Below, piece by piece: positions 1-64,000 of a DNA stretch of 64,000 nucleotides (the first letter of the stretch is position 1; each line of letters starts with the position of its first letter). Made by a program: the position numbers and the translations under genes. Origin of the DNA: Gilvimarinus sp. 2_MG-2023 (GTDB lineage Bacteria > Pseudomonadota > Gammaproteobacteria > Pseudomonadales > Cellvibrionaceae). The DNA is taken from NCBI RefSeq assembly GCF_030547685.1, contig NZ_JAUOQM010000052.1, positions 1 to 64,000 of the forward strand, read 5' to 3'. The notes below the pieces were generated by a model that was not told the origin of the DNA, did not search any database, and saw only the letters and a list, made by a program, of their open reading frames with translations.

Positions 1-731
1 CCGGTAGAGCGCTCGTTTCATTTGGGCACCATGGCCGAGTACACCGTGGTGCGCCAGGAGGCAGTAACCAAGCTGGACGATCACCTTTTGGTGTGAGCGC
101 CATTCTCGCCTGTGGCGTCATGACGGGCTGGGGCTCAGCGGTCAATGCCGCCAAAGTGCAAGCGGGCTCCACCGCCTGTGTCATCGGTTGCGGCGGTGTG
201 GGCCTCAATGTCATTCAGGGCGCGGCACTGTCGGGGGCGGCAAAAGTCATCGCCATCGACATTAGCCGCGAGCGCCTGGAGCAAGCCAAAACCTTTGGTG
301 CCACCCACACCGTACTGGCCAGCAAAGATGATAAAGACTTCGACCAGGTGGCGCGCGACATAAAAGCCATCAACAACGGCCGCGGCGCCGATTACGCCTT
401 TGAGTGCACCGCGGTACCCGCCTTGGGCTCGGCCCCGCTTAAGCTGATTCGCAGCGCCGGCACCGCGGTACAGGCCAGTGGTATCGAGCAGCGTATCGAT
501 TTTGATTGCGAGCTGTTTGAGTGGGACAAGATTTACATCAATCCATTATACGGCCAGTGCAACCCCAGCCGCGACTTCCCCAGGCTTTACGATTTATACG
601 GCGCGGGCAAAATCAAACTGGATGAACTGATCACCAAAACCTACACCCTAGAAACCGTGGCCGAAGGCTTTGAAGATATGCTGGCCGGCCGCCTGGCCAA
701 AGGCGTGATTGTGATTGACCCGGAGCTATAA
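1..731 (+). pseudogene. Zn-dependent alcohol/formaldehyde dehydrogenase, 3' part, frame broken
   Basis: This is the 3' part of a medium-chain zinc alcohol dehydrogenase; the 5' end lies outside the window. Frame 1 reads LGTMAEYTVV...KLDDHLLV and stops at 94-96. The same protein continues in another frame from about 93 (SAILACGVMTGWG), with the NAD-binding motif GCGGVGLNVIQGA and a normal family C-terminus ending GVIVIDPEL. One extra G near 91-93 would rejoin the two parts, so either this is a pseudogene or the base is an error in the sequence. Members of this family oxidise alcohols or, with a thiol cofactor, formaldehyde. The next gene is an esterase-D-type hydrolase 10 bases downstream, and a demethylating-type P450 set lies at 20.7-23.6 kb. 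Formaldehyde handling is therefore an attractive role, but it is inferred from context. Confidence 0.75.
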
Positions 732-740
732 GGAGCCACC

Positions 741-1547
741 ATGAGTATTCAGCAAATCGAGTGTTCGGCCGATGCCAGCTACTTGCCCGCCGGACTCAAG
801 TACCTGACGGTGCATTCGTCAGCACTAAAAGGACGCGGCAATATCAGTTGCTATAACGCTGGAAGCACCCAGCAACACTTACCCATAGTCATTTTGCTGC
901 ACGGCGTATACGGCAACCACTGGGTGTGGATGAACCTCGGTCGTGTACACGAGGTATACGAAGAGTTGCGTCGCAACGGCGAGATTGGCGAGATGCTACT
1001 GGTGATGCCTGAGGACGGCAGCTACTATGCGGGCAGTGGTTATTTACCATTAACCGAAGGCCGTGATTTTGACACATGGATAATGCAAGATTCGCTAGAA
1101 GCGGTGATTGATAGTATCGACTGCGTCAGCAAGAACTCACCTATTTATTTAACTGGCTTATCAATGGGAGGCTATGGCGCGCTGCGCCTAGGCGCCAAAC
1201 ATGCTCAAAGAGTCAGCGGTATTTCGGCGCACTCAGCCATTACCTGCCTCGAAGATTTTAGGCATTTTATCAATGAAGATTTGTCCATTTACCAGTGCGC
1301 CAACGATAAAGAGTCGGATCTTTTGCACTGGTGCCAGCTTAATCGCAGCAAGCTGCCCCCCATCAGAATAGACTGCGGCACCGACGACGTACTCTTCCCC
1401 AGTAACACAACTTTAGTCAAAAAACTGGAAACCGCACAGATTGAGCACAGCTTTAAAACACCGCCCGGCGGCCACGAATGGTCCTATTGGCACCGACAAA
1501 TCGCTGAGACATTGCGTTTTTTTGAGTGCATCCAGACAACAAGCTAG
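741..1547 (+). CDS. esterase D / S-formylglutathione-hydrolase-like alpha/beta hydrolase
   Basis: This 268-residue cytoplasmic alpha/beta hydrolase belongs to the putative esterase (esterase D) family. The nucleophile elbow GLSMGGYGA supplies the Ser, CGTDDVLFPSN the probable Asp and GGHEWSYWH the probable His; an oxyanion-hole region ILLHGVYGNHWVW lies near the N-terminus. There is no signal peptide. AAGGAG stands just upstream of the ATG, and the gene starts 10 bases after the dehydrogenase stop, so the two are almost certainly co-transcribed. In formaldehyde oxidation this family hydrolyses S-formylglutathione to formate and thiol. The pairing with a zinc dehydrogenase fits that reaction, although a general carbohydrate-ester esterase cannot be excluded. 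Confidence 0.75.
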   Translation: MSIQQIECSADASYLPAGLKYLTVHSSALKGRGNISCYNAGSTQQHLPIVILLHGVYGNHWVWMNLGRVHEVYEELRRNGEIGEMLLVMPEDGSYYAGSGYLPLTEGRDFDTWIMQDSLEAVIDSIDCVSKNSPIYLTGLSMGGYGALRLGAKHAQRVSGISAHSAITCLEDFRHFINEDLSIYQCANDKESDLLHWCQLNRSKLPPIRIDCGTDDVLFPSNTTLVKKLETAQIEHSFKTPPGGHEWSYWHRQIAETLRFFECIQTTS

Positions 1548-1559
1548 AGCTCTTTGAGG

Positions 1560-1579
1560 CGGGCGTTCCTGCCCGTTTT
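1560..1579 (+). terminator. probable rho-independent terminator after the esterase gene
   Basis: CGGGC and GCCCG form a short GC-rich stem followed by TTTTA, 12 bases after the esterase stop. The stem is short, so confidence is moderate. Confidence 0.5.
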
Positions 1580-1768
1580 AAAAACAAAAACCTTTATGCA
1601 CCCCTTATAGTATTTTATACCTTTTGCTTGCTAGAGCTTCCGTTTTAACGGACAATAGAAGGTAATTATTTTGAATGTTGGCGAACGTCGCCTCTTGCCT
1701 GTTTACAATTGACAATCAAAACCATATGATTAACATGTGAAATTCTGGCATTAGAGAAAACAACTACT

Positions 1769-2374
1769 ATGTTTGGCAACAAAATCGTCTCGGTTAAAGA
1801 TCAAATCGCCGATCAATTACGCTCTGATATCATTTCTGGCAGCCTAGAGCCCAACGAGCGTTTGAGCGAACAGGCCTTGTCGGAACGTTTCGGTGTTTCT
1901 CGCGGCCCCATACGCGAAGTCTTATTGCAGCTAACTAAAGAAGGCTTGTTGGTATCCAAGAGTAACTGTGGAGTATCGGTCAATAGTGTTCTCAATTCCA
2001 AAATGCAAGAATTGATGGTCGATATTCGTCGCAAGATCGAAATTCATGCTCTTTCAAGCATTAAAAACACACTGACAGAAGAAGATTTTGAGTACCTTGA
2101 TGGCACTCTCGAACGCATTCAAGAAGCTTTCAGCAAAGAAGACTTTACCGAAGTCACTAAAGCCGATATGGATTTCCACCGCTTTTTAATTTTTAAAGCC
2201 GGTGGACAGGAGCTGGTTAATCTTTGGTATCCCATCGTGCTACGCATGCGCATGAACTATAAGCGATTGTCATCTCCTAAAGACTGTGTAGAAGAGCATA
2301 AGGCTATAACCGATGCCTTAAGGGAAAAAAGCTTAGCCAAGGCAAAAAAATGTCTCTTAGCTAATATTAAATAG
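1769..2374 (+). CDS. GntR-family regulator with FCD effector domain
   Basis: This 201-residue transcription factor has an N-terminal winged helix (about residues 8-70, with DQIADQLRSDIISGSL and ALSERFGVSRGPIREVL, the GntR hallmark). A helical FCD domain follows (about 80-201). FCD domains bind sugar acids or other organic acids, usually through a metal held by one Asp and three His. Here ADMDFH supplies Asp and the first His and EEHKAI the second. The position of the last His reads LLANIK and the protein ends at once, so the terminal ligand appears to be replaced by Asn. It stands alone between two terminators, next to the agar degradation genes, and is the best candidate in the window for binding the TTGTNNACAA palindromes. 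Its own upstream region (about 1702-1716) contains related half-sites, ACAATTGACAA. Confidence 0.85.
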   Translation: MFGNKIVSVKDQIADQLRSDIISGSLEPNERLSEQALSERFGVSRGPIREVLLQLTKEGLLVSKSNCGVSVNSVLNSKMQELMVDIRRKIEIHALSSIKNTLTEEDFEYLDGTLERIQEAFSKEDFTEVTKADMDFHRFLIFKAGGQELVNLWYPIVLRMRMNYKRLSSPKDCVEEHKAITDALREKSLAKAKKCLLANIK

Positions 2375-2395
2375 CCCCTCAACATCGCTGCATAT

Positions 2396-2430
2396 AAAAA
2401 AGGCCAGCCCATTTCGGGCTGGCCTTTTTT
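2396..2430 (+). terminator. rho-independent terminator after the GntR regulator
   Basis: A strong stem of AGGCCAGCCC with GGGCTGGCCT around the loop ATTTC is flanked by A and T runs on both sides, so it could work in both directions. It lies 22 bases after the regulator stop. Confidence 0.9.
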
Positions 2431-2531
2431 ATGTAACATAACTCAATCTTAATACTCCTTCCATTACATACGCTGACACGGCAGCTACCCTATCAGTTTT
2501 TATTAAGCTGTTCATAAGATCCCAGTAGACA

Positions 2532-2560
2532 TAAAAAAGCGCGGGGCAAGGCCCCGCGCT
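2532..2560 (-). terminator. rho-independent terminator of the multimodular GH86 gene
   Basis: On the minus strand AGCGCGGGGC, loop CTT and GCCCCGCGCT are followed by a T run. It lies 22 bases beyond the stop of the GH86 gene. Confidence 0.9.
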
Positions 2561-2581
2561 AAAGGTCTGGTCAAATATCGC

Positions 2582-5500
2582 TTATCGACCTGGGGTAGTG
2601 GTAAAGTCCCAGACAACCAGGTTGGCTACCGTCAACTCACCGTTATGGCGGAAGTCCACCTTGATGTCATTGTTACTTTGCAGCACTTCAACCGGCACTG
2701 GAATCTCCAGCGTGGCGAAGTAACGGTCGGCTTGATAATCAGCCGGCCCGCGCCAGTCAATCGGCGTCTCCACCTCTACCCCATTGATGGTCAGGGTATT
2801 AATGGTGAGGTTGCCGTTAGGCACATTGTCTTCACTCATATACATTGCAACGGTCAAGCGCAGCATCGCCTCGGCTGGGCCACTTGGCACCTGCACACCA
2901 TTAACCGCTAAAGAAACATCACCGCCGTTAATAGAGACACGGTGCGGTACGCTGCCACCGCTAACACTGTTGCCAAAGTACTTCTTCTCTTGCACTTGTT
3001 CGTTTACCGCTACATTGTTATTCATGGTGTAGCGCAACACGATGGTGCCGTCCGGTCCGAGCGTTACCGTGCTTGGCGCCGAGTCCATAAAGCGACGATC
3101 CAGCTGAGTCTTGTAATTGGCATCAAAATGCATATCACGCATTTCAACTCTGGATACATTGCCCAACGACAGACCGTGCAGGTTAAGGTTTACGGTGGTA
3201 GATTCGTCTTCCAGGTTGTTCAGAATAACGAATACTTCATCGCCATCTACGTAAGATTCGATCTGTACATCCGCATCCGATGAACGCGTATCTACACGAG
3301 TGCCGTCAACATCGTCCCACAACTCGTAAAAACGGATATAGTCGCCCCAGGTCCAATCACCTTGGTTGAGGTTCTCTTCAATCAACATGGCGTAGTGATA
3401 ACGGTTTTGACAATCTGGCACTTCTTTATAGCCACAAATGCCTACGGTGGTGTATCCGTCCTGTGAACCTACGTAACCCCAGATAGGCTTGGCAGGTGTA
3501 AAGGGCATAGACTTAACAACATAGTCCGGGCGCTCCAAGAATTGCATCAACATGCCGTTAAAGGATTTCAGCACTTCAGAATCGTAACGCGGTTCGTGCG
3601 GTAGGTAATCCCAGCCACCTTGCACAGCGCCATACTCAGATAACACGATGGGTTTGCGGTTGTTCATGCCATTTTCGTGCACGTCGTACCACTCCATCAT
3701 ATCCAACATGCCCTGCACGTGACCGCCACGGCGCAAGGTGCCCTTGCCGCCTTCGTTAAGCGACGGCCAGTCGTAAACGTGTACGGCGTAAAAGTCCATG
3801 TTGTCGCCGGCGGCGTCCATAAAGCCTTTCCACATCACATCCCACTGATACCAATCCATCGCGCGCGTGTCGTCCACGCTAGTCGTCATGCGGCTTTGGA
3901 AAAACGCTTCCGACTCCGCTTCTTCTGCCGGGTCATCCGCCACGATCCACTGATCGTAAGAATCATCGGCAAAGCGCGAGATACCATCTCGACGATAGAA
4001 ATCGTGCTGCCCCCAGGTCATACCACCAATCAGCGGCGCTTCGCTGCCCAGACGCGATCGAATCTCTTGCGCCACCAGGTTGTGATACTCCCAGATTTGC
4101 TCTTGGTTGGTGACCATAAATTGACCGGTCTTCATCTTCATATCCGGCTCGTTAATCACTTCCCAGAAAGTGGGCGTAGGCTCACCAATATTGCCATTGC
4201 GGCTATTGGCAAAGTAGCTTTCAAGATACTTGCCTACCCACTCGGCCGAGGTCTCGATGTTCATCGGCTGCCAACCCGACCAGGTCTTACCGTTGTCGTA
4301 CCAGCTTAGGGTCGGGTACACCGGGTGCGGGTTTGTACCGGCAATCATCTGCGTTTTAGAGTCTGGGAAACGTGAATAGAACGGATTGTCCTCATAGGCT
4401 TGACGCAGCTCCGCGCCACGGCCTTCCATCCACTCCAAATCCGCCATATTAGAGCGGTTTGGATCTTCCTGGGTGTCCTGAAACTTCCAGGTAGCCGAGC
4501 CGTTATCGCGCCCCATGTACACATCGAGCTCGTTCAACAGATAATTCAGCTTGTCAGCGTGACCTTCCCAATCCTGCTCAAATACAGTGCTATGAACGGT
4601 CATATGACGGTCGCGACCAAAATCAGACACGCCGTTAACAATATGTTCGATATTGGCATTCACGTGAACATCTACCGTCTCAACCGTGCTCACTTGCGAC
4701 GATGAACAACCCTGGTTATTGGCAAACTCGCTGCCCGGGGTAGCAGGACAAACATCAACGCTGTTTACCACACCATCGCCGTCACTATCGCGGCCCGAAG
4801 CAAGACAGCCATCGGGGCCAACATTCGAGCGGAAGGTGTTGGGGCACTGATCATTCCAATTAAACACACCGTCAAAATCATCGTCATCGCCGCCGCTGGT
4901 GGCACACCCGACGGAGTTTACAAAAGCGTCCAAAGAGCTACTAGGACACTGATCGTCGCGATCGTTAATGCCATCCATATCAGTATCTAACTGCGAAGGG
5001 GAGCAACCTTCACCGTTGGCAGTTTCACTGCTAGGCGTGCTGGGGCAAGTATCGTTGACGTCGGCAACACCATCGCCATCACCATCTAAATTGTCATCGA
5101 CAGGGCCTAAATATTTAAAGACGATATTGTCGATATTAAATTGGAAATCTTCGGTACCGGCGCCAGTAATGCGTACTTTACTAATACCTGGGTAGACATT
5201 GAAGCGCGTGCTAGAGGTAACGTCATAGAAATCATCCCAGCCGCCCTGACTTACCACATCGGTTTTATTTTTAAGAACCAATTCACCCTGGTGATCGGTT
5301 AGCATCAAGCCTACAGCCGATCCGCTCGCGTTACCTGTGCCTACGCGATAAACCGCTTCGTACAAACCGCCCTGAGCGTTATCAATATCAAACTCGAGAT
5401 AATCACCGGCGTTAAAGTAATTAACCGCATGACCGCCATCAACACTGTAAATTTCTACTTCACCACCCACCGAGTTAAAGCTTTCAGCCTCAAGCGTAAA

Positions 5501-6679
5501 GTCACCCGATACGGTGACGACGCCGCCAGGTACTTGTGAGCTAGAGCTACCAGAGCTAACCGATGAACTGGAGCTACTGGTGCTACTCACAGAGCTGGAA
5601 CTGCTTACGGAACTGCTCGAGCTACTTACAGAGCTGCTGATCGACGAGCTAGAACTGCTAGAGCTAATCGAGCTACTTACAGACGAACTAGAACTGCTAG
5701 AACTACTGCTAGAACCAGTACCGGCATCGCTGACAAACGCCAAATCGAATTTATCAATATTCCACTGCCAATCATTGCTACCCGAGGCCAACAAACGTAC
5801 CTCAACCACACCGGCAGGTAGCTGAACGGTATGCCCAGCACCCTGGGCCTGGAAGTTATCCCAACCGTTGGCGGTGACACTTTTGGCCCCCTGAGAGACC
5901 CAATTGCCATTTTGCTTAACCTGAAACTCAACCTGTGCACCCGAGGTAATCGCGGTGCCAATAAAATAGGTCAAATCATAAATACCAGCACGCGACACTG
6001 AAATTTGATACTCGATCGCGTCGCCACGGTTGATGTAATTTAACGCAGTACTGCCATTAACCGAGTACGTGCTAACTGGTGTTGACTGGCCGTCGGCAAA
6101 GGTCCCACTCACCGCGTGATAATTTTCCGCCTCTTGGCTGATATCCGAAGGTTCTTCAGGCTCTGTTTCAGATTGGGTTAAGGTCAGGGAAAACTCATCC
6201 AAGTTCCACTGCCAATCGTTGGCGCCACTGCCGGTTAAACGGATGCTGACATTGCCTGCCGGCAGAGTGATCTCGTGAGTTCCGTCCAAAGGCTGAAAGT
6301 TATCCCAGCCACCGGTAGGTACCGTGGTGGTGCCTTGGCTTTGCCAAGTGCTGCCGTTTTTAACCGACAACTCCACCTCGGCGCCGTTGGGCACCGCGGT
6401 ACCAATCAAATACTGCACGGTGTAAACACCGGCTTCTGCGATGTTTACTTCGTACTCGACATAGTCGCCACGGTTAACGTAGTTAATAGCCTGTACACCA
6501 TTAACTGTATAAGTATTTACAGGCTGAGACTGACCATCGGCATAACTACCGCCTACGGCTGTAAAGTTTTCGGCCTGAACCTGCACCGTTTGCGCTAAAG
6601 CATGTGACGCCATTGCACCAGCCATCACAGACGAAACTGCGCAGGCAAGTGTCAATCGGGAGAAACGTTTGACTCTCAC
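2582..6679 (-). CDS. secreted multimodular GH86 beta-agarase/beta-porphyranase (3 CBM6, TSP3)
   Basis: This large (1365 aa) exported endo-enzyme probably cuts agarose or porphyran chains. In order it has a signal peptide (about 1-29, cleaved after SHALA), two CBM6 modules (about 30-170 and 185-320), a poly-Ser linker, a third CBM6 (about 400-530), thrombospondin type 3 calcium repeats (DGDGDGVADVNDTCP and relatives, about 535-675), and a C-terminal GH86 catalytic domain. The two expected glutamates are in WEVINEPDM (acid/base) and VLSEYGAV (nucleophile). The reading frame extends to a TTG at 6694, but that TTG overlaps the GGAGG ribosome site, and GTG at 6679 follows it by 8 bases, so I use GTG. 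The three-CBM6 layout resembles Saccharophagus GH86 enzymes. GH86 contains both agarases and porphyranases, so the substrate is not settled. It is preceded by two candidate operators. Confidence 0.9.
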   Translation of the reverse strand: MRVKRFSRLTLACAVSSVMAGAMASHALAQTVQVQAENFTAVGGSYADGQSQPVNTYTVNGVQAINYVNRGDYVEYEVNIAEAGVYTVQYLIGTAVPNGAEVELSVKNGSTWQSQGTTTVPTGGWDNFQPLDGTHEITLPAGNVSIRLTGSGANDWQWNLDEFSLTLTQSETEPEEPSDISQEAENYHAVSGTFADGQSTPVSTYSVNGSTALNYINRGDAIEYQISVSRAGIYDLTYFIGTAITSGAQVEFQVKQNGNWVSQGAKSVTANGWDNFQAQGAGHTVQLPAGVVEVRLLASGSNDWQWNIDKFDLAFVSDAGTGSSSSSSSSSSSVSSSISSSSSSSSISSSVSSSSSSVSSSSSVSSTSSSSSSVSSGSSSSQVPGGVVTVSGDFTLEAESFNSVGGEVEIYSVDGGHAVNYFNAGDYLEFDIDNAQGGLYEAVYRVGTGNASGSAVGLMLTDHQGELVLKNKTDVVSQGGWDDFYDVTSSTRFNVYPGISKVRITGAGTEDFQFNIDNIVFKYLGPVDDNLDGDGDGVADVNDTCPSTPSSETANGEGCSPSQLDTDMDGINDRDDQCPSSSLDAFVNSVGCATSGGDDDDFDGVFNWNDQCPNTFRSNVGPDGCLASGRDSDGDGVVNSVDVCPATPGSEFANNQGCSSSQVSTVETVDVHVNANIEHIVNGVSDFGRDRHMTVHSTVFEQDWEGHADKLNYLLNELDVYMGRDNGSATWKFQDTQEDPNRSNMADLEWMEGRGAELRQAYEDNPFYSRFPDSKTQMIAGTNPHPVYPTLSWYDNGKTWSGWQPMNIETSAEWVGKYLESYFANSRNGNIGEPTPTFWEVINEPDMKMKTGQFMVTNQEQIWEYHNLVAQEIRSRLGSEAPLIGGMTWGQHDFYRRDGISRFADDSYDQWIVADDPAEEAESEAFFQSRMTTSVDDTRAMDWYQWDVMWKGFMDAAGDNMDFYAVHVYDWPSLNEGGKGTLRRGGHVQGMLDMMEWYDVHENGMNNRKPIVLSEYGAVQGGWDYLPHEPRYDSEVLKSFNGMLMQFLERPDYVVKSMPFTPAKPIWGYVGSQDGYTTVGICGYKEVPDCQNRYHYAMLIEENLNQGDWTWGDYIRFYELWDDVDGTRVDTRSSDADVQIESYVDGDEVFVILNNLEDESTTVNLNLHGLSLGNVSRVEMRDMHFDANYKTQLDRRFMDSAPSTVTLGPDGTIVLRYTMNNNVAVNEQVQEKKYFGNSVSGGSVPHRVSINGGDVSLAVNGVQVPSGPAEAMLRLTVAMYMSEDNVPNGNLTINTLTINGVEVETPIDWRGPADYQADRYFATLEIPVPVEVLQSNNDIKVDFRHNGELTVANLVVWDFTTTPGR
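5516..5712 (-). repeat. serine-codon repeat encoding the poly-Ser linker
   Basis: Low-complexity runs of AGC/TCT/AGT serine codons encode the linker between the second and third CBM6 modules. Such linkers are common in Saccharophagus- and Cellvibrio-type secreted hydrolases. The complementary strand shows an open Leu/Glu-rich frame that is only a shadow. Confidence 0.7.
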
Positions 6680-6884
6680 TGGGATAACCTCCAATTATTT
6701 TATTATCTAGGTGTGCCAACAAGCCTGCCCAGTCCGATGGCGGTATTTGTAAGCGAAGCGGCCGCGCGGAAATGGCAGCCTAGGGAGAGGACATCTGGCA
6801 CAAACGCGTTCCTACGCATCTTGCACTCTATCGCCCATATTCTGAAATTACACTGACTTATGAAATTTACTATTCTTATCTTAT

Positions 6885-6908
6885 TTGTATACAATCTACT
6901 GTATACAT
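6885..6908. promoter_or_regulatory. tandem palindromic operator TTGTATACAA / CTGTATACAT
   Basis: A perfect palindrome TTGTATACAA (6885-6894) is followed by a near-identical copy CTGTATACAT (6899-6908), with centres 14 bases apart. They lie about 206 bases upstream of the GH86 start. The same core TTGTNNACAA recurs upstream of other carbohydrate genes in this window. Palindromes of this kind are typical of GntR/FCD regulators. Binding is inferred. Confidence 0.6.
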
Positions 6909-7007
6909 TAAATTATGTAAAGACTGCTGAGTAAAAACCAGCCAAAAAAGCAAAACAGCTCACAATTTAAGTGTGCCTAGAAGAGCAAGGCGTCAAACGG
7001 CGGGCAC

Positions 7008-7031
7008 AAAAAAAGGGGCCGAAGCCCCTTG
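7008..7031 (-). terminator. rho-independent terminator of the GH50/PhoD-like operon
   Basis: On the minus strand AAGGGGC, tetraloop TTCG and GCCCCTT are followed by a T run, 9 bases beyond the stop of the PhoD-like gene. Confidence 0.9.
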
Positions 7032-7039
7032 CACAAACA

Positions 7040-9382
7040 CTAAAAATACTTGTATCGGTACGGCCAACCGGAAAATTGCGAATCGCGTGACGGGTTCGCA
7101 CCCCAAGGCCAACATTCAAAAGCAACTTCGCCTTTGGCGGGCTTGAACCGCACCAAGCCGTACCCTTCACTTTTTAAGTGCCGGTCTGCCAAAAATTTGC
7201 CCCAGGTAGTGTTATCGTCCTGAAAGTCCGCGTGGCTAATTTTAGGGTTGGCGACGGCCAGCACTCGCATTTTATTGCCAAAGGTATCGACAAAATTACC
7301 GGTATTCGGATCGTCATTGCGCTGATTGTCGAGGGCTTTAGCCGGCTCAAACCAACGCTGCCAAAAAGCCGCCGAAGCAGGCCCGGAAAAGAACAACACG
7401 CCGTCGTCAAACGAGTCGAGGCATTGCTCGGCCAACATGCCCAAGTGCTGATCGCCCGATAGCACGACCGCCTGCGCTTTTTTCGCCAAAGCAATAGCGC
7501 GCCGGCGGCCGTCGGGTGGATAACCATTGGCGTCATAATCCAGCAATGGCTCGCCTTTTTCGTCCGTTTGCGGGGAGCCCCACATAGATGCGGTAATAAT
7601 CGCTTTGGGCATACCCGGGCGCGAGTTAGCCCAGTTCTCTAAAAACTGTTCCTGACGCGTACCCAAAAGCACACCACTGGTGGTTTGGGGGTCGGGCTCG
7701 TAATCGGGCGCGGTTTTAAATTTGCGATCCTCTACAAACGCAAAGTTAACCCCACCGTACACAAACGAGCCATAGTACACGGGGATACAACCGTTAATGG
7801 GGGTAGGATCATAGGCGTCAGGGTTGTGGCTGCACTGCACCCGGTACACCATTCGCACTAAATCTAAATCCCATTTAAAGCCACCGTCTTCTTCTTTGGG
7901 GCCACCGGATACACCGGCCTGCCCCCACAGGTTGCCCTGCAGCACATCGTGATCGTCCACCAACACGATAGAGGGCCGATTGCGGGTCATATCGCGAAAT
8001 GCCCACAGCCACAGATACCAACGGTATAAGGTATCTAACTTGGCTTGAGGCGTATCGCGGCCGTAGCGCGTCGGGTAGGTCTCGTAGTACTGATCGCCCA
8101 CAAACAAGCATAGGTCGGGGTCGTGCGTCGCACTGTTGCTAACCAGCTCATTGTGAGGAAAGAAAATATTGTCCGGGGTATAGCGGCCCAATTCGCGCTC
8201 TTCGGGAATCAGCTTATTATAATGACCTTCATCAAGTGATTTGGCCGTCGGGATAATACAAGAGTACAGCCCCACTTTTAGCTCGTCGGGGCTGGCGCTA
8301 TCTTGTCTAAACTGTCCGGTAAACGCTGGGTACTGTGCGGCATCCGGAATTACAATCCGATAATCCACCGCCTGCGAAGCATCCCAATCGTCGGCCCTAA
8401 AACGCGCCACAAAGCCATCTTCAATCGCCGCAATAGCCCGTGTTTGCCACTCGCCCGAGGCACTTTTAAGTTGCAGTTGGGCGTTGGGGTGCGCATCAGT
8501 ATTGAGCGGAAAAAACTGCGCAGTTAGCTTCATAACACGCTGGTTTAGGCTGTACAAACAACCCAACACCGGGCCTTCCGCTCGGCTAGGCTCGGCGAGA
8601 ATTTTATCCCCGGCGGTGGCAATGTCTTTAAACCACCAGCCCATACCCGGCTGCTTAACCGGTGTCGATGACACCAGCATAACCCCGCCCATTAACTCCT
8701 CGGGCGCCACGTCAGTGCGTACGGCAAAACCTATTTCGCGTTCGGTTTTTGCATCCAACGCCATTAGGCGCACATCAAAACGGCCGTCTGCAACTGGATC
8801 AATATGGCAGTCGAGCAACACAGCCCGATCCCCTAGCTCACCAATCGGTGATGCCCCGGTGCGGGTGAGTGACTCAAACGCCAGAGTGTTCTTAGCCTCG
8901 GAAAAATCCTGAAATCCCAGCTCGCCTTGACTGTTAAGGGTGGCCATAAAGCCGCCGCCGGCGCCAGAAAAGCGCTGCGCCAAGGCACTGGCACGGTAGT
9001 CTAACTGACCGGCACCCACGCCTAGCAACAGGCCACAAAAGCCCGCTTTGCCCGGTTGTAAGGCACCTACCGTTAAGCGAATACGGGCCGGTTTGTGCGC
9101 CTCGGTTAACTCGCGGGTTAACAGCGATACCGTGCGCACCTCGTAACTCTCATCACTTTGCACACACTCGATACGGCCGCTATTTGCCTGCCAGTCCTGC
9201 AAGCGGTTAGCCCAAAAATCGCGGCCCAGCCACGTTTGATGATTGTTCTCGATGGTTAGAAAGTCGGTGGGCATAGCCACCGCAGGGGATCGCTCGGCGG
9301 CGGCGAGTGCAGCAAGGCTAGGTGCGATGCTCGCACCTAGCCCCGCTGACGCCGTCAATTTGATAAATTGGCGGCGTTGCAT
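7040..9382 (-). CDS. Tat-exported PhoD-like metallophosphoesterase with N-terminal beta-sandwich region
   Basis: This 780-residue protein has a twin-arginine signal (RRQFIKL, residues 3-9), an N-terminal region of about 330 residues that looks beta-rich and lectin-like, and a PhoD-type catalytic domain. Metal-binding motifs are visible as GDQYYE (429-434), DDHDVLQGN (476-484) and SGDQH (642-646). Classical PhoD enzymes are calcium/iron phosphodiesterases or phosphomonoesterases exported by Tat. Here the ATG follows the GH50 stop directly (TAAATG), so synthesis is coupled to an agarase. A diverged paralogue with the same layout begins at 62494 beside other carbohydrate genes. A role on substituted galactans is suggested by context only; the substrate could be a phosphate or another ester. 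Confidence 0.8.
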   Translation of the reverse strand: MQRRQFIKLTASAGLGASIAPSLAALAAAERSPAVAMPTDFLTIENNHQTWLGRDFWANRLQDWQANSGRIECVQSDESYEVRTVSLLTRELTEAHKPARIRLTVGALQPGKAGFCGLLLGVGAGQLDYRASALAQRFSGAGGGFMATLNSQGELGFQDFSEAKNTLAFESLTRTGASPIGELGDRAVLLDCHIDPVADGRFDVRLMALDAKTEREIGFAVRTDVAPEELMGGVMLVSSTPVKQPGMGWWFKDIATAGDKILAEPSRAEGPVLGCLYSLNQRVMKLTAQFFPLNTDAHPNAQLQLKSASGEWQTRAIAAIEDGFVARFRADDWDASQAVDYRIVIPDAAQYPAFTGQFRQDSASPDELKVGLYSCIIPTAKSLDEGHYNKLIPEERELGRYTPDNIFFPHNELVSNSATHDPDLCLFVGDQYYETYPTRYGRDTPQAKLDTLYRWYLWLWAFRDMTRNRPSIVLVDDHDVLQGNLWGQAGVSGGPKEEDGGFKWDLDLVRMVYRVQCSHNPDAYDPTPINGCIPVYYGSFVYGGVNFAFVEDRKFKTAPDYEPDPQTTSGVLLGTRQEQFLENWANSRPGMPKAIITASMWGSPQTDEKGEPLLDYDANGYPPDGRRRAIALAKKAQAVVLSGDQHLGMLAEQCLDSFDDGVLFFSGPASAAFWQRWFEPAKALDNQRNDDPNTGNFVDTFGNKMRVLAVANPKISHADFQDDNTTWGKFLADRHLKSEGYGLVRFKPAKGEVAFECWPWGANPSRDSQFSGWPYRYKYF

Positions 9383-11755
9383 TTACTCGTCTCCGTAGCG
9401 TTCGTCGTAAAGATCGCGGCCAAGCTCTTTCGCCGCCTCTACCATTTCTGGATAGGGAGTATCGGTCACGTCGACAAAACCGACGTTGTAGTTTTCACCA
9501 TCGTGAGCCCGGCCCGTAAGCGGCGAATCCATATACTGAAACCAGTGCGCCCCGACAAAGTATGGATTCTCGATGACGGTATCCATGTAGCGCAAGTACA
9601 TTTGCGCCCGGTCATCTTGATCTTCGGCGTGAATCAAGCCTGGGTGATACAAGCCGCGATCCATGGCGCCCATGTGGAACTCACCAATAATGCTGGGCTT
9701 GTCGATCTCAGCCAAAAATTCCCATTTCTTTTTGTTCAGCCCTTCTTTGTAAACATTGTAGCTAACCACATCCGCGTACTTAGCCGCAGCTCGTACCACT
9801 TCGATGGGCATACCCCAATCGGGCAGGCGTGAGCCGAGGTAAAGGTGGTTGGGCAAGTGCTCTTGCACCGCATCGTGTACCACGCGGTAGTACTGAGTGG
9901 CGTAGTGCTCCAGCATATCGGCGTAATCCACACGCTGAGCTTCGGTAATCTCGCCCGGCGTAAAGCCACTATCAAACTCGGCCCAATCGGCCAGCTTTAG
10001 ATTCCACGCTTGGTTAAAAGCCTTAATACTTTCATATTTGGCCTTCATCAGCTGACTAAATTGCGCTTTAGTGGGCACGGTTGATGCGTCGCGGCCCAGG
10101 GTGTTAATCACAATGCCGTAATGCAATTGATCGGACTCAGAACGGCCAAAGCTCATTTCGTTGTCGATAAACACACCCACACACCAGGGAGTATTTTGCA
10201 CCTCGGCGGCCACTTGCATAGCGGTTACATTAGCACGCTCGGCAAACATAGGGTCGAACACGTCGGGCAGCGGGCCCCAAAAATCGTTACCGCTAGAGAC
10301 CTTTTTAAAATCACCAATGATCCAACCGTTGGCGAAGAATGGAATCTGTTCGTTGCTGTAAAAGCGCGGATCGGTCCAGTTACCTAAAGAGGTAAAGCCC
10401 CAGTTGAGCATGCGCTTTTTAGTCACATCCTCCCATTTATCTAAAAAGCTATTGGGGCTCTCTTCACCGTATTTGCGCTCGAGGTTGGCCTGATAAAAAC
10501 TGAAAGTTTCACCGTGCTCAAGTGGCCCGGAGTGAGCCGCGCGACGGTAGCTGTAATGGTTTGCCAGCTCACCGTCCATTTCGGGCAGCCAGCTGAACAT
10601 ATCGGCGCGGGTTTTGGAGGCCACAAAGCGGGTTTTCTTGGCTTCATCGCTGACCTTAAGCATACCGATGGAGTCTTCTGGAGTCAGATCATTTTCATCG
10701 CGCTGATTGATTTTATCCTGATCGTAATCATAACCGGTCATGGTCGTGGAGTTGGACAGGCGAATAATATCCAAGCCGGTGGCAAAGTAGAGGTAACCCT
10801 CTGGGTCTACCAATGCCCATTTACCATCGACCTTTTCGGTGCGAAAGTAGCCGGTAGCCTCAAGCTTTGGGCCGCTCTTCCAGCCGCTAAATTTAGATCG
10901 ATCGGCCATGGCTTTGCCATCTAATTCGGCCAACTCGGCGTCGCGCACCTGGTGCAGTTCTTCCAGGCTATCAATTTTATCGGCGTAGTCGTACTTGGCG
11001 TTTTGGCCAAACTCGTCGACGATACCCACCAAAAACTCTTCGTCCAGTTCAGGGTTAGGTGTGAGCCGAACATTGTCGATACTAATGGTCTTGTTGCTAA
11101 CCGCGCCCTGCACACTTAACGAGATCTCGGTAATCTGGGACACATCCAAACTCTTAACGCCCCACATCCAGATAAAGTGGGTATCCTCACCGCTCCAGGT
11201 GGGCGGGTTTGAGCGCAAGCCGGATGAGAAATTAAGCTCGGTGGCATCATCGTCACCGGCGGTTTCGATGTCGTGTCCGGCCAACTTAGCATAATAGGTG
11301 CTAAAGCCTCCACGAGGAACCACAACGCTACGCGTCGCAACATTACCTTTGCCATCTTTAATATTTAAGTAAACTTGGGTGGACTGCTCGCCGTCGTTTG
11401 CCAAGTCCATACTCAGGCTAAAACTCTCATAGTCGCTCCAATCCCACGGCTGGCTGGGTGAGAAAGTTATGCCCGAATAACCATGCTCCTGAGAAAGAAA
11501 ATCAACTTTTAACGATTGACCATCAGCTTCAGAAATCTGGGTTATCTCCGCCCAGGCCGATTTTACGGTTGCATCTAATTTGCCATCAAAATCATACAAT
11601 ATCTGAAGCGGCTTATCGGTTGCTGCCGGACTCTGTGCAACTAGCTCTGTAGAAGTGGGCGTTGCATCGGTGGTTGGCGTCTCATCAGAACTACACGCCG
11701 TAATAAGTATCGAGGACAATAAAACCGCGGGGGTTAGAGTTTGATAAACATTCAT
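9383..11755 (-). CDS. GH50 beta-agarase, outer-membrane lipoprotein
   Basis: This 790-residue enzyme has a lipoprotein signal (lipobox LITACSS, Cys at about 21), an N-terminal carbohydrate-binding-like sandwich (about 50-230) and a C-terminal GH50 TIM barrel. The likely acid/base Glu is in VFIDNEMSFGR and the nucleophile in IIGEFHMGAMDRG; AHWFQYMDSPLTGR is also typical of the family. GH50 agarases commonly release neoagarobiose or neoagarotetraose from chain ends. The frame opens at a GTG at 11764, but ATG at 11755 gives a normal lipoprotein signal and is preferred. The stop abuts the ATG of the PhoD-like gene, forming a two-gene operon. The lipid anchor suggests processing at the cell surface or in the periplasm. 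Confidence 0.9.
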   Translation of the reverse strand: MNVYQTLTPAVLLSSILITACSSDETPTTDATPTSTELVAQSPAATDKPLQILYDFDGKLDATVKSAWAEITQISEADGQSLKVDFLSQEHGYSGITFSPSQPWDWSDYESFSLSMDLANDGEQSTQVYLNIKDGKGNVATRSVVVPRGGFSTYYAKLAGHDIETAGDDDATELNFSSGLRSNPPTWSGEDTHFIWMWGVKSLDVSQITEISLSVQGAVSNKTISIDNVRLTPNPELDEEFLVGIVDEFGQNAKYDYADKIDSLEELHQVRDAELAELDGKAMADRSKFSGWKSGPKLEATGYFRTEKVDGKWALVDPEGYLYFATGLDIIRLSNSTTMTGYDYDQDKINQRDENDLTPEDSIGMLKVSDEAKKTRFVASKTRADMFSWLPEMDGELANHYSYRRAAHSGPLEHGETFSFYQANLERKYGEESPNSFLDKWEDVTKKRMLNWGFTSLGNWTDPRFYSNEQIPFFANGWIIGDFKKVSSGNDFWGPLPDVFDPMFAERANVTAMQVAAEVQNTPWCVGVFIDNEMSFGRSESDQLHYGIVINTLGRDASTVPTKAQFSQLMKAKYESIKAFNQAWNLKLADWAEFDSGFTPGEITEAQRVDYADMLEHYATQYYRVVHDAVQEHLPNHLYLGSRLPDWGMPIEVVRAAAKYADVVSYNVYKEGLNKKKWEFLAEIDKPSIIGEFHMGAMDRGLYHPGLIHAEDQDDRAQMYLRYMDTVIENPYFVGAHWFQYMDSPLTGRAHDGENYNVGFVDVTDTPYPEMVEAAKELGRDLYDERYGDE

Positions 11756-11869
11756 AGCTGCCACTTTATTTTAATAGGTTTGAATAAATATTACTTATCT
11801 ATGCTAATGGAGATGGCTAGATAATATTAAAAAAGAATGAGCAAGACGCGTTAAGATCTTTCTCCGGCG

Positions 11870-11904
11870 CATAAAATAAAGGAGCCGTATAATACGACTC
11901 CTTT
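11870..11904 (-). terminator. terminator of the AHG catabolic operon
   Basis: On the minus strand AAAGGAG and CTCCTTT bracket an internal CGTAT/ATACG pairing and are followed by TTATTTTAT. It lies 12 bases beyond the aldehyde dehydrogenase stop. Confidence 0.75.
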
Positions 11905-11915
11905 ACCAAACCTCG

Positions 11916-13358
11916 TTATTCCTGAAGGTAAACAGTTTTCTTTTCTAGGTACTGCTCCAACCCATACTTACCATCCTCACCGCCGGCGCCGCTGAGCTTC
12001 CAACCGTTATGAAAGCCTTGGTGTTGCTCACCGATGCCCCGGTTAACATACACCTCACCACTTTCCACCTCATCAATATACTGGTGGATATAGCGCATAT
12101 TCTCGGTAAACAGGTAAGTAGAAAGGCCATACTCACTGTCGTTAGAATAACTGATAGCTTCGTCAATGGATTTAATTTTAACAATAGGCAAAATAGGACC
12201 AAAAGTCTCTTCGTGCACTAAAATATTGTCCTGTGCAACGTCCCCCAACACGGTAGGCTGATACCAGTGACCATTAGGATATTCAGGCACATCTGCCACA
12301 CCGCCGCCTATCAGTAGCTTCGCGCCCTGCTCGATCCCCTTTTTAACCAGAGCATCAATATTTTCAATTTCACGGGCATTAACCTTGGGCCCCATTGTGG
12401 TTTCCGGGTCCATCGGATTCCCCACCTTAATTCCTTCTACGAGTGGCAGCAATTTACCGACAAACTCATCGTAGATAGCTTCGTGCACATACAAACGCTC
12501 GGCACAAGTACATACCTGACCACAATTTGAAAACCGTGTGGTAAAAGCTGCATCTACAGCAGAATCGAGATTGGCATCTTCCATAACAATGAACGGCGCT
12601 TTACCGCCCAACTCGAGCATCACCGGAGTTAAATGATCAGCACTGGTGCGATAGATGGCCTGTCCCGCGGGCGTACTCCCTGTCATGGTAATCAGACGGG
12701 TAATGGGGCTTTCACACAGGTGTTGTCCCACCACACGCCCTACACCATTGACGATATTTAAAATACCGGCAGGTAGACCCACTTCGTTGGCAATTTCACC
12801 CAATGCCAAGGTAGCCAAAGGTGTTTCTTGTGTTGGTTTAACCACAATCGCGTTGCCGGTAACCAGCGCTGGACCAATTTTACGTCCTGCGAGTGCCAGC
12901 GGAAAATTCCAGGCAGTAATAGCGACCACGACACCGCGAGGTACCTTATGAATATATATTTTCTCACCAGGATTATCGGAAGGTAAAATATCACCCTCGA
13001 TTGTTAAAGCGTTGTCACAGGCGAATTCAATAAATGTTGCGGTTGCTTCAACCTCAGCCTCGGCTACGGCCAACAATTTACCCTGCTCATTAACCAGAAG
13101 TTCGGCAAGCTGAGGTTTTTTATCACGAATAGCCTGTGCAAATTTACGCATTACAGAGGCACGATCTCGAGCAGTGCGTTTGGCCCACAATTTTTGCGCA
13201 GCGCTTGCACTATCGAGAGCGACTTTAGCATCCTCTGTAGTACCCGCTGGGATGGTACCCACTAACTCACCCGTTGTAGGGTTAAGAACTTGCAGGGTTT
13301 CATCAGAGCTGGACGGCACATACTGGCCGTCAATAAAGTTAAGATTGTTTTTAATCAT
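11916..13358 (-). CDS. aldehyde dehydrogenase, probable 3,6-anhydro-L-galactose dehydrogenase
   Basis: This 480-residue NAD(P)-dependent aldehyde dehydrogenase shows [23 protein letters not shown] (cofactor region), the catalytic Glu in LELGGKAPF and the catalytic Cys in [13 protein letters not shown], with the usual HEETFGP near the C-terminus. ATG at 13358 is chosen over an in-frame TTG at 13379 that lies inside the preceding gene. It starts 5 bases after the KduD-like reductase stop and is the last gene of a four-gene operon. Together with the enolase-superfamily cycloisomerase this matches the AHG pathway, where the enzyme oxidises 3,6-anhydro-L-galactose to 3,6-anhydro-L-galactonate. By sequence alone it resembles the lactaldehyde dehydrogenase (AldA) group. 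Confidence 0.85.
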
Positions 13359-13363
13359 AACGC

Positions 13364-14128
13364 TTATCGTCCCATCCAACCGCCGTCTACAAGCACGACG
13401 CTACCGTTCATGTAATCAGACGCTTTTGAGGCCAAGAACACAGTAGGGCCTTTAAAATCATCCGGGGTACCCCAGCGGCCTTGCGGAATACGCTCCAAAA
13501 TAGCTTTAGAGCGATCTTTATCTTCGCGCAGCGCCTGAGTGTTATCAGTGGCAATGTAGCCGGGTGCAATGGCGTTTACATTAACGCCTTTAGGCGCCCA
13601 CTCATTTGACAGGGCTTTAGCCAATTGGCCGATGGCGCCTTTGCTGGCAGCATAACCGGGCACTGTGATACCGCCTTGAAAGGTCAGCAACGAGGCGGTA
13701 AAGATAATTTTACCGCTGCCGCGCTCGGCCATGGTTTTGCCAATTTCACGGCTCAGGATAAACTGTGAATTAAGGTTAACTTCAATGACCTCATCCCAGA
13801 TATCGTCGCCGTGCTCGGCCGCCGGGGCACGTTTAATCGTGCCGGCGTTGTTAACCAAAATATCGATTTTTGGGTGATCGTTTTTTACCTGATCAATAAA
13901 GCTTTTCAGGTTGTCACGATTAGAAAAATCACACTGGTAGGCCGAAAATTTACGGCCAGTTTTTTCTACGTCTTTAGACACCTCAGAGCCTTGCAGCTCC
14001 AGCGAGGCCGATACGCCGATCACGTCGGCGCCCGCTTCGGCCAAAGCCACGGCCATGGCTCGACCAATACCGCGCTTACAGCCTGTTACCAGAGCGACTT
14101 TACCGCTTAAATCAAAATAGTCGTTCAT
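13364..14128 (-). CDS. KduD-like short-chain dehydrogenase/reductase
   Basis: This 254-residue SDR has the cofactor motif [12 protein letters not shown], the catalytic Ser in [11 protein letters not shown] and YAASK. It closely follows the pattern of KduD (2-dehydro-3-deoxy-D-gluconate 5-dehydrogenase), including [17 protein letters not shown] and [21 protein letters not shown]. In the AHG pathway a reductase of this type would turn 2,5-diketo-3-deoxygalactonate into 2-keto-3-deoxygluconate. The ATG overlaps the stop of the zinc dehydrogenase (TAATG), with GGAG upstream. An upstream in-frame TTG (14143) is rejected because the ribosome site lies between. The specific step is inferred from operon context. 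Confidence 0.85.
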
Positions 14129-15150
14129 TATTCCGCTCCACAATCAATCAGAGTTTTCATGCCCGCTGGGTTTAAATCAATACCGGCAAAGGCATCGCCA
14201 ATTTTATCCAACGGTGAGACAGAGCTAATAAAATTATCGATGGTAATTTTGCCGCTGGAGATCAGATCAATCGCCTGATCGAAATCTTTGGCCTCGTACA
14301 CACGTGCACCTACCAACTCTAACTCCTTCCAGAAGAAGTGGAACAAGTTAACCTGGGGCTTCTCAGAGTGAATAGCAACCATACAAATACGACCGCGAAC
14401 GGCAGCAATTTCAGTCATTGTGTCCACGGCAGGTTGCACACCTGTTACCTCAAACACCACGTCGGCGCCTTTGCCATTGGTCCACTCTTTAACCACTTCA
14501 CCAATATCTTGTTTAGTTGGGTCAACGGTTTCAAAACCGAGTTTTTCAGAAAAAGCTAAGCGATCGGCGTTAACCTCAGACACCATCACCTCGGCACCAA
14601 TACCTTTGGCCACCGCGGCAATTAGCTGACCGATGGGGCCACCGCCCAGAACCACGGCTTTTTCACCTGCTTTAAGGCCGGCGCGGGACACATCGTGACA
14701 AGCCACTGACAACGGCTCGACCAATGCGCCCTGCTTTAAGCTTACGTTCTCGGGCAACTTGTGCAGTGTGCGAGATTTAACTGTCCAGTAACTTTGGAAA
14801 GCACCGGTGGTATCAACGCCCATAAAATTTAAGTTATGGCATACATGGGAATGCCCAGCTTTACAGGCGGGACACTCACCGCAATAATCCAACGGGCGAA
14901 CCACAACGCGATCACCAGGCTTATAGTCGGTTACGCCTTCGCCAACTTCGTCAACAGTACCTGACATTTCGTGGCCAATGGTTTGCGGTATAGAAACGCG
15001 CTTGTCCATAACGCCGTGATAAATGTGCATGTCGGTGCCGCAGATGCCAGCAAAGCCCACTTTGATGCAGACCTCACCCGCTTTGGGCGCCACTTTTGTG
15101 CCTTCAACAACGTCGAAGGTTTTATTACCTGTGTATCGTGCCGCGTGCAT
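14128..15150 (-). CDS. Zn-dependent dehydrogenase, probable 2-keto-3-deoxy-L-galactonate 5-dehydrogenase
   Basis: This 340-residue medium-chain dehydrogenase has the catalytic-zinc region GICGTDMHIYHG and GHEMSG, a four-Cys structural zinc loop (CGECPACKAGHSHVC) and the nucleotide-binding motif VLGGGPIGQL. It resembles the sorbitol, threonine and L-galactonate dehydrogenase group. The ATG at 15150 has GAGG six bases upstream and lies 8 bases after the cycloisomerase stop. The in-frame TTG at 15162 overlaps that stop and is unlikely. In the AHG route such an enzyme oxidises 2-keto-3-deoxy-L-galactonate at C5, and the following SDR then reduces the product, inverting the centre. The substrate is inferred from neighbours. 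Confidence 0.8.
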   Translation of the reverse strand: MHAARYTGNKTFDVVEGTKVAPKAGEVCIKVGFAGICGTDMHIYHGVMDKRVSIPQTIGHEMSGTVDEVGEGVTDYKPGDRVVVRPLDYCGECPACKAGHSHVCHNLNFMGVDTTGAFQSYWTVKSRTLHKLPENVSLKQGALVEPLSVACHDVSRAGLKAGEKAVVLGGGPIGQLIAAVAKGIGAEVMVSEVNADRLAFSEKLGFETVDPTKQDIGEVVKEWTNGKGADVVFEVTGVQPAVDTMTEIAAVRGRICMVAIHSEKPQVNLFHFFWKELELVGARVYEAKDFDQAIDLISSGKITIDNFISSVSPLDKIGDAFAGIDLNPAGMKTLIDCGAE

Positions 15151-15158
15151 ACGAAACC

Positions 15159-16307
15159 TCAATTAGCAGAATGAATTAAATAGTTTTTCAGTAGTGCATC
15201 ATCAAATACCACCCCAGTGCCCGGTACATCGGGCGCAATCGCCAAGCCATTGGAATCGATTTTAAGAGGGTATTTGGTGTACTCATCAATCGGAAAAGAA
15301 TGAACCTCTAACTGCCCAGCATGGGGCTGTGAGGCCATTAAAGATACATGTAATTCGTGCATACCGTGGCTGCATACCGGCAGATTATGAGCATAGGCTA
15401 AATTTGCCACCGCCAACCAGCCAGTTATACCGCCAATGTTTGATGCATCAGGCTGAACAAACCCAAGCTTGGCCTGATCAATTGCGTAGGTGAACTCATG
15501 AATCGTGTGCAGATTCTCACCCATAGCCAGCGCAATCGAAGTAGCATCCGCAATGCGCCCATAGCCTTTATAATCATCGGGAATCGTGGGCTCTTCAAAC
15601 CAAGTAATATCTTGGTCAGCAATTGCGTTAGAAAAGCGAATAGCGCCTTCAACGGTCATCGAGTAGTTTGCATCCACCATAAAGGTGACGTCCGGACCAA
15701 TCAACTTGCGTACGGCGCGCACCCGCTCAACATCTTCGCGGTAATCTTCTTTACCCACTTTGATTTTGACGGATTTAAAACCGCGATCCAAATACGACTG
15801 AATATTGGCAAGTAGTTTTTCTTGATCGAAATTAAGGTCAATGCCGCCCGCGTAACAGCGAGTTTTATTACTCAATCCACCGGCGACTTTCCACAAGGGT
15901 TGCCCCAAGCGTTTGCAACGAATATCCCACAACGCAATATCAACAGCGGACTGAGCAAAGCTCACTAGCCCGCCGCGCCCGACATAATGAAGGTGCCATT
16001 GAACCTTTTCCCAAACCGCCTGAATCTGTCCTGCATCCGTCCCCTTAAGCATGGGAGCCAACTCATCTTTCAACAGTGAGTAAATAGCGCGACCACCACT
16101 ACCTCCGGTATAGGTATACCCTACCCCTTCAGTACCGTCGTTACAGACAATGCGGCACAAAATCAATTCAAAATGTGTATGGGTGCCATGCTTGGCGTCT
16201 GCCAACACTTCCTTAAGGGGCACCCGGTAGTACTCCACCTTCACCTCAGCAATCGACTCAGGCGCTTCGGCGCTCTGCTGCTTCGCAGCAACTAAATCTT
16301 CATTCAT
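15159..16307 (-). CDS. enolase-superfamily enzyme, probable 3,6-anhydro-L-galactonate cycloisomerase
   Basis: This 382-residue mandelate racemase/muconate lactonising enzyme family member shows the catalytic lysines in SVKIKVGKED, metal ligands in MVDANYSM, WFEEPTIPDD and MGENL, and the late catalytic His in CSHGMHELH. Known AHG cycloisomerases open the anhydro ring of 3,6-anhydro-L-galactonate to give 2-keto-3-deoxy-L-galactonate. The companion aldehyde dehydrogenase, zinc dehydrogenase and KduD-like reductase in the same operon make this assignment likely. It is the first gene of the operon, with a TTGTCAACAA palindrome 53 bases upstream. It is predicted to be cytoplasmic; other acid-sugar dehydratases of this superfamily remain possible. 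Confidence 0.85.
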   Translation of the reverse strand: MNEDLVAAKQQSAEAPESIAEVKVEYYRVPLKEVLADAKHGTHTHFELILCRIVCNDGTEGVGYTYTGGSGGRAIYSLLKDELAPMLKGTDAGQIQAVWEKVQWHLHYVGRGGLVSFAQSAVDIALWDIRCKRLGQPLWKVAGGLSNKTRCYAGGIDLNFDQEKLLANIQSYLDRGFKSVKIKVGKEDYREDVERVRAVRKLIGPDVTFMVDANYSMTVEGAIRFSNAIADQDITWFEEPTIPDDYKGYGRIADATSIALAMGENLHTIHEFTYAIDQAKLGFVQPDASNIGGITGWLAVANLAYAHNLPVCSHGMHELHVSLMASQPHAGQLEVHSFPIDEYTKYPLKIDSNGLAIAPDVPGTGVVFDDALLKNYLIHSAN

Positions 16308-16359
16308 CGTTTCACCCAGAACCTCTAATATAGATGCAGCCTAATCCCTAGATTGTAAA

Positions 16360-16369
16360 TTGTCAACAA
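16360..16369. promoter_or_regulatory. palindrome TTGTCAACAA upstream of the AHG operon
   Basis: This member of the TTGTNNACAA set lies immediately after the transporter stop and upstream of the cycloisomerase gene, next to a second half-site (TTGTAAATTG). It is a candidate operator for the AHG operon. Confidence 0.5.
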
Positions 16370-16370
16370 T

Positions 16371-17945
16371 TTATCGATGGACGTTTGGCGCAAGCATCCC
16401 TTCAATTTCTTCAATTGACTTACCTTTTGTCTCCGGCATCAACCACGCCAACAGTATTAAGGCAAGCACCGCACTCACTCCGTAGGTCAAGAAAACACCA
16501 GACGACCCCATCACCTCAAGCTGTATCGGAAATAACTGCTGCACCATTGCACTGACAACACTAGCCACCAACGCCATAGCGGGAATCGCGACACTGCGCA
16601 CATGAATGGGGAACAATTCTGAAAACAGTACCCACATCACAGGGCCGATAGAAAATTGGAAAGCAGCAATAAAAGCTAAAACACCAAACAGAATGACGGT
16701 AGCGTTCATGTTGGCTGCGTATTGAAACAACACCGCCTCATTATCCCGAGCCATTTTCGGCCCCAACTGCTCTATCAGAGCCGCTTTAAAACTTAAATCA
16801 CTGTCATAAGTCACACCAGACAAAACTTGCAACCCCGAAACATCTATGTGCTCCGCCAAACTTGCCAATGCATCAACCGTTAGCGTATAGGTGGCATTAC
16901 TAAAGGCCCAGGCGCATGAAAGCAAGCTAACACCTGCCACCACCAAGCCAACTATAATTAACACTCTGCGCCCCAGCCGATCAATTAATGCAAGCGCAAG
17001 CGCTGTTGCCAACACACTAATCAGACCGATATAAACACCGTTAAACAAAGCTGCATTGGTACCCAGCCCCACCTGCTCAAAAATAATAGGGGCATAAAAC
17101 ATCACCGCATTAATACCCACAGTTTGTTGAAAAAACGCAATCACCAATGCAATCACTAACGCTTTGCGCACCGCGGGGGAAAATAGGTCTTTCAGCTGAT
17201 GCCAAACACTGTGGTCTCTATGGCCGTAGGTAGAGCTATCGCGAATCCCCTGCATCTCAACGGCCAGCTCAGCCGGCGGCACCAGCTTTGCCATTACCAA
17301 TTCGGCTTCATCCACACGACCACGCAATACCAGCCAGCGCGGACTCTCTGGAATACAGAAGAGTATCAACACCCAAAATAGCGCTGGCACAATTTCAACA
17401 CCAAGCATCCAACGCCAGGTTTGGGTATCAAGCATTAATGTGCTTACCCACGAAACCTCCAGCTCTGACATCCAATGCACCGCAAACACAGATAAGTACG
17501 CCGCCGACAGACCAACCACAATGGCCATTTGATTCATAGCCACTAATTTGCCGCGCACCTTAGGCGGCGCTATTTCACCAATGTACATAGATGCTAGTGA
17601 TAATGACGTAAAGGCCAGCCCACCCAAAAAGCGCGCTGCCACCAAAGCTTCGTATGTAGGCGCAATAGCGGATGTAACCGCCGAGACCACATATAATGAA
17701 GCAATAATCTGCAGAGTCTTTTTCCGCCCCAGCTTATCGGCCAAGTAACCTGCCAACAGCAATGCCAACAACACACCGTAACCGGGAGACCCCACCACCA
17801 AGCCCACCTGAAAGGCAGACAGATCAAATACTTCCGTGATATCTCGCACCACCCCCGATATGAGTGCAGCGTCCAAGCCGAAAATAAATCCACCGAAAGC
17901 CACGATAGCGGCAAAACGAATAGCGGCAAACTGATAGGAGGTCAT
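16371..17945 (-). CDS. MFS sugar porter (sugar:proton symporter family)
   Basis: This 524-residue inner-membrane protein has about 12 hydrophobic segments. It carries sugar-porter signatures: GYLADKLGRKKT after TM2, PESPRWLVLRGR before the central loop, DRLGRR in the second half and PETKGKSIEEIE at the C-terminus. The loop between TM9 and TM10 is longer than usual (about 65 residues). It probably imports a monosaccharide released by the surface enzymes, such as galactose, AHG or 6-O-methylgalactose. It lies 63 bases upstream of the AHG operon on the same strand. ATG at 17945 is preferred over a TTG 12 bases upstream. The exact sugar cannot be read from sequence. Confidence 0.85.
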   Translation of the reverse strand: MTSYQFAAIRFAAIVAFGGFIFGLDAALISGVVRDITEVFDLSAFQVGLVVGSPGYGVLLALLLAGYLADKLGRKKTLQIIASLYVVSAVTSAIAPTYEALVAARFLGGLAFTSLSLASMYIGEIAPPKVRGKLVAMNQMAIVVGLSAAYLSVFAVHWMSELEVSWVSTLMLDTQTWRWMLGVEIVPALFWVLILFCIPESPRWLVLRGRVDEAELVMAKLVPPAELAVEMQGIRDSSTYGHRDHSVWHQLKDLFSPAVRKALVIALVIAFFQQTVGINAVMFYAPIIFEQVGLGTNAALFNGVYIGLISVLATALALALIDRLGRRVLIIVGLVVAGVSLLSCAWAFSNATYTLTVDALASLAEHIDVSGLQVLSGVTYDSDLSFKAALIEQLGPKMARDNEAVLFQYAANMNATVILFGVLAFIAAFQFSIGPVMWVLFSELFPIHVRSVAIPAMALVASVVSAMVQQLFPIQLEVMGSSGVFLTYGVSAVLALILLAWLMPETKGKSIEEIEGMLAPNVHR

Positions 17946-17978
17946 AGATATCACCAAAGCCTGATTATTATGGGTGAC

Positions 17979-18004
17979 GTGTAGGCATCAGGCGCTGCCT
18001 ACAC
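17979..18004. promoter_or_regulatory. inverted repeat GTGTAGGCA-N8-TGCCTACAC
   Basis: Perfect 9-base arms around an 8-base loop lie in the divergent gap between the transporter and the lipoprotein GH86 gene. It has no T run, so it could be an operator or a 5'-leader hairpin of the transporter transcript. Confidence 0.4.
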
Positions 18005-18033
18005 ATTCAAAATGAAAACTCACCTATTGGAGA

Positions 18034-18055
18034 TTGTATACAATATACTATACAC
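18034..18055. promoter_or_regulatory. operator TTGTATACAA plus partial second copy
   Basis: A perfect TTGTATACAA (18034-18043), identical to the one at 6885, is followed by a weaker copy TACTATACAC (18046-18055). It sits between two divergent genes, the sugar porter and the GH86 lipoprotein, and could control both. Confidence 0.6.
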
Positions 18056-18210
18056 TCACTACGATAGCAAAGTAATCGTTTGGAGGGATTCAATTTTTTT
18101 AGAATAAAAACAAGGAGTAATCTTCGCGCCACCCCCCTGAACAGCTATAAGAACCAAGCTAGAAAACACATGCGTAGGTGTCTGGCGCCGACCATCATAC
18201 AGAGGTAACT

Positions 18211-20358
18211 ATGAAAATTAATACGCCAAAAAGTTTATGCCTGACAACAATTATTATCGGCAGCTTAGCTTTAGCCGCCTGCGGAAGCTCATCCGACGGC
18301 GACAGCGGTGATGGAAGCTCCTCTAGCTCTAGCTCTAGCTCTAGCTCTAGCTCTAGCTCTAGCTCTAGCTCTAGCTCTAGCTCTAGCTCTAGCTCTTCAA
18401 GTGTTAGCCACACCCAGGTGTTTGTCGACCCGGCGAGCCGCCTGCATATTGGCGACTCGACCACGTTTGAGCGGGAAAAGTTTATTACCTTGCACGCCTC
18501 ACACACCGAAAACGACTGGTGGCTGGGCATTAACGACGAGAGCGTGGGCGGCAGCGCCCTGATGCCTGAATTTGTCGAAACCTACGACGTGTACTTTGGC
18601 CGCGATACCGGCGGTATGGCCTGGCAACTGTCGCAAATTGCCGAAGACCCGGCCCGCCCGGGTTACGCTAACCCCGCCGATGCAGCACAAATCGGCGGCG
18701 AAGCGACCGGCTGGTACGACTTTCGCACCGATGAGCGCGGCCAGCAAATGCGCGCCCAAGAGCACCGCAACAGCCAAATGGTGGTAGCGGCGCAGCAACA
18801 CCCTTTCTGGCCTGACGGCACCTTAACCGGGCAGGGCTGGACATTCTCGCAAACCGATACCGCCGATGCCCCCTTTGGCACCGCCACCGGGGACTACATG
18901 GGTCTGTTTTTGACACACTACTTCCGCCAAAGTGAAGGCGAGCCGGGGCAACCTAAGCCTAAGTACGTCGAGGTAATGAACGAGCCGCTGTACGACCTGG
19001 TAACGGCCGCCGACACCCCCGAAGATCCCGCCAAGATCTTTGAGTTCCACAACGCCGTGGCCGACGCCGTTCGTGAACTCAACCCCGATGTACTGCTCGG
19101 CGGCTACACCGCTGCCTTCCCGGATTTTGAGAAAGACAATTTCCAGCGCTGGGAAGAGCGCGACAAGCTATTTATGGATATCACCGGCGAGAATATGGAT
19201 TTTATATCGCTACACTTTTACGACTTTCCGATCTTTCCCGGTGGCGCCAATGGAGCATTAGTACAACGCTACCGCAAAGGCTCCAACCTCGAAGCCACCT
19301 TCGATATGCTTAACCAGTACAGCGCGATGACCGAGGGCGAAGTAAAACCGCTGATGATCTCGGAGTACAGCGCACAAACCCACGCCCTGACCAACGGCCC
19401 CTGGGTACCTTATCGCGACTGGCTGATTCTAAAGTCCACCAACGCCATGATGATGCAATTTATGCAGCGTGCCGACCAAATCGAAATGGCCATTCCATTT
19501 TATACCGTTAAAGCCGAATGGGGCCGCGAGGGTTCGGTGCCCTACACATGGCGCTTGATGCGGCAAAAGAAAGAAGCCGAAGGAGAAACCGGTGACGAGT
19601 GGGTTTACACTGGATTAATAGAGTTTTTTGAGCTTTGGAAAGACGTTAAAGGCGAGCGACTGTACTCTGCCAGCTCAGACTCCGACCTGCTGGTCGATGC
19701 CTATGTCGATGGCGACACTCACCACGTTGTGCTCACCAACCTCGACTTTGACGAACACGCCTTTAACCTGTCTCTGCCTGAAAACTCAACGGCTAGCAAT
19801 ATCACCGTTAAACACCTGTACTTAGATGACAACTCCGACACCCAGAACCAACGCCAACCGGTGGTTGAAACTACTTCTCTGGCCAACCTTGACTCCAACA
19901 TCACACTAGCACCCGAAGCCAGCATGGTAATCAGCTATAACCTAGCCGAGAATGAAACCAGCTACACCATAGAAAAACACTTCGTTTACGCAGACCGCTA
20001 TAAACAAGCTATAAACAGCGGGGAAAACATTGTTTTCGAATTCAATAATGTAAACCCACCTGAAAATGGCAAACTAACGTTACGATTAAGCATGGGACGT
20101 GACCACGGTTTATCCCTGACCCCTACCGTTAGTTTTAATGGTCAAAACTTAGCCGTCCCCAGTGATGTGCGCGGTGATGATCAATACCTAAACGGTAAGG
20201 GACGCCAAACATTCTTTGGCACCCTCGAAATCCCCGTTGCAACTGACTTGCTAGAAACCAACAATCAGCTGACGCTTAACTTTTCCGACTCGGGCGGATA
20301 TGTAAGCTCCGCTGTTCTGGAGCTGTATGAATCTGAACAGCCATTAACTATGTTCTAA
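18211..20358 (+). CDS. GH86 beta-agarase/beta-porphyranase lipoprotein
   Basis: This 715-residue enzyme has a lipoprotein signal (lipobox LALAACGSS), a poly-Ser tether of about 30 residues, a GH86 TIM barrel and C-terminal beta-sandwich domains. The catalytic glutamates are in YVEVMNEPLYD and LMISEYSAQ. It lacks the CBM6 and TSP3 modules of the first GH86, so it is probably held on the outer membrane and acts on shorter chains. ATG at 18211 has GAGG six bases upstream. The frame extends to 18178 but with no better start. It is followed by a terminator. As with other GH86 members, agarose versus porphyran specificity cannot be decided here. Confidence 0.9.
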   Translation: MKINTPKSLCLTTIIIGSLALAACGSSSDGDSGDGSSSSSSSSSSSSSSSSSSSSSSSSSSSSSVSHTQVFVDPASRLHIGDSTTFEREKFITLHASHTENDWWLGINDESVGGSALMPEFVETYDVYFGRDTGGMAWQLSQIAEDPARPGYANPADAAQIGGEATGWYDFRTDERGQQMRAQEHRNSQMVVAAQQHPFWPDGTLTGQGWTFSQTDTADAPFGTATGDYMGLFLTHYFRQSEGEPGQPKPKYVEVMNEPLYDLVTAADTPEDPAKIFEFHNAVADAVRELNPDVLLGGYTAAFPDFEKDNFQRWEERDKLFMDITGENMDFISLHFYDFPIFPGGANGALVQRYRKGSNLEATFDMLNQYSAMTEGEVKPLMISEYSAQTHALTNGPWVPYRDWLILKSTNAMMMQFMQRADQIEMAIPFYTVKAEWGREGSVPYTWRLMRQKKEAEGETGDEWVYTGLIEFFELWKDVKGERLYSASSDSDLLVDAYVDGDTHHVVLTNLDFDEHAFNLSLPENSTASNITVKHLYLDDNSDTQNQRQPVVETTSLANLDSNITLAPEASMVISYNLAENETSYTIEKHFVYADRYKQAINSGENIVFEFNNVNPPENGKLTLRLSMGRDHGLSLTPTVSFNGQNLAVPSDVRGDDQYLNGKGRQTFFGTLEIPVATDLLETNNQLTLNFSDSGGYVSSAVLELYESEQPLTMF
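18325..18396 (+). repeat. 12 tandem copies of AGCTCT (poly-Ser tether)
   Basis: A perfect run of 12 hexamers (72 bases) encodes alternating Ser codons in the lipoprotein tether. Perfect hexamer arrays are slip-prone but, being in units of six, keep the reading frame; only tether length would vary. Confidence 0.9.
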
Positions 20359-20365
20359 ACCTATT

Positions 20366-20390
20366 GGCAGCCTTCAGGCTGCCGTCTTTT
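20366..20390 (+). terminator. rho-independent terminator after the GH86 lipoprotein gene
   Basis: GGCAGCC, loop TTCA and GGCTGCC are followed by GTCTTTT, 8 bases after the stop. Confidence 0.85.
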
Positions 20391-20415
20391 TCTCTAATAA
20401 TAAAAAGACAGAGCC

Positions 20416-20652
20416 ATGGAATACGATCTACTGCAAACCATCTCATCCACAGTGAAATACCGCCTCGCCGAACAACCGGAACTAGGCGCTCAACGTTTAG
20501 CAACACAACTGGGCTGCACCTGCTCAGACATCCATCGTCTCGCCAACAACGACCCCACACTGGCGTTGGATATGTACATTTTTGCCGCCCTACATTTAGG
20601 TATCGAACCGGAATTTGTACGAATGATTATCGACTACCGACAACATGGTTAA
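20416..20652 (+). CDS. small HTH-like protein upstream of the P450 set
   Basis: This 78-residue protein is not one I can assign to a named family. The middle (RLATQLGCTCSDIHRLANN, then a Leu/Ala-rich helix) resembles a Cro/CI-type helix-turn-helix with its following helices, so a small DNA-binding regulator is plausible. There is no signal peptide or membrane segment. It starts after a terminator and ends 105 bases before the P450 gene on the same strand, so it may be read with the P450 set. No strong ribosome site is visible upstream. Confidence 0.5.
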   Translation: MEYDLLQTISSTVKYRLAEQPELGAQRLATQLGCTCSDIHRLANNDPTLALDMYIFAALHLGIEPEFVRMIIDYRQHG

Positions 20653-20757
20653 CACAGCATATATTTGATATATTTTGTCGTGACCCGCCTATTTGTCGCC
20701 TGTTTCCTGCCATACCATGTCACCAATATGATACTTACCCAATAATGGGTACTCATA

Positions 20758-21933
20758 ATGAGCGGAGGGCAGACCGTGAAGCCATCAGATCACCCAGATC
20801 CATTTAAGCAGGCGCGTATCGAACAGGGCGTGAGTGAAATCGACGACCAAAACGATCCGGTTAATATGGTTTTGCGCTTAAAAGATGTGCGCAAATGCGC
20901 CCACAACTGGAAAACATACTCCTCTGAAGCCACCCCGGGGCGCATCGTCGTACCCTCGGAGGTGAACATACGCGATACCCGGCAAATTCCGTTCGAAGTA
21001 GACCCACCCAAACATGGCGCATTTCGCCAATTGCTGGACCCCTGGTTTAAACGCCCATTGCAAGACGACTACCGCGATAAACTGCGCACACAAATATCCG
21101 CATTAATTCATGAGGTAATACAACAACAAAGCATTGAAGCTATTCATGGTTTTTCCCTGCTGTTGCAGTCTCGTGCCCTAACCTTATTAATGAACACCCC
21201 CGAATCCGAGGCCGATACCTTTATCAGCTGGGGCACCCATGTATTTCGCAGCGAAGACGACCCACTGGATGCCGGTAAAGCGCAGCAACTGTACGACTAC
21301 ATTGACCAAAAAATTGATGAGGCCGAAGCCAACCCCAGCGAAGACTTATTCTCGACCCTATTGGCCGCTGAGGTTGAGGGCCAAAAGCTCACCCGCGAAC
21401 AAATTAAAGGCATTATTATCCTGACCTTTGCCGGCGGCCGCGATACCGTCATTAACATGGTCACCAACACCCTCGCCTACCTCGCTGATCACCCAGAGTC
21501 ACTCAAGCGTCTGCGCGAAGAACCAGAAATTCGCACCCGCGCTATAGAAGAGTTAATTCGCTACTTTTCTCCCTTAACCCATATGGGTCGGGTAGCGACA
21601 GAAGATGCTCAAGTATGCGAGCATGCCATCAAGGCCAACAGCCGTATTTCACTGTGTTGGGCGTCGGCCAACCGCGACGAAACCGTGTTTGAAAACCCCA
21701 ACGAGGTGGTGCTTGATCGCAAAATAAACCCCCACGTCGCCTTCGGTTTTGCCACCCATAACTGTCTGGGGGCCACCCATGCCCGTACCATTATGCAGGT
21801 GTTAATCGATGAATTGTGCCAGCAGGTCGACCATATCGACTTTGTAAGTGCCGATGAAAACATCGAACAGTGGGGTAAGTTTGAGCGCAAAGTGGGTTAT
21901 CACAAACTGAACCTGGCGTTTCATCCCGTCTAA
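20758..21933 (+). CDS. cytochrome P450, probable 6-O-methyl-D-galactose demethylase
   Basis: This 391-residue soluble class I P450 has an I-helix motif FAGGRDT (224-230), ExxR at E265-R268 and the haem loop FGFATHNCLG with Cys336. The usual glycine two residues after FG is Ala here. The ferredoxin and ferredoxin reductase genes follow, giving a complete three-component monooxygenase. In marine agar/porphyran utilisation loci such P450 sets oxidatively demethylate 6-O-methyl-D-galactose, yielding galactose and formaldehyde. The position between agarase and AHG genes makes this the most likely role. The sequence alone does not prove substrate identity. The start is ATG at 20758 with GGTA-type purines upstream. 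Confidence 0.85.
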   Translation: MSGGQTVKPSDHPDPFKQARIEQGVSEIDDQNDPVNMVLRLKDVRKCAHNWKTYSSEATPGRIVVPSEVNIRDTRQIPFEVDPPKHGAFRQLLDPWFKRPLQDDYRDKLRTQISALIHEVIQQQSIEAIHGFSLLLQSRALTLLMNTPESEADTFISWGTHVFRSEDDPLDAGKAQQLYDYIDQKIDEAEANPSEDLFSTLLAAEVEGQKLTREQIKGIIILTFAGGRDTVINMVTNTLAYLADHPESLKRLREEPEIRTRAIEELIRYFSPLTHMGRVATEDAQVCEHAIKANSRISLCWASANRDETVFENPNEVVLDRKINPHVAFGFATHNCLGATHARTIMQVLIDELCQQVDHIDFVSADENIEQWGKFERKVGYHKLNLAFHPV

Positions 21934-21977
21934 ACATCAAAAAACACAACCAACCGTGACATTTGAGGTACACCCTA

Positions 21978-22286
21978 ATGGCTAAAATTACATTTATCAC
22001 CAAAGACGACAACACCATCGTCTGCGAAGCAGACTCGGGTTCGGTTATGGAATTGGCAGTACAAAACGGCGTAAAAGGCATCGACGGTGACTGCGGTGGC
22101 GTATGCTCGTGCGCCACCTGCCACGTTCACGTTGCCCCCGACTCTGTCGAACGCGTTGGCGAAGCCGGTGAAATTGAAAAAGACATGCTTGAACTGGACG
22201 ACGAGGCCAACGAGCGCAGCCGCCTGTGCTGCCAACTCGAGGTATCTGACGAGCTGGACGGCATTGTCCTGCACGTCGCCCACTAG
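21978..22286 (+). CDS. 2Fe-2S ferredoxin (adrenodoxin/putidaredoxin type)
   Basis: This 102-residue electron carrier for the P450 has cluster ligands that fit the Cx5Cx2C plus distal Cys pattern: C39, C45, C48 and C84/C85 (CGGVCSCATC, then RLCCQL). The C-terminus LDGIVLHVAH is typical of P450-partner ferredoxins. The frame opens at a TTG (21963), but GAGG and ATG at 21978 give the better start. It lies 44 bases after the P450 stop. Confidence 0.9.
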   Translation: MAKITFITKDDNTIVCEADSGSVMELAVQNGVKGIDGDCGGVCSCATCHVHVAPDSVERVGEAGEIEKDMLELDDEANERSRLCCQLEVSDELDGIVLHVAH

Positions 22287-22302
22287 GTAAAAGGACGCCA
22301 CC

Positions 22303-23550
22303 ATGACAGAGCAATCTACCGGCAACGATGTTTGCATCATTATCGGCGCCAGCCACGGCGGCGTTAACTTAGCCTTTGCCCTGCGCAAAGAAGGCTGGGA
22401 GGGCGAAATTCACTTAATAGACCAAGACCCCAACCCGCCCTACCATCGCCCGCCGCTTTCCAAAGCGCATTTAACCACCGACGATGGGCTGGAGAAGATT
22501 CTGCTTAAAGCCCCTAAAGCCTATGAAGACAACAACATTCAGCTTCATTTAGGGCATACCGTTACGGCTATCGACCACGTACACCAACAAATTAACCTCG
22601 AAGACGGCAGTAGCAAAAAGTACGACAAACTTGTTTTAGCCGTGGGCGCGCGCCCCATTATTCCGCCCATTAAAGGTATCGATGACGTTCAACATTTATA
22701 CCCCATGCGCACCGCCGACGACGTAAACAAAATCCGCAGCGCTTTTAAGCAAAGCACCGAAAAGCGAGTGGTGATAATCGGCGGAGGCTATATTGGCCTG
22801 GAAACGGCGGCATCGCTTAAAAAACTGGGCGGTGAAGTAACCGTGCTAGAGCGCGAAGAGCGTATTCTTGCCCGCGTCACGGCGCCGGTTATGTCCGAGT
22901 TTTTCCATAAACTGCACACAGATAACGGGGTAGATATTCACACCGGTAAAAACGTGGTAGAGCTGCGTCAAAACACCAACCGCCAGGAAGTCGTGTGCTC
23001 AGATGGAACCGTCTACCCGGCCGATGTCATTGTAATGGGCGTGGGTATCCGCGTTAATCAAGAGTTAGCTGAAGAGGCCGGATTAAAAATCGATAACGGC
23101 ATCAACGTTAACGAACAGTGTAAAACCAGCGACAATAATATTTACGCCATTGGCGACTGCACCTACCACTACAACAATCACTACGACCGTTGGCTGCGTT
23201 TAGAGTCCGTCCAAAACGCCGTGGACCAAGCCAAAATCGCCGCCCAGGCACTAACCGAGAAAAATCCCAAGTACGACGCACTGCCATGGTTCTGGTCTGA
23301 TCAGTACGACGTTAAGCTGCTAATGGTCGGACTTTCAGATGGCTACGATGAAATCCTCAAGCGCGATGAAAGCACAGACGATCAACATAAATTTTCGACG
23401 TGGTACTTCAAAGGCGAGCAACTATTGGCCGTCGATGCCGTTAATAACGCCAAGGCATACGTTGTGGGCACAAAACTGATAGGCGCAAAAAAACCCGTCA
23501 ACAAGCAGGTACTTTCCGATCCAGAGCAAGACTTAAAAGCTTTATTGTAA
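22303..23550 (+). CDS. FAD/NAD(P)H ferredoxin reductase of the P450 system
   Basis: This 415-residue flavoprotein of the putidaredoxin-reductase/rubredoxin-reductase type has an FAD-binding motif GASHGGVNLA, an NAD(P)-binding GGGYIGLETA, the second FAD motif YAIGDC, and PPYHRPPLSK near the N-terminus. It passes electrons from NAD(P)H to the upstream ferredoxin. It starts 16 bases after the ferredoxin stop with AAGGA before the ATG. It is the last gene of the unit; no clear terminator follows at once. Confidence 0.9.
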   Translation: MTEQSTGNDVCIIIGASHGGVNLAFALRKEGWEGEIHLIDQDPNPPYHRPPLSKAHLTTDDGLEKILLKAPKAYEDNNIQLHLGHTVTAIDHVHQQINLEDGSSKKYDKLVLAVGARPIIPPIKGIDDVQHLYPMRTADDVNKIRSAFKQSTEKRVVIIGGGYIGLETAASLKKLGGEVTVLEREERILARVTAPVMSEFFHKLHTDNGVDIHTGKNVVELRQNTNRQEVVCSDGTVYPADVIVMGVGIRVNQELAEEAGLKIDNGINVNEQCKTSDNNIYAIGDCTYHYNNHYDRWLRLESVQNAVDQAKIAAQALTEKNPKYDALPWFWSDQYDVKLLMVGLSDGYDEILKRDESTDDQHKFSTWYFKGEQLLAVDAVNNAKAYVVGTKLIGAKKPVNKQVLSDPEQDLKALL

Positions 23551-24002
23551 GCACTGCTACATTAACTCAGGGCAAACACTTTTAACCTCCGATCATAAAC
23601 GGCCGCGACAATATCATTATTGACGTCATCTCATTGCCGTCCCGTTAAGCATAAACACAAGCTTCTACGGGTCATGCTAATGGGGGAATTTGATATTATA
23701 GTGTGAGCGTGGGACATGGGCTCAGTACTTGTTGCCGCGCCACACCGTGAATACTTCCATGTAAACTCTACACCTTACCCAAAACAAACATATTTAAGGC
23801 TCTACTAGAGCCTTGCTATACGCCCACTTTACACTCTTAACAGTATCTCCCTAACGTACGCTACTTAGATGCGCCCTCAGAGCTTACCCCTCCATTTAGT
23901 ATCCGCTTTTAATTTACATAAATTATAAAAAGAAACAACAGCAGGAAAATACAATGCAGTAATGTTAAATCCCTGCACACAAATCACAATGTAGCAGTTT
24001 AA
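23551..24002. other. intergenic stretch with palindrome and duplicated segment
   Basis: No gene is visible. It holds a perfect inverted repeat AAGGCTCTA-C-TAGAGCCTT (23796-23814) and the first copy of a duplicated segment (23853-23995). Confidence 0.6.
23853..23995 (+). repeat. duplicated ~140-base segment, copy 1
   Basis: It is clearly similar, in the same orientation, to 29047-29187. Shared stretches include ACATAAATTATAAAAAGAAACA and TGCAGTAATGTTAAAT broken by small changes. Copy 2 runs into a TTGTAGACAA site upstream of GH16, whereas copy 1 has a degenerate ATGTAGCAG at that place and then joins the IS66 remnant. Confidence 0.75.
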
Positions 24003-24710
24003 TGAAGCTGAGGCCGAAGATAGCGTCAGTTGGATATAGAACCGGCTAAAATCAAGGTGCTGCGCCATATTCGTAAAGAATACGCATGCCCTTGCTGCGA
24101 GCCATACATTACCGTTGCAAAGAAGTCAGCCTTACCCTTTGAGAAGTCCATCGTCTCGTTGAGCTTACTGGCCTATGTCAGCGTCAGCAAATACCTTGAT
24201 GCGTTACCTCTGTACCGGCAGGTCAACCTTTTAACCGCATAGGCGTTAAGCTGACTCGAACCACTTTGGCCAATTGGATGGTCAAAGTGGGCGATCTGGT
24301 GCAACCGCTGATCAATCTACTGCTCGAGAGCACGCGTGAGCAATCCAATCTGCATATGGATGAAACACCACGCAGCTAACACACCGCAAAAAATCGCTCA
24401 CGGTCGAGCACTTGACTACTTCGATAAACAGTGGCCGCGTGTAATTGGCTACCTAAACGATGGGGCCTACCCAATTGACAGCAACAGGGCGGAAAATGTT
24501 GTGCGGCCGTTCGTTATCGGTCGTAAAAACTAGCTGTTTGCCAACAGCCAGACCGGCACTCGCGCCTCGGCCAGCCTATACAACGTAATCGAGACCGCTA
24601 AAGCCAGAGACCTTGAACCGTACGCTTATCCCAAGCACGTGTTCACAGAGTTATTTCTAACCAAAGCCGTCGAGGTGACATATCAAGAATGTGGTTAGTT
24701 AGACGTTTAC
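24003..24710 (+). mobile_element. IS66-family transposase remnant
   Basis: These are pieces of an IS66 TnpC-type transposase in several frames. The zinc-finger region KIKVLRHIRKEYACPCCE is at about 24030-24242. A frame-shifted segment KLTRTTLANWMVKVGDL leads to MDETP. After an internal deletion comes the C-terminal part GYLNDGAYPIDSNRAENVVRPF, interrupted by a TAG at 24531, then ANSQTGTRASASLYNVIETAK. AGACGTTTAC at 24701-24710 resembles an IS66 end in inverted form. Only about 230 of about 510 residues remain, so it is inactive. Confidence 0.8.
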
Positions 24711-24712
24711 CC

Positions 24713-24741
24713 AAAAAAGCCTCGACCAAGAGGCCGAGGCT
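24713..24741 (-). terminator. terminator of the 1116-residue CBM-containing hydrolase gene
   Basis: On the minus strand AGCCTCG and CGAGGCT are followed by a T run, 28 bases beyond the stop. It directly borders the IS66 end. Confidence 0.85.
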
Positions 24742-24768
24742 AATAAGTAAGTTATGAGATTTAAAGAA

Positions 24769-27700
24769 TTAGTGACCTAACTCTAAAATACCCCAAACTT
24801 CCAGATCATTAACAGTAACCACCGCATCACCGTCTCCATTAGTAGAAACCGGAAGATTGGTACTAGCACCACCAGGTAAATGCAAGGTTGCTGTCGTTAC
24901 ACTCTCAGGGAAGTAGCTTTGTGGAATCGCCACTTCAACACCGTTAAGTGTTGGTGTGACACCACCTGCAAACGGTCGGTTAATCAAGTGAACAACATAC
25001 GGTGCACTTGCATTTGTTTCGTGAACACGCGATACAGCAGACACCGTTTCATTCGACACCGAACCATTAACGCTTACATTGATAGCAAGACCGTCGATCG
25101 TACCACGCTGCCCGATGTGACGAACTTTACTTCCTTGATTATCAAGCACAGATTTCTGCTCAGCGGTGAGTAAGCTCAGATCACCATCCGTAAAGATATA
25201 ATCAAACTGATCGAAATCTTCTGAGCGAGGAACAACCGGATAACCCTCGTCACCAAACACCAGCAAGTCAAAGTTAATGTTGTCTAACGTTAAGATTCGA
25301 GTACTCGATAGAATTTGATTACCACCATTCAATAAATTAGCTTTCATAGATGAGTACATGGCGTGAACCAGCCCCACTTTCGAGTATGAAGTGTAATCAT
25401 CAAACAGGAAATCATTATCCCTAACGAATCGATAAATATCGCGGTAATTCTCTGCTGGAATATTCCACGTTTGGAGCGGCAGTGCATCATCACCTACCCA
25501 TACGGCCGCTGGGATCGAGAACAGACCACCATAAGCGTAGGCTTGTGCGATCCAGCCACGAGCATAGCGAGTCGAATCGTTCAATCGAAGTGCATTAAAC
25601 TCAGAAGGATACGGGAATAAAGCCAGTGGTTTATCAACCGCCTGTGCTGCTTTGTACTGGGCAACAATATTGGTCGGTAATTCTGTAAGCGGTAGCTGCA
25701 TATCCATAAACAGCTCGTTACTTAAGAACGTAATATTCTCGTTAAAGAGATAACCACGTGACTCAAATAACTGTGTGCTCGCACCGATGGAAATATCAGG
25801 GCGTTGCTCACGGACGTAATCTAGCACTTCAGAAAACTTCTGGTTCCACACATCTCGGTTAAAGTAGATAAAGTCCTCAAGCAACGGAATATTACCAGAG
25901 ATGGTATTACCAGCGTTCGACCAACTTGTATGAGTAACACCTTGCGCTATCAAAAACTCAGCATAATCAAAGGTATTAATATCGCTAATACCCAAAGCTG
26001 AAAGCTCAGCATTCGTGTACTTCTCGCCTAACCACACACGGAAGTTCTGCATCGCATATTCTGAGAAATCCCCCCCGAAGGTGCGCATATCCGTCGTACG
26101 CGTTGAGTTAGTTTGTGTATCAAACATCAGCTTGTCAGGGTTGGCTTTAAGAAGTTGATCAACCTGTGACTTCATAAACGGAACAAATGCAGGACTATGA
26201 TTACTCAACCAGTTGTTGTTATAACCGTTATAAGAAAGGTAACCCATAAAGGTCATTCTTACATTGCGATCATCTAGGGTCTTCACATAATGCGGCTCTG
26301 GGTTGGTTAGGTACTCAGTCGCCCAACGGAAACCCCAGTCGAACTCGCCACGCGCGATGAACTCTATACCAAGATCTTGCCAATCTTGAACGTCGCCAGC
26401 CCATTCAATAATTTCACTTTCATCATAGAAGTTATCCTCTGGTGGATGTCCCCAGAATGAACCTGTCGCACCCGTTTCTTCAACACTGTAGCCTTCTAGC
26501 TCATTGTTTTGAGCATAGGTATACCAAACATCAGACTTTAATACTTTATTCGCCTGCGGAATAGTAACAGGCTCTTTTAGATATTGCAGACCCGTTGAAG
26601 GCCCTTGAATAGGAGAAACCGTATGCTCATTTGGGTTGTAAAGTGCCGAGGGACGAACAGAATCTTCACTGACTTTAGCAAAACGTACTTTGTCACCACT
26701 CCACTGCCAATCATTACCACCAACAGCTTTTACGCGTACGGTGTAGTTACGGCTCTCTTCAACAACGAAGTCACCGCCGTAAAGTTCAACCTCTTCCACA
26801 ATATCGTAACCGCCGGTATGGTCGAAATACCCCCAAGAAACAGGCCAGCCGTCAAGATCAATCCTCGCGCCATAGCTACCCGCTTGCCCTGTTGACGCAT
26901 ATAAGAATGACCTGTAAGTACCCGCCTCTAGGTAGACATTGTAATAATCCCCCCAATCACCGTTAGTCACAAAGCTCACATTGACCGCACCTTGATCAGC
27001 AACAAACCCATCATTAGGGTCACCGCCAACACGACCAGTCGTGCCTGTCGCATCAAAGTCCTCTAATTCAATTACAATACCACCAGGAGGAACACGGTTC
27101 GGATCCCCGTTAATTGTCCCAGTTGCGTTAAAAATATTTGTTGCAAGAGTGCTTGGGTGTACGAAGTTAGTACCGCCATTTACATCAATACCAAAACCGA
27201 TGCTGTCGCCAACTGGACCACTGCCGCCGTCGGCATTCCCGATACGAAGTTCAAAACTATGCGTACCAGGTGTAAGGTTCAAGTTTGCGGTTTGTGATGA
27301 GTTTTCCCAGCTATCGTCTGAAAGTACTAAATTCCCATCGATATACAAACGCACACTGTCATCTATGTGTTCGAAGAAAGAAATATCACCATCAGCATCA
27401 TAAATAGTACCGGTGAATACTTCAGTAGTGTTTCCACCAATAGCGTCTTCTGTTCGAAGTAAGTTTTCGCTGACTTCGTAATTTGGGTTAGCATCGTTCC
27501 AGTTTTTAGCTCCGCTAACATACCCCCAAATCAAGCCATCCCCATTATGATCAAACGGATAACCATCGCCAGGCGTTGGTGTTGGCGTTGGTGTTGGTGT
27601 TGGCTCTGCAACTGAAGACAATGAAAATGATTCCATGTTCCACTGCCAATCTGCACCTACACCTTGTACGCGCAGCTGAGAGACGCCCGCAGGCAACGTT

Positions 27701-28119
27701 ACTTGCTGGCTGTGTACCAGTGGCTGGAAATCATCCCATGCACCTAAAGGAACACCTACGGTTCCTTGGCTAATCCATGATCCATTTTGATTTACAAACA
27801 ATTCAATATTTGCATTTGAGGCTATGTTGGTACCGACTAAATATTCAACGCTGTAAACACCACCATCAGCAACTACATAATAATCAACGAAATCACCAGC
27901 ATTAACCCAATTAATACCGCTCTCTCCATTAACACTATAAACATTAACGGCATCGGGTTGGCTAGGGTTACCGTCGGCATAGCTACCTCCGACATTCACA
28001 AAAGACTCAGCTTCGACTTTTATAGTCTCGCTAAATGCAGGATTGCCAAATGCCACTAACGAGGCCGTTGACAGTGCAATGCTGGTGCTAAGCAGTGCTT
28101 TTTTTGTTTTCAATTTCAT
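24769..28119 (-). CDS. secreted carbohydrate-active enzyme of unassigned family (CBM6, PA14-like, CBM)
   Basis: This 1116-residue exported protein has a signal peptide (about 1-30), a CBM6 (about 31-170), a Thr-Pro linker, and a PA14-like region (about 190-330: SEN, VRLYIDGNLV, HSFELRIG). A second CBM-like module follows (about 345-480), then a large catalytic region (about 510-1116). The latter looks like a TIM barrel (RGEFDWGFRWATEYL; FDTQTNSTRTTD; FRVWLGEKY) followed by a glutamine-amidotransferase-like subdomain (DLLVFGDEGYP, YIFTDGDLSLL). That layout recalls GH42-like proteins, but I do not see a clear family signature. The CBM6 links it to agar or porphyran; an alpha-agarase (GH96) or an unclassified family are both possible. 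Its base composition is AT-richer than the preceding genes, and transposon debris lies on both sides, suggesting separate acquisition. Confidence 0.6.
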   Translation of the reverse strand: MKLKTKKALLSTSIALSTASLVAFGNPAFSETIKVEAESFVNVGGSYADGNPSQPDAVNVYSVNGESGINWVNAGDFVDYYVVADGGVYSVEYLVGTNIASNANIELFVNQNGSWISQGTVGVPLGAWDDFQPLVHSQQVTLPAGVSQLRVQGVGADWQWNMESFSLSSVAEPTPTPTPTPTPGDGYPFDHNGDGLIWGYVSGAKNWNDANPNYEVSENLLRTEDAIGGNTTEVFTGTIYDADGDISFFEHIDDSVRLYIDGNLVLSDDSWENSSQTANLNLTPGTHSFELRIGNADGGSGPVGDSIGFGIDVNGGTNFVHPSTLATNIFNATGTINGDPNRVPPGGIVIELEDFDATGTTGRVGGDPNDGFVADQGAVNVSFVTNGDWGDYYNVYLEAGTYRSFLYASTGQAGSYGARIDLDGWPVSWGYFDHTGGYDIVEEVELYGGDFVVEESRNYTVRVKAVGGNDWQWSGDKVRFAKVSEDSVRPSALYNPNEHTVSPIQGPSTGLQYLKEPVTIPQANKVLKSDVWYTYAQNNELEGYSVEETGATGSFWGHPPEDNFYDESEIIEWAGDVQDWQDLGIEFIARGEFDWGFRWATEYLTNPEPHYVKTLDDRNVRMTFMGYLSYNGYNNNWLSNHSPAFVPFMKSQVDQLLKANPDKLMFDTQTNSTRTTDMRTFGGDFSEYAMQNFRVWLGEKYTNAELSALGISDINTFDYAEFLIAQGVTHTSWSNAGNTISGNIPLLEDFIYFNRDVWNQKFSEVLDYVREQRPDISIGASTQLFESRGYLFNENITFLSNELFMDMQLPLTELPTNIVAQYKAAQAVDKPLALFPYPSEFNALRLNDSTRYARGWIAQAYAYGGLFSIPAAVWVGDDALPLQTWNIPAENYRDIYRFVRDNDFLFDDYTSYSKVGLVHAMYSSMKANLLNGGNQILSSTRILTLDNINFDLLVFGDEGYPVVPRSEDFDQFDYIFTDGDLSLLTAEQKSVLDNQGSKVRHIGQRGTIDGLAINVSVNGSVSNETVSAVSRVHETNASAPYVVHLINRPFAGGVTPTLNGVEVAIPQSYFPESVTTATLHLPGGASTNLPVSTNGDGDAVVTVNDLEVWGILELGH

Positions 28120-28196
28120 AGAAACTCCAATTTGATTTTTTAACCGCTATCTCTAATTCCATTTCCCTGATAAAGGTAAGGTTGTAGCTGATAAAT

Positions 28197-28206
28197 ATAT
28201 AGACAA
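28197..28206. promoter_or_regulatory. degenerate operator ATATAGACAA
   Basis: One half matches the TTGTAGACAA palindromes (AGACAA); the other is weak. It lies 78 bases upstream of the 1116-residue hydrolase start. Listed because position and half-site agree with the other sites. Confidence 0.3.
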
Positions 28207-28741
28207 CATCGCGCTACAATGGAATGCCATATTTTTTACATAAAGAACTAAGATGCTAAAAGTAAATACAACTTAGATTTTAAAAGAACATTGGGTAATA
28301 TATAAAAATTCCCATGGATCAAAATCGCCCATTTCGACTTCTGTTACCCGATGTTCTCGCCACAAATTACTTACGAAAAAAAACCAAATCAACAGATAAT
28401 AATAATTTATTTCGATTTTGCTATCACAGTCAACAAAACCAGAAGATGCTTTATATTTCGCATAAAAATGCGGCTTAGATCTCTCTTTTTCTTAGCGGCC
28501 TTCAGTTGGCTGATCGTACAAACAGAAAGCCCTTTAGCTTGATCGCCCAACTAGTGCTTTAGCGACTCACTGACATCACCTGTTGATATGTCTCGAAAAT
28601 ACAGCCAAGGGAAGGACTATTCAGTGGTTTGGCTAGGCTTAAAATACGGCGGTACGAGCGGGTTATTAAACTTTATAGCCTGGTCTGCGCGATCACTAAT
28701 TTTGGGACTACTCACATTAATATCCCCAAGACCCTTTTAAA
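28207..28741. other. AT-rich intergenic stretch without a recognisable gene
   Basis: I see no supported gene between the hydrolase promoter region and the IS256 remnant. Short open frames here lack family features. Confidence 0.5.
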
Positions 28742-28945
28742 TGGGGCGCCCCGACAGTTAACCACTGCGTACGACTCCGCCGTGCCTCATCGGTTATTGT
28801 TGATCGGTAAGCTTCCAGCAGCTGCATCTCACCCTCAATCGTTTGTGTTAACAACTGTTGCGCACCTTGCTTCAAAGCTTGCTGTAAAAAATCAATCGTC
28901 TCTGGCTGTGTAGTGTAGAAACAATAGAATCGGTCATACAGTGTG
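28742..28945 (-). mobile_element. IS256-family transposase N-terminal remnant, frameshifted
   Basis: The minus strand encodes MTDSIVSTLHS and then, in another frame, ETIDFLQQALKQGAQQLL and GEMQLLEAYRSTITDEARR. These resemble the N-terminus of IS256-type (mutator) transposases. The rest of the transposase and the ends are absent. Confidence 0.55.
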
Positions 28946-29046
28946 CTCCTTGTTGGTTGTTACCCCGCCAGAATCAATCAACGGGATACGCAGCCACTTC
29001 GCCTCCTCGCACATCAGAAATAATCATACCTCTCATTATTTCCATA

Positions 29047-29187
29047 ACTTACGCTGCTTAGATGCGTCCTCTGAGATTTTCCTTTAAGTTTGCACCCACT
29101 TTAATTCACATAAATTATAAAAAGAAACAATAGCAGGCAAATACAGTGCAGTAATGTTAAATTCCTGAACACAAATCACATATTGTA
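29047..29187 (+). repeat. duplicated ~140-base segment, copy 2 (GH16 upstream region)
   Basis: Partner of 23853-23995. It ends in the TTGTAGACAA palindrome and leads to the GH16 gene, so it is probably the promoter-proximal region of a carbohydrate gene. The other copy may once have stood before a gene now lost to IS66. Confidence 0.75.
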
Positions 29188-29192
29188 GACAA
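29183..29192. promoter_or_regulatory. operator palindrome TTGTAGACAA upstream of GH16
   Basis: Identical to the site at 54784 upstream of the GH2 gene and one base from the TTGTATACAA sites at 6885 and 18034. It lies 150 bases upstream of the GH16 ATG. Confidence 0.6.
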
Positions 29193-29341
29193 CACACATA
29201 ATACAATTGACTTTAGTGGCAAACCAACAATACACCGTTCGCTACTGCAAGCAACCCGCCGGTTACTGGTGCTGATGCAACCCGTAAAGCGTTAATCAAT
29301 TGGTATCCGGTAAATCAAATAATAATGAATTGGAAATCAAC

Positions 29342-32275
29342 ATGACGATATCGAGAATACCTCTAAGCATACTGACCGCGGGCCTCATGGTCGCGGGTAG
29401 TGCACATGCGCAATACGCTCCCTGGGAAGGATCATTCCATCACTATACCGACACCTACTACGACGTAGACGGTAACCTAGTCAATGAAGAATACCCTGAG
29501 CCAATTCAGGTTCCCGGTAATGGACAGTCCCCCTGGGACCCGTCAACAGCCATTAAACGCACCACCCCTGAACATGAGTTATTGCCCTTGTCCGATTTGG
29601 ATAACTTGGGCAGTTGGCAGTTGGTACCCGAACTGAGCGATGAGTTTGAAGGCACCGAGTTTGATGAATTTAATCACATGGGTAAAGAGGACGGTAAGTG
29701 GCTGCCTAACAACCATATTTGGGGCGGTCGTCAACCGGCATTATTTAAACCCGGTAATGTAAAATTAGAAAACGGCAAATTACATTTATCCATGAAACGT
29801 GACGGCGATGTTGAAGCTCACGGTTACTGGGATAATTGGTACGCCGGCTGGAGCTCGGCCAGCGTGCAAAACGTCAACCCTATTCGCTATGGTTACTTTG
29901 AAGTTAAATCGAAAGTAGGTATTGGCTCAAGCGGCTTTTGGCTGTACGCCGAAACCCTTGAAGAAACCGAATACTTAGCTCAGTTCGGCAACAGCGCCGG
30001 CCACGTACAAAATAAACTCGAGCTCGATGTTTACGAGCAATCAGGCCGTCGTCCCGAGTGGGCGCCCTACTACAATATGAACTCATGGGTTTTTACTCAC
30101 CAAGGTGAAGAGCAAACCTATACCGACCCTAATACTGGAGAGCAGTGGCCGGCCATGCAAAATGGTGGGCACTGGGATGCAGACATCGACTTTGCCGCTG
30201 ACTTTCACGTGTACGGTTTTTACTGGGGGCCCGAAGAAATCGTGTGGTATTTTGATGGCCAGCCCATCCGCCGTATGGAAAACCGCTACTTTCACACCCC
30301 GCTATACCTTCTGTTAGATACAGAAACTATGCCCGACTGGTTTGGTTTGCCAACCGAAGCCGAAACCGGTTATGCCCACGAGATTGAATACGTAAGAGTG
30401 TGGACCAACCCCGATACTGTACAAGATTGGCGCGGCCGCTACTTTATGGACCCTCCAGTACGAACTGGCGATGGCTTAAACGGCAAAGCCGGTGAAAACC
30501 GTGTGGCATTACAATACGGGAGCGAGGCTGAGTATAGAGAACTATACGGTAACCCAGTTATCGGTTCTGCCGGCCCTGTAGCAATCACCGACATCAGTGC
30601 TAAAGAGCCGCGAGTAACCATTTATAGCGATACCGGCTATGTCTTGCATACAGTATTTAGCCCCGCTAATGCCAGTAACAAAACCATGAACTGGAGCTCA
30701 AGCGACCCCAGTATTGCTACGGCCAATAGCTCAGGCGTCGTCACAGCGCACAATGCTGGCACCGTCACCTTTACCGGTACTCACAGCGACTTGCCCGGGA
30801 AATCCATCAATATCATCGCCGATGTAGTCACGGTAGGCTCACGCTTTGATATCGCCTTAACCAACTACAATGCCACCGGTAAAGATGGCGAAGCCGTAGA
30901 GGGCGACAATGTTTACGGTTTTGGTGTCGGCAATGGCGTCGTGACCTTCAATACCCGTGGTGACTGGGGCGAATACAGCGCCGACTTTGGTAATGGCGGT
31001 TTGTTTTATGCAGGCGTCTCCGCAGGCAGTGATATTGCCTCTGGCCTTGGGGTAGAGATTTTCATTGATGGAGAGCTCGTGGCCTCGGGTGACCTATTAA
31101 GCTCTGGCGACTGGAACGCCAATATTCGCACCGATCTGGTAGAACCATTTATGGTCTCGCCTGGCGAGCACACCGTAAAAGTTCGCAGTGCCGGTGAATC
31201 AGGTTGGCAGTGGAACGGCGCGGTGGTTCACTTTACCAACATTTTGGACGGGCAAGTGACCGATCCAACCGATCCGACTGATCCAACCGATCCAACTGAT
31301 CCGACTGATCCAACCGATCCGACCGATCCGACCGATCCGACCGATCCGACCGATCCGACCGATCCGACCGATCCAACTGATCCAACCGATCCAACTGATC
31401 CAACTGATCCGACTCCAGATTATACCGTGGTGATAGAGGCTGAATCCTTTACCGCAACCGGTGGCGAGCATGACGGTTTTGAGGTTTATACCACCGGCAG
31501 CATCGAGGCCACCAACTGGAATCAAACCGGCGATTGGGCGAGCTATACTGTCACTGTTGCACAAGATGGTAAGTATCAATTGAATGCCTATTTGGCGACC
31601 CCCGAATCTGCCAGTGCGATTGAAGTATCCATCGGCTCTTATTACCAATTGTACAAAGATGTAGCCAGTACCGGAGACTGGGATTCGTTCAGCCTGCAAA
31701 GCTTTATCGAACCTATCGACCTGGCAGCCGGTGAATATCAAATCACCGTGAAGGGTGTCGGTAGCACTGGCTGGGAATGGAACGCCGACCGCTTTGAGTT
31801 AGTACGTATTGGCGATAGCGACAATTTACCAGAACCTGAACCAGAACCTGAAACCCCAGACGAGCCGACCGAAGGCGAACTGGCAACCATTACCGTTGAA
31901 GGTGAATCATTTAGCCGTACCGGCGGTACCCATAATGGCTTTGAAGTCTATACCGTGGGCGATGTAACAGCCACAAACTGGAACCAAACCGGCGACTGGG
32001 CCGAATACACCGTGCAAGTACCAAGCGATGGTCTATACACTGTAACTTACTACCTAGGTACAGCCGTTACTGGCAGTGCCATCGAGCTAAGTGTTGACGA
32101 TATTGTCCTCGGTATCGACAGTGTTCCAAATACCGGCAACTGGGATCAGTTTCAGGCATTAACTGCAGCCCCTGTGATGTTGACACAAGGTGAACACACC
32201 TTTCGGGTGACCGGAGCCGGCAGTCAAGACTGGGAGTGGAACCTGGATAAATTTATTGTGCAAACTAATCAGTAG
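29342..32275 (+). CDS. secreted GH16 beta-agarase/porphyranase with Big2 and CBM6 modules
   Basis: This 977-residue exported enzyme has a signal peptide (about 1-23, cleaved after SAHA) and a GH16 domain (about 70-380). The catalytic motif ELDVYE supplies Glu227 (nucleophile), Asp229 and Glu232 (acid/base). A Big2 Ig-like domain (about 420-500), a CBM6-like module (about 505-640), a 17-copy Asp-Pro-Thr linker and two further CBM6 modules (about 700-830 and 855-977) follow. GH16 retaining enzymes of this type cleave beta-1,4 bonds in agarose or porphyran; which one needs subfamily placement. ATG at 29342 is chosen because it begins a clean signal peptide; the frame extends 14 codons further. 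A strong terminator follows. Confidence 0.9.
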   Translation: MTISRIPLSILTAGLMVAGSAHAQYAPWEGSFHHYTDTYYDVDGNLVNEEYPEPIQVPGNGQSPWDPSTAIKRTTPEHELLPLSDLDNLGSWQLVPELSDEFEGTEFDEFNHMGKEDGKWLPNNHIWGGRQPALFKPGNVKLENGKLHLSMKRDGDVEAHGYWDNWYAGWSSASVQNVNPIRYGYFEVKSKVGIGSSGFWLYAETLEETEYLAQFGNSAGHVQNKLELDVYEQSGRRPEWAPYYNMNSWVFTHQGEEQTYTDPNTGEQWPAMQNGGHWDADIDFAADFHVYGFYWGPEEIVWYFDGQPIRRMENRYFHTPLYLLLDTETMPDWFGLPTEAETGYAHEIEYVRVWTNPDTVQDWRGRYFMDPPVRTGDGLNGKAGENRVALQYGSEAEYRELYGNPVIGSAGPVAITDISAKEPRVTIYSDTGYVLHTVFSPANASNKTMNWSSSDPSIATANSSGVVTAHNAGTVTFTGTHSDLPGKSINIIADVVTVGSRFDIALTNYNATGKDGEAVEGDNVYGFGVGNGVVTFNTRGDWGEYSADFGNGGLFYAGVSAGSDIASGLGVEIFIDGELVASGDLLSSGDWNANIRTDLVEPFMVSPGEHTVKVRSAGESGWQWNGAVVHFTNILDGQVTDPTDPTDPTDPTDPTDPTDPTDPTDPTDPTDPTDPTDPTDPTDPTDPTDPTPDYTVVIEAESFTATGGEHDGFEVYTTGSIEATNWNQTGDWASYTVTVAQDGKYQLNAYLATPESASAIEVSIGSYYQLYKDVASTGDWDSFSLQSFIEPIDLAAGEYQITVKGVGSTGWEWNADRFELVRIGDSDNLPEPEPEPETPDEPTEGELATITVEGESFSRTGGTHNGFEVYTVGDVTATNWNQTGDWAEYTVQVPSDGLYTVTYYLGTAVTGSAIELSVDDIVLGIDSVPNTGNWDQFQALTAAPVMLTQGEHTFRVTGAGSQDWEWNLDKFIVQTNQ
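31262..31414 (+). repeat. 17 tandem 9-base units encoding (Asp-Pro-Thr)17
   Basis: The units are GATCC(A/G)AC(C/T), with a homogeneous central block of identical units. They form the rigid linker between the first CBM6-like module and the two C-terminal CBM6 modules of the GH16 enzyme. The array can change length without shifting frame. Confidence 0.9.
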
Positions 32276-32303
32276 TAATTTATCGGTTTAATACAACCGA
32301 TTC

Positions 32304-32338
32304 AAAAAGGCGGCCTTGATCACTTGGCCGCCTTTTTG
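32304..32338 (+). terminator. rho-independent terminator after GH16
   Basis: AAAAAGGCGGCC and GGCCGCCTTTTT flank a 10-base loop, 28 bases after the stop. The A and T runs make it potentially bidirectional. The remaining gap to 32617 shows no gene. Confidence 0.9.
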
Positions 32339-32617
32339 TATTTATCCAGCGGCCAATATTCAATAGCCAAGCACCAATAGTCCGTTGACATTAAATTGGA
32401 CTAAAGCACGACCAGCCCTTATCCTCCCCCTTTTATAAAACCTTACGCTGTACACTGGCATTACCATCCTCTATGTTTAGCAGTCACAAAGTTGCTCAGC
32501 AACAGTCAATCGTGACAAAAACTCTGATAAATTTAATGGTTTTACACAAGTAATCATTCATAATTAAACGATGAATAGATTCTTAACAATATCGACACAT
32601 CGCATTTGGAGAAAAAA

Positions 32618-33982
32618 TTGAATTCAAAAAATCTAACCTGCTTCAAAGCCTATGACATTCGAGGCAAGCTCGGTGAAGAGCTTAACGAAGACATCGCCTA
32701 CCGTATTGGTCGCGCCTATGGTCAATTCCTACAGCCGCAAAGTGTTGTGGTTGGGGGCGATGTACGCGAAACCAGTGAAGTGTTAAAAACAGCGGTAGGC
32801 AATGGCCTGCGCGATGAAGGCGTTGACGTAATTGATATTGGCATGGTCGGCACCGAAGAGGTGTACTTTGCCACAAGCCACCTTAAAGCCAGTGGCGGCA
32901 TCGAAGTAACAGCCAGCCATAACCCCATCGACTACAACGGCATGAAGCCTATCCGCGAAAACTCCAAACCGATCAGTGGCGATACTGGCTTATTAGATAT
33001 TAAACGACTGGCCGAAGAAGGCAGCTTTGCCCCAGCTGACTCGACCGCGCGCGGAAAATTAATCAAACAGAGCACGCTCGATGCCTATGTTGAGCATTTG
33101 CTCGGCTACGTTGATACACAACAATTAAAACCATTCAAAATTGTCGTTAATGCCGGCAATGGCGCAGCTGGCCATGTAATAGACGCGCTAGAACCTCACC
33201 TGCCCTTTGAATTTATTAAAATTCACCACGAGCCAGACCCCACTTTCCCCAATGGCATTCCTAACCCAATGTTAATCGAAAACCGGGGCCCGACCCGCGA
33301 TGCCGTTTTAGCGCATGGTGCTAACCTAGGTATTGCCTGGGATGGTGACTTTGACCGCTGCTTCTTTTTTGATGAAACTGGCGAGTTTATTGAAGGCTAC
33401 TACTTAGTGGGTTTATTGGCCGAGGCTTTTTTAACCAAAGAGCCCGGCGCTAAAGTGGTGCACGACCCGCGCTTAACCTGGAACACCATTGCTATCGCCG
33501 AGGAGTGTGGTGGCAAGGCAGTGCAATCAAGAACCGGACACGCTTTTATTAAAGAGTTGATGCGAAAAGAAAACGCCATTTATGGCGGCGAGATGAGCGC
33601 CCACCACTATTTTCGGGACTTCTTTTATTGCGATAGCGGCATGATCCCCTGGTTACTGGTAACCGAGTTAATGTGCCGTAAAAATGCAACCTTAAGCTCC
33701 ATGATGAAAGAGTGCATTGCGCGCTATCCCTCGCCGGGCGAAATCAACCTTCAGGTGGCCGACGCCAAAACGGCTATCGCTAAAGTCCGGGCACACTTTC
33801 AGGCAGAGGCGCTTGAGGTGGATGAGACCGATGGCGTCAGCATGATTTTTGCCAACTGGCGTTTTAATTTGCGCATGTCAAATACCGAGCCGGTGGTGCG
33901 CTTAAACCTGGAAAGTCGTGCAGACCAAACGTTATTGCAAGCCAAAACCGATGAAATACTCGCGCTGCTAGAAAACAGTTAG
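32618..33982 (+). CDS. manB: phosphomannomutase/phosphoglucomutase
   Basis: This 454-residue cytoplasmic phosphohexomutase has the phosphoserine loop TASHNP, the metal-binding loop DGDFDR, the sugar-binding [10 protein letters not shown] and the phosphate-binding RMSNTEP. It has the usual length for CpsG/ManB-type enzymes, which interconvert mannose or glucose 6- and 1-phosphates. The preferred start is TTG at 32618 with GGAG six bases upstream; the frame runs on to a TTG at 32606 that overlaps this site. In an agar locus it may feed galactose-derived glucose-1-phosphate into central metabolism or supply exopolysaccharide precursors. This role is inferred. Confidence 0.85.
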
Positions 33983-34326
33983 AGCGCTGCTAATATTCGG
34001 TGCCAACGCCCCAGCAAACACCGCTCTGGGCGTCGGTACCGCGCAGGCTGTAAAAAATCTGCATAAAAACGCCCGCGATATCCCACACTTTTGTGTGGGA
34101 TAAGCACTACTCCTATTTTACTCAGGCCCCCGCCCAGGCAATACCAAACCCCCGTTAAACTAAACTACCCCCAACGCCGCCCTACCGGCCTATTCTTCTC
34201 ATCGGTGCAAAGAACACTGCCAAGTTAACCAACGTAAAGACCTTGAAGCCCCAAAGGATGTTGATTATAGTTGTTAACAATAGACATATAACAATCAACC
34301 TCCAGAAATCAAGTAGTGATAATACT
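33983..34326. other. intergenic stretch with a perfect hairpin
   Basis: No gene is visible. It contains the perfect inverted repeat TATCCCACAC-TTTT-GTGTGGGATA (34079-34102), without a clear T run after it. Confidence 0.6.
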
Positions 34327-37300
34327 ATGAAGACGGCTTACTCTCCCCGCACGTCCTGGCAAAAAGCGCTGACTCGCATTCTTTTCTTCTGGTTCTTAGG
34401 TCACTGCCACCATGTATTGGCAGCTTCTCAGACTTTTGAATTATTGCCATCCACACCTTACACACTCAAGCGCGAAGTAAGCGGCAGCGTCACCCAACGC
34501 CTTACCCTACAGCTGGATAACCCCGCCAATTACGCCAGCATCAGCATCGAGGCCAACAACAAGTTGGTGGTAGAAAGCCTGGATATACCCACCACAGGCC
34601 TGCAAACATTAAGTGCCTTGGTTCAATTTGATGCCCTGGGGCCCGTAGCAATGACCCTGACAGCCAACAACGCGCCTTTAAACATTAGCCGTTTGTCGCT
34701 CGAACCCGTTTCGCAAGCTGTTATTCCACACTTTAATGATATTACCGCCCAAGCCGGTATGGACCAGGTCAACTCTCTAAAGTATGGCGGCCCAACCATT
34801 GCCGATATGGACAATGATGGCGACTACGACTTTATAGTGAACAACCACAACGATGCCAGCAGTAAACTGTACTGGAACAACGGCGACGGCACTGTCAGCA
34901 AGCACGATGCTAATTTAGCGCGTTGGTTTATGCACGATTTGCACGGCACCTCGCCCGGCGATTACGACAATGATGGCGATTTAGACTTAGTCGTTACCCA
35001 AGGTGGAGGCAATGGTACTAACCCATCTAAGGCGAACTTTTATCGCAATAACAACGGGACACTGGTGCTATACACCGGAGATGTAGGCATAGACAAAGGC
35101 GGGCGCGGACGCGGTGCCCGCTGGTCAGATATGGACATTGATGGCGATTTGGATTTACTGCTGTTTAACGAAACCAGCCTATACGGCGATAAACCTCAGC
35201 ACTTTTTTTACGAAAACCTGGGCGATGGTCGTTTTGAGCGAAAATCTGTTCCCGGTATTCAAGCGATGCACCCATCACGAGTACTGTTAACCGATTTCAA
35301 CGGCGATGGTATTGACGATTTTGTAATGTATGGGCCATTAAGTTTATGGCAAGGCAATGGCGACTTCACCTTTAGCGATGTCACCGCAAAAGTCCCCTCC
35401 CAGGTAAAATCCTTAACCAACATTATGGCGGTTACCGATGTCGACATCGATAACGACGGTGACCTGGATCTATATCTGGCACGCGGCAAGGCATTCGAAG
35501 GCGGTAAAGGCGAATCACCTTCGGTAGACTTTGACCCTTTGCAAAAAATATTTGCCATAAAACCGCGTGGCTATAGAGGTGTAGATACTTTTTCATTCAC
35601 CGCACAAGGGCCCGTAGAGCTTTCCGATTATTACTTTTTAGCACAGGGCCTACAGCGTGGAAAAGACTACCCCATGTTCCTGGGGCGCGACAAACAATCC
35701 ACCGTACTGCAAAAAGGTCAAGATTGGACACTAAACCCAAATCAGGCCGAAGGCTGGCCCGATGATATTTCAGAAAACGGCATGTACTTTGGCTACCTGG
35801 GCAATGGCCAATGGAAAGCCGCACTAGTCCGCAATAGGGATGATTTTTGGGGTTTTAAATTTACCCTCACCGGCGTAACCGATGTAGTGACCGACTTTGA
35901 AGCGCAAAACCGCAATGAAGCCGATATATTACTGCGCAACGATGGCGATCGCTTTGTCGATGTCTCGTCGCAGTGGAACATCCCCCCGGGCAGCAACTCT
36001 CTGGGCGTAACCCGAGGCGATTTCAACAACGATAGCCATCAAGATATTTTTGTTAGCCGCTGGGGCAAGGTCTATGGCAAAACGTCTGACTACCTATTGT
36101 TAAACACCGGCAACGGAAGCTTCGACACAGTGACCATGCACGGCGCAAATGACATTGGCGGACCGGGCAATGGTGACATGGGGCAAGCCTTTGACTTTAA
36201 CCTGGACGGCTCGCTTGACCTTTTGCTCGGCAATGAAGGGGGCCAATGGTATCTGTATAACAACAGCCAAACAAAAGCCGGCAACTACAGTTTGGTAGAG
36301 GTAGGCTACTCCCCCAAACAAAATATCGACCCGATGGGTGCCTACGTTACCTTGCACACAACCAACCACAGCTATCGACAGCGGGTAGGCTCTGCGGGTG
36401 AAATCTTCTCGCAAAGCTTGCTCAATATTGTGCATTTTGGCCTGGGCTCACAGAGCACCATAGAGAAAGTAACCATCACCTGGCGCAACGGCGAAACCGC
36501 CGAGTTTACCCGCCCCAAAGTCAACACGCGCCTTTCTTCCGATCAGCTTCCACCCACCGCTATCAATATAGGGCCCGAATCACTACAGGTTCGAACCCAA
36601 ACCACTTATCCCTTAACGCCGACCTTTTCACCCGAGCATGCCGATACTCGCCTACAGTGGCAGTCCGATAATCCGACCCAGGTAAGCGTCAACTCGCAAG
36701 GTGTGATCAAAGCCGTGGGCAAAACGGGCGAGCGAGCCACCATCACCGCCCAAAGCATGGCAAGCGATCAGAGCGATTCGGTGGATATTACCCTAGTCGA
36801 TTGGTACCCAGTGGCCGTAGAATCCGTCACTATAGCCGATAAAACCACGCCAATGTACACCGGGCAAAAACGCCCTTTACAGGCCAAGGTGACCCCGCTT
36901 CACGCGGATAATCAGAGCCTTCAGTGGGCGAGCAGTAACCCGCAGGTCGCGAGCATTAACCAAGAAGGTGTTTTACAAGCTCACCAACCAGGCCACACAG
37001 AAATCACCGCCAAGAGCAAGCAATACGGCCATGTGGACGACCACTTTACCCTACAGGTAGAAGACTACCGCGAAGGCCACATTACCATTAGTAACCGTGA
37101 CCGCTGGGCCAGTCAGCCCATTGTCATCGGGCAACCGATTGAACTACAGGTAAGCTATGATGCCGGCTCGGGTAATCAGGTGATTGCCTCCGACGAAGGC
37201 GGCCTGCGCTTTTGGCTGCGCCACTTTAAATCGCGCTGGATACCGGTAAAAGACGTGGTCAAAGTAGACGCCGATGCCCTGCATCAACAATCGGGCGAAT

Positions 37301-37449
37301 CGGCCGAGCGCTTTAACACCCAGGGCCTAACCCCAACCGCCAATCTGCCCGACGGACACTTTTATCAACTGCGCGCTTCGTTTACCGCCAGTGACGGCAA
37401 AAACTACAACGCCACCATTGATGAGATTAACCTGGTCGCGCCAGACTAA
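34327..37449 (+). CDS. secreted VCBS/FG-GAP repeat protein with ASPIC/UnbV and two Big2 domains
   Basis: This protein of about 1040 residues has an N-terminal signal segment (ILFFWFLGHCHHVLAAS). Several FG-GAP/VCBS-type calcium-binding repeats follow (DMDNDGDYDF, DYDNDGDLDL, DMDIDGDLDL, DFNGDGIDDF, DIDNDGDLDL, DFNNDSHQDI, DFNLDGSLDL), which would form a beta-propeller. An ASPIC/UnbV-like segment (VHFGLGSQSTIEKVTITWRNG), two Big2 Ig-like domains (SDNPTQVSVNSQG; SSNPQVASINQEG) and a final beta domain complete it. No catalytic motif is recognised. It may bind polysaccharide or surface partners. ATG at 34327 starts the signal peptide; the frame opens at 34243. It shares the Big2 idea with the GH16 protein upstream. 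Confidence 0.75.
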   Translation: MKTAYSPRTSWQKALTRILFFWFLGHCHHVLAASQTFELLPSTPYTLKREVSGSVTQRLTLQLDNPANYASISIEANNKLVVESLDIPTTGLQTLSALVQFDALGPVAMTLTANNAPLNISRLSLEPVSQAVIPHFNDITAQAGMDQVNSLKYGGPTIADMDNDGDYDFIVNNHNDASSKLYWNNGDGTVSKHDANLARWFMHDLHGTSPGDYDNDGDLDLVVTQGGGNGTNPSKANFYRNNNGTLVLYTGDVGIDKGGRGRGARWSDMDIDGDLDLLLFNETSLYGDKPQHFFYENLGDGRFERKSVPGIQAMHPSRVLLTDFNGDGIDDFVMYGPLSLWQGNGDFTFSDVTAKVPSQVKSLTNIMAVTDVDIDNDGDLDLYLARGKAFEGGKGESPSVDFDPLQKIFAIKPRGYRGVDTFSFTAQGPVELSDYYFLAQGLQRGKDYPMFLGRDKQSTVLQKGQDWTLNPNQAEGWPDDISENGMYFGYLGNGQWKAALVRNRDDFWGFKFTLTGVTDVVTDFEAQNRNEADILLRNDGDRFVDVSSQWNIPPGSNSLGVTRGDFNNDSHQDIFVSRWGKVYGKTSDYLLLNTGNGSFDTVTMHGANDIGGPGNGDMGQAFDFNLDGSLDLLLGNEGGQWYLYNNSQTKAGNYSLVEVGYSPKQNIDPMGAYVTLHTTNHSYRQRVGSAGEIFSQSLLNIVHFGLGSQSTIEKVTITWRNGETAEFTRPKVNTRLSSDQLPPTAINIGPESLQVRTQTTYPLTPTFSPEHADTRLQWQSDNPTQVSVNSQGVIKAVGKTGERATITAQSMASDQSDSVDITLVDWYPVAVESVTIADKTTPMYTGQKRPLQAKVTPLHADNQSLQWASSNPQVASINQEGVLQAHQPGHTEITAKSKQYGHVDDHFTLQVEDYREGHITISNRDRWASQPIVIGQPIELQVSYDAGSGNQVIASDEGGLRFWLRHFKSRWIPVKDVVKVDADALHQQSGESAERFNTQGLTPTANLPDGHFYQLRASFTASDGKNYNATIDEINLVAPD

Positions 37450-37517
37450 ATAACCCGTTAGCAGGCGAGTTGAATACAGTCCCAAATATTTTTTAACATC
37501 GAGAAAAGGGGCGAGCA

Positions 37518-37739
37518 CTATAAACCCTTGCCATCGCGGCAGGTTTTATAGGCTTGCCGGGGGTGTTGCGGCATAGTGGGGTACAAATACTGCAACTGCT
37601 TGTCGCGTAACATGGGTTTGATGTAATCCTTGCGGATAACGCTTTCGGAGCGATTAAGCAGCCTTGTACGTTGCGCTAACGAACAAGGCTCTAGGCTAAA
37701 CCACGCCAGAGCTTCCGCCCAACCCCCCAGAGTTATCTT
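37518..37739 (-). pseudogene. C-terminal remnant of a winged-helix regulator/ATPase-type protein
   Basis: An open minus-strand stretch of about 73 codons encodes LNRSESVIRKDYIKPMLRDK followed by LQYLYPTMPQHPRQAYKT. This resembles the C-terminal winged helix of AlbA_2/RecG-like or Fic-associated regulators often found beside restriction systems. It has no start and no upstream domain. It lies 24 bases beyond the stop of the YgjP-type peptidase, at the end of the restriction operon. Confidence 0.5.
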
Positions 37740-37763
37740 CTAAACCCCCAGAGCACGTCGGCC

Positions 37764-38531
37764 TCACCTCAAGATCAACTCTGCCTCTCCGTCCAGCTTT
37801 TCTTTAATAGATCGCCACTCGGGCAAATAACGATCAAGCAAGCTGTAAAATCTAGCGCTGTGGTTGTGCTCCTCCAAATGGCAGAGTTCGTGTAGCAGTA
37901 CATAGTCAATCGCGAGTGTCGGTGCTTTTACTAAATGAGGGTTTAGCAGTAGCGAACCCTCGGGGGAGCAACTTCCCCACTGAGTTTGCATTTCCACCAT
38001 TCGCCAGTTTGGGATATCGCTAGCCCACGGCAACCGGTCAACCATAAGCGTCAATCGCCGCGCAAAAACCGTCTCTGCCCGCTCGCGGTACCAGCGCTGC
38101 ACAGCTTTTTGTACTTGTGCGGGGTTCAGGTCTTGCCCCTGCACACGCAGCTGGCCGCCTATCAGCTTGCAGGTAGTTCGCCGCGCCGCCGGCTCAGTCA
38201 TTACCTTCAGCACATAGCGCCGGCCCAAGTAGCGCATACTCTCACCGCTAACCCACTGATTGGGGCGCACGTAGCGGTTGCGCTGCTCTATCTCGTCCAA
38301 GTGCTTTAACACCCAACGCGCTCGGCGCTGTACGGCGGCTTTAATATTGGCCAACGGCTCGGCGTTTGGGGCATCGACCTGAACCCGACCATTGGGGTGA
38401 ACATGAACCCGAACACTGCGCTTTTTGTGACTAGAGAGGTAGCAAAGGTGATAGCGAAACTCACGGTCGCCGTACCGGACTGTGTACTCAATAGGCTTTT
38501 CATCATCAGTGGCCGCTATCGAGGTATTCAT
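37764..38531 (-). CDS. YgjP-type (DUF45) zinc metallopeptidase
   Basis: This 255-residue protein has the zinc motif HELCHLEEHNH (HExxH plus a third His) and the family signature QTQWGSCSPEGSLLLNP. It has no signal peptide. Genes of this family are frequently found next to hsdR. Here the ATG overlaps the HsdR stop by four bases (ATGA), so it is translated with the restriction subunit. Its role in type I systems is unknown; processing or turnover of HsdR is one idea. Confidence 0.85.
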   Translation of the reverse strand: MNTSIAATDDEKPIEYTVRYGDREFRYHLCYLSSHKKRSVRVHVHPNGRVQVDAPNAEPLANIKAAVQRRARWVLKHLDEIEQRNRYVRPNQWVSGESMRYLGRRYVLKVMTEPAARRTTCKLIGGQLRVQGQDLNPAQVQKAVQRWYRERAETVFARRLTLMVDRLPWASDIPNWRMVEMQTQWGSCSPEGSLLLNPHLVKAPTLAIDYVLLHELCHLEEHNHSARFYSLLDRYLPEWRSIKEKLDGEAELILR

Positions 38532-41500
38532 TTGGCGCCCTTGTTGCGCAGAATCTGCACCACTTCATCCAGTACTTCTTTGGCTTTATCCAACCCAACC
38601 AGATTAAACAATCGCGGCAACAGGTTTTTGCGTACCTCCTGCTCAATGCCGGCGGGGTTTAACGAGTTTTCGGCCACGGCCCGGTTCACCACTTTGTCGA
38701 TTGCAAAAGCCTCGGTAATTAAATGTTCGCCCTGCTCTTTTTCAAGCTCGCTAAAGCCGTCATTGAGCACTAATTTAAAAGCGCCGTAATAAGCCTGAGC
38801 GTGTTTATTCCCATCAAACGCACTGACGGGCAAACCTGGCACATCGCGTTCTTCAACTTGTTTTTCCAGGTCACTGAACAGCCGGAACTGCGCTTTGTAG
38901 TCAAACATAGCTTCGGCTTTTTCGATGGCCTCCTGCAACAGTGCCGAGAATACTTTCTGGGCGTAGGGATCATCGCCCAGCTTTTCTTCAATGGTTTTTT
39001 TGGTGCGGGTTTTAATTTTATCGGTTTCGTTGCGCGCCTTATCCTCGGACCAGTAATCCGGGCGATTTTCCGCGATGGACTCAATCACCACCGGCTCTTC
39101 ACCTTTGGCAATATCGACGCCGGTCACGTAGCGGTCAATCAAGTCACGTATCTGCCCTTCGTAGGCGGAGTAATCAATGGTTTCCTGCGCGTCCATGCGG
39201 GCGGTTTTGCGCAAATCGCTGAACCATTTTAAGTCTTTTTTATAGAGCCGAATATCCTCTTCAGAAAAAGCTTTGTCGGCAAAAAAGCTCTGGCTAGAGA
39301 GCGCGGTTTTCAAACACATACCAAACTCGGTAACCGCCTCGTAAAAGTCTTCGCGTACGGCTTGCCGTATGTCCAGCTCTTCGTCGTCCGGGCCGGGTTC
39401 ATACTTGGGCATTAACACCTGGCGGTAGGCTTCCTGATCCAGCTTGTTATCAATGTGTTTAAAAAACTCCCAAAGCCTGTCGTGCAGTGCGGGTAGCTTT
39501 TTATATTCCGTGTTTACATTTGAATAAAGCCCTTCAATATCCTCAATGGCATAGCCGCCCTGGGTCTGGTCTTCAAAGTTTTGGTAATCCTTAATAGCGG
39601 TATCCAAATCTTTAAGAATACCCCGATAATCAATTAAATAGCCAAAGCGCTTTTGCGGGTGTAAGCGGTTAACGCGGGCGATGGCCTGAATCAGGTTGTG
39701 CCCTTTTATCTGTTTATCTATGTACAGCACGGCGTTGCGCGGTTCGTCAAAACCGGTCAGCAGTTTGTCCACCACGATCAAAATATCCGGCGGTCCGTCG
39801 GTGCCAAAATCTTCAATAATGGTTTTTTCGTAGGCAGCTGGGTCGCCAGTCACGTGTTTTTTCCACCAGTCTTGTACCAGTGGTAGGTTGGATTCGTCCA
39901 CATCCGTGTGCCCTTCCCGGGTGTCCGGCGCGGAGATCACAATGGCGCTGGTAACCATATCCAGACTATCCAGTGCCTGTTTATAGCGAATGGCGCTGAG
40001 CTTACTGTCGGTGGCCAACTGGCCTTTCAGTTGCAAGCCCGCTTTTTTGTAATACTCACTAAAATGCACACCAATGTCGAAGGCGATGAGCTTAATACGG
40101 TCATTGGCCGAGTACACCTGCCCCTGATTGGTGTATTTGCGTTTAAGGTCGTCTTTCTGCTCGTCCGACAGCGATGCGGTTACCTTATCAAACCAGGCAT
40201 CCACCGCTTTTTGGTTGACATCCAGCAGGGGCTTACGATCTTCGTAAAGCAACGGGGTAATGGTGCCATCATCCACGGCGCGCTTCATGGTGTAGGCGTG
40301 AATAATTTTGCCGAACCTTTGTTCGGTTTCGCTTTTGTCTTTTTCCAAAAGCGGTGTGCCGGTAAAGGCAATAAAGGCCGCATTGGGCAGCGCCTGGCGC
40401 ATACGTTGATGATTCTCGCCGCCCTGGCTGCGGTGCCCCTCGTCGACAATGACAATCATATTCTCAGAGGGGTTGTAGCACTCCGGCTGTTTGGCGGCCG
40501 AGGCAAACTTATTGATAATGGTAAAAATAATGCGCTCGTTGCCCTTACCTATGCGTTGGGCAAGCTGTTTGCCAGAGCGGGTTTTCGCCAGTTCGTCGCC
40601 GCTTTTTTTGCCGGCAATATCGCTGCCAAAAGCGCCACCGGTTAAAAACGTTTTAGACAGCTGCTTTTCCAAGTCCACCCGGTCGGTCACCACCAAAATG
40701 CGGCAGTTTTTTAAGGCGTCACTCAGCAACAATGCCCGGCACAAATACACCATGGTAAAAGACTTGCCGGAGCCTGTAGTATGCCACAACACCCCACCTT
40801 GGCGCTCGCCGGTGGGTTTAATGCCGGCAATACGCGCAAGCAGCGCTTTAATGCCAAACGCCTGCGGGTAGCGCGCGGCGATTTTGCCAAGCTTGCGGTC
40901 AAACAAAATAAACAACTGCAAAAATTCGATAAACCGGTGTCGGTCCAGCAGTCCCACCAGCAAGCGGTCCTGCTCGGTGGGCTGCAGGGGTTTGGACCAA
41001 AGCTGTTCAAAATAGGCCCGAATTTTCTCGGGCTTGCCGGCAAACAGCGCGTTTTTGGCCGTTGCCGTCAAAGGGGTGTTTTTAATGGCCTGAATGGTCT
41101 GATCATCAAACTCTTCATCCACCCATTTCGACCAGAACTTGGCCGGTGTATGGGTAGTGCCGTAGCGGCCATCGGTCAGGCTGATGGAAAACAGCAGTTG
41201 GGCAAAGGCGAATAGCGCGGGTATTTCGTCGTTTTTTTGGTTGCGCAGGTTCTGGCTAATGCCCTCGTCCACCATATTCTTGTTGGGGTTGCCCGAGGCG
41301 GCTCGCTTGGCCTCAATCACCGCCAGGGGTATGCCATTTACAAAGGCCACCACATCTGGCCGGCGGGTGTGGGTGGCCTGGGTGGACAACACCTCCATCT
41401 CTTCGGTGACGTGAAACTCGTTTTTGTCCAACTCGTTCCAGTCAATCAAGTGAATAGTCGGCGTGGCCTTTTTGCCGTCAATAAACTCGGTAACCGTCAC

Positions 41501-41809
41501 CCCAAGGGTAAGCTTGTCGTACACCGACTGGTTGGCGTCCATCAGGCCCTGAGCCATAGAGGGGGACGTAACCTCGCGGATGACCTGGTCCACCGCCTGA
41601 TCCGACAGCGGATACCGCTGGCCTTTAAATTCAAACCGGCGCTGGCGCAACACCCGCTCCAGCACCGGCTTCATCACCACCTCACGCGGGCTGCCGCGCA
41701 AGCTTGAACACTCGGCGGCGGGTAAAAACCGCCAGCCCAAGTTTATTAACGTGGCCAGGGCCGGAATATGGCTGGCGTGTTGCTCTGTGCTTTGGGGGGT
41801 TGTGTCCAT
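38528..41809 (-). CDS. hsdR: type I restriction enzyme, HsdR subunit
   Basis: This 1093-residue motor/nuclease subunit has an N-terminal PD-(D/E)xK nuclease: Asp152 and Glu166-x-Lys168 in RPDVVAF and AVIEAK. The superfamily 2 helicase motifs include Walker A (HTTGSGKSFT), motif II (DEGHRSQGG) and motif III (FTGTP). The C-terminal helical part (EAIEKAEAMFDYKAQFRLFS) contacts the methylase. Length and motifs are complete, so it looks functional. It cuts DNA lacking HsdM methylation after ATP-driven translocation. The ATG overlaps the stop of the preceding small frame (TAATG). Confidence 0.95.
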   Translation of the reverse strand: MDTTPQSTEQHASHIPALATLINLGWRFLPAAECSSLRGSPREVVMKPVLERVLRQRRFEFKGQRYPLSDQAVDQVIREVTSPSMAQGLMDANQSVYDKLTLGVTVTEFIDGKKATPTIHLIDWNELDKNEFHVTEEMEVLSTQATHTRRPDVVAFVNGIPLAVIEAKRAASGNPNKNMVDEGISQNLRNQKNDEIPALFAFAQLLFSISLTDGRYGTTHTPAKFWSKWVDEEFDDQTIQAIKNTPLTATAKNALFAGKPEKIRAYFEQLWSKPLQPTEQDRLLVGLLDRHRFIEFLQLFILFDRKLGKIAARYPQAFGIKALLARIAGIKPTGERQGGVLWHTTGSGKSFTMVYLCRALLLSDALKNCRILVVTDRVDLEKQLSKTFLTGGAFGSDIAGKKSGDELAKTRSGKQLAQRIGKGNERIIFTIINKFASAAKQPECYNPSENMIVIVDEGHRSQGGENHQRMRQALPNAAFIAFTGTPLLEKDKSETEQRFGKIIHAYTMKRAVDDGTITPLLYEDRKPLLDVNQKAVDAWFDKVTASLSDEQKDDLKRKYTNQGQVYSANDRIKLIAFDIGVHFSEYYKKAGLQLKGQLATDSKLSAIRYKQALDSLDMVTSAIVISAPDTREGHTDVDESNLPLVQDWWKKHVTGDPAAYEKTIIEDFGTDGPPDILIVVDKLLTGFDEPRNAVLYIDKQIKGHNLIQAIARVNRLHPQKRFGYLIDYRGILKDLDTAIKDYQNFEDQTQGGYAIEDIEGLYSNVNTEYKKLPALHDRLWEFFKHIDNKLDQEAYRQVLMPKYEPGPDDEELDIRQAVREDFYEAVTEFGMCLKTALSSQSFFADKAFSEEDIRLYKKDLKWFSDLRKTARMDAQETIDYSAYEGQIRDLIDRYVTGVDIAKGEEPVVIESIAENRPDYWSEDKARNETDKIKTRTKKTIEEKLGDDPYAQKVFSALLQEAIEKAEAMFDYKAQFRLFSDLEKQVEERDVPGLPVSAFDGNKHAQAYYGAFKLVLNDGFSELEKEQGEHLITEAFAIDKVVNRAVAENSLNPAGIEQEVRKNLLPRLFNLVGLDKAKEVLDEVVQILRNKGAK

Positions 41810-42243
41810 TAGGTTTTCCCTTCCTCAGGCGGTATGTTCGTTATTCTTAGCGCTGAACCTAGGCCAGAAATGAAAAAACCGCCGTGAAGGCGGTTTTTCC
41901 GCCCCAAGCGATACGCAACCGAATGCGCCCGCAAGGGGTGAGTTGTAAGCTTAGTGTGATTGGCACTCAAAGGCGTGTCAAGCTGGACGCCGCCCAAAAG
42001 TCTTGCGCAGCCATTCGCTCCCACAAACCAACGGTGCTGCAAGGCTAATGGGCCGGTATGTCGCTGCCGCTTGGCGATTCTTTCGCCAACGCCTCTGCGG
42101 CCTAGATTGACAATATTGCCGTATAGGACCATACTACACTCAAATGTTCCACCCCGATGATAAGAGCCCCATAGGCTCTCACCGCAAGGTGTAGTTGGGG
42201 TGGTCACTTTTATCCCTCCCTTCTTCTGCTTGCCATTTTCCAT
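41809..42243 (-). CDS. small frame of uncertain coding status between DUF3800 gene and hsdR
   Basis: A 144-codon open frame whose ATG directly follows the DUF3800 stop (TGAATG) and whose stop overlaps the hsdR ATG (TAATG). That spacing looks like a real operon gene. The product (Arg/Gly/His-rich, with RRGVGERIAKRQRH and GGVQLDTPLSAN) matches no family I know, and a strong terminator-like hairpin lies within it. Short frames like this often come from intergenic repeat DNA. Coding is therefore doubtful. Confidence 0.3.
   Translation of the reverse strand: MENGKQKKGGIKVTTPTTPCGESLWGSYHRGGTFECSMVLYGNIVNLGRRGVGERIAKRQRHTGPLALQHRWFVGANGCARLLGGVQLDTPLSANHTKLTTHPLRAHSVAYRLGRKNRLHGGFFISGLGSALRITNIPPEEGKT
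41872..41899. terminator. bidirectional terminator-like hairpin upstream of hsdR
   Basis: AAAAACCGCC, loop GTGAA and GGCGGTTTTT, with A/T runs on both sides, lie 63 bases upstream of the hsdR ATG. It would cut or attenuate read-through from the hsdM/hsdS genes into hsdR. Confidence 0.7.
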
Positions 42244-42915
42244 TCAGTAGTACCACTTAGTGCCCGCCTTGAATATATCAAACTCGCTGTGTATGGCCGG
42301 TTTTATCAGGTCGTAATATGCCGTTTCGCCGGTGGTCCATTTTCGATAAATTGCCCAATTGCAGTAGTCCGCCGCCTGCAAACCGTAGTGCGAACGCGAA
42401 GCCTGATGCAATACCCGGTATTTCATGCCCGTGGGCAGCATGGTTTTCAAGGCATGCTTAATACCCTTCTCAATGGCTTTGCGTTTCTTTTGGTGGGGGA
42501 CTGTGTCAGTAATGACGATAATCTCATCGTAGCCATTCAACTTGTCAAACACATGGCGTAGCAAGTAACCCAACATCTCCGGGTAAAACCGCTCATCGGC
42601 GCGCAGGGCTAGCCCGGTTTTGGCCTTCTCAACAATCAAGCTATCAATGCGTAAGTCCTGCTGGTGTTGATTTAATATTCTGAACAACCGGTCCCTTAGG
42701 TACTGGTTGTCTTCCGCGCAGTGAAAGTACTCCACATTGCGCCCAAACTCCAACAGCTCGTGGCGATAGTCATCCCAAGGCTCGCGGATGCGAAAAGGCC
42801 GGCGCATGGCCAGACTGGTGAGCATAAAATACTGAGTCCCGGTCGGCGAAAAATCAAAATTGCCGCCCTCGTCTAGGAAAACATACAAATACTCTTTATC
42901 TACTGCTTCGCTCAA
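42244..42915 (-). CDS. DUF3800 protein in the restriction operon
   Basis: This 223-residue protein has the DUF3800 pattern: YVFLDEGGN near the N-terminus, EYFHCAED in the middle, VITDT, and a C-terminal QAADYCNWAIYRKW. The acidic residues resemble an RNase H-like nuclease core. Its start overlaps the HsdS stop by four bases. DUF3800 genes occur in defence islands, but a molecular role is not established. Here it is an intact passenger or accessory of the type I system. Confidence 0.8.
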   Translation of the reverse strand: MSEAVDKEYLYVFLDEGGNFDFSPTGTQYFMLTSLAMRRPFRIREPWDDYRHELLEFGRNVEYFHCAEDNQYLRDRLFRILNQHQQDLRIDSLIVEKAKTGLALRADERFYPEMLGYLLRHVFDKLNGYDEIIVITDTVPHQKKRKAIEKGIKHALKTMLPTGMKYRVLHQASRSHYGLQAADYCNWAIYRKWTTGETAYYDLIKPAIHSEFDIFKAGTKWYY

Positions 42916-44129
42916 GCCACCTCCGTGTCCACTTTAACCCGCCGCTTGCCAGTTAGAAGTTGTTGCATTAGGGCTTTTTTTTCTTGCTTTAAGTACTTTA
43001 CTCGGTCACTCAAAGCCGAAACTTCATCCGATGCTGCTTTAAGCACTCGCCCAATTGCCCTTTGTTCGTCAAGTGTCGGAATAGAGAATTGAACACCCCG
43101 AAAGCCATCTTGTGATAATACGTACCTTTGCCCGCTACCATCACATAATCGATATGTTTGACTTCGGAATTCATCAGTCTGGAAAACGTATGCTGAGAAG
43201 TTCAAATCCATAGGTTGGTTTGGGCGAAACCGAACTATATGATAACTATAAACAACGCCCGGCATATCCTCTACGGCAACCGCAGAGAGGCCTATTTCGT
43301 CTCTTGTTTCTGATGACGGGGTAAAGAAAACGTCTCCTTTTTGCACATTACAGTTCGCGATTTTTCGGTCTGGCGCTGTAACCGCGTGATTAAGCTCACG
43401 ATCGAAAATGAACTCTCTTCGGAACACATCAAGGAAATTAAGCAGCCTTATTTTTTGCTCCCCGTCAACAATCTTCTTATCCACACCAGCGGAGCTAATT
43501 TTGCCCGCTGACCCGAGATTTGTTTTACTCCACTCCCCCTCAAAGCCCGGCAACCGCTTCTTGCCAGTCAGCAACTGCTGCATTAACGCTTTTTTCCGCT
43601 GTTGGCTGTTTTCAAGCAGGCGCTCGGTGGCGGTGATGGCCTGATCCCAGGTGGATAGGATTTGGGCGATCTTTTTTTGTTCGGGGAGTGGGGGGACATG
43701 TAAAACTTGTTCGGTTATATCACTTTTTTGCACATGCACCAGTGTTGACTTAAAGCCATGCGCCTTATTCTCGACACGCTGGGTTATCCTGAGCAGCGCC
43801 AAATAAAACCACTCCTTGTAAAGATCGATTTGGGGCTCAACCTTGAAAATGTGTTGATTTAATACACCTCTTGGCCCTAACCACTTTTTCGCGCCAAAAG
43901 AAACTCCCTTAGTTCCAGCCCAAGCAAACAAAATATCGCCGGGGTTAACTATCCACTTCTCTTTTGGTTCACCATCAAAATAATTATATTGAGATGCACC
44001 ATTAAGATTTTGAATCCTGATAATGGGAAGACCTCTATCAGCCCACTCCGAAGACTTGAAACCATTACCATTTATAAAATTACAAACATCACCAACAGCT
44101 TTAGACGTCCACCCCTCAGGCACCATCAC
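42912..44129 (-). CDS. hsdS: type I restriction-modification specificity subunit HsdS (two TRDs)
   Basis: This 405-residue subunit has two target-recognition domains (about 1-150 and 205-350). Each is followed by a conserved helical spacer: LPEQKKIAQILSTWDQAI with KKALMQQLLTGKKR, then LDEQRAIGRVLKAASDE with KKALMQQLLTGKRR. It sets the DNA sequence recognised by the complex. It overlaps HsdM (4 bases) and the DUF3800 gene (4 bases). The repeated spacer could support domain recombination. The recognition site cannot be read from sequence. Confidence 0.95.
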   Translation of the reverse strand: MMVPEGWTSKAVGDVCNFINGNGFKSSEWADRGLPIIRIQNLNGASQYNYFDGEPKEKWIVNPGDILFAWAGTKGVSFGAKKWLGPRGVLNQHIFKVEPQIDLYKEWFYLALLRITQRVENKAHGFKSTLVHVQKSDITEQVLHVPPLPEQKKIAQILSTWDQAITATERLLENSQQRKKALMQQLLTGKKRLPGFEGEWSKTNLGSAGKISSAGVDKKIVDGEQKIRLLNFLDVFRREFIFDRELNHAVTAPDRKIANCNVQKGDVFFTPSSETRDEIGLSAVAVEDMPGVVYSYHIVRFRPNQPMDLNFSAYVFQTDEFRSQTYRLCDGSGQRYVLSQDGFRGVQFSIPTLDEQRAIGRVLKAASDEVSALSDRVKYLKQEKKALMQQLLTGKRRVKVDTEVA

Positions 44130-45718
44130 TTATCACCTCCAGCACCCGCCGCTCCCGGCATCCTGCCTCCCGCGGCACTGGCACTTCCCTGTGCGTCGTA
44201 GCCCAACTCCTTCAGATAGCCGTCCATCTGCTTATTCAGCTTGGCAAGCTCCGCCTCTATCTCCTTGCGCTCAGCTTGCACGGCCATCAGGTCGATTTCT
44301 TCCTCTTCCTCAAAGGTATCCACATAGCGGGGGATATTGAGGTTAAAGTCGTTTTCCTGAATGTCTTCCAGGGTGGCGAGGTAGGAATACTTGTCCCGTG
44401 TGTCGCGCTGTTTGTAGGTGTCTATTACCTTGGCGATATTGTCGTCGGATAGCTGGTTCTGGTTTTTGCCGGCTTTAAAATCTCGGCTGGCGTCGATAAA
44501 CAGCACTTTGTTATCGGTTTTGCTTTTGCGGAATACCAAAATAGCGGCGGGTATGCCGGTGCCGTAAAAGAGTTTTTCCGGCAGGCCGATCACAGCGTCT
44601 AGCAGGTTTTCTTCAATTAATTTTTGGCGAATTTTGCCCTCGCTGGAGCCGCGAAACAGAACACCGTGGGGCACCACCACCGCCATGCGCCCGCCTTTTT
44701 TATTGCCGGCAGCGGGCTTCATGGTTTCGATCATGTGCAGAATAAAGGCGTAATCGCCTTTGGTTTTGGGCGGTATGCCGCGCCGAAAGCGGGCGTAGGG
44801 GTCGGCGTCCGCACTTTCATGGCCCCATTTGTCCAACGAGAAAGGCGGGTTGGCCACCACAATATCAAAGTGCTTAAGGCCGCCGTTTTTGTCCAGCAGC
44901 TTGGGGTTGCGGATGGTATCGCCCCACTCCAGTTTATGATTGTCGATACCGTGCAAAAACATGTTCATTTTGGCCAGTGCCCAGGTGCTGCCGATGGCTT
45001 CTTGCCCGAACAAAGCAAAGTTTTTTGAGCCGCTTTTCCCCTTGCGAATTTGATTGGCGCATTTCAGCAACAGCGAGGCGGAGCCACAGGCCGGGTCGCA
45101 GATTTCGTCGCCCTCTTTGGGGTCGACAATCTCGGCCATCAGTTCAGACACCTCGGGCGGGGTGTAAAACTCGCCGGCTTTTTTGCCCGAGGTGGCGGCA
45201 AAGTGTTTGATTAAATACTCGTAGGCGTTGCCGATCACATCCAGTTTGCCGATGCGGCTGGGGCGCAGGTTAAGCTCGGGCTTGGCGAAGTCCTCCAACA
45301 GGTGGCGGAGAATATCGTTCTTTTGTTTTTCATCGCCCAGTTTATTAGAGTTAAAGCTAATGTCTTGGAACACATCCGCCAGCTTAACGATGTTAGCCTC
45401 TTCAATGGCGTGCAGGGCTTTGTCGATACGCTCGCCGTTGCCGGGCTCATGTCGTTGCTCATACAAAGCGTTAAAACCAGCGTGCTTGGGCAAAACAAAG
45501 CGCTCGTTTTTCATTAGCTCTTCAATCAACGCGGGGGTATCGCCATGCTCGGCTACATAGGTGTCGTAGTGATCTTGCCAAACGTCTGATAGGTACTTTA
45601 CGAACAGCATGGTAAGCACATAATCTTTATAAATGCTGGGGTCTACCGTGCCACGGAAGGTATCGCAAGCATTCCAAACGGCTTTGTTGATTTGATCTTG
45701 ATTGACCGGGTTATTCAT
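44126..45718 (-). CDS. hsdM: type I restriction-modification methyltransferase subunit HsdM
   Basis: This 530-residue N6-adenine methyltransferase has the SAM-binding motif I DPACGSASLLL, the catalytic motif IV NPPF (VVANPPFSLDKWGHES) and an N-terminal helical HsdM domain. Methylation protects host DNA and is needed for HsdR recruitment. The start overlaps the half-length HsdS stop by four bases. Confidence 0.95.
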   Translation of the reverse strand: MNNPVNQDQINKAVWNACDTFRGTVDPSIYKDYVLTMLFVKYLSDVWQDHYDTYVAEHGDTPALIEELMKNERFVLPKHAGFNALYEQRHEPGNGERIDKALHAIEEANIVKLADVFQDISFNSNKLGDEKQKNDILRHLLEDFAKPELNLRPSRIGKLDVIGNAYEYLIKHFAATSGKKAGEFYTPPEVSELMAEIVDPKEGDEICDPACGSASLLLKCANQIRKGKSGSKNFALFGQEAIGSTWALAKMNMFLHGIDNHKLEWGDTIRNPKLLDKNGGLKHFDIVVANPPFSLDKWGHESADADPYARFRRGIPPKTKGDYAFILHMIETMKPAAGNKKGGRMAVVVPHGVLFRGSSEGKIRQKLIEENLLDAVIGLPEKLFYGTGIPAAILVFRKSKTDNKVLFIDASRDFKAGKNQNQLSDDNIAKVIDTYKQRDTRDKYSYLATLEDIQENDFNLNIPRYVDTFEEEEEIDLMAVQAERKEIEAELAKLNKQMDGYLKELGYDAQGSASAAGGRMPGAAGAGGDK

Positions 45719-46326
45719 TGTTTTTTATCTCCGACATCCTGCGGCGTAGCGCCTGATAATAATTTTTGAAACAATCCTTTCACTTGTGTCTGGCGATTGG
45801 CTAGCAACTTATGAGTAAGCTCTACCTCATCCTGCCAAAGGCTGTTTAATTGCAATATGCGCTGCTGAACGTCTAACTCAGGTACGGGCACCGCCAATGT
45901 AGCTAAGGCTTTTTTGCTGATGGAAGGAATACCAGAACCCGCCTGAAACTCAGCCAAGCGAGTTTGCGTGGCCGGGTAATTGAGCACCCAACATAGAAAC
46001 TCGGGCAGAAGTTGCTGCGCATTAATAACAGACAGCACCATAAACTGGTTAGAGGGTAAAACGGCGTAGCCTTCACTGGTAAAAAGCACCGCACGGTTGT
46101 GGCTGCCCTTTGCGGCGAGCACTACATCGCCGGGCTCAAGCACTGGCGGTTTACCTTTACCTTGCCACGCTACAGGCGACAGCTTATCAGGGTCTACCAC
46201 CGTGGTATCGCGCGTATCGCTAATGTGCAGCCCTAGTAAACCATCTGACTCATGGGCCGACTCAACCTTGCGAAAGGTGTAGCCGGTACGAATTTTGGCT
46301 ATGTTTTGTAGTTTTTGTGTTTTCAT
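45715..46326 (-). CDS. half-length HsdS-like protein with a single target-recognition domain
   Basis: This protein of about 203 residues has one TRD (about 1-150; IPSISKKALATLAVPVPELDVQQ is the typical boundary) and one helical spacer ending QVKGLFQKLLSG. Full HsdS proteins have two of each. It precedes hsdM, with four bases of overlap, whereas the full hsdS follows hsdM. Half-size S subunits can dimerise to make a complete recognition unit, so it may give the system a second specificity or act as a modulator. It begins 38 bases after the Cas2-like stop. The two adjacent ATG codons allow a start one codon earlier. Confidence 0.8.
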   Translation of the reverse strand: MKTQKLQNIAKIRTGYTFRKVESAHESDGLLGLHISDTRDTTVVDPDKLSPVAWQGKGKPPVLEPGDVVLAAKGSHNRAVLFTSEGYAVLPSNQFMVLSVINAQQLLPEFLCWVLNYPATQTRLAEFQAGSGIPSISKKALATLAVPVPELDVQQRILQLNSLWQDEVELTHKLLANRQTQVKGLFQKLLSGATPQDVGDKKQ

Positions 46327-46364
46327 CATAATTAGGGTTTGCGCCCTCCCTGGCGCTGGGATTA

Positions 46365-46646
46365 TTAGGCCGCCTCGGTTTCAAGCTGCCGCTTTAGATG
46401 GGCGGAGACTTTTGGATCGAGATTCTGCCAAGCGGCCTCGCCCTCAAGCCTTGTGACCAGCAGGCCGTCATCACCATCCATTACCGCCGCCAAGTAGTCA
46501 CGCACCTGAGCCGCCGACTGAGTGGTGCTGATAATCCAGGTGGATTCCAGCGGCCGACACCAGTTGGAGTAGCTCTGAATGCGCTCGTACAGCGCTTGGT
46601 AATCCCGTTTTTTACGCAGGTCGTAATCGATCTGGTATACTTTCAT
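46365..46646 (-). CDS. Cas2-like (SinR-type) small protein
   Basis: This 93-residue protein begins MKVYQIDYDLRKKRDYQALY, with a ferredoxin-like beta-alpha-beta pattern, ESTWIISTTQSAAQVRDYL in the middle, and GLLVTRLEGEAAW near the end. This is the pattern of Cas2/SinR-like proteins, including the early Asp of the Cas2 active site. AGAGGAAA lies 8 bases before the ATG; an upstream extension of the frame to 46739 has no ribosome site and is rejected. No cas1 or CRISPR array is present. It appears to be the first gene of the type I restriction operon. Confidence 0.65.
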   Translation of the reverse strand: MKVYQIDYDLRKKRDYQALYERIQSYSNWCRPLESTWIISTTQSAAQVRDYLAAVMDGDDGLLVTRLEGEAAWQNLDPKVSAHLKRQLETEAA

Positions 46647-46756
46647 AGCTTTATTTCCTCTTCGCATTAGTGGTTTTAAAGTACTCGCGGCAGGCTGCAA
46701 CCTGCCGCACTCTCCTCCCCTACCGTCACCCGCCAGCAAAACTCAACGGTTTTTAT

Positions 46757-46841
46757 AGCGAAGCTACTGTAGTGAAGTTATAACAGAGCTTACTCGTCAC
46801 TTTGGCGCTCGTCAACAATATTTTTACAGTAGCGAGGCTAT
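46757..46841. repeat. inverted repeat TAGCGAAGCTACTGTA / TACAGTAGCGAGGCTA
   Basis: Two 16-base arms match at 13 positions, about 53 bases apart, in the gap upstream of the Cas2-like gene. Function unknown; possibly a degenerate element end. Confidence 0.4.
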
Positions 46842-46932
46842 CTTTTTGGGTTTATTTGCTCAGAAGTCACTGGGAATCGCTCGTTCACCGCTTGACAGTG
46901 CTTTGCCTGGAGATACTAGAGGGGCGAAACGT

Positions 46933-47355
46933 CTAGTCGTCGTGAAGTGGTGACTGAGTGGCCGAAGGCTCGATGTCAGCCAAGGATTTCACTGCCAGCC
47001 CTCTACTTTCAGCCAATTTACGCAAGGGTTTGTCGTGTGACCAAACCTCATCGGCCACGCTGGCCAGGGCAATACTGACAATTTGGCGGCCGTACTTAAG
47101 CTTGCTGGCAGCCTCATCAGGAGATAGTTGAGCCAATTCTTGGCGGGAGGGAAGCAGTGCGCACTCCACGGCGGCCGCAGCGTCAAAATCAACCAACTCT
47201 AGGCAGGCGCTGCCATTGATACCATCCAAATACTGCTGGAACCTTTCGGGCTCGGCGCCAATCAGGAACCCGAATAAAACTGGGGTGGGTATAAGAAGTA
47301 CGGAGTTGGTCCTTTCTACCTGAGCAACCAGCTCGTCAGCGCAAAGGCCTGGCAA
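46933..47355 (-). pseudogene. PIN-domain protein missing its N-terminus
   Basis: The frame encodes the middle and C-terminal parts of a VapC-like PIN domain (LIPTPVLFGFLIGAEP, KLKYGRQIVSIALASVADEVWSHDKPL). The first beta strand with the essential early Asp is absent. The frame opens with a TTG next to a Fic-like fragment, so the 5' end has been lost. No antitoxin gene is seen. Probably a decayed toxin. Confidence 0.6.
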
Positions 47356-47411
47356 GGTACGCCACCCGCAATACTGGCGAGATACCGACCGGTTAAACCG
47401 CGTTCCATCAT
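47340..47411 (-). pseudogene. Fic-family N-terminal fragment
   Basis: From ATG 47411 the minus strand reads MMERGLTGRYLASIAGG and VPCQAFA, which resembles the start of Fic/DOC-family proteins (GRY...GE.VQAFVP). It then runs out of frame into the PIN remnant. GGGAG precedes it. Too short to be certain. Confidence 0.35.
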
Positions 47412-47491
47412 GACTCCCAAAGTTAAAATAAGTCTGGGCGTTAATTTAACTTAAACCTAAAGATAAAATAAGGGGTGACTTTAATTCAAAT

Positions 47492-47508
47492 TGTCGATGG
47501 TATCGACA
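47492..47508. promoter_or_regulatory. palindrome TGTCGAT-GGT-ATCGACA
   Basis: Perfect 7-base arms in the gap upstream of the Fic/PIN remnants. It could be the operator of a lost toxin-antitoxin pair. Confidence 0.35.
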
Positions 47509-47557
47509 TATTTATCGAACATGTCTAAAAAATCCGAAAATTTAAACATGTTTTTGA

Positions 47558-47592
47558 GATGTGTATAGAAAACCCTATTTTCTATACACATC
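47558..47592. terminator. perfect 15-bp hairpin after the decayed hsdR
   Basis: GATGTGTATAGAAAA, loop CCCTA (read on plus) and TTTTCTATACACATC pair perfectly, 15 bases beyond the hsdR remnant stop. The stem is AT-rich and has no long T run, so terminator or operator are both possible. Confidence 0.45.
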
Positions 47593-47606
47593 CGAAGAAG
47601 AGCCCT

Positions 47607-48398
47607 CTAGGCCCTATCCTGCTCCCAAAGGGCGTCACTTAGCGCCTCTAGCACTGTATCCAGTTGATTATTCAGCACTTTATCGAACTGTTTAGCACCG
47701 CCTTTTTCGCCAAAGCGGTTGTTGATAAAGTCGCGGTCAATAATTACCTCGTGCACCAGTTGTTTAGAGAGCCGCTCCAACCAGTTGCGTTGGTTGGGCG
47801 TCCAGCTGCGGCTTTGGTAAATGCGCTGCATGGCCTGGGCTACCCGCTGCTCGAAGGGCACCAGGGGCTCACCCAAAGCCGCGCGGCGGATATGGCCGGC
47901 AATGCTGGCTGCGATGTCTTGATTGGCTTGGTTGCGCACGGCGCTTTGCAGTTTGGCCTCGGAGTATCCGGCGCCATCGAGCAGCAGCCGGGTTTCTTTT
48001 AATTGCTCGCGGGTGAGGTTGCGGGGTTTATTGACCACCACCGCCAGTGCCGCGCTTTGGTTGATTTGCTCGCGAATAAACTGATTGAAGCTGTCCAGAT
48101 AGACTTGTGATTTTTTGTGCTCGCCATAGCTTTGGGTGCGGTTGCGGTTGCGGTTGCGGTTGCGGTTGCATTGTGGTGCTTGGAAATCACTGGCTGACAC
48201 TCACGGCCAATAAGCTGCTCACCACGGCTAGCTGACTGATAAACGCAGCGGCCAGTTTGGGACCCAACTGGTGCACTTTAATTAGGGTGATGTAGGGTCA
48301 CTAATAAAAACGCGCTCGGCAGCAAAGGCCAGCTCGACGAATAGAGAATCATGCTCTGCCAGAAAATTAAAATTACTGACTTGGCTTGAAGATGTCAT
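47607..48398 (-). pseudogene. second hsdR, decayed: N- and C-terminal pieces joined
   Basis: The 5' part (48398 down to about 48200) encodes SNFNFLAEHDSLFVELAFAA and, after a frameshift, TLIKVHQLGPKLAAAF, the usual start of EcoEI-type HsdR. The 3' part (48200-47607) encodes the C-terminal helical region (NQFIREQINQSAALAVVVNK; NRFGEKGGAKQFDKVLNNQL). The nuclease and helicase core is deleted. A five-copy GCGGTT array lies at the junction. It differs in type from the intact HsdR, so it comes from another type I system. Confidence 0.75.
48138..48167 (+). repeat. five tandem GCGGTT hexamers
   Basis: Five perfect copies sit at the junction between the two pieces of the decayed hsdR. On the minus strand they encode Asn-Arg repeats in the 197-codon frame. 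Confidence 0.85.
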
Positions 48399-48731
48399 TT
48401 ATTAGAAGCTCCGTTTCCTCTATTTTGCCTGGCATACTGCTTAACTACCGCCTAAACCAGCTCACAGTGAACCATACCACGACCATTACTAGAGCAAGAA
48501 ACTCTATAAAGCAGCTATTTTAAGAACAGCTGTAACCATTATTGGCCTTTCCTGAAACGATAAAGGCAAACTCTACTGAGCGTTATGCATTCATATTCCA
48601 CGCAATCGAACTCTACGAAGTAGAATTGTTGAGGTGATCTCAGCCCCAGAAATGATGATATAGCGGTCGATTTGGCGTTTATTTATTCAAAATAACGATA
48701 AACGAGCATTAGCCTAGGGTAAACCACTGCA

Positions 48732-48853
48732 ATAAGTTGCCACATAGCAACTTATTGGATGGGTCGACTGTCTTCGCCCCAAAATATTGCCATGTGGCAA
48801 CTATTACCCATAGACACAAAGATAACTCACCTATAAAGTTGCCATATAGCAAC
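48732..48853. promoter_or_regulatory. three palindromes GTTGCCAyrTrGCAAC upstream of the ParB-like gene
   Basis: Site 1 is AATAAGTTGC-CACATA-GCAACTTATT (48732-48757), perfect over 10-base arms. Site 2 is TTGCC-ATGT-GGCAA (48787-48800) and site 3 is GTTGC-CATATA-GCAAC (48838-48853). Centres are 49 and 52 bases apart, about five helical turns. They lie just upstream of the ParB-like gene and may be its operator or a partition site. The rest of the gap from 48399 shows no gene. Confidence 0.6.
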
Positions 48854-48887
48854 ATATACCCGGTTAGACACTAGGTTAGCGCCCATT

Positions 48888-49688
48888 ATGCAGATATTCA
48901 TCGAAACCATTCGCCTTCACCCCCTGCGCGCGTCACTGGGCGCCATTGAACCTCCCGACAGCGCCATTATCGACTTGCTGCGACAATACGGACCTTCGGC
49001 GGCTCCACCTTTGGTAGTACGATCAATGGGCGAGGACCGCTGGGAACTCCTGTCAGGCGAAAAGTATTGGTTGGCCGCCCCGCTGGCCCAGATAGAGGCA
49101 TTGACGGCTGAAGTCCGGGAGTTGGACGATGAAGCAGCATTAGAGCTTGTTCAGACCGAGGTCAGGCTATTGGACCCCAGGCACACCGGTTCGGTGTTGA
49201 ACACTGCCCGGGCCGCTGTAGAAGCTAAGAAAAACCACGGCACGACTTATAGAGCCTATGCTAGACAAGTTGGTATGAGCTACAGCGCCCTTTCCCATCT
49301 CATACGCTTATTGGATTGTGCCCCTGAGCTGGTCGCACTGCTTGAGTCTAACCAAATTAGCCTGGGCAAAGCCAAGGTATTGGCTCGCCTTCCCTCACAG
49401 GAGCAAGTGAATTTACTCAATCAAGCTCGCCGCAACAGCTTAACCGTGAGAGATGTCGAAAAACTGGTGAGCGGAGAAATCGGCCCCCCTACCCTGGAGA
49501 CTAACCAATCTGACAAGGCTTCAGAAAGTACGGATATGTCGCATATAGCCGAACAGATATCGAACCAGCTGGGTACTCCGGTAACTGTTCATTGGGCAGA
49601 TGGGATTGCCCAACTCAATATTACATGTCATGGCCTGGACGTATTTGACGGTGTCTTAGAACGGTTAGGCGTGACACTAGAGATTTAG
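48888..49688 (+). CDS. orphan ParB/KorB-like DNA-binding protein
   Basis: This 266-residue protein has a ParB N-terminal domain (GEDRWELLSGEKYWLAAPLA), a helix-turn-helix region (YARQVGMSYSALSHLIRLLD) and LGKAKVLARLPSQEQ typical of ParB/Noc. A short C-terminal segment may be for dimerisation. The arginine patch GERRxRA of canonical ParB is replaced by GEKYWLA, so CTP-dependent behaviour may be lost. It has no adjacent parA and runs opposite to the parAB pair. Three palindromes sit upstream. It may be an accessory partition protein or a transcriptional regulator. Confidence 0.75.
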   Translation: MQIFIETIRLHPLRASLGAIEPPDSAIIDLLRQYGPSAAPPLVVRSMGEDRWELLSGEKYWLAAPLAQIEALTAEVRELDDEAALELVQTEVRLLDPRHTGSVLNTARAAVEAKKNHGTTYRAYARQVGMSYSALSHLIRLLDCAPELVALLESNQISLGKAKVLARLPSQEQVNLLNQARRNSLTVRDVEKLVSGEIGPPTLETNQSDKASESTDMSHIAEQISNQLGTPVTVHWADGIAQLNITCHGLDVFDGVLERLGVTLEI

Positions 49689-49696
49689 CTTAAAAA

Positions 49697-49918
49697 GGGA
49701 AACTTTTTCCCTCCCCAATTATAAACTTACCCTTAAATATCAATAACTTATAACAAAACTCCGCTAAATTCCCGTCGCGGGAATTTAGCGGAGTTGTTAA
49801 ATGACGGGATGGTCTCCGAAGCAGAACGGGGAATATTTTTCCCTGCTTTTTCTGCCAAAAAGACTGTGTTTTCAAGGGCTTATTTGGTTCTGAGAGGAAA
49901 TTCCCGGGGCGGGAATTT
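49697..49918. promoter_or_regulatory. candidate parS centromere: AAATTCCCG-N3-CGGGAATTT palindromes
   Basis: Two palindromes with the same 9-base arms lie at 49766-49786 (spacer TCG) and 49898-49918 (spacer GGG), 132 bases apart. The first is extended to 18-base arms (49757-49795). Related GGGAA/TTCCC pairs lie at about 49697-49711 and 49828-49842. They fall directly downstream of parB, a common place for a plasmid centromere. Confidence 0.6.
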
Positions 49919-49964
49919 TTGCCATGGGGGAGGATGCCTACCTGCAATGCAGGTAGGCGAAGAA

Positions 49965-51050
49965 TTACTTCTTTTCGACTTTTAAACTTTTTACGATATG
50001 ACTCACAAGATCCTCTACTTGTTCGTCTTTCACGCCTATCAACTCGAGCTTAGTAGTGCCTGAAGAGGTAATGCTGTGCTTAACAGCGACTTTGCCTGAC
50101 TGAGACTCGTAACGAACGGGTTGCTTTTTTGTGGGCTTAAATTGCTTGCCCCGCACCGAGCTTTTTAACCGTTTAAGGATTTCTTCTGCATCTAATACGG
50201 ATTCAACATCATTGGCTGAACGGCGTTCTTTTAACAGCGATTTGGCCTCTATCAGAACACTTCCGGCATCGCGGCGCATAAGCTTTTGCACAGTCTCGCC
50301 ATAGGACAAAGGCATGTCAGACGGCGAACGTAAGATGCGCACAAATATTTCATCAAGCTCTACGCACGCTTTATATCGGCTGATATGGGAAGTACTTATT
50401 CCTTTGGCAATACCTAATTGAGACCAGTTTTTAAATTCGCCGGCATCCAATTGTCGTTGATAAGCCTGGGCCTTTTCGTAAGCAGATACATCTTTGTGCT
50501 TGTTTTCAATAACCGACAGTGCACGCACATCAACATCAGGAACCTCACCTACTAAGGCCAAGAATGGCTTTTTCACCAATTTAACACTGGCAAGGCGTCG
50601 GGAGCCTTCAATAAGTTCAAAGCGTCCATCGGCCTTAGGTCGTAAAGTCCCGGGCTTTTGCTGCCCATCAGCTTCGATGGATGGCAGGATATCGCCCAGT
50701 GATATCGGGTCTAAGAATTCCTGTAAACGTTCGTTTTCTGCTGATACATCCACAAGTTCCGGATTAACTTCTTGCTGATAGAACTCTACCTTTTGCCCCG
50801 ATACCGGCATAGTAAGAACAACAGCGGCCCCTCCTTTCGCTTCAGCATCCGATAATTGTTGTTTTAAACTCACAATCTGTTCTTTTAGTTCATCGGTAAA
50901 GCGGGCTGGGCCTTTGCGCTCGCCACTCATTGCCTGCACAGCGGGCAGTGGGCGTCGGGTGCGGGCTTTGGCCTCGGGCAGGGGTTTTTGATCACTTCGA
51001 GCCGCATTAAGTAGCTCATCAGTATCGCCGTATTTGGATTTTTTACTCAT
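49965..51050 (-). CDS. parB: plasmid partition protein ParB (type Ia, SopB-like)
   Basis: This 361-residue centromere-binding protein has a charged N-terminus that probably contacts ParA, the ParB box (FELIEGSRRLASVKLVKKPF), an HTH region (QLGIAKGISTSHISRYKAC) and a C-terminal dimerisation part. The pattern follows SopB/P1 ParB rather than chromosomal ParB. ATG at 51050 has GGAGG six bases upstream and lies within the end of parA (8-base overlap). The GTG at 51056 is less likely. Confidence 0.9.
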   Translation of the reverse strand: MSKKSKYGDTDELLNAARSDQKPLPEAKARTRRPLPAVQAMSGERKGPARFTDELKEQIVSLKQQLSDAEAKGGAAVVLTMPVSGQKVEFYQQEVNPELVDVSAENERLQEFLDPISLGDILPSIEADGQQKPGTLRPKADGRFELIEGSRRLASVKLVKKPFLALVGEVPDVDVRALSVIENKHKDVSAYEKAQAYQRQLDAGEFKNWSQLGIAKGISTSHISRYKACVELDEIFVRILRSPSDMPLSYGETVQKLMRRDAGSVLIEAKSLLKERRSANDVESVLDAEEILKRLKSSVRGKQFKPTKKQPVRYESQSGKVAVKHSITSSGTTKLELIGVKDEQVEDLVSHIVKSLKVEKK

Positions 51051-52440
51051 TACCACCCTCCTCTCTTGAGCTTTCGGTTACTTGCTCAAGGTTTTTCTTT
51101 ATTTTTGCATTTTTCTGGAATAACTCATCCAGCTGAGCCATGTGATCTGATCTGGGCTGCATTCCCCAAACGGTGTCCCAAATCGCGTCATGCATTTCGC
51201 GGAATATGGAGTCAAACATTTCAACTGTCTTTTTAAGGCGCTTGGGATTGTCAGAGTCTTTAGAGTTTTGTTCATACACTGAATAGGTGCGGTTGGTCGC
51301 TTTGCCAACTTCGTCGGACGAGTGCACCTCGTTGATCAGTACATCGCCGCGTTCAACATTAAAAACTTTGCGGATAATGTCACTCATAAACTGAGCATAA
51401 GAGCTGCCCGAGTATTTGGTAATAAAATAACGGATATCGGGGATGTTGGGAGCCTCACCCCGCTCTAAGTGCCCTTCTAGTGTTTGTGCCACTAAGTCCG
51501 TAAATTGCAAAGTCGATGCAAAATCCGGCATGCTGGCTGGGGCTGGTACAAATACCATATCGCAGGCTGATATAACGTTCAGGGTTGATAAGTTCAATGA
51601 GGGTGTGCCGTCGATAATAATAAAATCGTAATCTTGGCTAGCCTCTATTAAGCCGTGGCGCAGCTTCATAAATCGATCGGTATATCCGATGTTGGAGCGA
51701 GCCAGCACTTCAGGCATTAACTGATCGATACCTAAGTTTTGTAGACACGCAGGTATGATATCGATGTTACTCCAGTAAGTTTTTTGGATGGCGTAGTCCA
51801 GTGTTTGAGAGGCGCCAGGTGCCCAACCCGCCTCTACTAACGCTTCGTCATCCTCCAGCATGAAGGGTGCAATGGTGTGTTCATATTGCACATTATCGTC
51901 AGGGCGCTTGCCGTAGAAAAAACTCAAACTGCCCTGTGGATCACTATCCACTAGCAACACTTTGTACCCTTGAATCGCCAAATACTGGGAGAACAAGTGG
52001 CAGCTGGTTGTTTTTTGGCTCCCCCCCTTAAGGTTTAAGATGCCGATAACAGCGGCCGCGGCACCCTCAGGTTTACGTGGAGCGGTGTTAAACACATCGC
52101 GCATATAGTTAATTTGATTGATGGTGTAGCCTGCCCTCACTTTGGTTTTTGTATCCTGGCGATAATCGGGTGGAGGGAGACGGCCATCTTTTTCAGCAGC
52201 GTACAAGCGCGGATGTGAAATACTCGCCATTTCTGCCGCTACGGTGGAACCATAACGCCGCTTTTGTACTCGGTCATCCACTAGGTGCTCTTTGAGGGTG
52301 GCAATATCATGTTTATCACCCTGACTCTCTTTGACCAGCTGGGCAATTTGCCGCATCATGCCTTGGCCGACGGAGATAGATTCATTAAGCTTACGCAAAT
52401 TACTTTCTACATAAGTGAGCTGTTCTGAAACACTGGACAT
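51043..52440 (-). CDS. parA: plasmid partition ATPase ParA (type Ia)
   Basis: This 465-residue ATPase has an N-terminal DNA-binding extension (about 1-125; AAEMASISHPRLYAAEKDG, YTINQINYMRD) that in type Ia proteins represses the par operon. The deviant Walker A is LNLKGGSQKTTS, the A' motif VDSDPQGS and Walker B FIIIDGTPSLN. With ParB it positions plasmid copies on the nucleoid. ATG at 52440 has GGAG seven bases upstream. It is divergent from repA, 91 bases apart, so the gap may hold both promoters. Confidence 0.92.
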   Translation of the reverse strand: MSSVSEQLTYVESNLRKLNESISVGQGMMRQIAQLVKESQGDKHDIATLKEHLVDDRVQKRRYGSTVAAEMASISHPRLYAAEKDGRLPPPDYRQDTKTKVRAGYTINQINYMRDVFNTAPRKPEGAAAAVIGILNLKGGSQKTTSCHLFSQYLAIQGYKVLLVDSDPQGSLSFFYGKRPDDNVQYEHTIAPFMLEDDEALVEAGWAPGASQTLDYAIQKTYWSNIDIIPACLQNLGIDQLMPEVLARSNIGYTDRFMKLRHGLIEASQDYDFIIIDGTPSLNLSTLNVISACDMVFVPAPASMPDFASTLQFTDLVAQTLEGHLERGEAPNIPDIRYFITKYSGSSYAQFMSDIIRKVFNVERGDVLINEVHSSDEVGKATNRTYSVYEQNSKDSDNPKRLKKTVEMFDSIFREMHDAIWDTVWGMQPRSDHMAQLDELFQKNAKIKKNLEQVTESSREEGGNE

Positions 52441-52531
52441 TTTCACGCTCCGTTGTCTATTTGACGTTTTTTAATAAATGAAGAATAATTTGATTCTATC
52501 TTCATAAATTGCTATTGCAAAGGCCATATTT

Positions 52532-53740
52532 TTGAAAATCACGTGGAAACAGATCGAAGATGTGATGAGAGGGCAGGGGGCTTCGGAAAACGAGGTGAAT
52601 TCTCAGCGTCAGCTATTTAATTGCGCAAGCTTTCAGTTGTACTGTTTTAAAGACTACGGCCTGATTACAGAGAAAACCTTTTCGCTACTCGACCCTAAGA
52701 ATGAACTGCGAGTTTCAAGCGGCGCGGTTGAAGATTTAGGCGAGCTCGATAGCTATGACTTAGTTGAATATATCTCGAATCACAAATTAACCTATCAGCA
52801 AGCCTCGACTATTACGCCTCAGCAAATGTCTTTACTGCCCGAAGAACAGGTGGAAATCGTCACACAGGCATTAATCGGGAATATGCAAGACAGCGATCCT
52901 ATTCGCTACTCTCTTTCGGCAATTGTTCAAACAGGCTTTCCATACCGAGCAATTAAAGGTCAGCAACATTACGAGCGTCATAATGGCGACCTTACCGTAA
53001 CAATGTCTGCCCCGAATGACATTGGCCTTCCTTCGGGTATTTACCCTCGCCTCATCTTTGTACATATCTGTTCAGAGATTGTAAAAAAGAAGAAAAAAGT
53101 CATCGATTTGGGGCCTTCATTAAAATCATTTGTGGTGGATACCATGGGCCGCCCTTGGTCCACAGGTCAAAAAGGAACCGAGCGGAAGTGGCGCATGTCT
53201 CTGGTTTCATTACTGGCCACAAGCTTCACCATTTCGATGAAATACAAAAATGATGAGCAAGAAGGTATTTTGCTCAAAAATGTGTCCATCGCTGATGAGT
53301 CAAACATGTGGTGGGACAACAGGGACGAAGGTGAACTGCAAGGCGCAGAAATCCATGTCTCTGAAGCCTTTGCCGAGGCACTACTTAATCATGCAACACC
53401 ACTGGATATCCGTGCATTACGCACTCTTTGCGGACTACGCTCACCGCTAGCATTTGATTTATATTGTTGGCTAACTTTCAGATACTGGAAAATGGAGCAG
53501 GGTAGACAACCCGTTGTCCGCATTTCCTGGAAACAACTCCACGAGCAGCTAGGTACCGGCATTAAGACTGTTCGGCAGTTTAAGGTGGAGGCTATTAAGG
53601 CCCTGGGCATGGTAAAAGAGGTATACCCTCAAGCCAACTTTAATACAGATACGGAGCAATGCCTGATATTAATCAGCTCACCGCCACATATTGCTCCACA
53701 AACAACACCTAGCCAAAATGAGCTGAACTTAGAACCCTAG
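52532..53740 (+). CDS. plasmid replication initiator RepA/RepB-like
   Basis: This protein of about 402 residues has a C-terminal domain that fits plasmid RepA proteins (RTLCGLRSPLAFDLYCWLTF, then QLHEQLGTGIKTVRQFKVEA, a winged-helix pattern). The central part GRPWSTGQKGTERKWRMSLV is also typical. It would bind the iterons found just downstream. The annotated start is TTG after AAAGG; an ATG 11 codons in (52565) is the alternative. Adjacent to parAB in divergent orientation, as in many low-copy plasmids. Confidence 0.8.
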   Translation: MKITWKQIEDVMRGQGASENEVNSQRQLFNCASFQLYCFKDYGLITEKTFSLLDPKNELRVSSGAVEDLGELDSYDLVEYISNHKLTYQQASTITPQQMSLLPEEQVEIVTQALIGNMQDSDPIRYSLSAIVQTGFPYRAIKGQQHYERHNGDLTVTMSAPNDIGLPSGIYPRLIFVHICSEIVKKKKKVIDLGPSLKSFVVDTMGRPWSTGQKGTERKWRMSLVSLLATSFTISMKYKNDEQEGILLKNVSIADESNMWWDNRDEGELQGAEIHVSEAFAEALLNHATPLDIRALRTLCGLRSPLAFDLYCWLTFRYWKMEQGRQPVVRISWKQLHEQLGTGIKTVRQFKVEAIKALGMVKEVYPQANFNTDTEQCLILISSPPHIAPQTTPSQNELNLEP

Positions 53741-54276
53741 CTCTCAGCAGACTTGTCAGGTTTCCTTCCTTGTAGAGCTCAGCACTTATTAATAGGGTTT
53801 TACTGTCAGAGTTTCTTCTTACTGAGTTTTCAGGTTTTTGCCCCATTAAAATCAGTGTTCACAACTTCTATAATTTTTACCTAAAAAGGTGAAAATATTG
53901 AATTTTAATTTCAACCAGAATAGGGGAAAGAGCTGGGTTTTAAAGCGATTTAACACAGACAGAGAAGGAAAACTGACACCTAAGAAGGTAAGCTGACGCA
54001 AATAGAAGGAAAACTGACTAAAGAACAGGTGAACCGTCAATTCCCGCAGAATAACTGACAAATATTGAAGTAGGATAAAAGGAATATTGGAAGTAAAACG
54101 GAATACACAGACAAGATAAACTTTTTTAAGAATTAATTATTTCTTTATGAATCAATGTGTTACCTTATGTTTTCAGGTGGCCCCTATAGAGACCTGTAAA
54201 TACCTATAGATTCAGATAGATACAAATAGATTAATTACTGAATGATAAATAACGGTAAATACCGAGTATATAAATT
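53741..54276. other. candidate replication origin region
   Basis: A non-coding stretch following repA. It contains five direct iteron-like repeats (53964-54059), two inverted copies nearer repA (53755-53768 and 53805-53818), and an AT-rich stretch (54060-54276). Confidence 0.65.
53964..54059 (+). repeat. five iterons, consensus GAAGGAAAACTGAC
   Basis: Copies end at 53977, 53997, 54018, 54038 and 54059, a period of 20-21 bases (two helical turns). Copies 1 and 3 are identical, copy 2 has two changes, and copies 4 and 5 are degenerate but keep the GAC/GTC end. This is the classic form of a Rep-binding iteron array. Confidence 0.75.
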
Positions 54277-54621
54277 ATGAGCGACAAATTGATTGAATCT
54301 ATCAAAAATGAACTACCGTCAGTAACAGCCAGTCAAATTAATCAACTGATTAATTTTATTCAAACAACACATCGTCAAAAAAACTTAAAACCAGGTAGTT
54401 TAAATACATGGATACCATCAAGACAGACCGTGTTAAAAGTATTAAACATGGGTGTGAGAGTGGTTGATTTTGAAAAATGTATTGAAACGTTTAAAGAAAT
54501 AGCTCTGGAAAGAAATTGGACCCTTGAACAGAGTTTGGATTTCAAATTTATCTCACATGTGAAAATCTTAATTTCCTCAGGACAAGTACATCCAGATCAT
54601 AACTCCGATACCTATCTCTAA
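54277..54621 (+). CDS. hypothetical protein next to the origin
   Basis: This 114-residue protein, without a recognised family, has no signal peptide or membrane segment. It is mostly helical, with a possible HTH-like section (PSRQTVLKVLNMGVRVVDFE). The ATG follows an AT-rich origin region. It could be a plasmid maintenance or copy-control protein, but nothing in the sequence proves it. Confidence 0.45.
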   Translation: MSDKLIESIKNELPSVTASQINQLINFIQTTHRQKNLKPGSLNTWIPSRQTVLKVLNMGVRVVDFEKCIETFKEIALERNWTLEQSLDFKFISHVKILISSGQVHPDHNSDTYL

Positions 54622-54783
54622 GAGCATATCCATAACAACCCCCCAAAAATCATTCAGTGGTCCCAGATAGCGAATCTTAACCAGAAAGAGTTAATGACAC
54701 GTTGTTTTGGTTAACTGCCAGGCCTAAGTTAATACTGATTAGATTCATTCATCTGTGGTTGTAGCTATCTCCCCAATAGTATA

Positions 54784-54793
54784 TTGTAGACAA
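54784..54793. promoter_or_regulatory. operator palindrome TTGTAGACAA upstream of GH2
   Basis: Identical to the site at 29183. It lies 16 bases before the probable GH2 start, so bound protein would block transcription or initiation. Confidence 0.6.
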
Positions 54794-54808
54794 TTAATAA
54801 AAAAGCGG

Positions 54809-57352
54809 ATGAGAACTGTCTGTATGTTTACAAAATCAAGCCTGATAATGCTGTTGTTACTTTTATCCTCCATTGCTTTTGCTAGTGAAGGGAGCCGTGC
54901 AATTGATTTCAATTTCGATTGGAAATTCACATTGGTTGAAAGTACAGATTTACCCTCTCAGGTACCGTTAAACGACGATTCATGGCGCAATATTCGGCTC
55001 CCTCATGATTGGAGTGTTGAGCTAGATTTTGACCCATCGCTTGAGGGTGCTACAGGGTATTTGCCGGGTGGTGTGGGGGTTTATCAGAAACATTTTCCTA
55101 CACCAAGCAATGTCGAAGACAAAACCACATATATTGTATTTGATGGGGTATATAACAACTCTACTTATTGGCTTAACGGTAAGCTATTAGGTGAAAACCC
55201 TTATGGTTATTCACCTGTATATTTTGATTTGTCTGCTTATTTAAAAAAAGACGGCAGTCAAAATGTTTTGACGGTTCATGTTGATCATTCACGTTATGTC
55301 GACAGTCGTTGGTATACGGGGAGTGGCATATATCGAAATGTTAATTTAGTGGTGGTTGATAAATTACATATACCTGTTTGGGGTACTTATGTAACAACTC
55401 CAGAAATTACTGAAAAAAGTGCCAAGGTCGCCATTGAGATAGATGTAAGAAATAATGCGGAAGCCACTAAAAAGTTCAGTTTATCAACAAAAATTGTTGA
55501 TGCGAGCGGCGCGGTGGTTTCTTCTACGGAGCAAAAGTATAAAGTTGGTCGAGCAAGTCTAGAGAAATTTGAACAAGAGTTGACGGTTTTTAAGCCTAAA
55601 TTTTGGGATATAGACCACCCGAATATGTATAAGGCAGTAACAAGCTTGAGTGTGGATGGCAAGCTTGTTGATGAATATGAAACGCCATTTGGTTTCCGTA
55701 CTATAAAGTTTGAAGCAAAAAAAGGTTTCTGGTTAAACGGCAAGCCAGTCCTAATGAAGGGAGTATCCTTGCATCATGATGGGGGATTAGTTGGTTCAGC
55801 AGTACCTAAAGGTGTATGGAAAAGGCGTTTAGAAAGCCTGAAAGAGGCGGGAGTAAATGCAATTCGTACAGCCCATAATCCTTTTTCTGAAGAGTTTTTG
55901 GATCTTTGCGATGAAATGGGTTTTCTAGTTCAGCATGAGATATTTGATGAATTTGATTACCCTAAAGATAAACGATTAAATTATCATGATCGGCATGATG
56001 ATAATATTAGTCGAGGATATGATAAAGAGTTTCATGAGTGGGCGAAAAATGATCTGGAGCGCACACTTCTGCGAGACCGTAATCATCCAAGTATCGTTCA
56101 ATGGAGTATTGGCAATGAAATAGAATGGGCCTATGTCCATTATCGGTATGTTACGGGGTTTTGGCCTGATCCTGATGATGCTACAAAGGTAGATGAAAGC
56201 TTCTGGGGAGCGGCACCTAAGTTCACCCCGCAAGAGTTAAAAGAACGTTATAACAACTCACCGAAACAAGAATATATTCTGGCAGAAACTGCCAAACGTA
56301 TTAATGCGTGGGTAAAAGAGTTGGATACTACCCGTCCTACTACGGCCAACCTTATTTTGCCTCAGGTAAGTCATGTCAGTGGTTATGCAGATGCGGTTGA
56401 TATTGTTGGTTATAGTTACCGCAATAGTGTGATTCCTTGGGCACATAAACATTTCCCAGAGAAGCAGGTAACCATTAATGAAAACCCAGGTAGGTGGGAT
56501 GATTGGAGAGTGGTGTTAAATTATCCCGGCGTATTTAGTCAGTTTATGTGGACTGGTATTGACTATATCGGGGAACGTCATAATAAATGGCCTGAAAAAA
56601 GTGGATGGGGTGATATTCTTGATTTAGCTGGGTTTAAGAATCAGGGATGGAATTATTTTAAAAGTATATTCGTTAATGAACCTCATATTTCTTTGGGTAC
56701 ATTACCGTTAGAAGAGTCCGGGTTTAACGTTGATGATATGACAGGGTTGGCCGTCGAAAAAGATCAATCCAGTTATCATTGGCGTGATTCAAACATGCAC
56801 TGGAACTATAAAGAGGACGAGCTGATATTGGTAGAAGTGGCTTCGAATTATTCTATTGTGGAGTTATTTTTAAATGGTGAATCTCTGGGTGCCCGGAGTA
56901 TGTCGGAGAGCCCTGATCGCTTATTTCGCTGGGTTGTGCCTTATAAAGCGGGCGAGTTAACGGCGCGGGCTGGATTCAAAGGTCAAGAAATTGAAGCTAA
57001 CCTAATGACAGCCGGTAAGGCGAGTGAGTTTACTTTGACCTCTGACAAGTCTGATCTGATTGCGGATGCTTATGATGTGACTCATTTAGTTGTGCAGTTG
57101 CATGATAAGAAAGGCAGATCTGTAAAAATTGAAAATGCGAATGTAAAATTTGATGTTCAAGGGCCTGCTAAATTATTGGGTGTAGATAATGGTGCGCCAG
57201 ACAATATAAATCACTTTCAATCGAACCAGGTGGATACAGCCAAAGGTCGGGCTTTAGCGATTATTCAATCAACCAAGGAAAAAGGTAAGATAAGAGTTGT
57301 GGCTACAATAAAGGGCTTTGAACCTCAAATATTGTATCTAAATAGTTTGTGA
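54809..57352 (+). CDS. exported GH2 beta-galactosidase (agaro-oligosaccharide type)
   Basis: This protein of about 847 residues has a signal peptide (LIMLLLLLSSIAFASEG), an N-terminal sugar-binding jelly roll (RNIRLPHDWSVE), an Ig-like domain, a TIM barrel and C-terminal Ig-like domains. The acid/base Glu is in WSIGNEIEWA and the nucleophile region is VTINENPGRWDDW. RTAHNPFSEEFLDLCDEMGF is a GH2 hallmark. Some GH2 enzymes of agarolytic bacteria remove galactose from the non-reducing ends of agaro-oligosaccharides, and the operator shared with GH16 supports such a role. The start could be ATG 54809 or 54824; both keep the signal peptide, and neither has a clear ribosome site. Confidence 0.85.
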   Translation: MRTVCMFTKSSLIMLLLLLSSIAFASEGSRAIDFNFDWKFTLVESTDLPSQVPLNDDSWRNIRLPHDWSVELDFDPSLEGATGYLPGGVGVYQKHFPTPSNVEDKTTYIVFDGVYNNSTYWLNGKLLGENPYGYSPVYFDLSAYLKKDGSQNVLTVHVDHSRYVDSRWYTGSGIYRNVNLVVVDKLHIPVWGTYVTTPEITEKSAKVAIEIDVRNNAEATKKFSLSTKIVDASGAVVSSTEQKYKVGRASLEKFEQELTVFKPKFWDIDHPNMYKAVTSLSVDGKLVDEYETPFGFRTIKFEAKKGFWLNGKPVLMKGVSLHHDGGLVGSAVPKGVWKRRLESLKEAGVNAIRTAHNPFSEEFLDLCDEMGFLVQHEIFDEFDYPKDKRLNYHDRHDDNISRGYDKEFHEWAKNDLERTLLRDRNHPSIVQWSIGNEIEWAYVHYRYVTGFWPDPDDATKVDESFWGAAPKFTPQELKERYNNSPKQEYILAETAKRINAWVKELDTTRPTTANLILPQVSHVSGYADAVDIVGYSYRNSVIPWAHKHFPEKQVTINENPGRWDDWRVVLNYPGVFSQFMWTGIDYIGERHNKWPEKSGWGDILDLAGFKNQGWNYFKSIFVNEPHISLGTLPLEESGFNVDDMTGLAVEKDQSSYHWRDSNMHWNYKEDELILVEVASNYSIVELFLNGESLGARSMSESPDRLFRWVVPYKAGELTARAGFKGQEIEANLMTAGKASEFTLTSDKSDLIADAYDVTHLVVQLHDKKGRSVKIENANVKFDVQGPAKLLGVDNGAPDNINHFQSNQVDTAKGRALAIIQSTKEKGKIRVVATIKGFEPQILYLNSL

Positions 57353-57812
57353 TAGTTTAGAAAAAATAAATAGCATATATTCATACCCCTGTTTACTTAT
57401 TACTTTCAACTAAATCTGGCGGTTCAATGCTGCCAGGTTTCCCCTGGGTGGCTAATCTATGATTGATAGCTTAGTGAATAGGATAAGTTTAATAATAAAA
57501 ATCAGTGGATTAACGAACAGTGTAGCAATCATTAGCTTAAAGATGATTTGAAAAATGCGAGAGTTATTGCTTCATCCCGGCTTTTTGACTTGCTCAGAAT
57601 TGCCAGCGTGATAGGAATCTATATGGCTATTTTACATCACTCCCAGCTTATAAGACGGTAGTGGAACAGCTGAAAAGTTAAAGAAAACTTAGACTTCAGG
57701 TAGATTGTTTCATAAGAAGGGAAAAGCGAATTGGTATTAAATAGTGTTTATTTGGGTGTAAGTGCTTTTTAAATGCCAAAGATAAAATATTTACCTTAAT
57801 AGGAATATAAAT
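57353..57812. other. intergenic stretch without a recognisable gene
   Basis: AT-rich and without a supported gene. A short inverted repeat CCAGG-N5-CCTGG lies at 57430-57444. AGGA lies before the ATG of the next gene. Confidence 0.5.
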
Positions 57813-59243
57813 ATGGGAATGTCGTTATTACTACACAAAAAAACGAAGCCAATTATTGGTATTTTAACTTTTATAACCATGTTTGCTGTTGTCCATTCAA
57901 GTAGTGGGCATGCTGAAGAAAATGTAGAGACGATATATCAGAAAAATTGCGCGACTTGCCATGGGGAAAATTTGAGCGGGGGGATGGCAGATTCTTTTTT
58001 AAACGATGAATGGTTAAAAGATGGAACAGCTGACTCTCTTGCGTATTACATAAAGAAAGGGGCGAGTACTCGTGGTATGCCTAGTTGGGAAGGTACTTTA
58101 ACGGAGGATCAAATACGTTCTTTAGTTATCTATATTAAAGAGCAGCGTTATACATTACTGCGCGAAGCAAAAAAACCTGACAACAAATCCAAAACAATCA
58201 CTTCCTTAGGGCACACCTTTAACATTGGAACTATACATACTGCAGAAAGTATACTTTGGGCGGTTGAGTACTTGCCAGATGGATCAATGCTAGTAACTCA
58301 ACGCGACGGCGAATTATTGAATATTTCTGCGGACGGAAAATCTAGCGTTAAAATAAAAGACTTTCCGGAAGTATGGCACCATGTTCAAGGTGGCCTTTTA
58401 GATATAACACTTCATCCAGACTATGCTAATAATGGTTGGATTTATGTTGCTTATGCAGCGACCAAGGATGGCAAAAAAGGTGCTACTAAAATAGCACGAG
58501 GAAAGCTCAAGGATGGCAGATGGGTTGAACATCAAGACATTTTCGAAGCGCCTGATTCTGCCTATTCAGGTTCTGGCCGGCATTTTGGTTCGCGTATTGT
58601 ATTTTCGGAAGGTTATGTCTATTTTGGGTTCGGAGAGCGCGGCGACCGTGAAACAGCCCAAAACATGACAACATCAAATGGAAAAATATTCCGCTTGCAT
58701 GATGATGGTCGTGTTCCAAAAGATAATCCTTTCGTTAATTATGAAAATGCGCTTCCGGGAATATGGAGCTTAGGCCATCGAAATCCACAAGGTATGGTAG
58801 TGGAACCTAATACAAATCGTATTTGGGAGGCGGAACATGGCCCTCGAGGTGGAGATGAGATCAACATAATAAAGCGCGGTGCGAATTATGGTTGGCCGGT
58901 CATCACTTATGGTATGAACTATGACGGCACTCCTATTACGCACTTAACCGAAAAAGATGGTATGCAACAACCAAAACATTATTGGGTGCCGTCTATTGCT
59001 GTAGCAGGGATTACGTTTTATGACGGTAATATGTTTACCAAATGGAAAGGTAAAATGTTAGCGGGAGGAATGGGTGTGCAGGAGCTTCAGCTGTTATCTA
59101 CCAACGAAGAGATGATTGATAAAGTTGACGTGATTCTTTCTGATCGTGGTCGAATTCGTGATGTAAGTGTGGCTCCTGACGGCGCTATCATGTTAGTTGT
59201 AACGATTGATGGTAAAGGCCATATTCTGCGCCTGTCTATTTAA
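57813..59243 (+). CDS. cytochrome c fused to PQQ-dependent sugar dehydrogenase
   Basis: This 476-residue exported protein has a signal peptide (about 1-33), a class I cytochrome c domain (about 35-115) with haem motif CATCHG and probable Met ligand in RGMPSW. A beta-propeller of the soluble aldose dehydrogenase (Gdh/YliI) family follows (about 135-476), with LGHRNPQGM, EHGPRGGDEIN and GANYGWP as PQQ/calcium-site signatures. It would oxidise aldoses in the periplasm to lactones and pass electrons through its own haem to the respiratory chain. The TRAP transporter downstream could then import the resulting sugar acid. The substrate, possibly galactose, is inferred. Confidence 0.85.
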   Translation: MGMSLLLHKKTKPIIGILTFITMFAVVHSSSGHAEENVETIYQKNCATCHGENLSGGMADSFLNDEWLKDGTADSLAYYIKKGASTRGMPSWEGTLTEDQIRSLVIYIKEQRYTLLREAKKPDNKSKTITSLGHTFNIGTIHTAESILWAVEYLPDGSMLVTQRDGELLNISADGKSSVKIKDFPEVWHHVQGGLLDITLHPDYANNGWIYVAYAATKDGKKGATKIARGKLKDGRWVEHQDIFEAPDSAYSGSGRHFGSRIVFSEGYVYFGFGERGDRETAQNMTTSNGKIFRLHDDGRVPKDNPFVNYENALPGIWSLGHRNPQGMVVEPNTNRIWEAEHGPRGGDEINIIKRGANYGWPVITYGMNYDGTPITHLTEKDGMQQPKHYWVPSIAVAGITFYDGNMFTKWKGKMLAGGMGVQELQLLSTNEEMIDKVDVILSDRGRIRDVSVAPDGAIMLVVTIDGKGHILRLSI

Positions 59244-59263
59244 TAAAATGCCACTTCCGGCCA

Positions 59264-59301
59264 ATCTGTCAATTGTTGACAATCGTCAGCAATTGACAGA
59301 T
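59264..59301. promoter_or_regulatory. 17-bp hairpin containing TTGTTGACAA
   Basis: ATCTGTCAATTGTTGAC, loop AATC and GTCAGCAATTGACAGAT pair over 17 positions with one G-T pair. The left arm and loop include TTGTTGACAA (59273-59282), a member of the TTGTNNACAA set. It lies between the dehydrogenase and the TRAP genes and lacks a T run. It may be an operator, an attenuator, or a transcript-stabilising hairpin. Confidence 0.55.
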
Positions 59302-59592
59302 AATGAAGTGCCTATTCCGCAGAGTATTCGTAGTCTCACTGGCGCGTAAAGGTCTTTAAGAAAAATAAACAAAAGATTATTAAGGAAGAAGTCGACTTCT
59401 TTGGGGACAATATATTCCCCTTAAGTTATATGAGATTCCCTGATTCTTTGATCTCTGATGGTCTAGCGAAGCTGATTGAACATTGCAACTTCCACCGTAT
59501 GCGCAGTGCGTTTGTGCTCTGATTGTGAATGAAAAGATCTTCGCGTTGGCTTTGCAAAAACTCTAATAATACGTGTATTTGAGCATTAAGTT
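59302..59592. other. upstream region of the TRAP operon
   Basis: No gene is assigned. A short open stretch (EEVDFFGDNIFPLSYMRF...FHRMRSAFVL, ending at 59521) is not recognised and may be a remnant. Confidence 0.4.
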
Positions 59593-60573
59593 ATGCTGCT
59601 TTCGATTGCAAAATCTCTACTATTTATCTCTGCTTGTTTTTTCGTGGTACTTCCTTCTGGTGCGGCCGAACAGCGTCGTATTCTTTGGGCGCATGTATAT
59701 GAACTTTCCGAACCCTTGCATCAGCGTGCACTCTGGGCCGCAGGAGAAATTGAAAAACGAACTCAAGGGCGCTACAAAATCGATGTTTTCCCAATGTCCA
59801 CGCTTGGTAAAGAGGCTCAGCTTAATCAAAGTTTAAGCTTGGGAATAGTGGATATTATTTATACCGGTACAAGTTTCGCCGCGCAAAACTTTCCAGCATT
59901 GTCAATTCCAGAGCTGCCGTATGCGTTTCGCGATTTTGAACATTGGCAAGACTTTAGCCAAAGTCAATTATTTTTTGATATGGCTGACGAATATCGCGAG
60001 CGTTCAAACGGTAATCACATATTAGGTTGCAGCTACTACGGTCAGCGTCACTTAACGAGTAATTTCCCAGTGATTGAGCCCGAACAGATGAAAAATTTAA
60101 AAGTTCGAGTGCCAAATGCTTCTGTATATAAAGTCTTCCCTAAAGCGATGAGTGCGAACGCAAGCCCAATTGCTTTCTCCGAAGTTTACCTTGCATTGCA
60201 GCAGGGAGTTGTCGATGCGCAAGAAAATCCATTGCCAACAATTCGCGCCAAAAAGTTTTATGAGGTCAATAAGCATATTAATTTAACCGGGCATATTTTT
60301 GGTTCGATTCTTACCTTGGCCAGTGATCGACTATGGAAAGAGTTAAGTAATGAAGACCAAGAAATATTCAGTGATGTCCTGGCGCAGGCTGCCAGAGGGG
60401 TAACCGAAGATACCCGCATTATAGAAGATGAATTGATTGGCTGGTTTAAATCTCAGGGAGTAACGGTAAACACAGTTAATCGAAATGCTTTCAGAGAGCA
60501 GACCCTGCCGTTTCATGCCGAACATAAAGTGCGAATGGGTGCTGACTATTATCAACGATTACAAGATATTTAA
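59593..60573 (+). CDS. dctP: TRAP transporter substrate-binding protein DctP
   Basis: This 326-residue periplasmic protein has a signal peptide (about 1-24). The DctP fold is marked by LNQSLSLGIVDIIYTGTSFA, KNLKVRVPNASVYK (the Arg that binds a carboxylate) and LQQGVVDAQENPLPTI. TRAP systems import organic or sugar acids using a sodium gradient. It is the first gene of a complete P-Q-M set. The neighbouring PQQ dehydrogenase suggests an aldonate substrate; 3,6-anhydrogalactonate or galactonate are candidates. Confidence 0.9.
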   Translation: MLLSIAKSLLFISACFFVVLPSGAAEQRRILWAHVYELSEPLHQRALWAAGEIEKRTQGRYKIDVFPMSTLGKEAQLNQSLSLGIVDIIYTGTSFAAQNFPALSIPELPYAFRDFEHWQDFSQSQLFFDMADEYRERSNGNHILGCSYYGQRHLTSNFPVIEPEQMKNLKVRVPNASVYKVFPKAMSANASPIAFSEVYLALQQGVVDAQENPLPTIRAKKFYEVNKHINLTGHIFGSILTLASDRLWKELSNEDQEIFSDVLAQAARGVTEDTRIIEDELIGWFKSQGVTVNTVNRNAFREQTLPFHAEHKVRMGADYYQRLQDI

Positions 60574-60575
60574 TC

Positions 60576-61079
60576 ATGGAACAAAACGCCTTTTCTGAAT
60601 TTGAACCAGAGCCTGAAAGCTGTTTGAGAGACTATAAAGCTGAGGATTGGGTCGCACTTACAGCATTTTCTGTATTGGCCTTAACGGTCTTTGCGCAGTT
60701 TTTCAGTCGATATGTATTGGGATCATCACTGGGTTGGACTGAAGAGGTGTCTCGATACTTAATGATTGCGGTTGGTTTTCTTGGTGCCGGGATGGGGGTA
60801 CGCAAAAACACTCATATTTTTGTGAGTTTATTTGTACGCTTATTGCCAGAAGCGATGGCGGCCAAAATTTCTATTGTCTGCCATGTAATCACAAGCCTGT
60901 TTTTTTGTGTTTTAGTCGTATTTGCATTGCAGATAATTCCGCGGATTCATATTTACGTAATGGCATCAATGCCTGTTCCGATGAGCGTGTTATATATAAT
61001 TGTATTGATTGGTTTGCTAGTAATGTTCGTGCGGAATGTACAAGAAACATTGCAGCTGTGTAAACAAGTTAGGAAATAA
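60576..61079 (+). CDS. dctQ: TRAP transporter small membrane subunit DctQ
   Basis: This 167-residue protein has four hydrophobic segments and the DctQ pattern FSRYVLGSSLGWTEEVSRYLM and GAGMGVRKNTHI. It starts 2 bases after the dctP stop and pairs with DctM to form the permease. Confidence 0.9.
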   Translation: MEQNAFSEFEPEPESCLRDYKAEDWVALTAFSVLALTVFAQFFSRYVLGSSLGWTEEVSRYLMIAVGFLGAGMGVRKNTHIFVSLFVRLLPEAMAAKISIVCHVITSLFFCVLVVFALQIIPRIHIYVMASMPVPMSVLYIIVLIGLLVMFVRNVQETLQLCKQVRK

Positions 61080-61082
61080 TAA

Positions 61083-62363
61083 ATGACCATTGCTGTTTTG
61101 TTTATTGCATTAGTGATACTGCTGATACTGGGTGTTCCAATTGCTTTTGCGCTTGCTATTTCTGCACTGCTTGCGATTGTAGTTGATGGTCAAGTTCCAG
61201 AACTGGTTGTCCTGCATCAAATGGTGGGCGGTATGGATAGCTTTCCGTTGTTATCTATACCTTTTTTTATCTTTGCTGGTGCAATTATGAATTCTGCCGG
61301 CATTACGCACCGTATCTTTGAATTTGCACACGCTATGGTGGGCTGGACTCGGGGTGGGCTGGGGCATGTGAATGTCAGCGCATCTATTATTTTTGCAGGT
61401 ATGTCTGGCGCAGCTGTTGCTGATGCAGGTGGGCTTGGTGCAATTGAGATTAAAGCCATGCGTGAACGGGGCTACGATGCAGATTTTGCGGTAGGCTTAA
61501 CGGCGGCATCTTCAACGATTGGTCCTATTATTCCCCCGAGCTTGCCTATTATTATTTATGGCGTAATGGCATCTACTTCGATTGGACAACTCTTTGCCGC
61601 CGGCTTCATTCCAGGCCTACTAATGGCGATTGCTCTAATGGTTATGGTCGCGTGGTATGCTAAGAAAAGAAACTATCCAAAAGATGCAAAATTTTCTATA
61701 TCGCGTTTAGGAACTGCTACCAAAGGTGCATTCCTCTCTCTGCTTACGCCAATTATTATAATCGCGGGGATACTCTTCGGAATTTTCACGGCAACAGAAG
61801 CAGCTATTGCTGCGACCATTTATGCGTTGTTTCTGGGGGCAGTGGTGTATCGCACACTGAGTTGGCGATCATTAGCGCGTATTAGTATGGAAACCATTGA
61901 AACTACTAGCATAATATTATTAATTGTTGCCGCCGCAGCCTCATTTTCATGGGTGTTGACCAGCCAACGAATAACCGAAGATTTCACGATTTGGATGCTC
62001 GCAGCGACAGACAATAAAATTTATATACTGTTGCTGATGACCCTAATATTTTTTGTGGTAGGTTGTTTTATGGAAACCATTGCCGCAATTACGATTCTCA
62101 CGCCGGTATTATTACCCGTAGCAATTGGTTTAGGTGTTGATCCAGTGCATTTTGGAGTCATTATGGTGCTAAATCTAATGATTGGTTTGCTGACGCCACC
62201 CGTGGGTATGGTCCTCTATGTGTTGTCCCGCGTCTCTGATGTGCCTTTTGAGCAGTGTGCAAAAGCGACTTTGCCGTTCCTGGTCCCCCTTGTCATCGTA
62301 CTCATACTGGTCACTTTTCTTCCACAACTTTCAATGTGGCTACCAACACTCTTATATCGGTAA
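61083..62363 (+). CDS. dctM: TRAP transporter large permease DctM
   Basis: This 426-residue inner-membrane protein has about 12 hydrophobic segments. It has DctM signatures PFFIFAGAIMNSAGI, GAAVADAGGLGAIEI, AASSTIGPIIPPSLP and GLLTPPVGMVLYV. It starts 3 bases after the dctQ stop and completes the transporter. Confidence 0.92.
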   Translation: MTIAVLFIALVILLILGVPIAFALAISALLAIVVDGQVPELVVLHQMVGGMDSFPLLSIPFFIFAGAIMNSAGITHRIFEFAHAMVGWTRGGLGHVNVSASIIFAGMSGAAVADAGGLGAIEIKAMRERGYDADFAVGLTAASSTIGPIIPPSLPIIIYGVMASTSIGQLFAAGFIPGLLMAIALMVMVAWYAKKRNYPKDAKFSISRLGTATKGAFLSLLTPIIIIAGILFGIFTATEAAIAATIYALFLGAVVYRTLSWRSLARISMETIETTSIILLIVAAAASFSWVLTSQRITEDFTIWMLAATDNKIYILLLMTLIFFVVGCFMETIAAITILTPVLLPVAIGLGVDPVHFGVIMVLNLMIGLLTPPVGMVLYVLSRVSDVPFEQCAKATLPFLVPLVIVLILVTFLPQLSMWLPTLLYR

Positions 62364-62493
62364 AACGTTACCTTTATTCGTTCTTGCAAAATTATGATGA
62401 GCACAGACGTACATTTAGGCGAGACTATATATTTCACAATATTCATTGGTGATATCTTTTCTTGTCAATAACATTCAAGTCAGTAGGTAGGTT

Positions 62494-64000
62494 ATGAATT
62501 TCTCTATTTCGCGTCGAGCTGCGTTAAAGCTATCCATTGCCGGTATGGCTACTCAAATCATTGGTTGCTCTGCTCCGGCCAGTAGAAATTCTGGTAAAGC
62601 CATTCATTCTCTTTCTCACATAGTGAAGGATAGCTGGGCTCAAAGTTATGACCGGGTATGGATTGGCGGTAGTTATTGGGCCAATCCCATGGAAGATTGG
62701 CAAGTGGTCAATGGTGGCGTTGAGTGTCTCAGTGCAGGTGGTAACAGAAGCATTCACTCCTTAACTCACCAATTAGTGAGTCACCAGCCTTTTCGTCTGA
62801 GTGTCCATGTAAAAAGATTGAACATAGATTCGCAAGACGGTGGTGCAGGTTTGCGGATAGGGGTTAAGAGCGAAATTAATGAATATCGTAGTAATTGTTT
62901 TGTGCAAAATGGGCTGGACGCCGGAATTATTAACAACCAGCTGTCGTTAGGTAATAAAAAGGCCGACTTAAATCAAGAAGTTAACGCTCATGAGATTAAG
63001 CTGGTGTTGAAAGGTGAGCCTTTGGGTAATCTTTTCGTTTTAACCTTGGATGCTTATTTACTAGAGAGCGACCAACATATCGGCAAGCTAACATATTTAG
63101 CTCCCGCCAATGAGGTTTTAGGTAATGTCTGCGTAGTTAGTAACTTTAGCATTACATTAATGGAACCGGATGATTTCACAGTTGCCGCCGATACGGCGGC
63201 AGACGCACAAAACGGTACGCGATACAGGTTTTCACAATGGACGCTAGAGGGTAAAGCGTTTAATGACGCTCAAGAGCAAAATTTTGGCCCCATACTCTGG
63301 ACTATGTATACCTTGAGTAATACTCGTTCGGATGAAGGCTATGTTATGAAGCTCAGCGCACTTACCGGTCCGCTGGGGGAGAAAGACAACCAAGAGGTTG
63401 AGTTACAAGTTCAAAAGTCTGGTAAGTGGGTTTCTTTGGGTACCAGCAAGCTGGACCCAGATGCCTGGACGGCCACTTTCCGTATTGCTAACTGGAATGA
63501 AAAAGTCGCGACACCGTATAGGGTTGTATACTATGAGAAACGCCGTGATGGCAGCAATAAGCCAGATGTATATACTGGTACTATTCAGGCACAGCCGGTA
63601 AATCGACAATTGCGTATGGCGGCGTTGACGTGTCAAAACGATTACGCCTTCCCGTATGAACCTGTCGCAAATAATGTTAAGGCATCTCAACCCGAATTGA
63701 TTCTATTCTCAGGCGATCAAATTTACGAAAACCACGGTGGATTTGGTGTTGTCCGATTCCCTGCACAAGCGGCTATACTAAATTATTTGCGTAAATTTTA
63801 TCAGTTTGGTTGGGCCTTTAGAGATTCAATGCGCAATGCTCCCTCTATTTGTCTACCAGATGATCACGATGTCTTGCAGGGTAACCTGTGGGGCGAGGGC
63901 GGCGATAGAATGTCCGATCAGGCGAAGATAGTCGGCCGCACTGATGCGTGGGGCGGTTACATTGAACCCATACGAATGCTTAATGCCGTACACAAAACAA
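62494..64000 (+). CDS. second PhoD-like metallophosphoesterase, Tat lipoprotein, cut by the window edge
   Basis: 502 codons are open to the end of the window with no stop. The N-terminus combines a twin-arginine motif (SRRAALK, residues 6-12) with a lipobox (IIGCSA, Cys25), so it is probably exported by Tat and lipid-anchored. A beta-rich N-terminal region (about 40-380) precedes the PhoD-type domain, with SGDQIYE (406-412) and DDHDVLQGNLWGEGG (456-470). WANPMEDWQ near the N-terminus parallels WANRLQDWQ in the first copy (7040-9382), so the two are paralogues over their full length. It follows the TRAP genes by 130 bases on the same strand. The substrate is unknown. Confidence 0.85.
   Translation, partial: MNFSISRRAALKLSIAGMATQIIGCSAPASRNSGKAIHSLSHIVKDSWAQSYDRVWIGGSYWANPMEDWQVVNGGVECLSAGGNRSIHSLTHQLVSHQPFRLSVHVKRLNIDSQDGGAGLRIGVKSEINEYRSNCFVQNGLDAGIINNQLSLGNKKADLNQEVNAHEIKLVLKGEPLGNLFVLTLDAYLLESDQHIGKLTYLAPANEVLGNVCVVSNFSITLMEPDDFTVAADTAADAQNGTRYRFSQWTLEGKAFNDAQEQNFGPILWTMYTLSNTRSDEGYVMKLSALTGPLGEKDNQEVELQVQKSGKWVSLGTSKLDPDAWTATFRIANWNEKVATPYRVVYYEKRRDGSNKPDVYTGTIQAQPVNRQLRMAALTCQNDYAFPYEPVANNVKASQPELILFSGDQIYENHGGFGVVRFPAQAAILNYLRKFYQFGWAFRDSMRNAPSICLPDDHDVLQGNLWGEGGDRMSDQAKIVGRTDAWGGYIEPIRMLNAVHKT

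Follow-up and report, generated by a model that had tools for sequence, protein, structure and literature searches.

A lectin-like, PhoD-like metallohydrolase as a probable overlooked component of agar catabolism in Gilvimarinus and its relatives

We describe a protein, here termed PhoD1, that joins a legume-lectin-like domain to a PhoD-like metallohydrolase core and very probably has a role in agar catabolism. Since its gene lies among agar genes both here and in many agar-eating relatives, PhoD1 is likely to be a component of red-seaweed sugar breakdown that has been overlooked. The gene was found in the window, the 64,000-nucleotide stretch analysed (positions 1–64000 of the 125,221-base contig C10, in the 3.76 Mb genome of Gilvimarinus sp. 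2_MG-2023). This placement draws on the structure of the gene, the predicted domains, the conserved iron and Asp calcium ligands, co-occurrence with agar genes and operon context, all documented below. A sharper proposal, for which we infer location, substrate, bond and mechanism, is that PhoD1 is a hydrolase dedicated to the agar/porphyran system, located in the periplasm or at the cell surface, that removes a charged substituent from agar oligosaccharides; we give it slightly under an even chance.

PF09423 (PhoD) matches residues 414–671 of PhoD1 at 42.4 bits against a gathering cut-off of 27, which places the protein in this family, while NCBIfam and PHROGs returned no match. At the junction with the preceding GH50 gene, which reads ...TACGGAGACGAGTAAATGCAACGC, the GH50 TAA occupies positions 9385–9383 and the PhoD1 ATG begins at 9382, leaving zero bases between them; the preliminary description, made from the sequence alone, had likewise placed a PhoD-type protein on the base after the GH50 stop. 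A GGAGA stands 7 bases ahead of the ATG, within the coding end of GH50. That description mentioned neither the minus-strand orientation of PhoD1 nor a second lectin-PhoD gene, which begins on the plus strand at 62494. Terminator-like sites such as the hairpin behind PhoD1 number 20 in the region versus 19.1 in shuffles and are thus not in excess. The set of metabolic genes upstream of the GH50/PhoD1 pair (Table 1) is probably the anhydrogalactose catabolic set; its enolase-superfamily enzyme is named ACI here.

Table 1. Features of the window and of the PhoD1 protein, with coordinates in the window
Feature	Coordinates	Strand	Evidence
GH86-type porphyranase/agarase with CBM6, downstream of PhoD1	2582..6694	minus	Pfam
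Hairpin resembling a terminator, directly behind the PhoD1 stop	7013..7030	minus	7 pairs, then a T run
PhoD1, twin-arginine start, lectin-like and PhoD-like metallohydrolase, 780 aa, ATG start	7040..9382	minus	ORF list, Pfam, AlphaFold, fold comparison
PhoD/purple-acid-phosphatase-type catalytic domain, residues 365–780	7043..8290	minus	PF09423; 2yeq E 6.7e-18, Z 24.5 over 413 residues
Motif DDHDVLQGN, residues 476–484; Asp pair kept, B. subtilis PhoD Asn271-Asn272 pair replaced	7931..7957	minus	Alignment; ligands from excerpts of PMC4223295
Small beta domain between lectin-like and catalytic domains, residues about 267–360	8303..8584	minus	Model; 2yeq alignment starts at residue 267
Legume-lectin-like domain, residues 32–260	8603..9289	minus	AlphaFold model; legume lectins Z about 17, 188–197 residues aligned, rmsd 2.7–3.8
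Signal region, residues 1–31, RRQFIK motif	9290..9382	minus	Read from sequence
GH50-type beta-agarase directly upstream of PhoD1	9383..11764	minus	Agarase_CBM E 1.2e-63
ALDH, SDR, ADH, enolase-superfamily enzyme (ACI) and MFS transporter, upstream of GH50/PhoD1	11916..17957	minus	Pfam
PhoD2, second lectin-PhoD paralogue, running past the window end to contig position 64881	62494..64000	plus	31–33% identical to PhoD1

The preliminary description had proposed surveying other genomes for co-occurrence of this family with GH50 and GH86, and the survey bears the association out. Across 144 family-level genomes, scored for PhoD1 or PhoD2 matches at E 1e-30 and for ACI at 1e-60, we recovered PhoD in 26, GH50 in 28, ACI in 28, GH86 in 27 and GH117 in 16. 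All 26 PhoD-positive genomes encode GH50 and ACI, 25 encode GH86 and 13 encode GH117; read the other way, PhoD is present in 26 of the 28 GH50 genomes. The pairing of PhoD with GH50 has a Fisher p of 1.3e-26 over the 144 genomes, uncorrected for kinship and with genomes of the same genus non-independent; counted by genus, PhoD occurs in 8 of 32 and GH50 in 10. The positive genomes mix subfamilies, with 21 carrying PhoD1 (54% identity or more) and five (G018, G019, G020, G028 and G105) carrying only 34–36% homologues. GH50 stands without PhoD in G006 (100% complete) and G056 (72% complete), and ACI without PhoD in G006 and G008; G006 also has GH117. GH86 was rejected as a fixed partner: G112 has PhoD with no GH86 match, and G006 and G056 have GH86 without PhoD, the GH86 matches in G006 being weak and G056 being the less complete genome just noted. 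An even draw of 369 members of the class returned PhoD or GH50 solely in the window's own genome, and this single positive shows rarity without adding independent pairs. Plasmids of B. uniformis and Microscilla carry ACI homologues, and PhoD was not found on them, so that any agar use there may not require PhoD; G006 presents the same pattern of agar genes without PhoD inside the family-level group.

Beyond this group, we compiled 34 PhoD loci from named genomes, some of which are the same organisms. They were gathered with six short query peptide patterns, which favours close relatives, and, being picked by query match, form a non-random sample. The loci span Gilvimarinus, Marinimicrobium, Microbulbifer, Pseudomaricurvus, Shewanella, Pseudoalteromonas, Paraglaciecola, Glaciecola, Psychrosphaera, Thalassotalea, Steroidobacter, Peristeroidobacter, Hirschia, Hellea, Arenicella and others. 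GH50 was present in 31 of 33 locus genomes (L027 lies outside these 33), including every one of the 31 with a close PhoD homologue (52–96% identity); the two lacking it, from Dyadobacter and Rhodothermales, have PhoD homologues just 29–31% identical.

Gene neighborhoods were scanned in the fetched stretch of each of the 34 loci, with 10 kb flanks where available. These stretches contain GH50 in 23 loci, a TonB receptor in 21, MFS in 17, a KDG-type kinase in 16, GH86b in 14, GH117 in 12 and ACI in 9. At least one of GH50, GH86, GH117 or ACI is nearby in 27 loci; the other seven are L009, L011, L022, L030, L035, L036 and L037. A same-strand agar or galactose gene ends 0–156 bases upstream of PhoD in 23 of the 34. 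The preliminary description had argued from the tight GH50 junction to a role in galactan processing rather than phosphate scavenging. That role gains support from co-occurrence and operon membership across genera; the coupling argument itself proved weak. Strict GH50 coupling was rejected as a general rule, given that the zero-base junction recurs in 3 of 34 loci (L004, L005 and L006, in addition to the window) and GH50 is the same-strand upstream neighbor in just four, three from Gilvimarinus and one from Marinimicrobium. The zero-base junction is a Gilvimarinus trait, and agar-locus membership is what generalises. Elsewhere the upstream neighbor is a KDG-type kinase, GH117, GalM/GalE, GH86, an aldehyde dehydrogenase or an enolase-superfamily gene; this variation of the immediate partner by genus suggests that PhoD belongs to the pathway as a whole and is not tied to GH50 alone. 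The Pseudoalteromonas locus L013, for instance, runs through MFS, KDG-type kinase, GH117, GalT, GalK, GalE and GalM to PhoD1, which follows after 18 bases. The contig bearing locus L085, which we take to be from Saccharophagus degradans 2-40, has PhoD1 between a TonB receptor region and a GH86 gene, and its GH50 counterpart is 61% identical to that of the window. The order of its genes matches the locus numbers given in the excerpted text of PMC3124978, and by gene count its PhoD1 would correspond to Sde_2654.

The N-terminus of PhoD1, MQRRQFIK, has by eye the twin-arginine motif of a Tat-type start, as the preliminary description had reported. The RR motif recurs in 24 of 25 PhoD1 rows, the exception being L032, whose chosen start is short, and some relatives (L013, L019, L034 and the PhoD2 rows, for example), their N-termini judged by eye, have a lipobox-like cysteine behind it. 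An AlphaFold model built from 24 sequences (pLDDT 83.8, pTM 0.86) resolves the large N-terminal beta-rich region, also noted earlier, into the legume-lectin-like and small beta domains of Table 1. With this model Foldseek ranked B. subtilis PhoD (2yeq) first, followed by purple acid phosphatases and mostly legume lectins; VIA-align gave sweet potato purple acid phosphatase a Z of 26.6 (364 residues, rmsd 2.9) and 2yeq an rmsd of 3.6. A PDB search with the single PhoD1 sequence found no match, and one with a profile found 2yeq as its sole match. In the model, the core thus has the PAP/PhoD metallophosphatase fold and the N-terminal domain the jelly-roll of legume lectins; such a lectin-like domain, as predicted, suits a glycan substrate.

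In the consulted excerpts of PMC4223295, B. subtilis PhoD (BsPhoD) binds Fe3+ through a Tyr and Cys180 together with two Ca2+, the variants C180A, D265A, N271A, N272A and D436A are inactive, and D207A and D266A have drastically reduced activity. Our alignment equates C180, D207, D265, D266 and D436 with C375, D430, D476, D477 and D644 of PhoD1; the first pair was matched through the other PhoD of the same genome, as the 2yeq fragment in the alignment begins later. The canonical Fe3+ site (Cys180, Asp207, Tyr210 and His438) is accordingly represented by C375, D430, Y433 and H646, the numbering of Tyr210 and His438 and the role of Asp207 as an iron ligand being our own assignments. The metal-ligand aspartates Asp265, Asp266 and Asp436 are likewise kept; the same excerpts describe Asp436 as bridging Fe and CaA and Asn272 or Asp as a CaB ligand, whereas the sites of Asp265/Asp266 and the role of Asn271 at CaB are assigned here. 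These seven PhoD1 residues are invariant in a 24-row alignment covering two subfamilies and three phyla. The Asn271-Asn272 pair is missing from the aligned sequences: the window protein reads Q482-G483-N484, and all 35 rows of the larger alignment have DDHD-x-x-[QH]-x-N and lack the pair, for which reason we file PhoD1 as PhoD-like and not as a canonical PhoD. The model is weak at this motif (pLDDT 51–54 over residues 481–500) and at residues 431–440 (pLDDT 54), beside the iron-ligand Tyr433.

These ligands bear on whether PhoD1 might instead be an ordinary phosphomono- or diesterase for red-algal phosphoesters (phospholipids, nucleotides or phosphorylated glycans), co-regulated with agar genes since agar marks the presence of algal biomass, and leaving the galactan untouched. 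BsPhoD and the S. chromofuscus PLD act on phosphoesters according to the excerpts of PMC4223295, PhoD1 retains the iron and Asp calcium ligands, and an inorganic phosphate transporter gene lies near one haloarchaeal relative; set against this, the Asn271-Asn272 pair, each member of which is essential in BsPhoD, is missing from all 35 rows, a lectin-like domain precedes the core, and agar or galactose catabolism genes recur with no phosphate gene among annotated neighbors, many neighbors being without annotation. We consider this phosphoesterase reading rather unlikely. Still another view, that PhoD1 is a non-catalytic galactan-binding protein on an inactive PhoD scaffold, would be in keeping with the lectin-like domain and the altered Asn-Asn motif, yet the invariance of the iron ligands and Asp calcium ligands makes it very improbable.

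The preliminary description had further reasoned that, with no sulfatase in the window, PhoD1 might remove another ester from algal galactan. None of the scanned window proteins (30 of 39 listed ORFs) matched a sulfatase, and removal of such an ester is a conceivable activity; the argument from absence is weakened by ten PF00884 matches elsewhere in the genome, all off this contig, and by Thalassotalea locus L027, where a PF00884 sulfatase gene lies 27 bases behind PhoD1. Two sulfatases of the same cluster as the Thalassotalea one stand behind PhoD1 and GH86 in Psychrosphaera L029. PhoD1 thus does not simply stand in for sulfatases, though it can belong to loci handling sulfated galactan; PhoD1 itself has no PF00884 match and is not one of the genome's ten.

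One alignment of the family used 24 of the 32 close locus proteins, the distant L035 and L037, L002 and second copies from L018 and L020; the PhoD1 proteins of L011, L014, L017, L018, L020, L026 and L033 were left out as near-duplicates, and that of L028, whose frame appears broken in the record, was also left out. In a 35-row tree, 25 proteobacterial PhoD1 rows, from ten families, split from ten others, PhoD2 and three Haladaptatus proteins among them, with support 100/99; long branches leave the deeper placing unsure. The Haladaptatus homologues (43% identity) are on three plasmids on which GH50 was not found, and the annotated products of the fetched stretches include no agar genes. On one of these plasmids the phosphate transporter gene mentioned above lies upstream of the PhoD match at a distance of about 1.4 kb, in the opposite orientation and with small genes between. 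With these relatives outside any agar context seen, the PhoD family is not inherently an agar family, and agar degraders may have recruited a core whose general function is on phosphoesters. The PhoD2 branch also has agar associations: a relative in G018 begins 133 bases behind a GH50, and a PhoD2-type homologue of Catenovulum adriaticum is encoded on plasmid pCadTS8_2 together with five GH50 places; it adjoins genes for a rhamnose mutarotase, an altronate dehydratase and a GH2 enzyme, and arylsulfatases lie some 12 kb upstream.

Several neighborhoods recall sugar oxidation and would fit a sugar lactonase or similar hydrolase acting alongside periplasmic sugar oxidation, the carboxylate product being imported by a TRAP transporter. 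On the window contig, the genes ahead of PhoD2 encode cytochrome c-GSDH, DctP, a small protein that is probably DctQ, and DctM; DctP, a small gene and DctM likewise come after a Marinimicrobium PhoD1; about 1.8 kb upstream of another Haladaptatus PhoD, on the other strand, lies a gene for a PQQ sugar dehydrogenase; and a cytochrome c gene adjoins the Catenovulum homologue. Against this stands the rarity of such genes, the stretches fetched for the 34 loci including TRAP genes in one case and no GSDH, and we hold the lactonase reading to be quite improbable.

Half of the PhoD-positive family-level genomes (13 of 26; 11 of one genus, G112 and G127) have GH50 and ACI with no GH117 match at 1e-30, relaxation to 0.001 adding just two short weak matches; at 1e-10 GH117 is also missing from 11 of 33 locus genomes, about five of them the same organisms. 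This gap would accommodate a PhoD1 that cleaves the alpha-1,3 bond of neoagarobiose in agar degraders lacking GH117, a role we regard as scarcely probable. The other 13 genomes have both GH117 and PhoD, in L013 within one gene run; the pattern is not significant (about 0.15, by hand, over 29 genomes with ACI or GH50) and used a single GH117 query, which may miss distant members; and we know of no glycosidase with the PhoD/PAP fold. For Persicobacter, likewise without GH117, the consulted part of PMC5300873 proposes a GH43 protein for the neoagarobiose step, and that of PMC8551122 does not state whether Microbulbifer has GH117.

Returning to the dedicated agar/porphyran hydrolase, we suggest that PhoD1 would be exported folded through Tat to the periplasm, or to the membrane surface where the signal is lipobox-like. 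There, the lectin-like domain could present galactan oligosaccharides to the PhoD-type Fe3+/Ca2+ center, at which a metal-bound hydroxide might hydrolyse a charged substituent that would otherwise block the exo-acting GH50, GH117 or uptake; a phosphate or sulfate ester is the likelier candidate, ahead of a pyruvate ketal or another group. Observations against a dedicated agar role are the Haladaptatus relatives, G006, the B. uniformis and Microscilla plasmids, the weak model at the motif and the host's ten sulfatase matches. It is conceivable, if on balance doubtful, that the PhoD/purple-acid-phosphatase fold has in the lectin-PhoD clade its first branch to act on carbohydrates. Retaining the iron and Asp calcium ligands but with a rewired Asn-Asn calcium pair, this clade would cut not a phosphoester but a galactan group: a sulfate, a pyruvate ketal, a lactone or, where agar degraders lack GH117, even the anhydrogalactose linkage.

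The earlier view that a PhoD-like function in agar loci is not established agrees with our literature searches: in one open-access library, those for PhoD or phosphatase with agar terms, or for the Sde tags, returned no description of PhoD1. PMC5943477 describes the Paraglaciecola hydrolytica S66 agarose pathway as complete; its main text, as excerpted, uses neither the word phosphatase nor the word hypothetical, although L028 puts a PhoD gene in that agar cluster; similarly, the excerpted main text of PMC3124978, a review of the S. degradans agar system, does not contain the word phosphatase, although the presumed S. degradans locus has PhoD1 in its cluster. Conserved in ten proteobacterial families, PhoD1 allows a direct test of what it is in natural agar that requires this enzyme, and of whether a PhoD fold can act on sugars.

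Among known systems, BsPhoD (2yeq), an Fe3+/2 Ca2+ phosphodiesterase, has in common with PhoD1 the fold, the Cys/Asp/Tyr/His iron ligands and the Asp calcium ligands, as judged by alignment, at 16–17% identity over the fold; PhoD1 differs in its extra lectin-like domain of about 230 residues, in [QH]-x-N in place of Asn271-Asn272 and in its agar operon context. The other PhoD of the same genome (contig C11, a 594-aa frame) belongs to the same Pfam family at 362.7 bits, but is too short for the extra domain and reads DDHEIANDT where PhoD1 has DDHDVLQGN. Legume lectins have the same predicted fold as residues 32–260 (Z about 17), but at an identity of just 4–11%. Plant purple acid phosphatases (1xzw, 1kbp) share the modelled catalytic fold (Z about 26) and, by alignment with PhoD, the tyrosine-ligated iron site; they differ in having Asp where the PhoD1 family has Cys375 and, according to the excerpts of PMC4223295, a second metal site of His2Asp1Asn1.

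A GH117 search of the genomes, aimed at the neoagarobiose-splitting family, recovered no convincing homolog in G063, G064, G072, G081, G085, G087, G089, G090, G095, G102, G105, G112 and G127, all of which encode both GH50 and ACI, the enolase-superfamily member of the agar set. Among the stretches examined, an APH-type kinase gene paired with an enolase gene was confined to GH117-less genomes, where it is located near GH86 or PhoD1 (the lectin-like, PhoD-like hydrolase) and is accompanied in L082 and L086/L087 by an ALDH gene; the stretches of L008-L011, however, lack the pair. As a guess, it could provide a route from glycerate to PEP.

Features around PhoD and agar loci (L-numbers, individual sequence stretches)
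Feature	Sequence	Positions	Remark
APH-type kinase gene adjoining enolase gene	L082	13914-17728
	L086 with L087	18468-19949 with 2-2243
	L022 and L030	7450-9822
PhoD1	L022 (Steroidobacter agaridevorans) and L030 (Peristeroidobacter agariperforans)	9893-12238
PhoD1, two overlapping frames	L028 (Paraglaciecola hydrolytica S66)	10001-12465
PhoD2	window	62494-64000	+ strand; contig 62494-64881
Paired CoA-transferase family III genes	L038	15504-17779
	L081	2-1812
	L036 (Arenicella MAG)	6896-9196
Sulfatase genes	L027 (Thalassotalea)	12413-13894	PF00884 shown
	L029 (Psychrosphaera)	14748-17629
FG-GAP/ASPIC-UnbV proteins	window	34243-37449	also cluster 14 loci
RepA, ParA, ParB genes	window	48888-53740	on 125 kb contig

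In the tree, PhoD1 of S. agaridevorans and that of P. agariperforans show no difference, an identity suggesting either recent transfer or close kinship. In the P. hydrolytica S66 record, PhoD1 is shared between two overlapping frames, reflecting either a frameshift or a sequencing error. Genes for GH2, for cytochrome c-GSDH and for a TRAP transporter (DctP, then a small gene, then DctM) precede PhoD2, the second lectin-PhoD paralogue.

Several other families were observed in these neighborhoods. In the window's contig, as in one GH117-less genome, CoA-transferase family III pairs lie close to agar genes; in the Arenicella MAG such a pair adjoins the PhoD locus. Sulfatase genes in the Thalassotalea and Psychrosphaera stretches shortly follow PhoD1 or its GH86 neighbor. 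FG-GAP/ASPIC-UnbV proteins are repeatedly present at PhoD loci, with cluster 14 recovered in 8 of the 34 loci from named genomes.

The RepA, ParA and ParB genes suggest that the contig carrying the agar locus is a plasmid; in three named Gilvimarinus genomes, this locus lies within contigs of 0.77 to 4.1 Mb.
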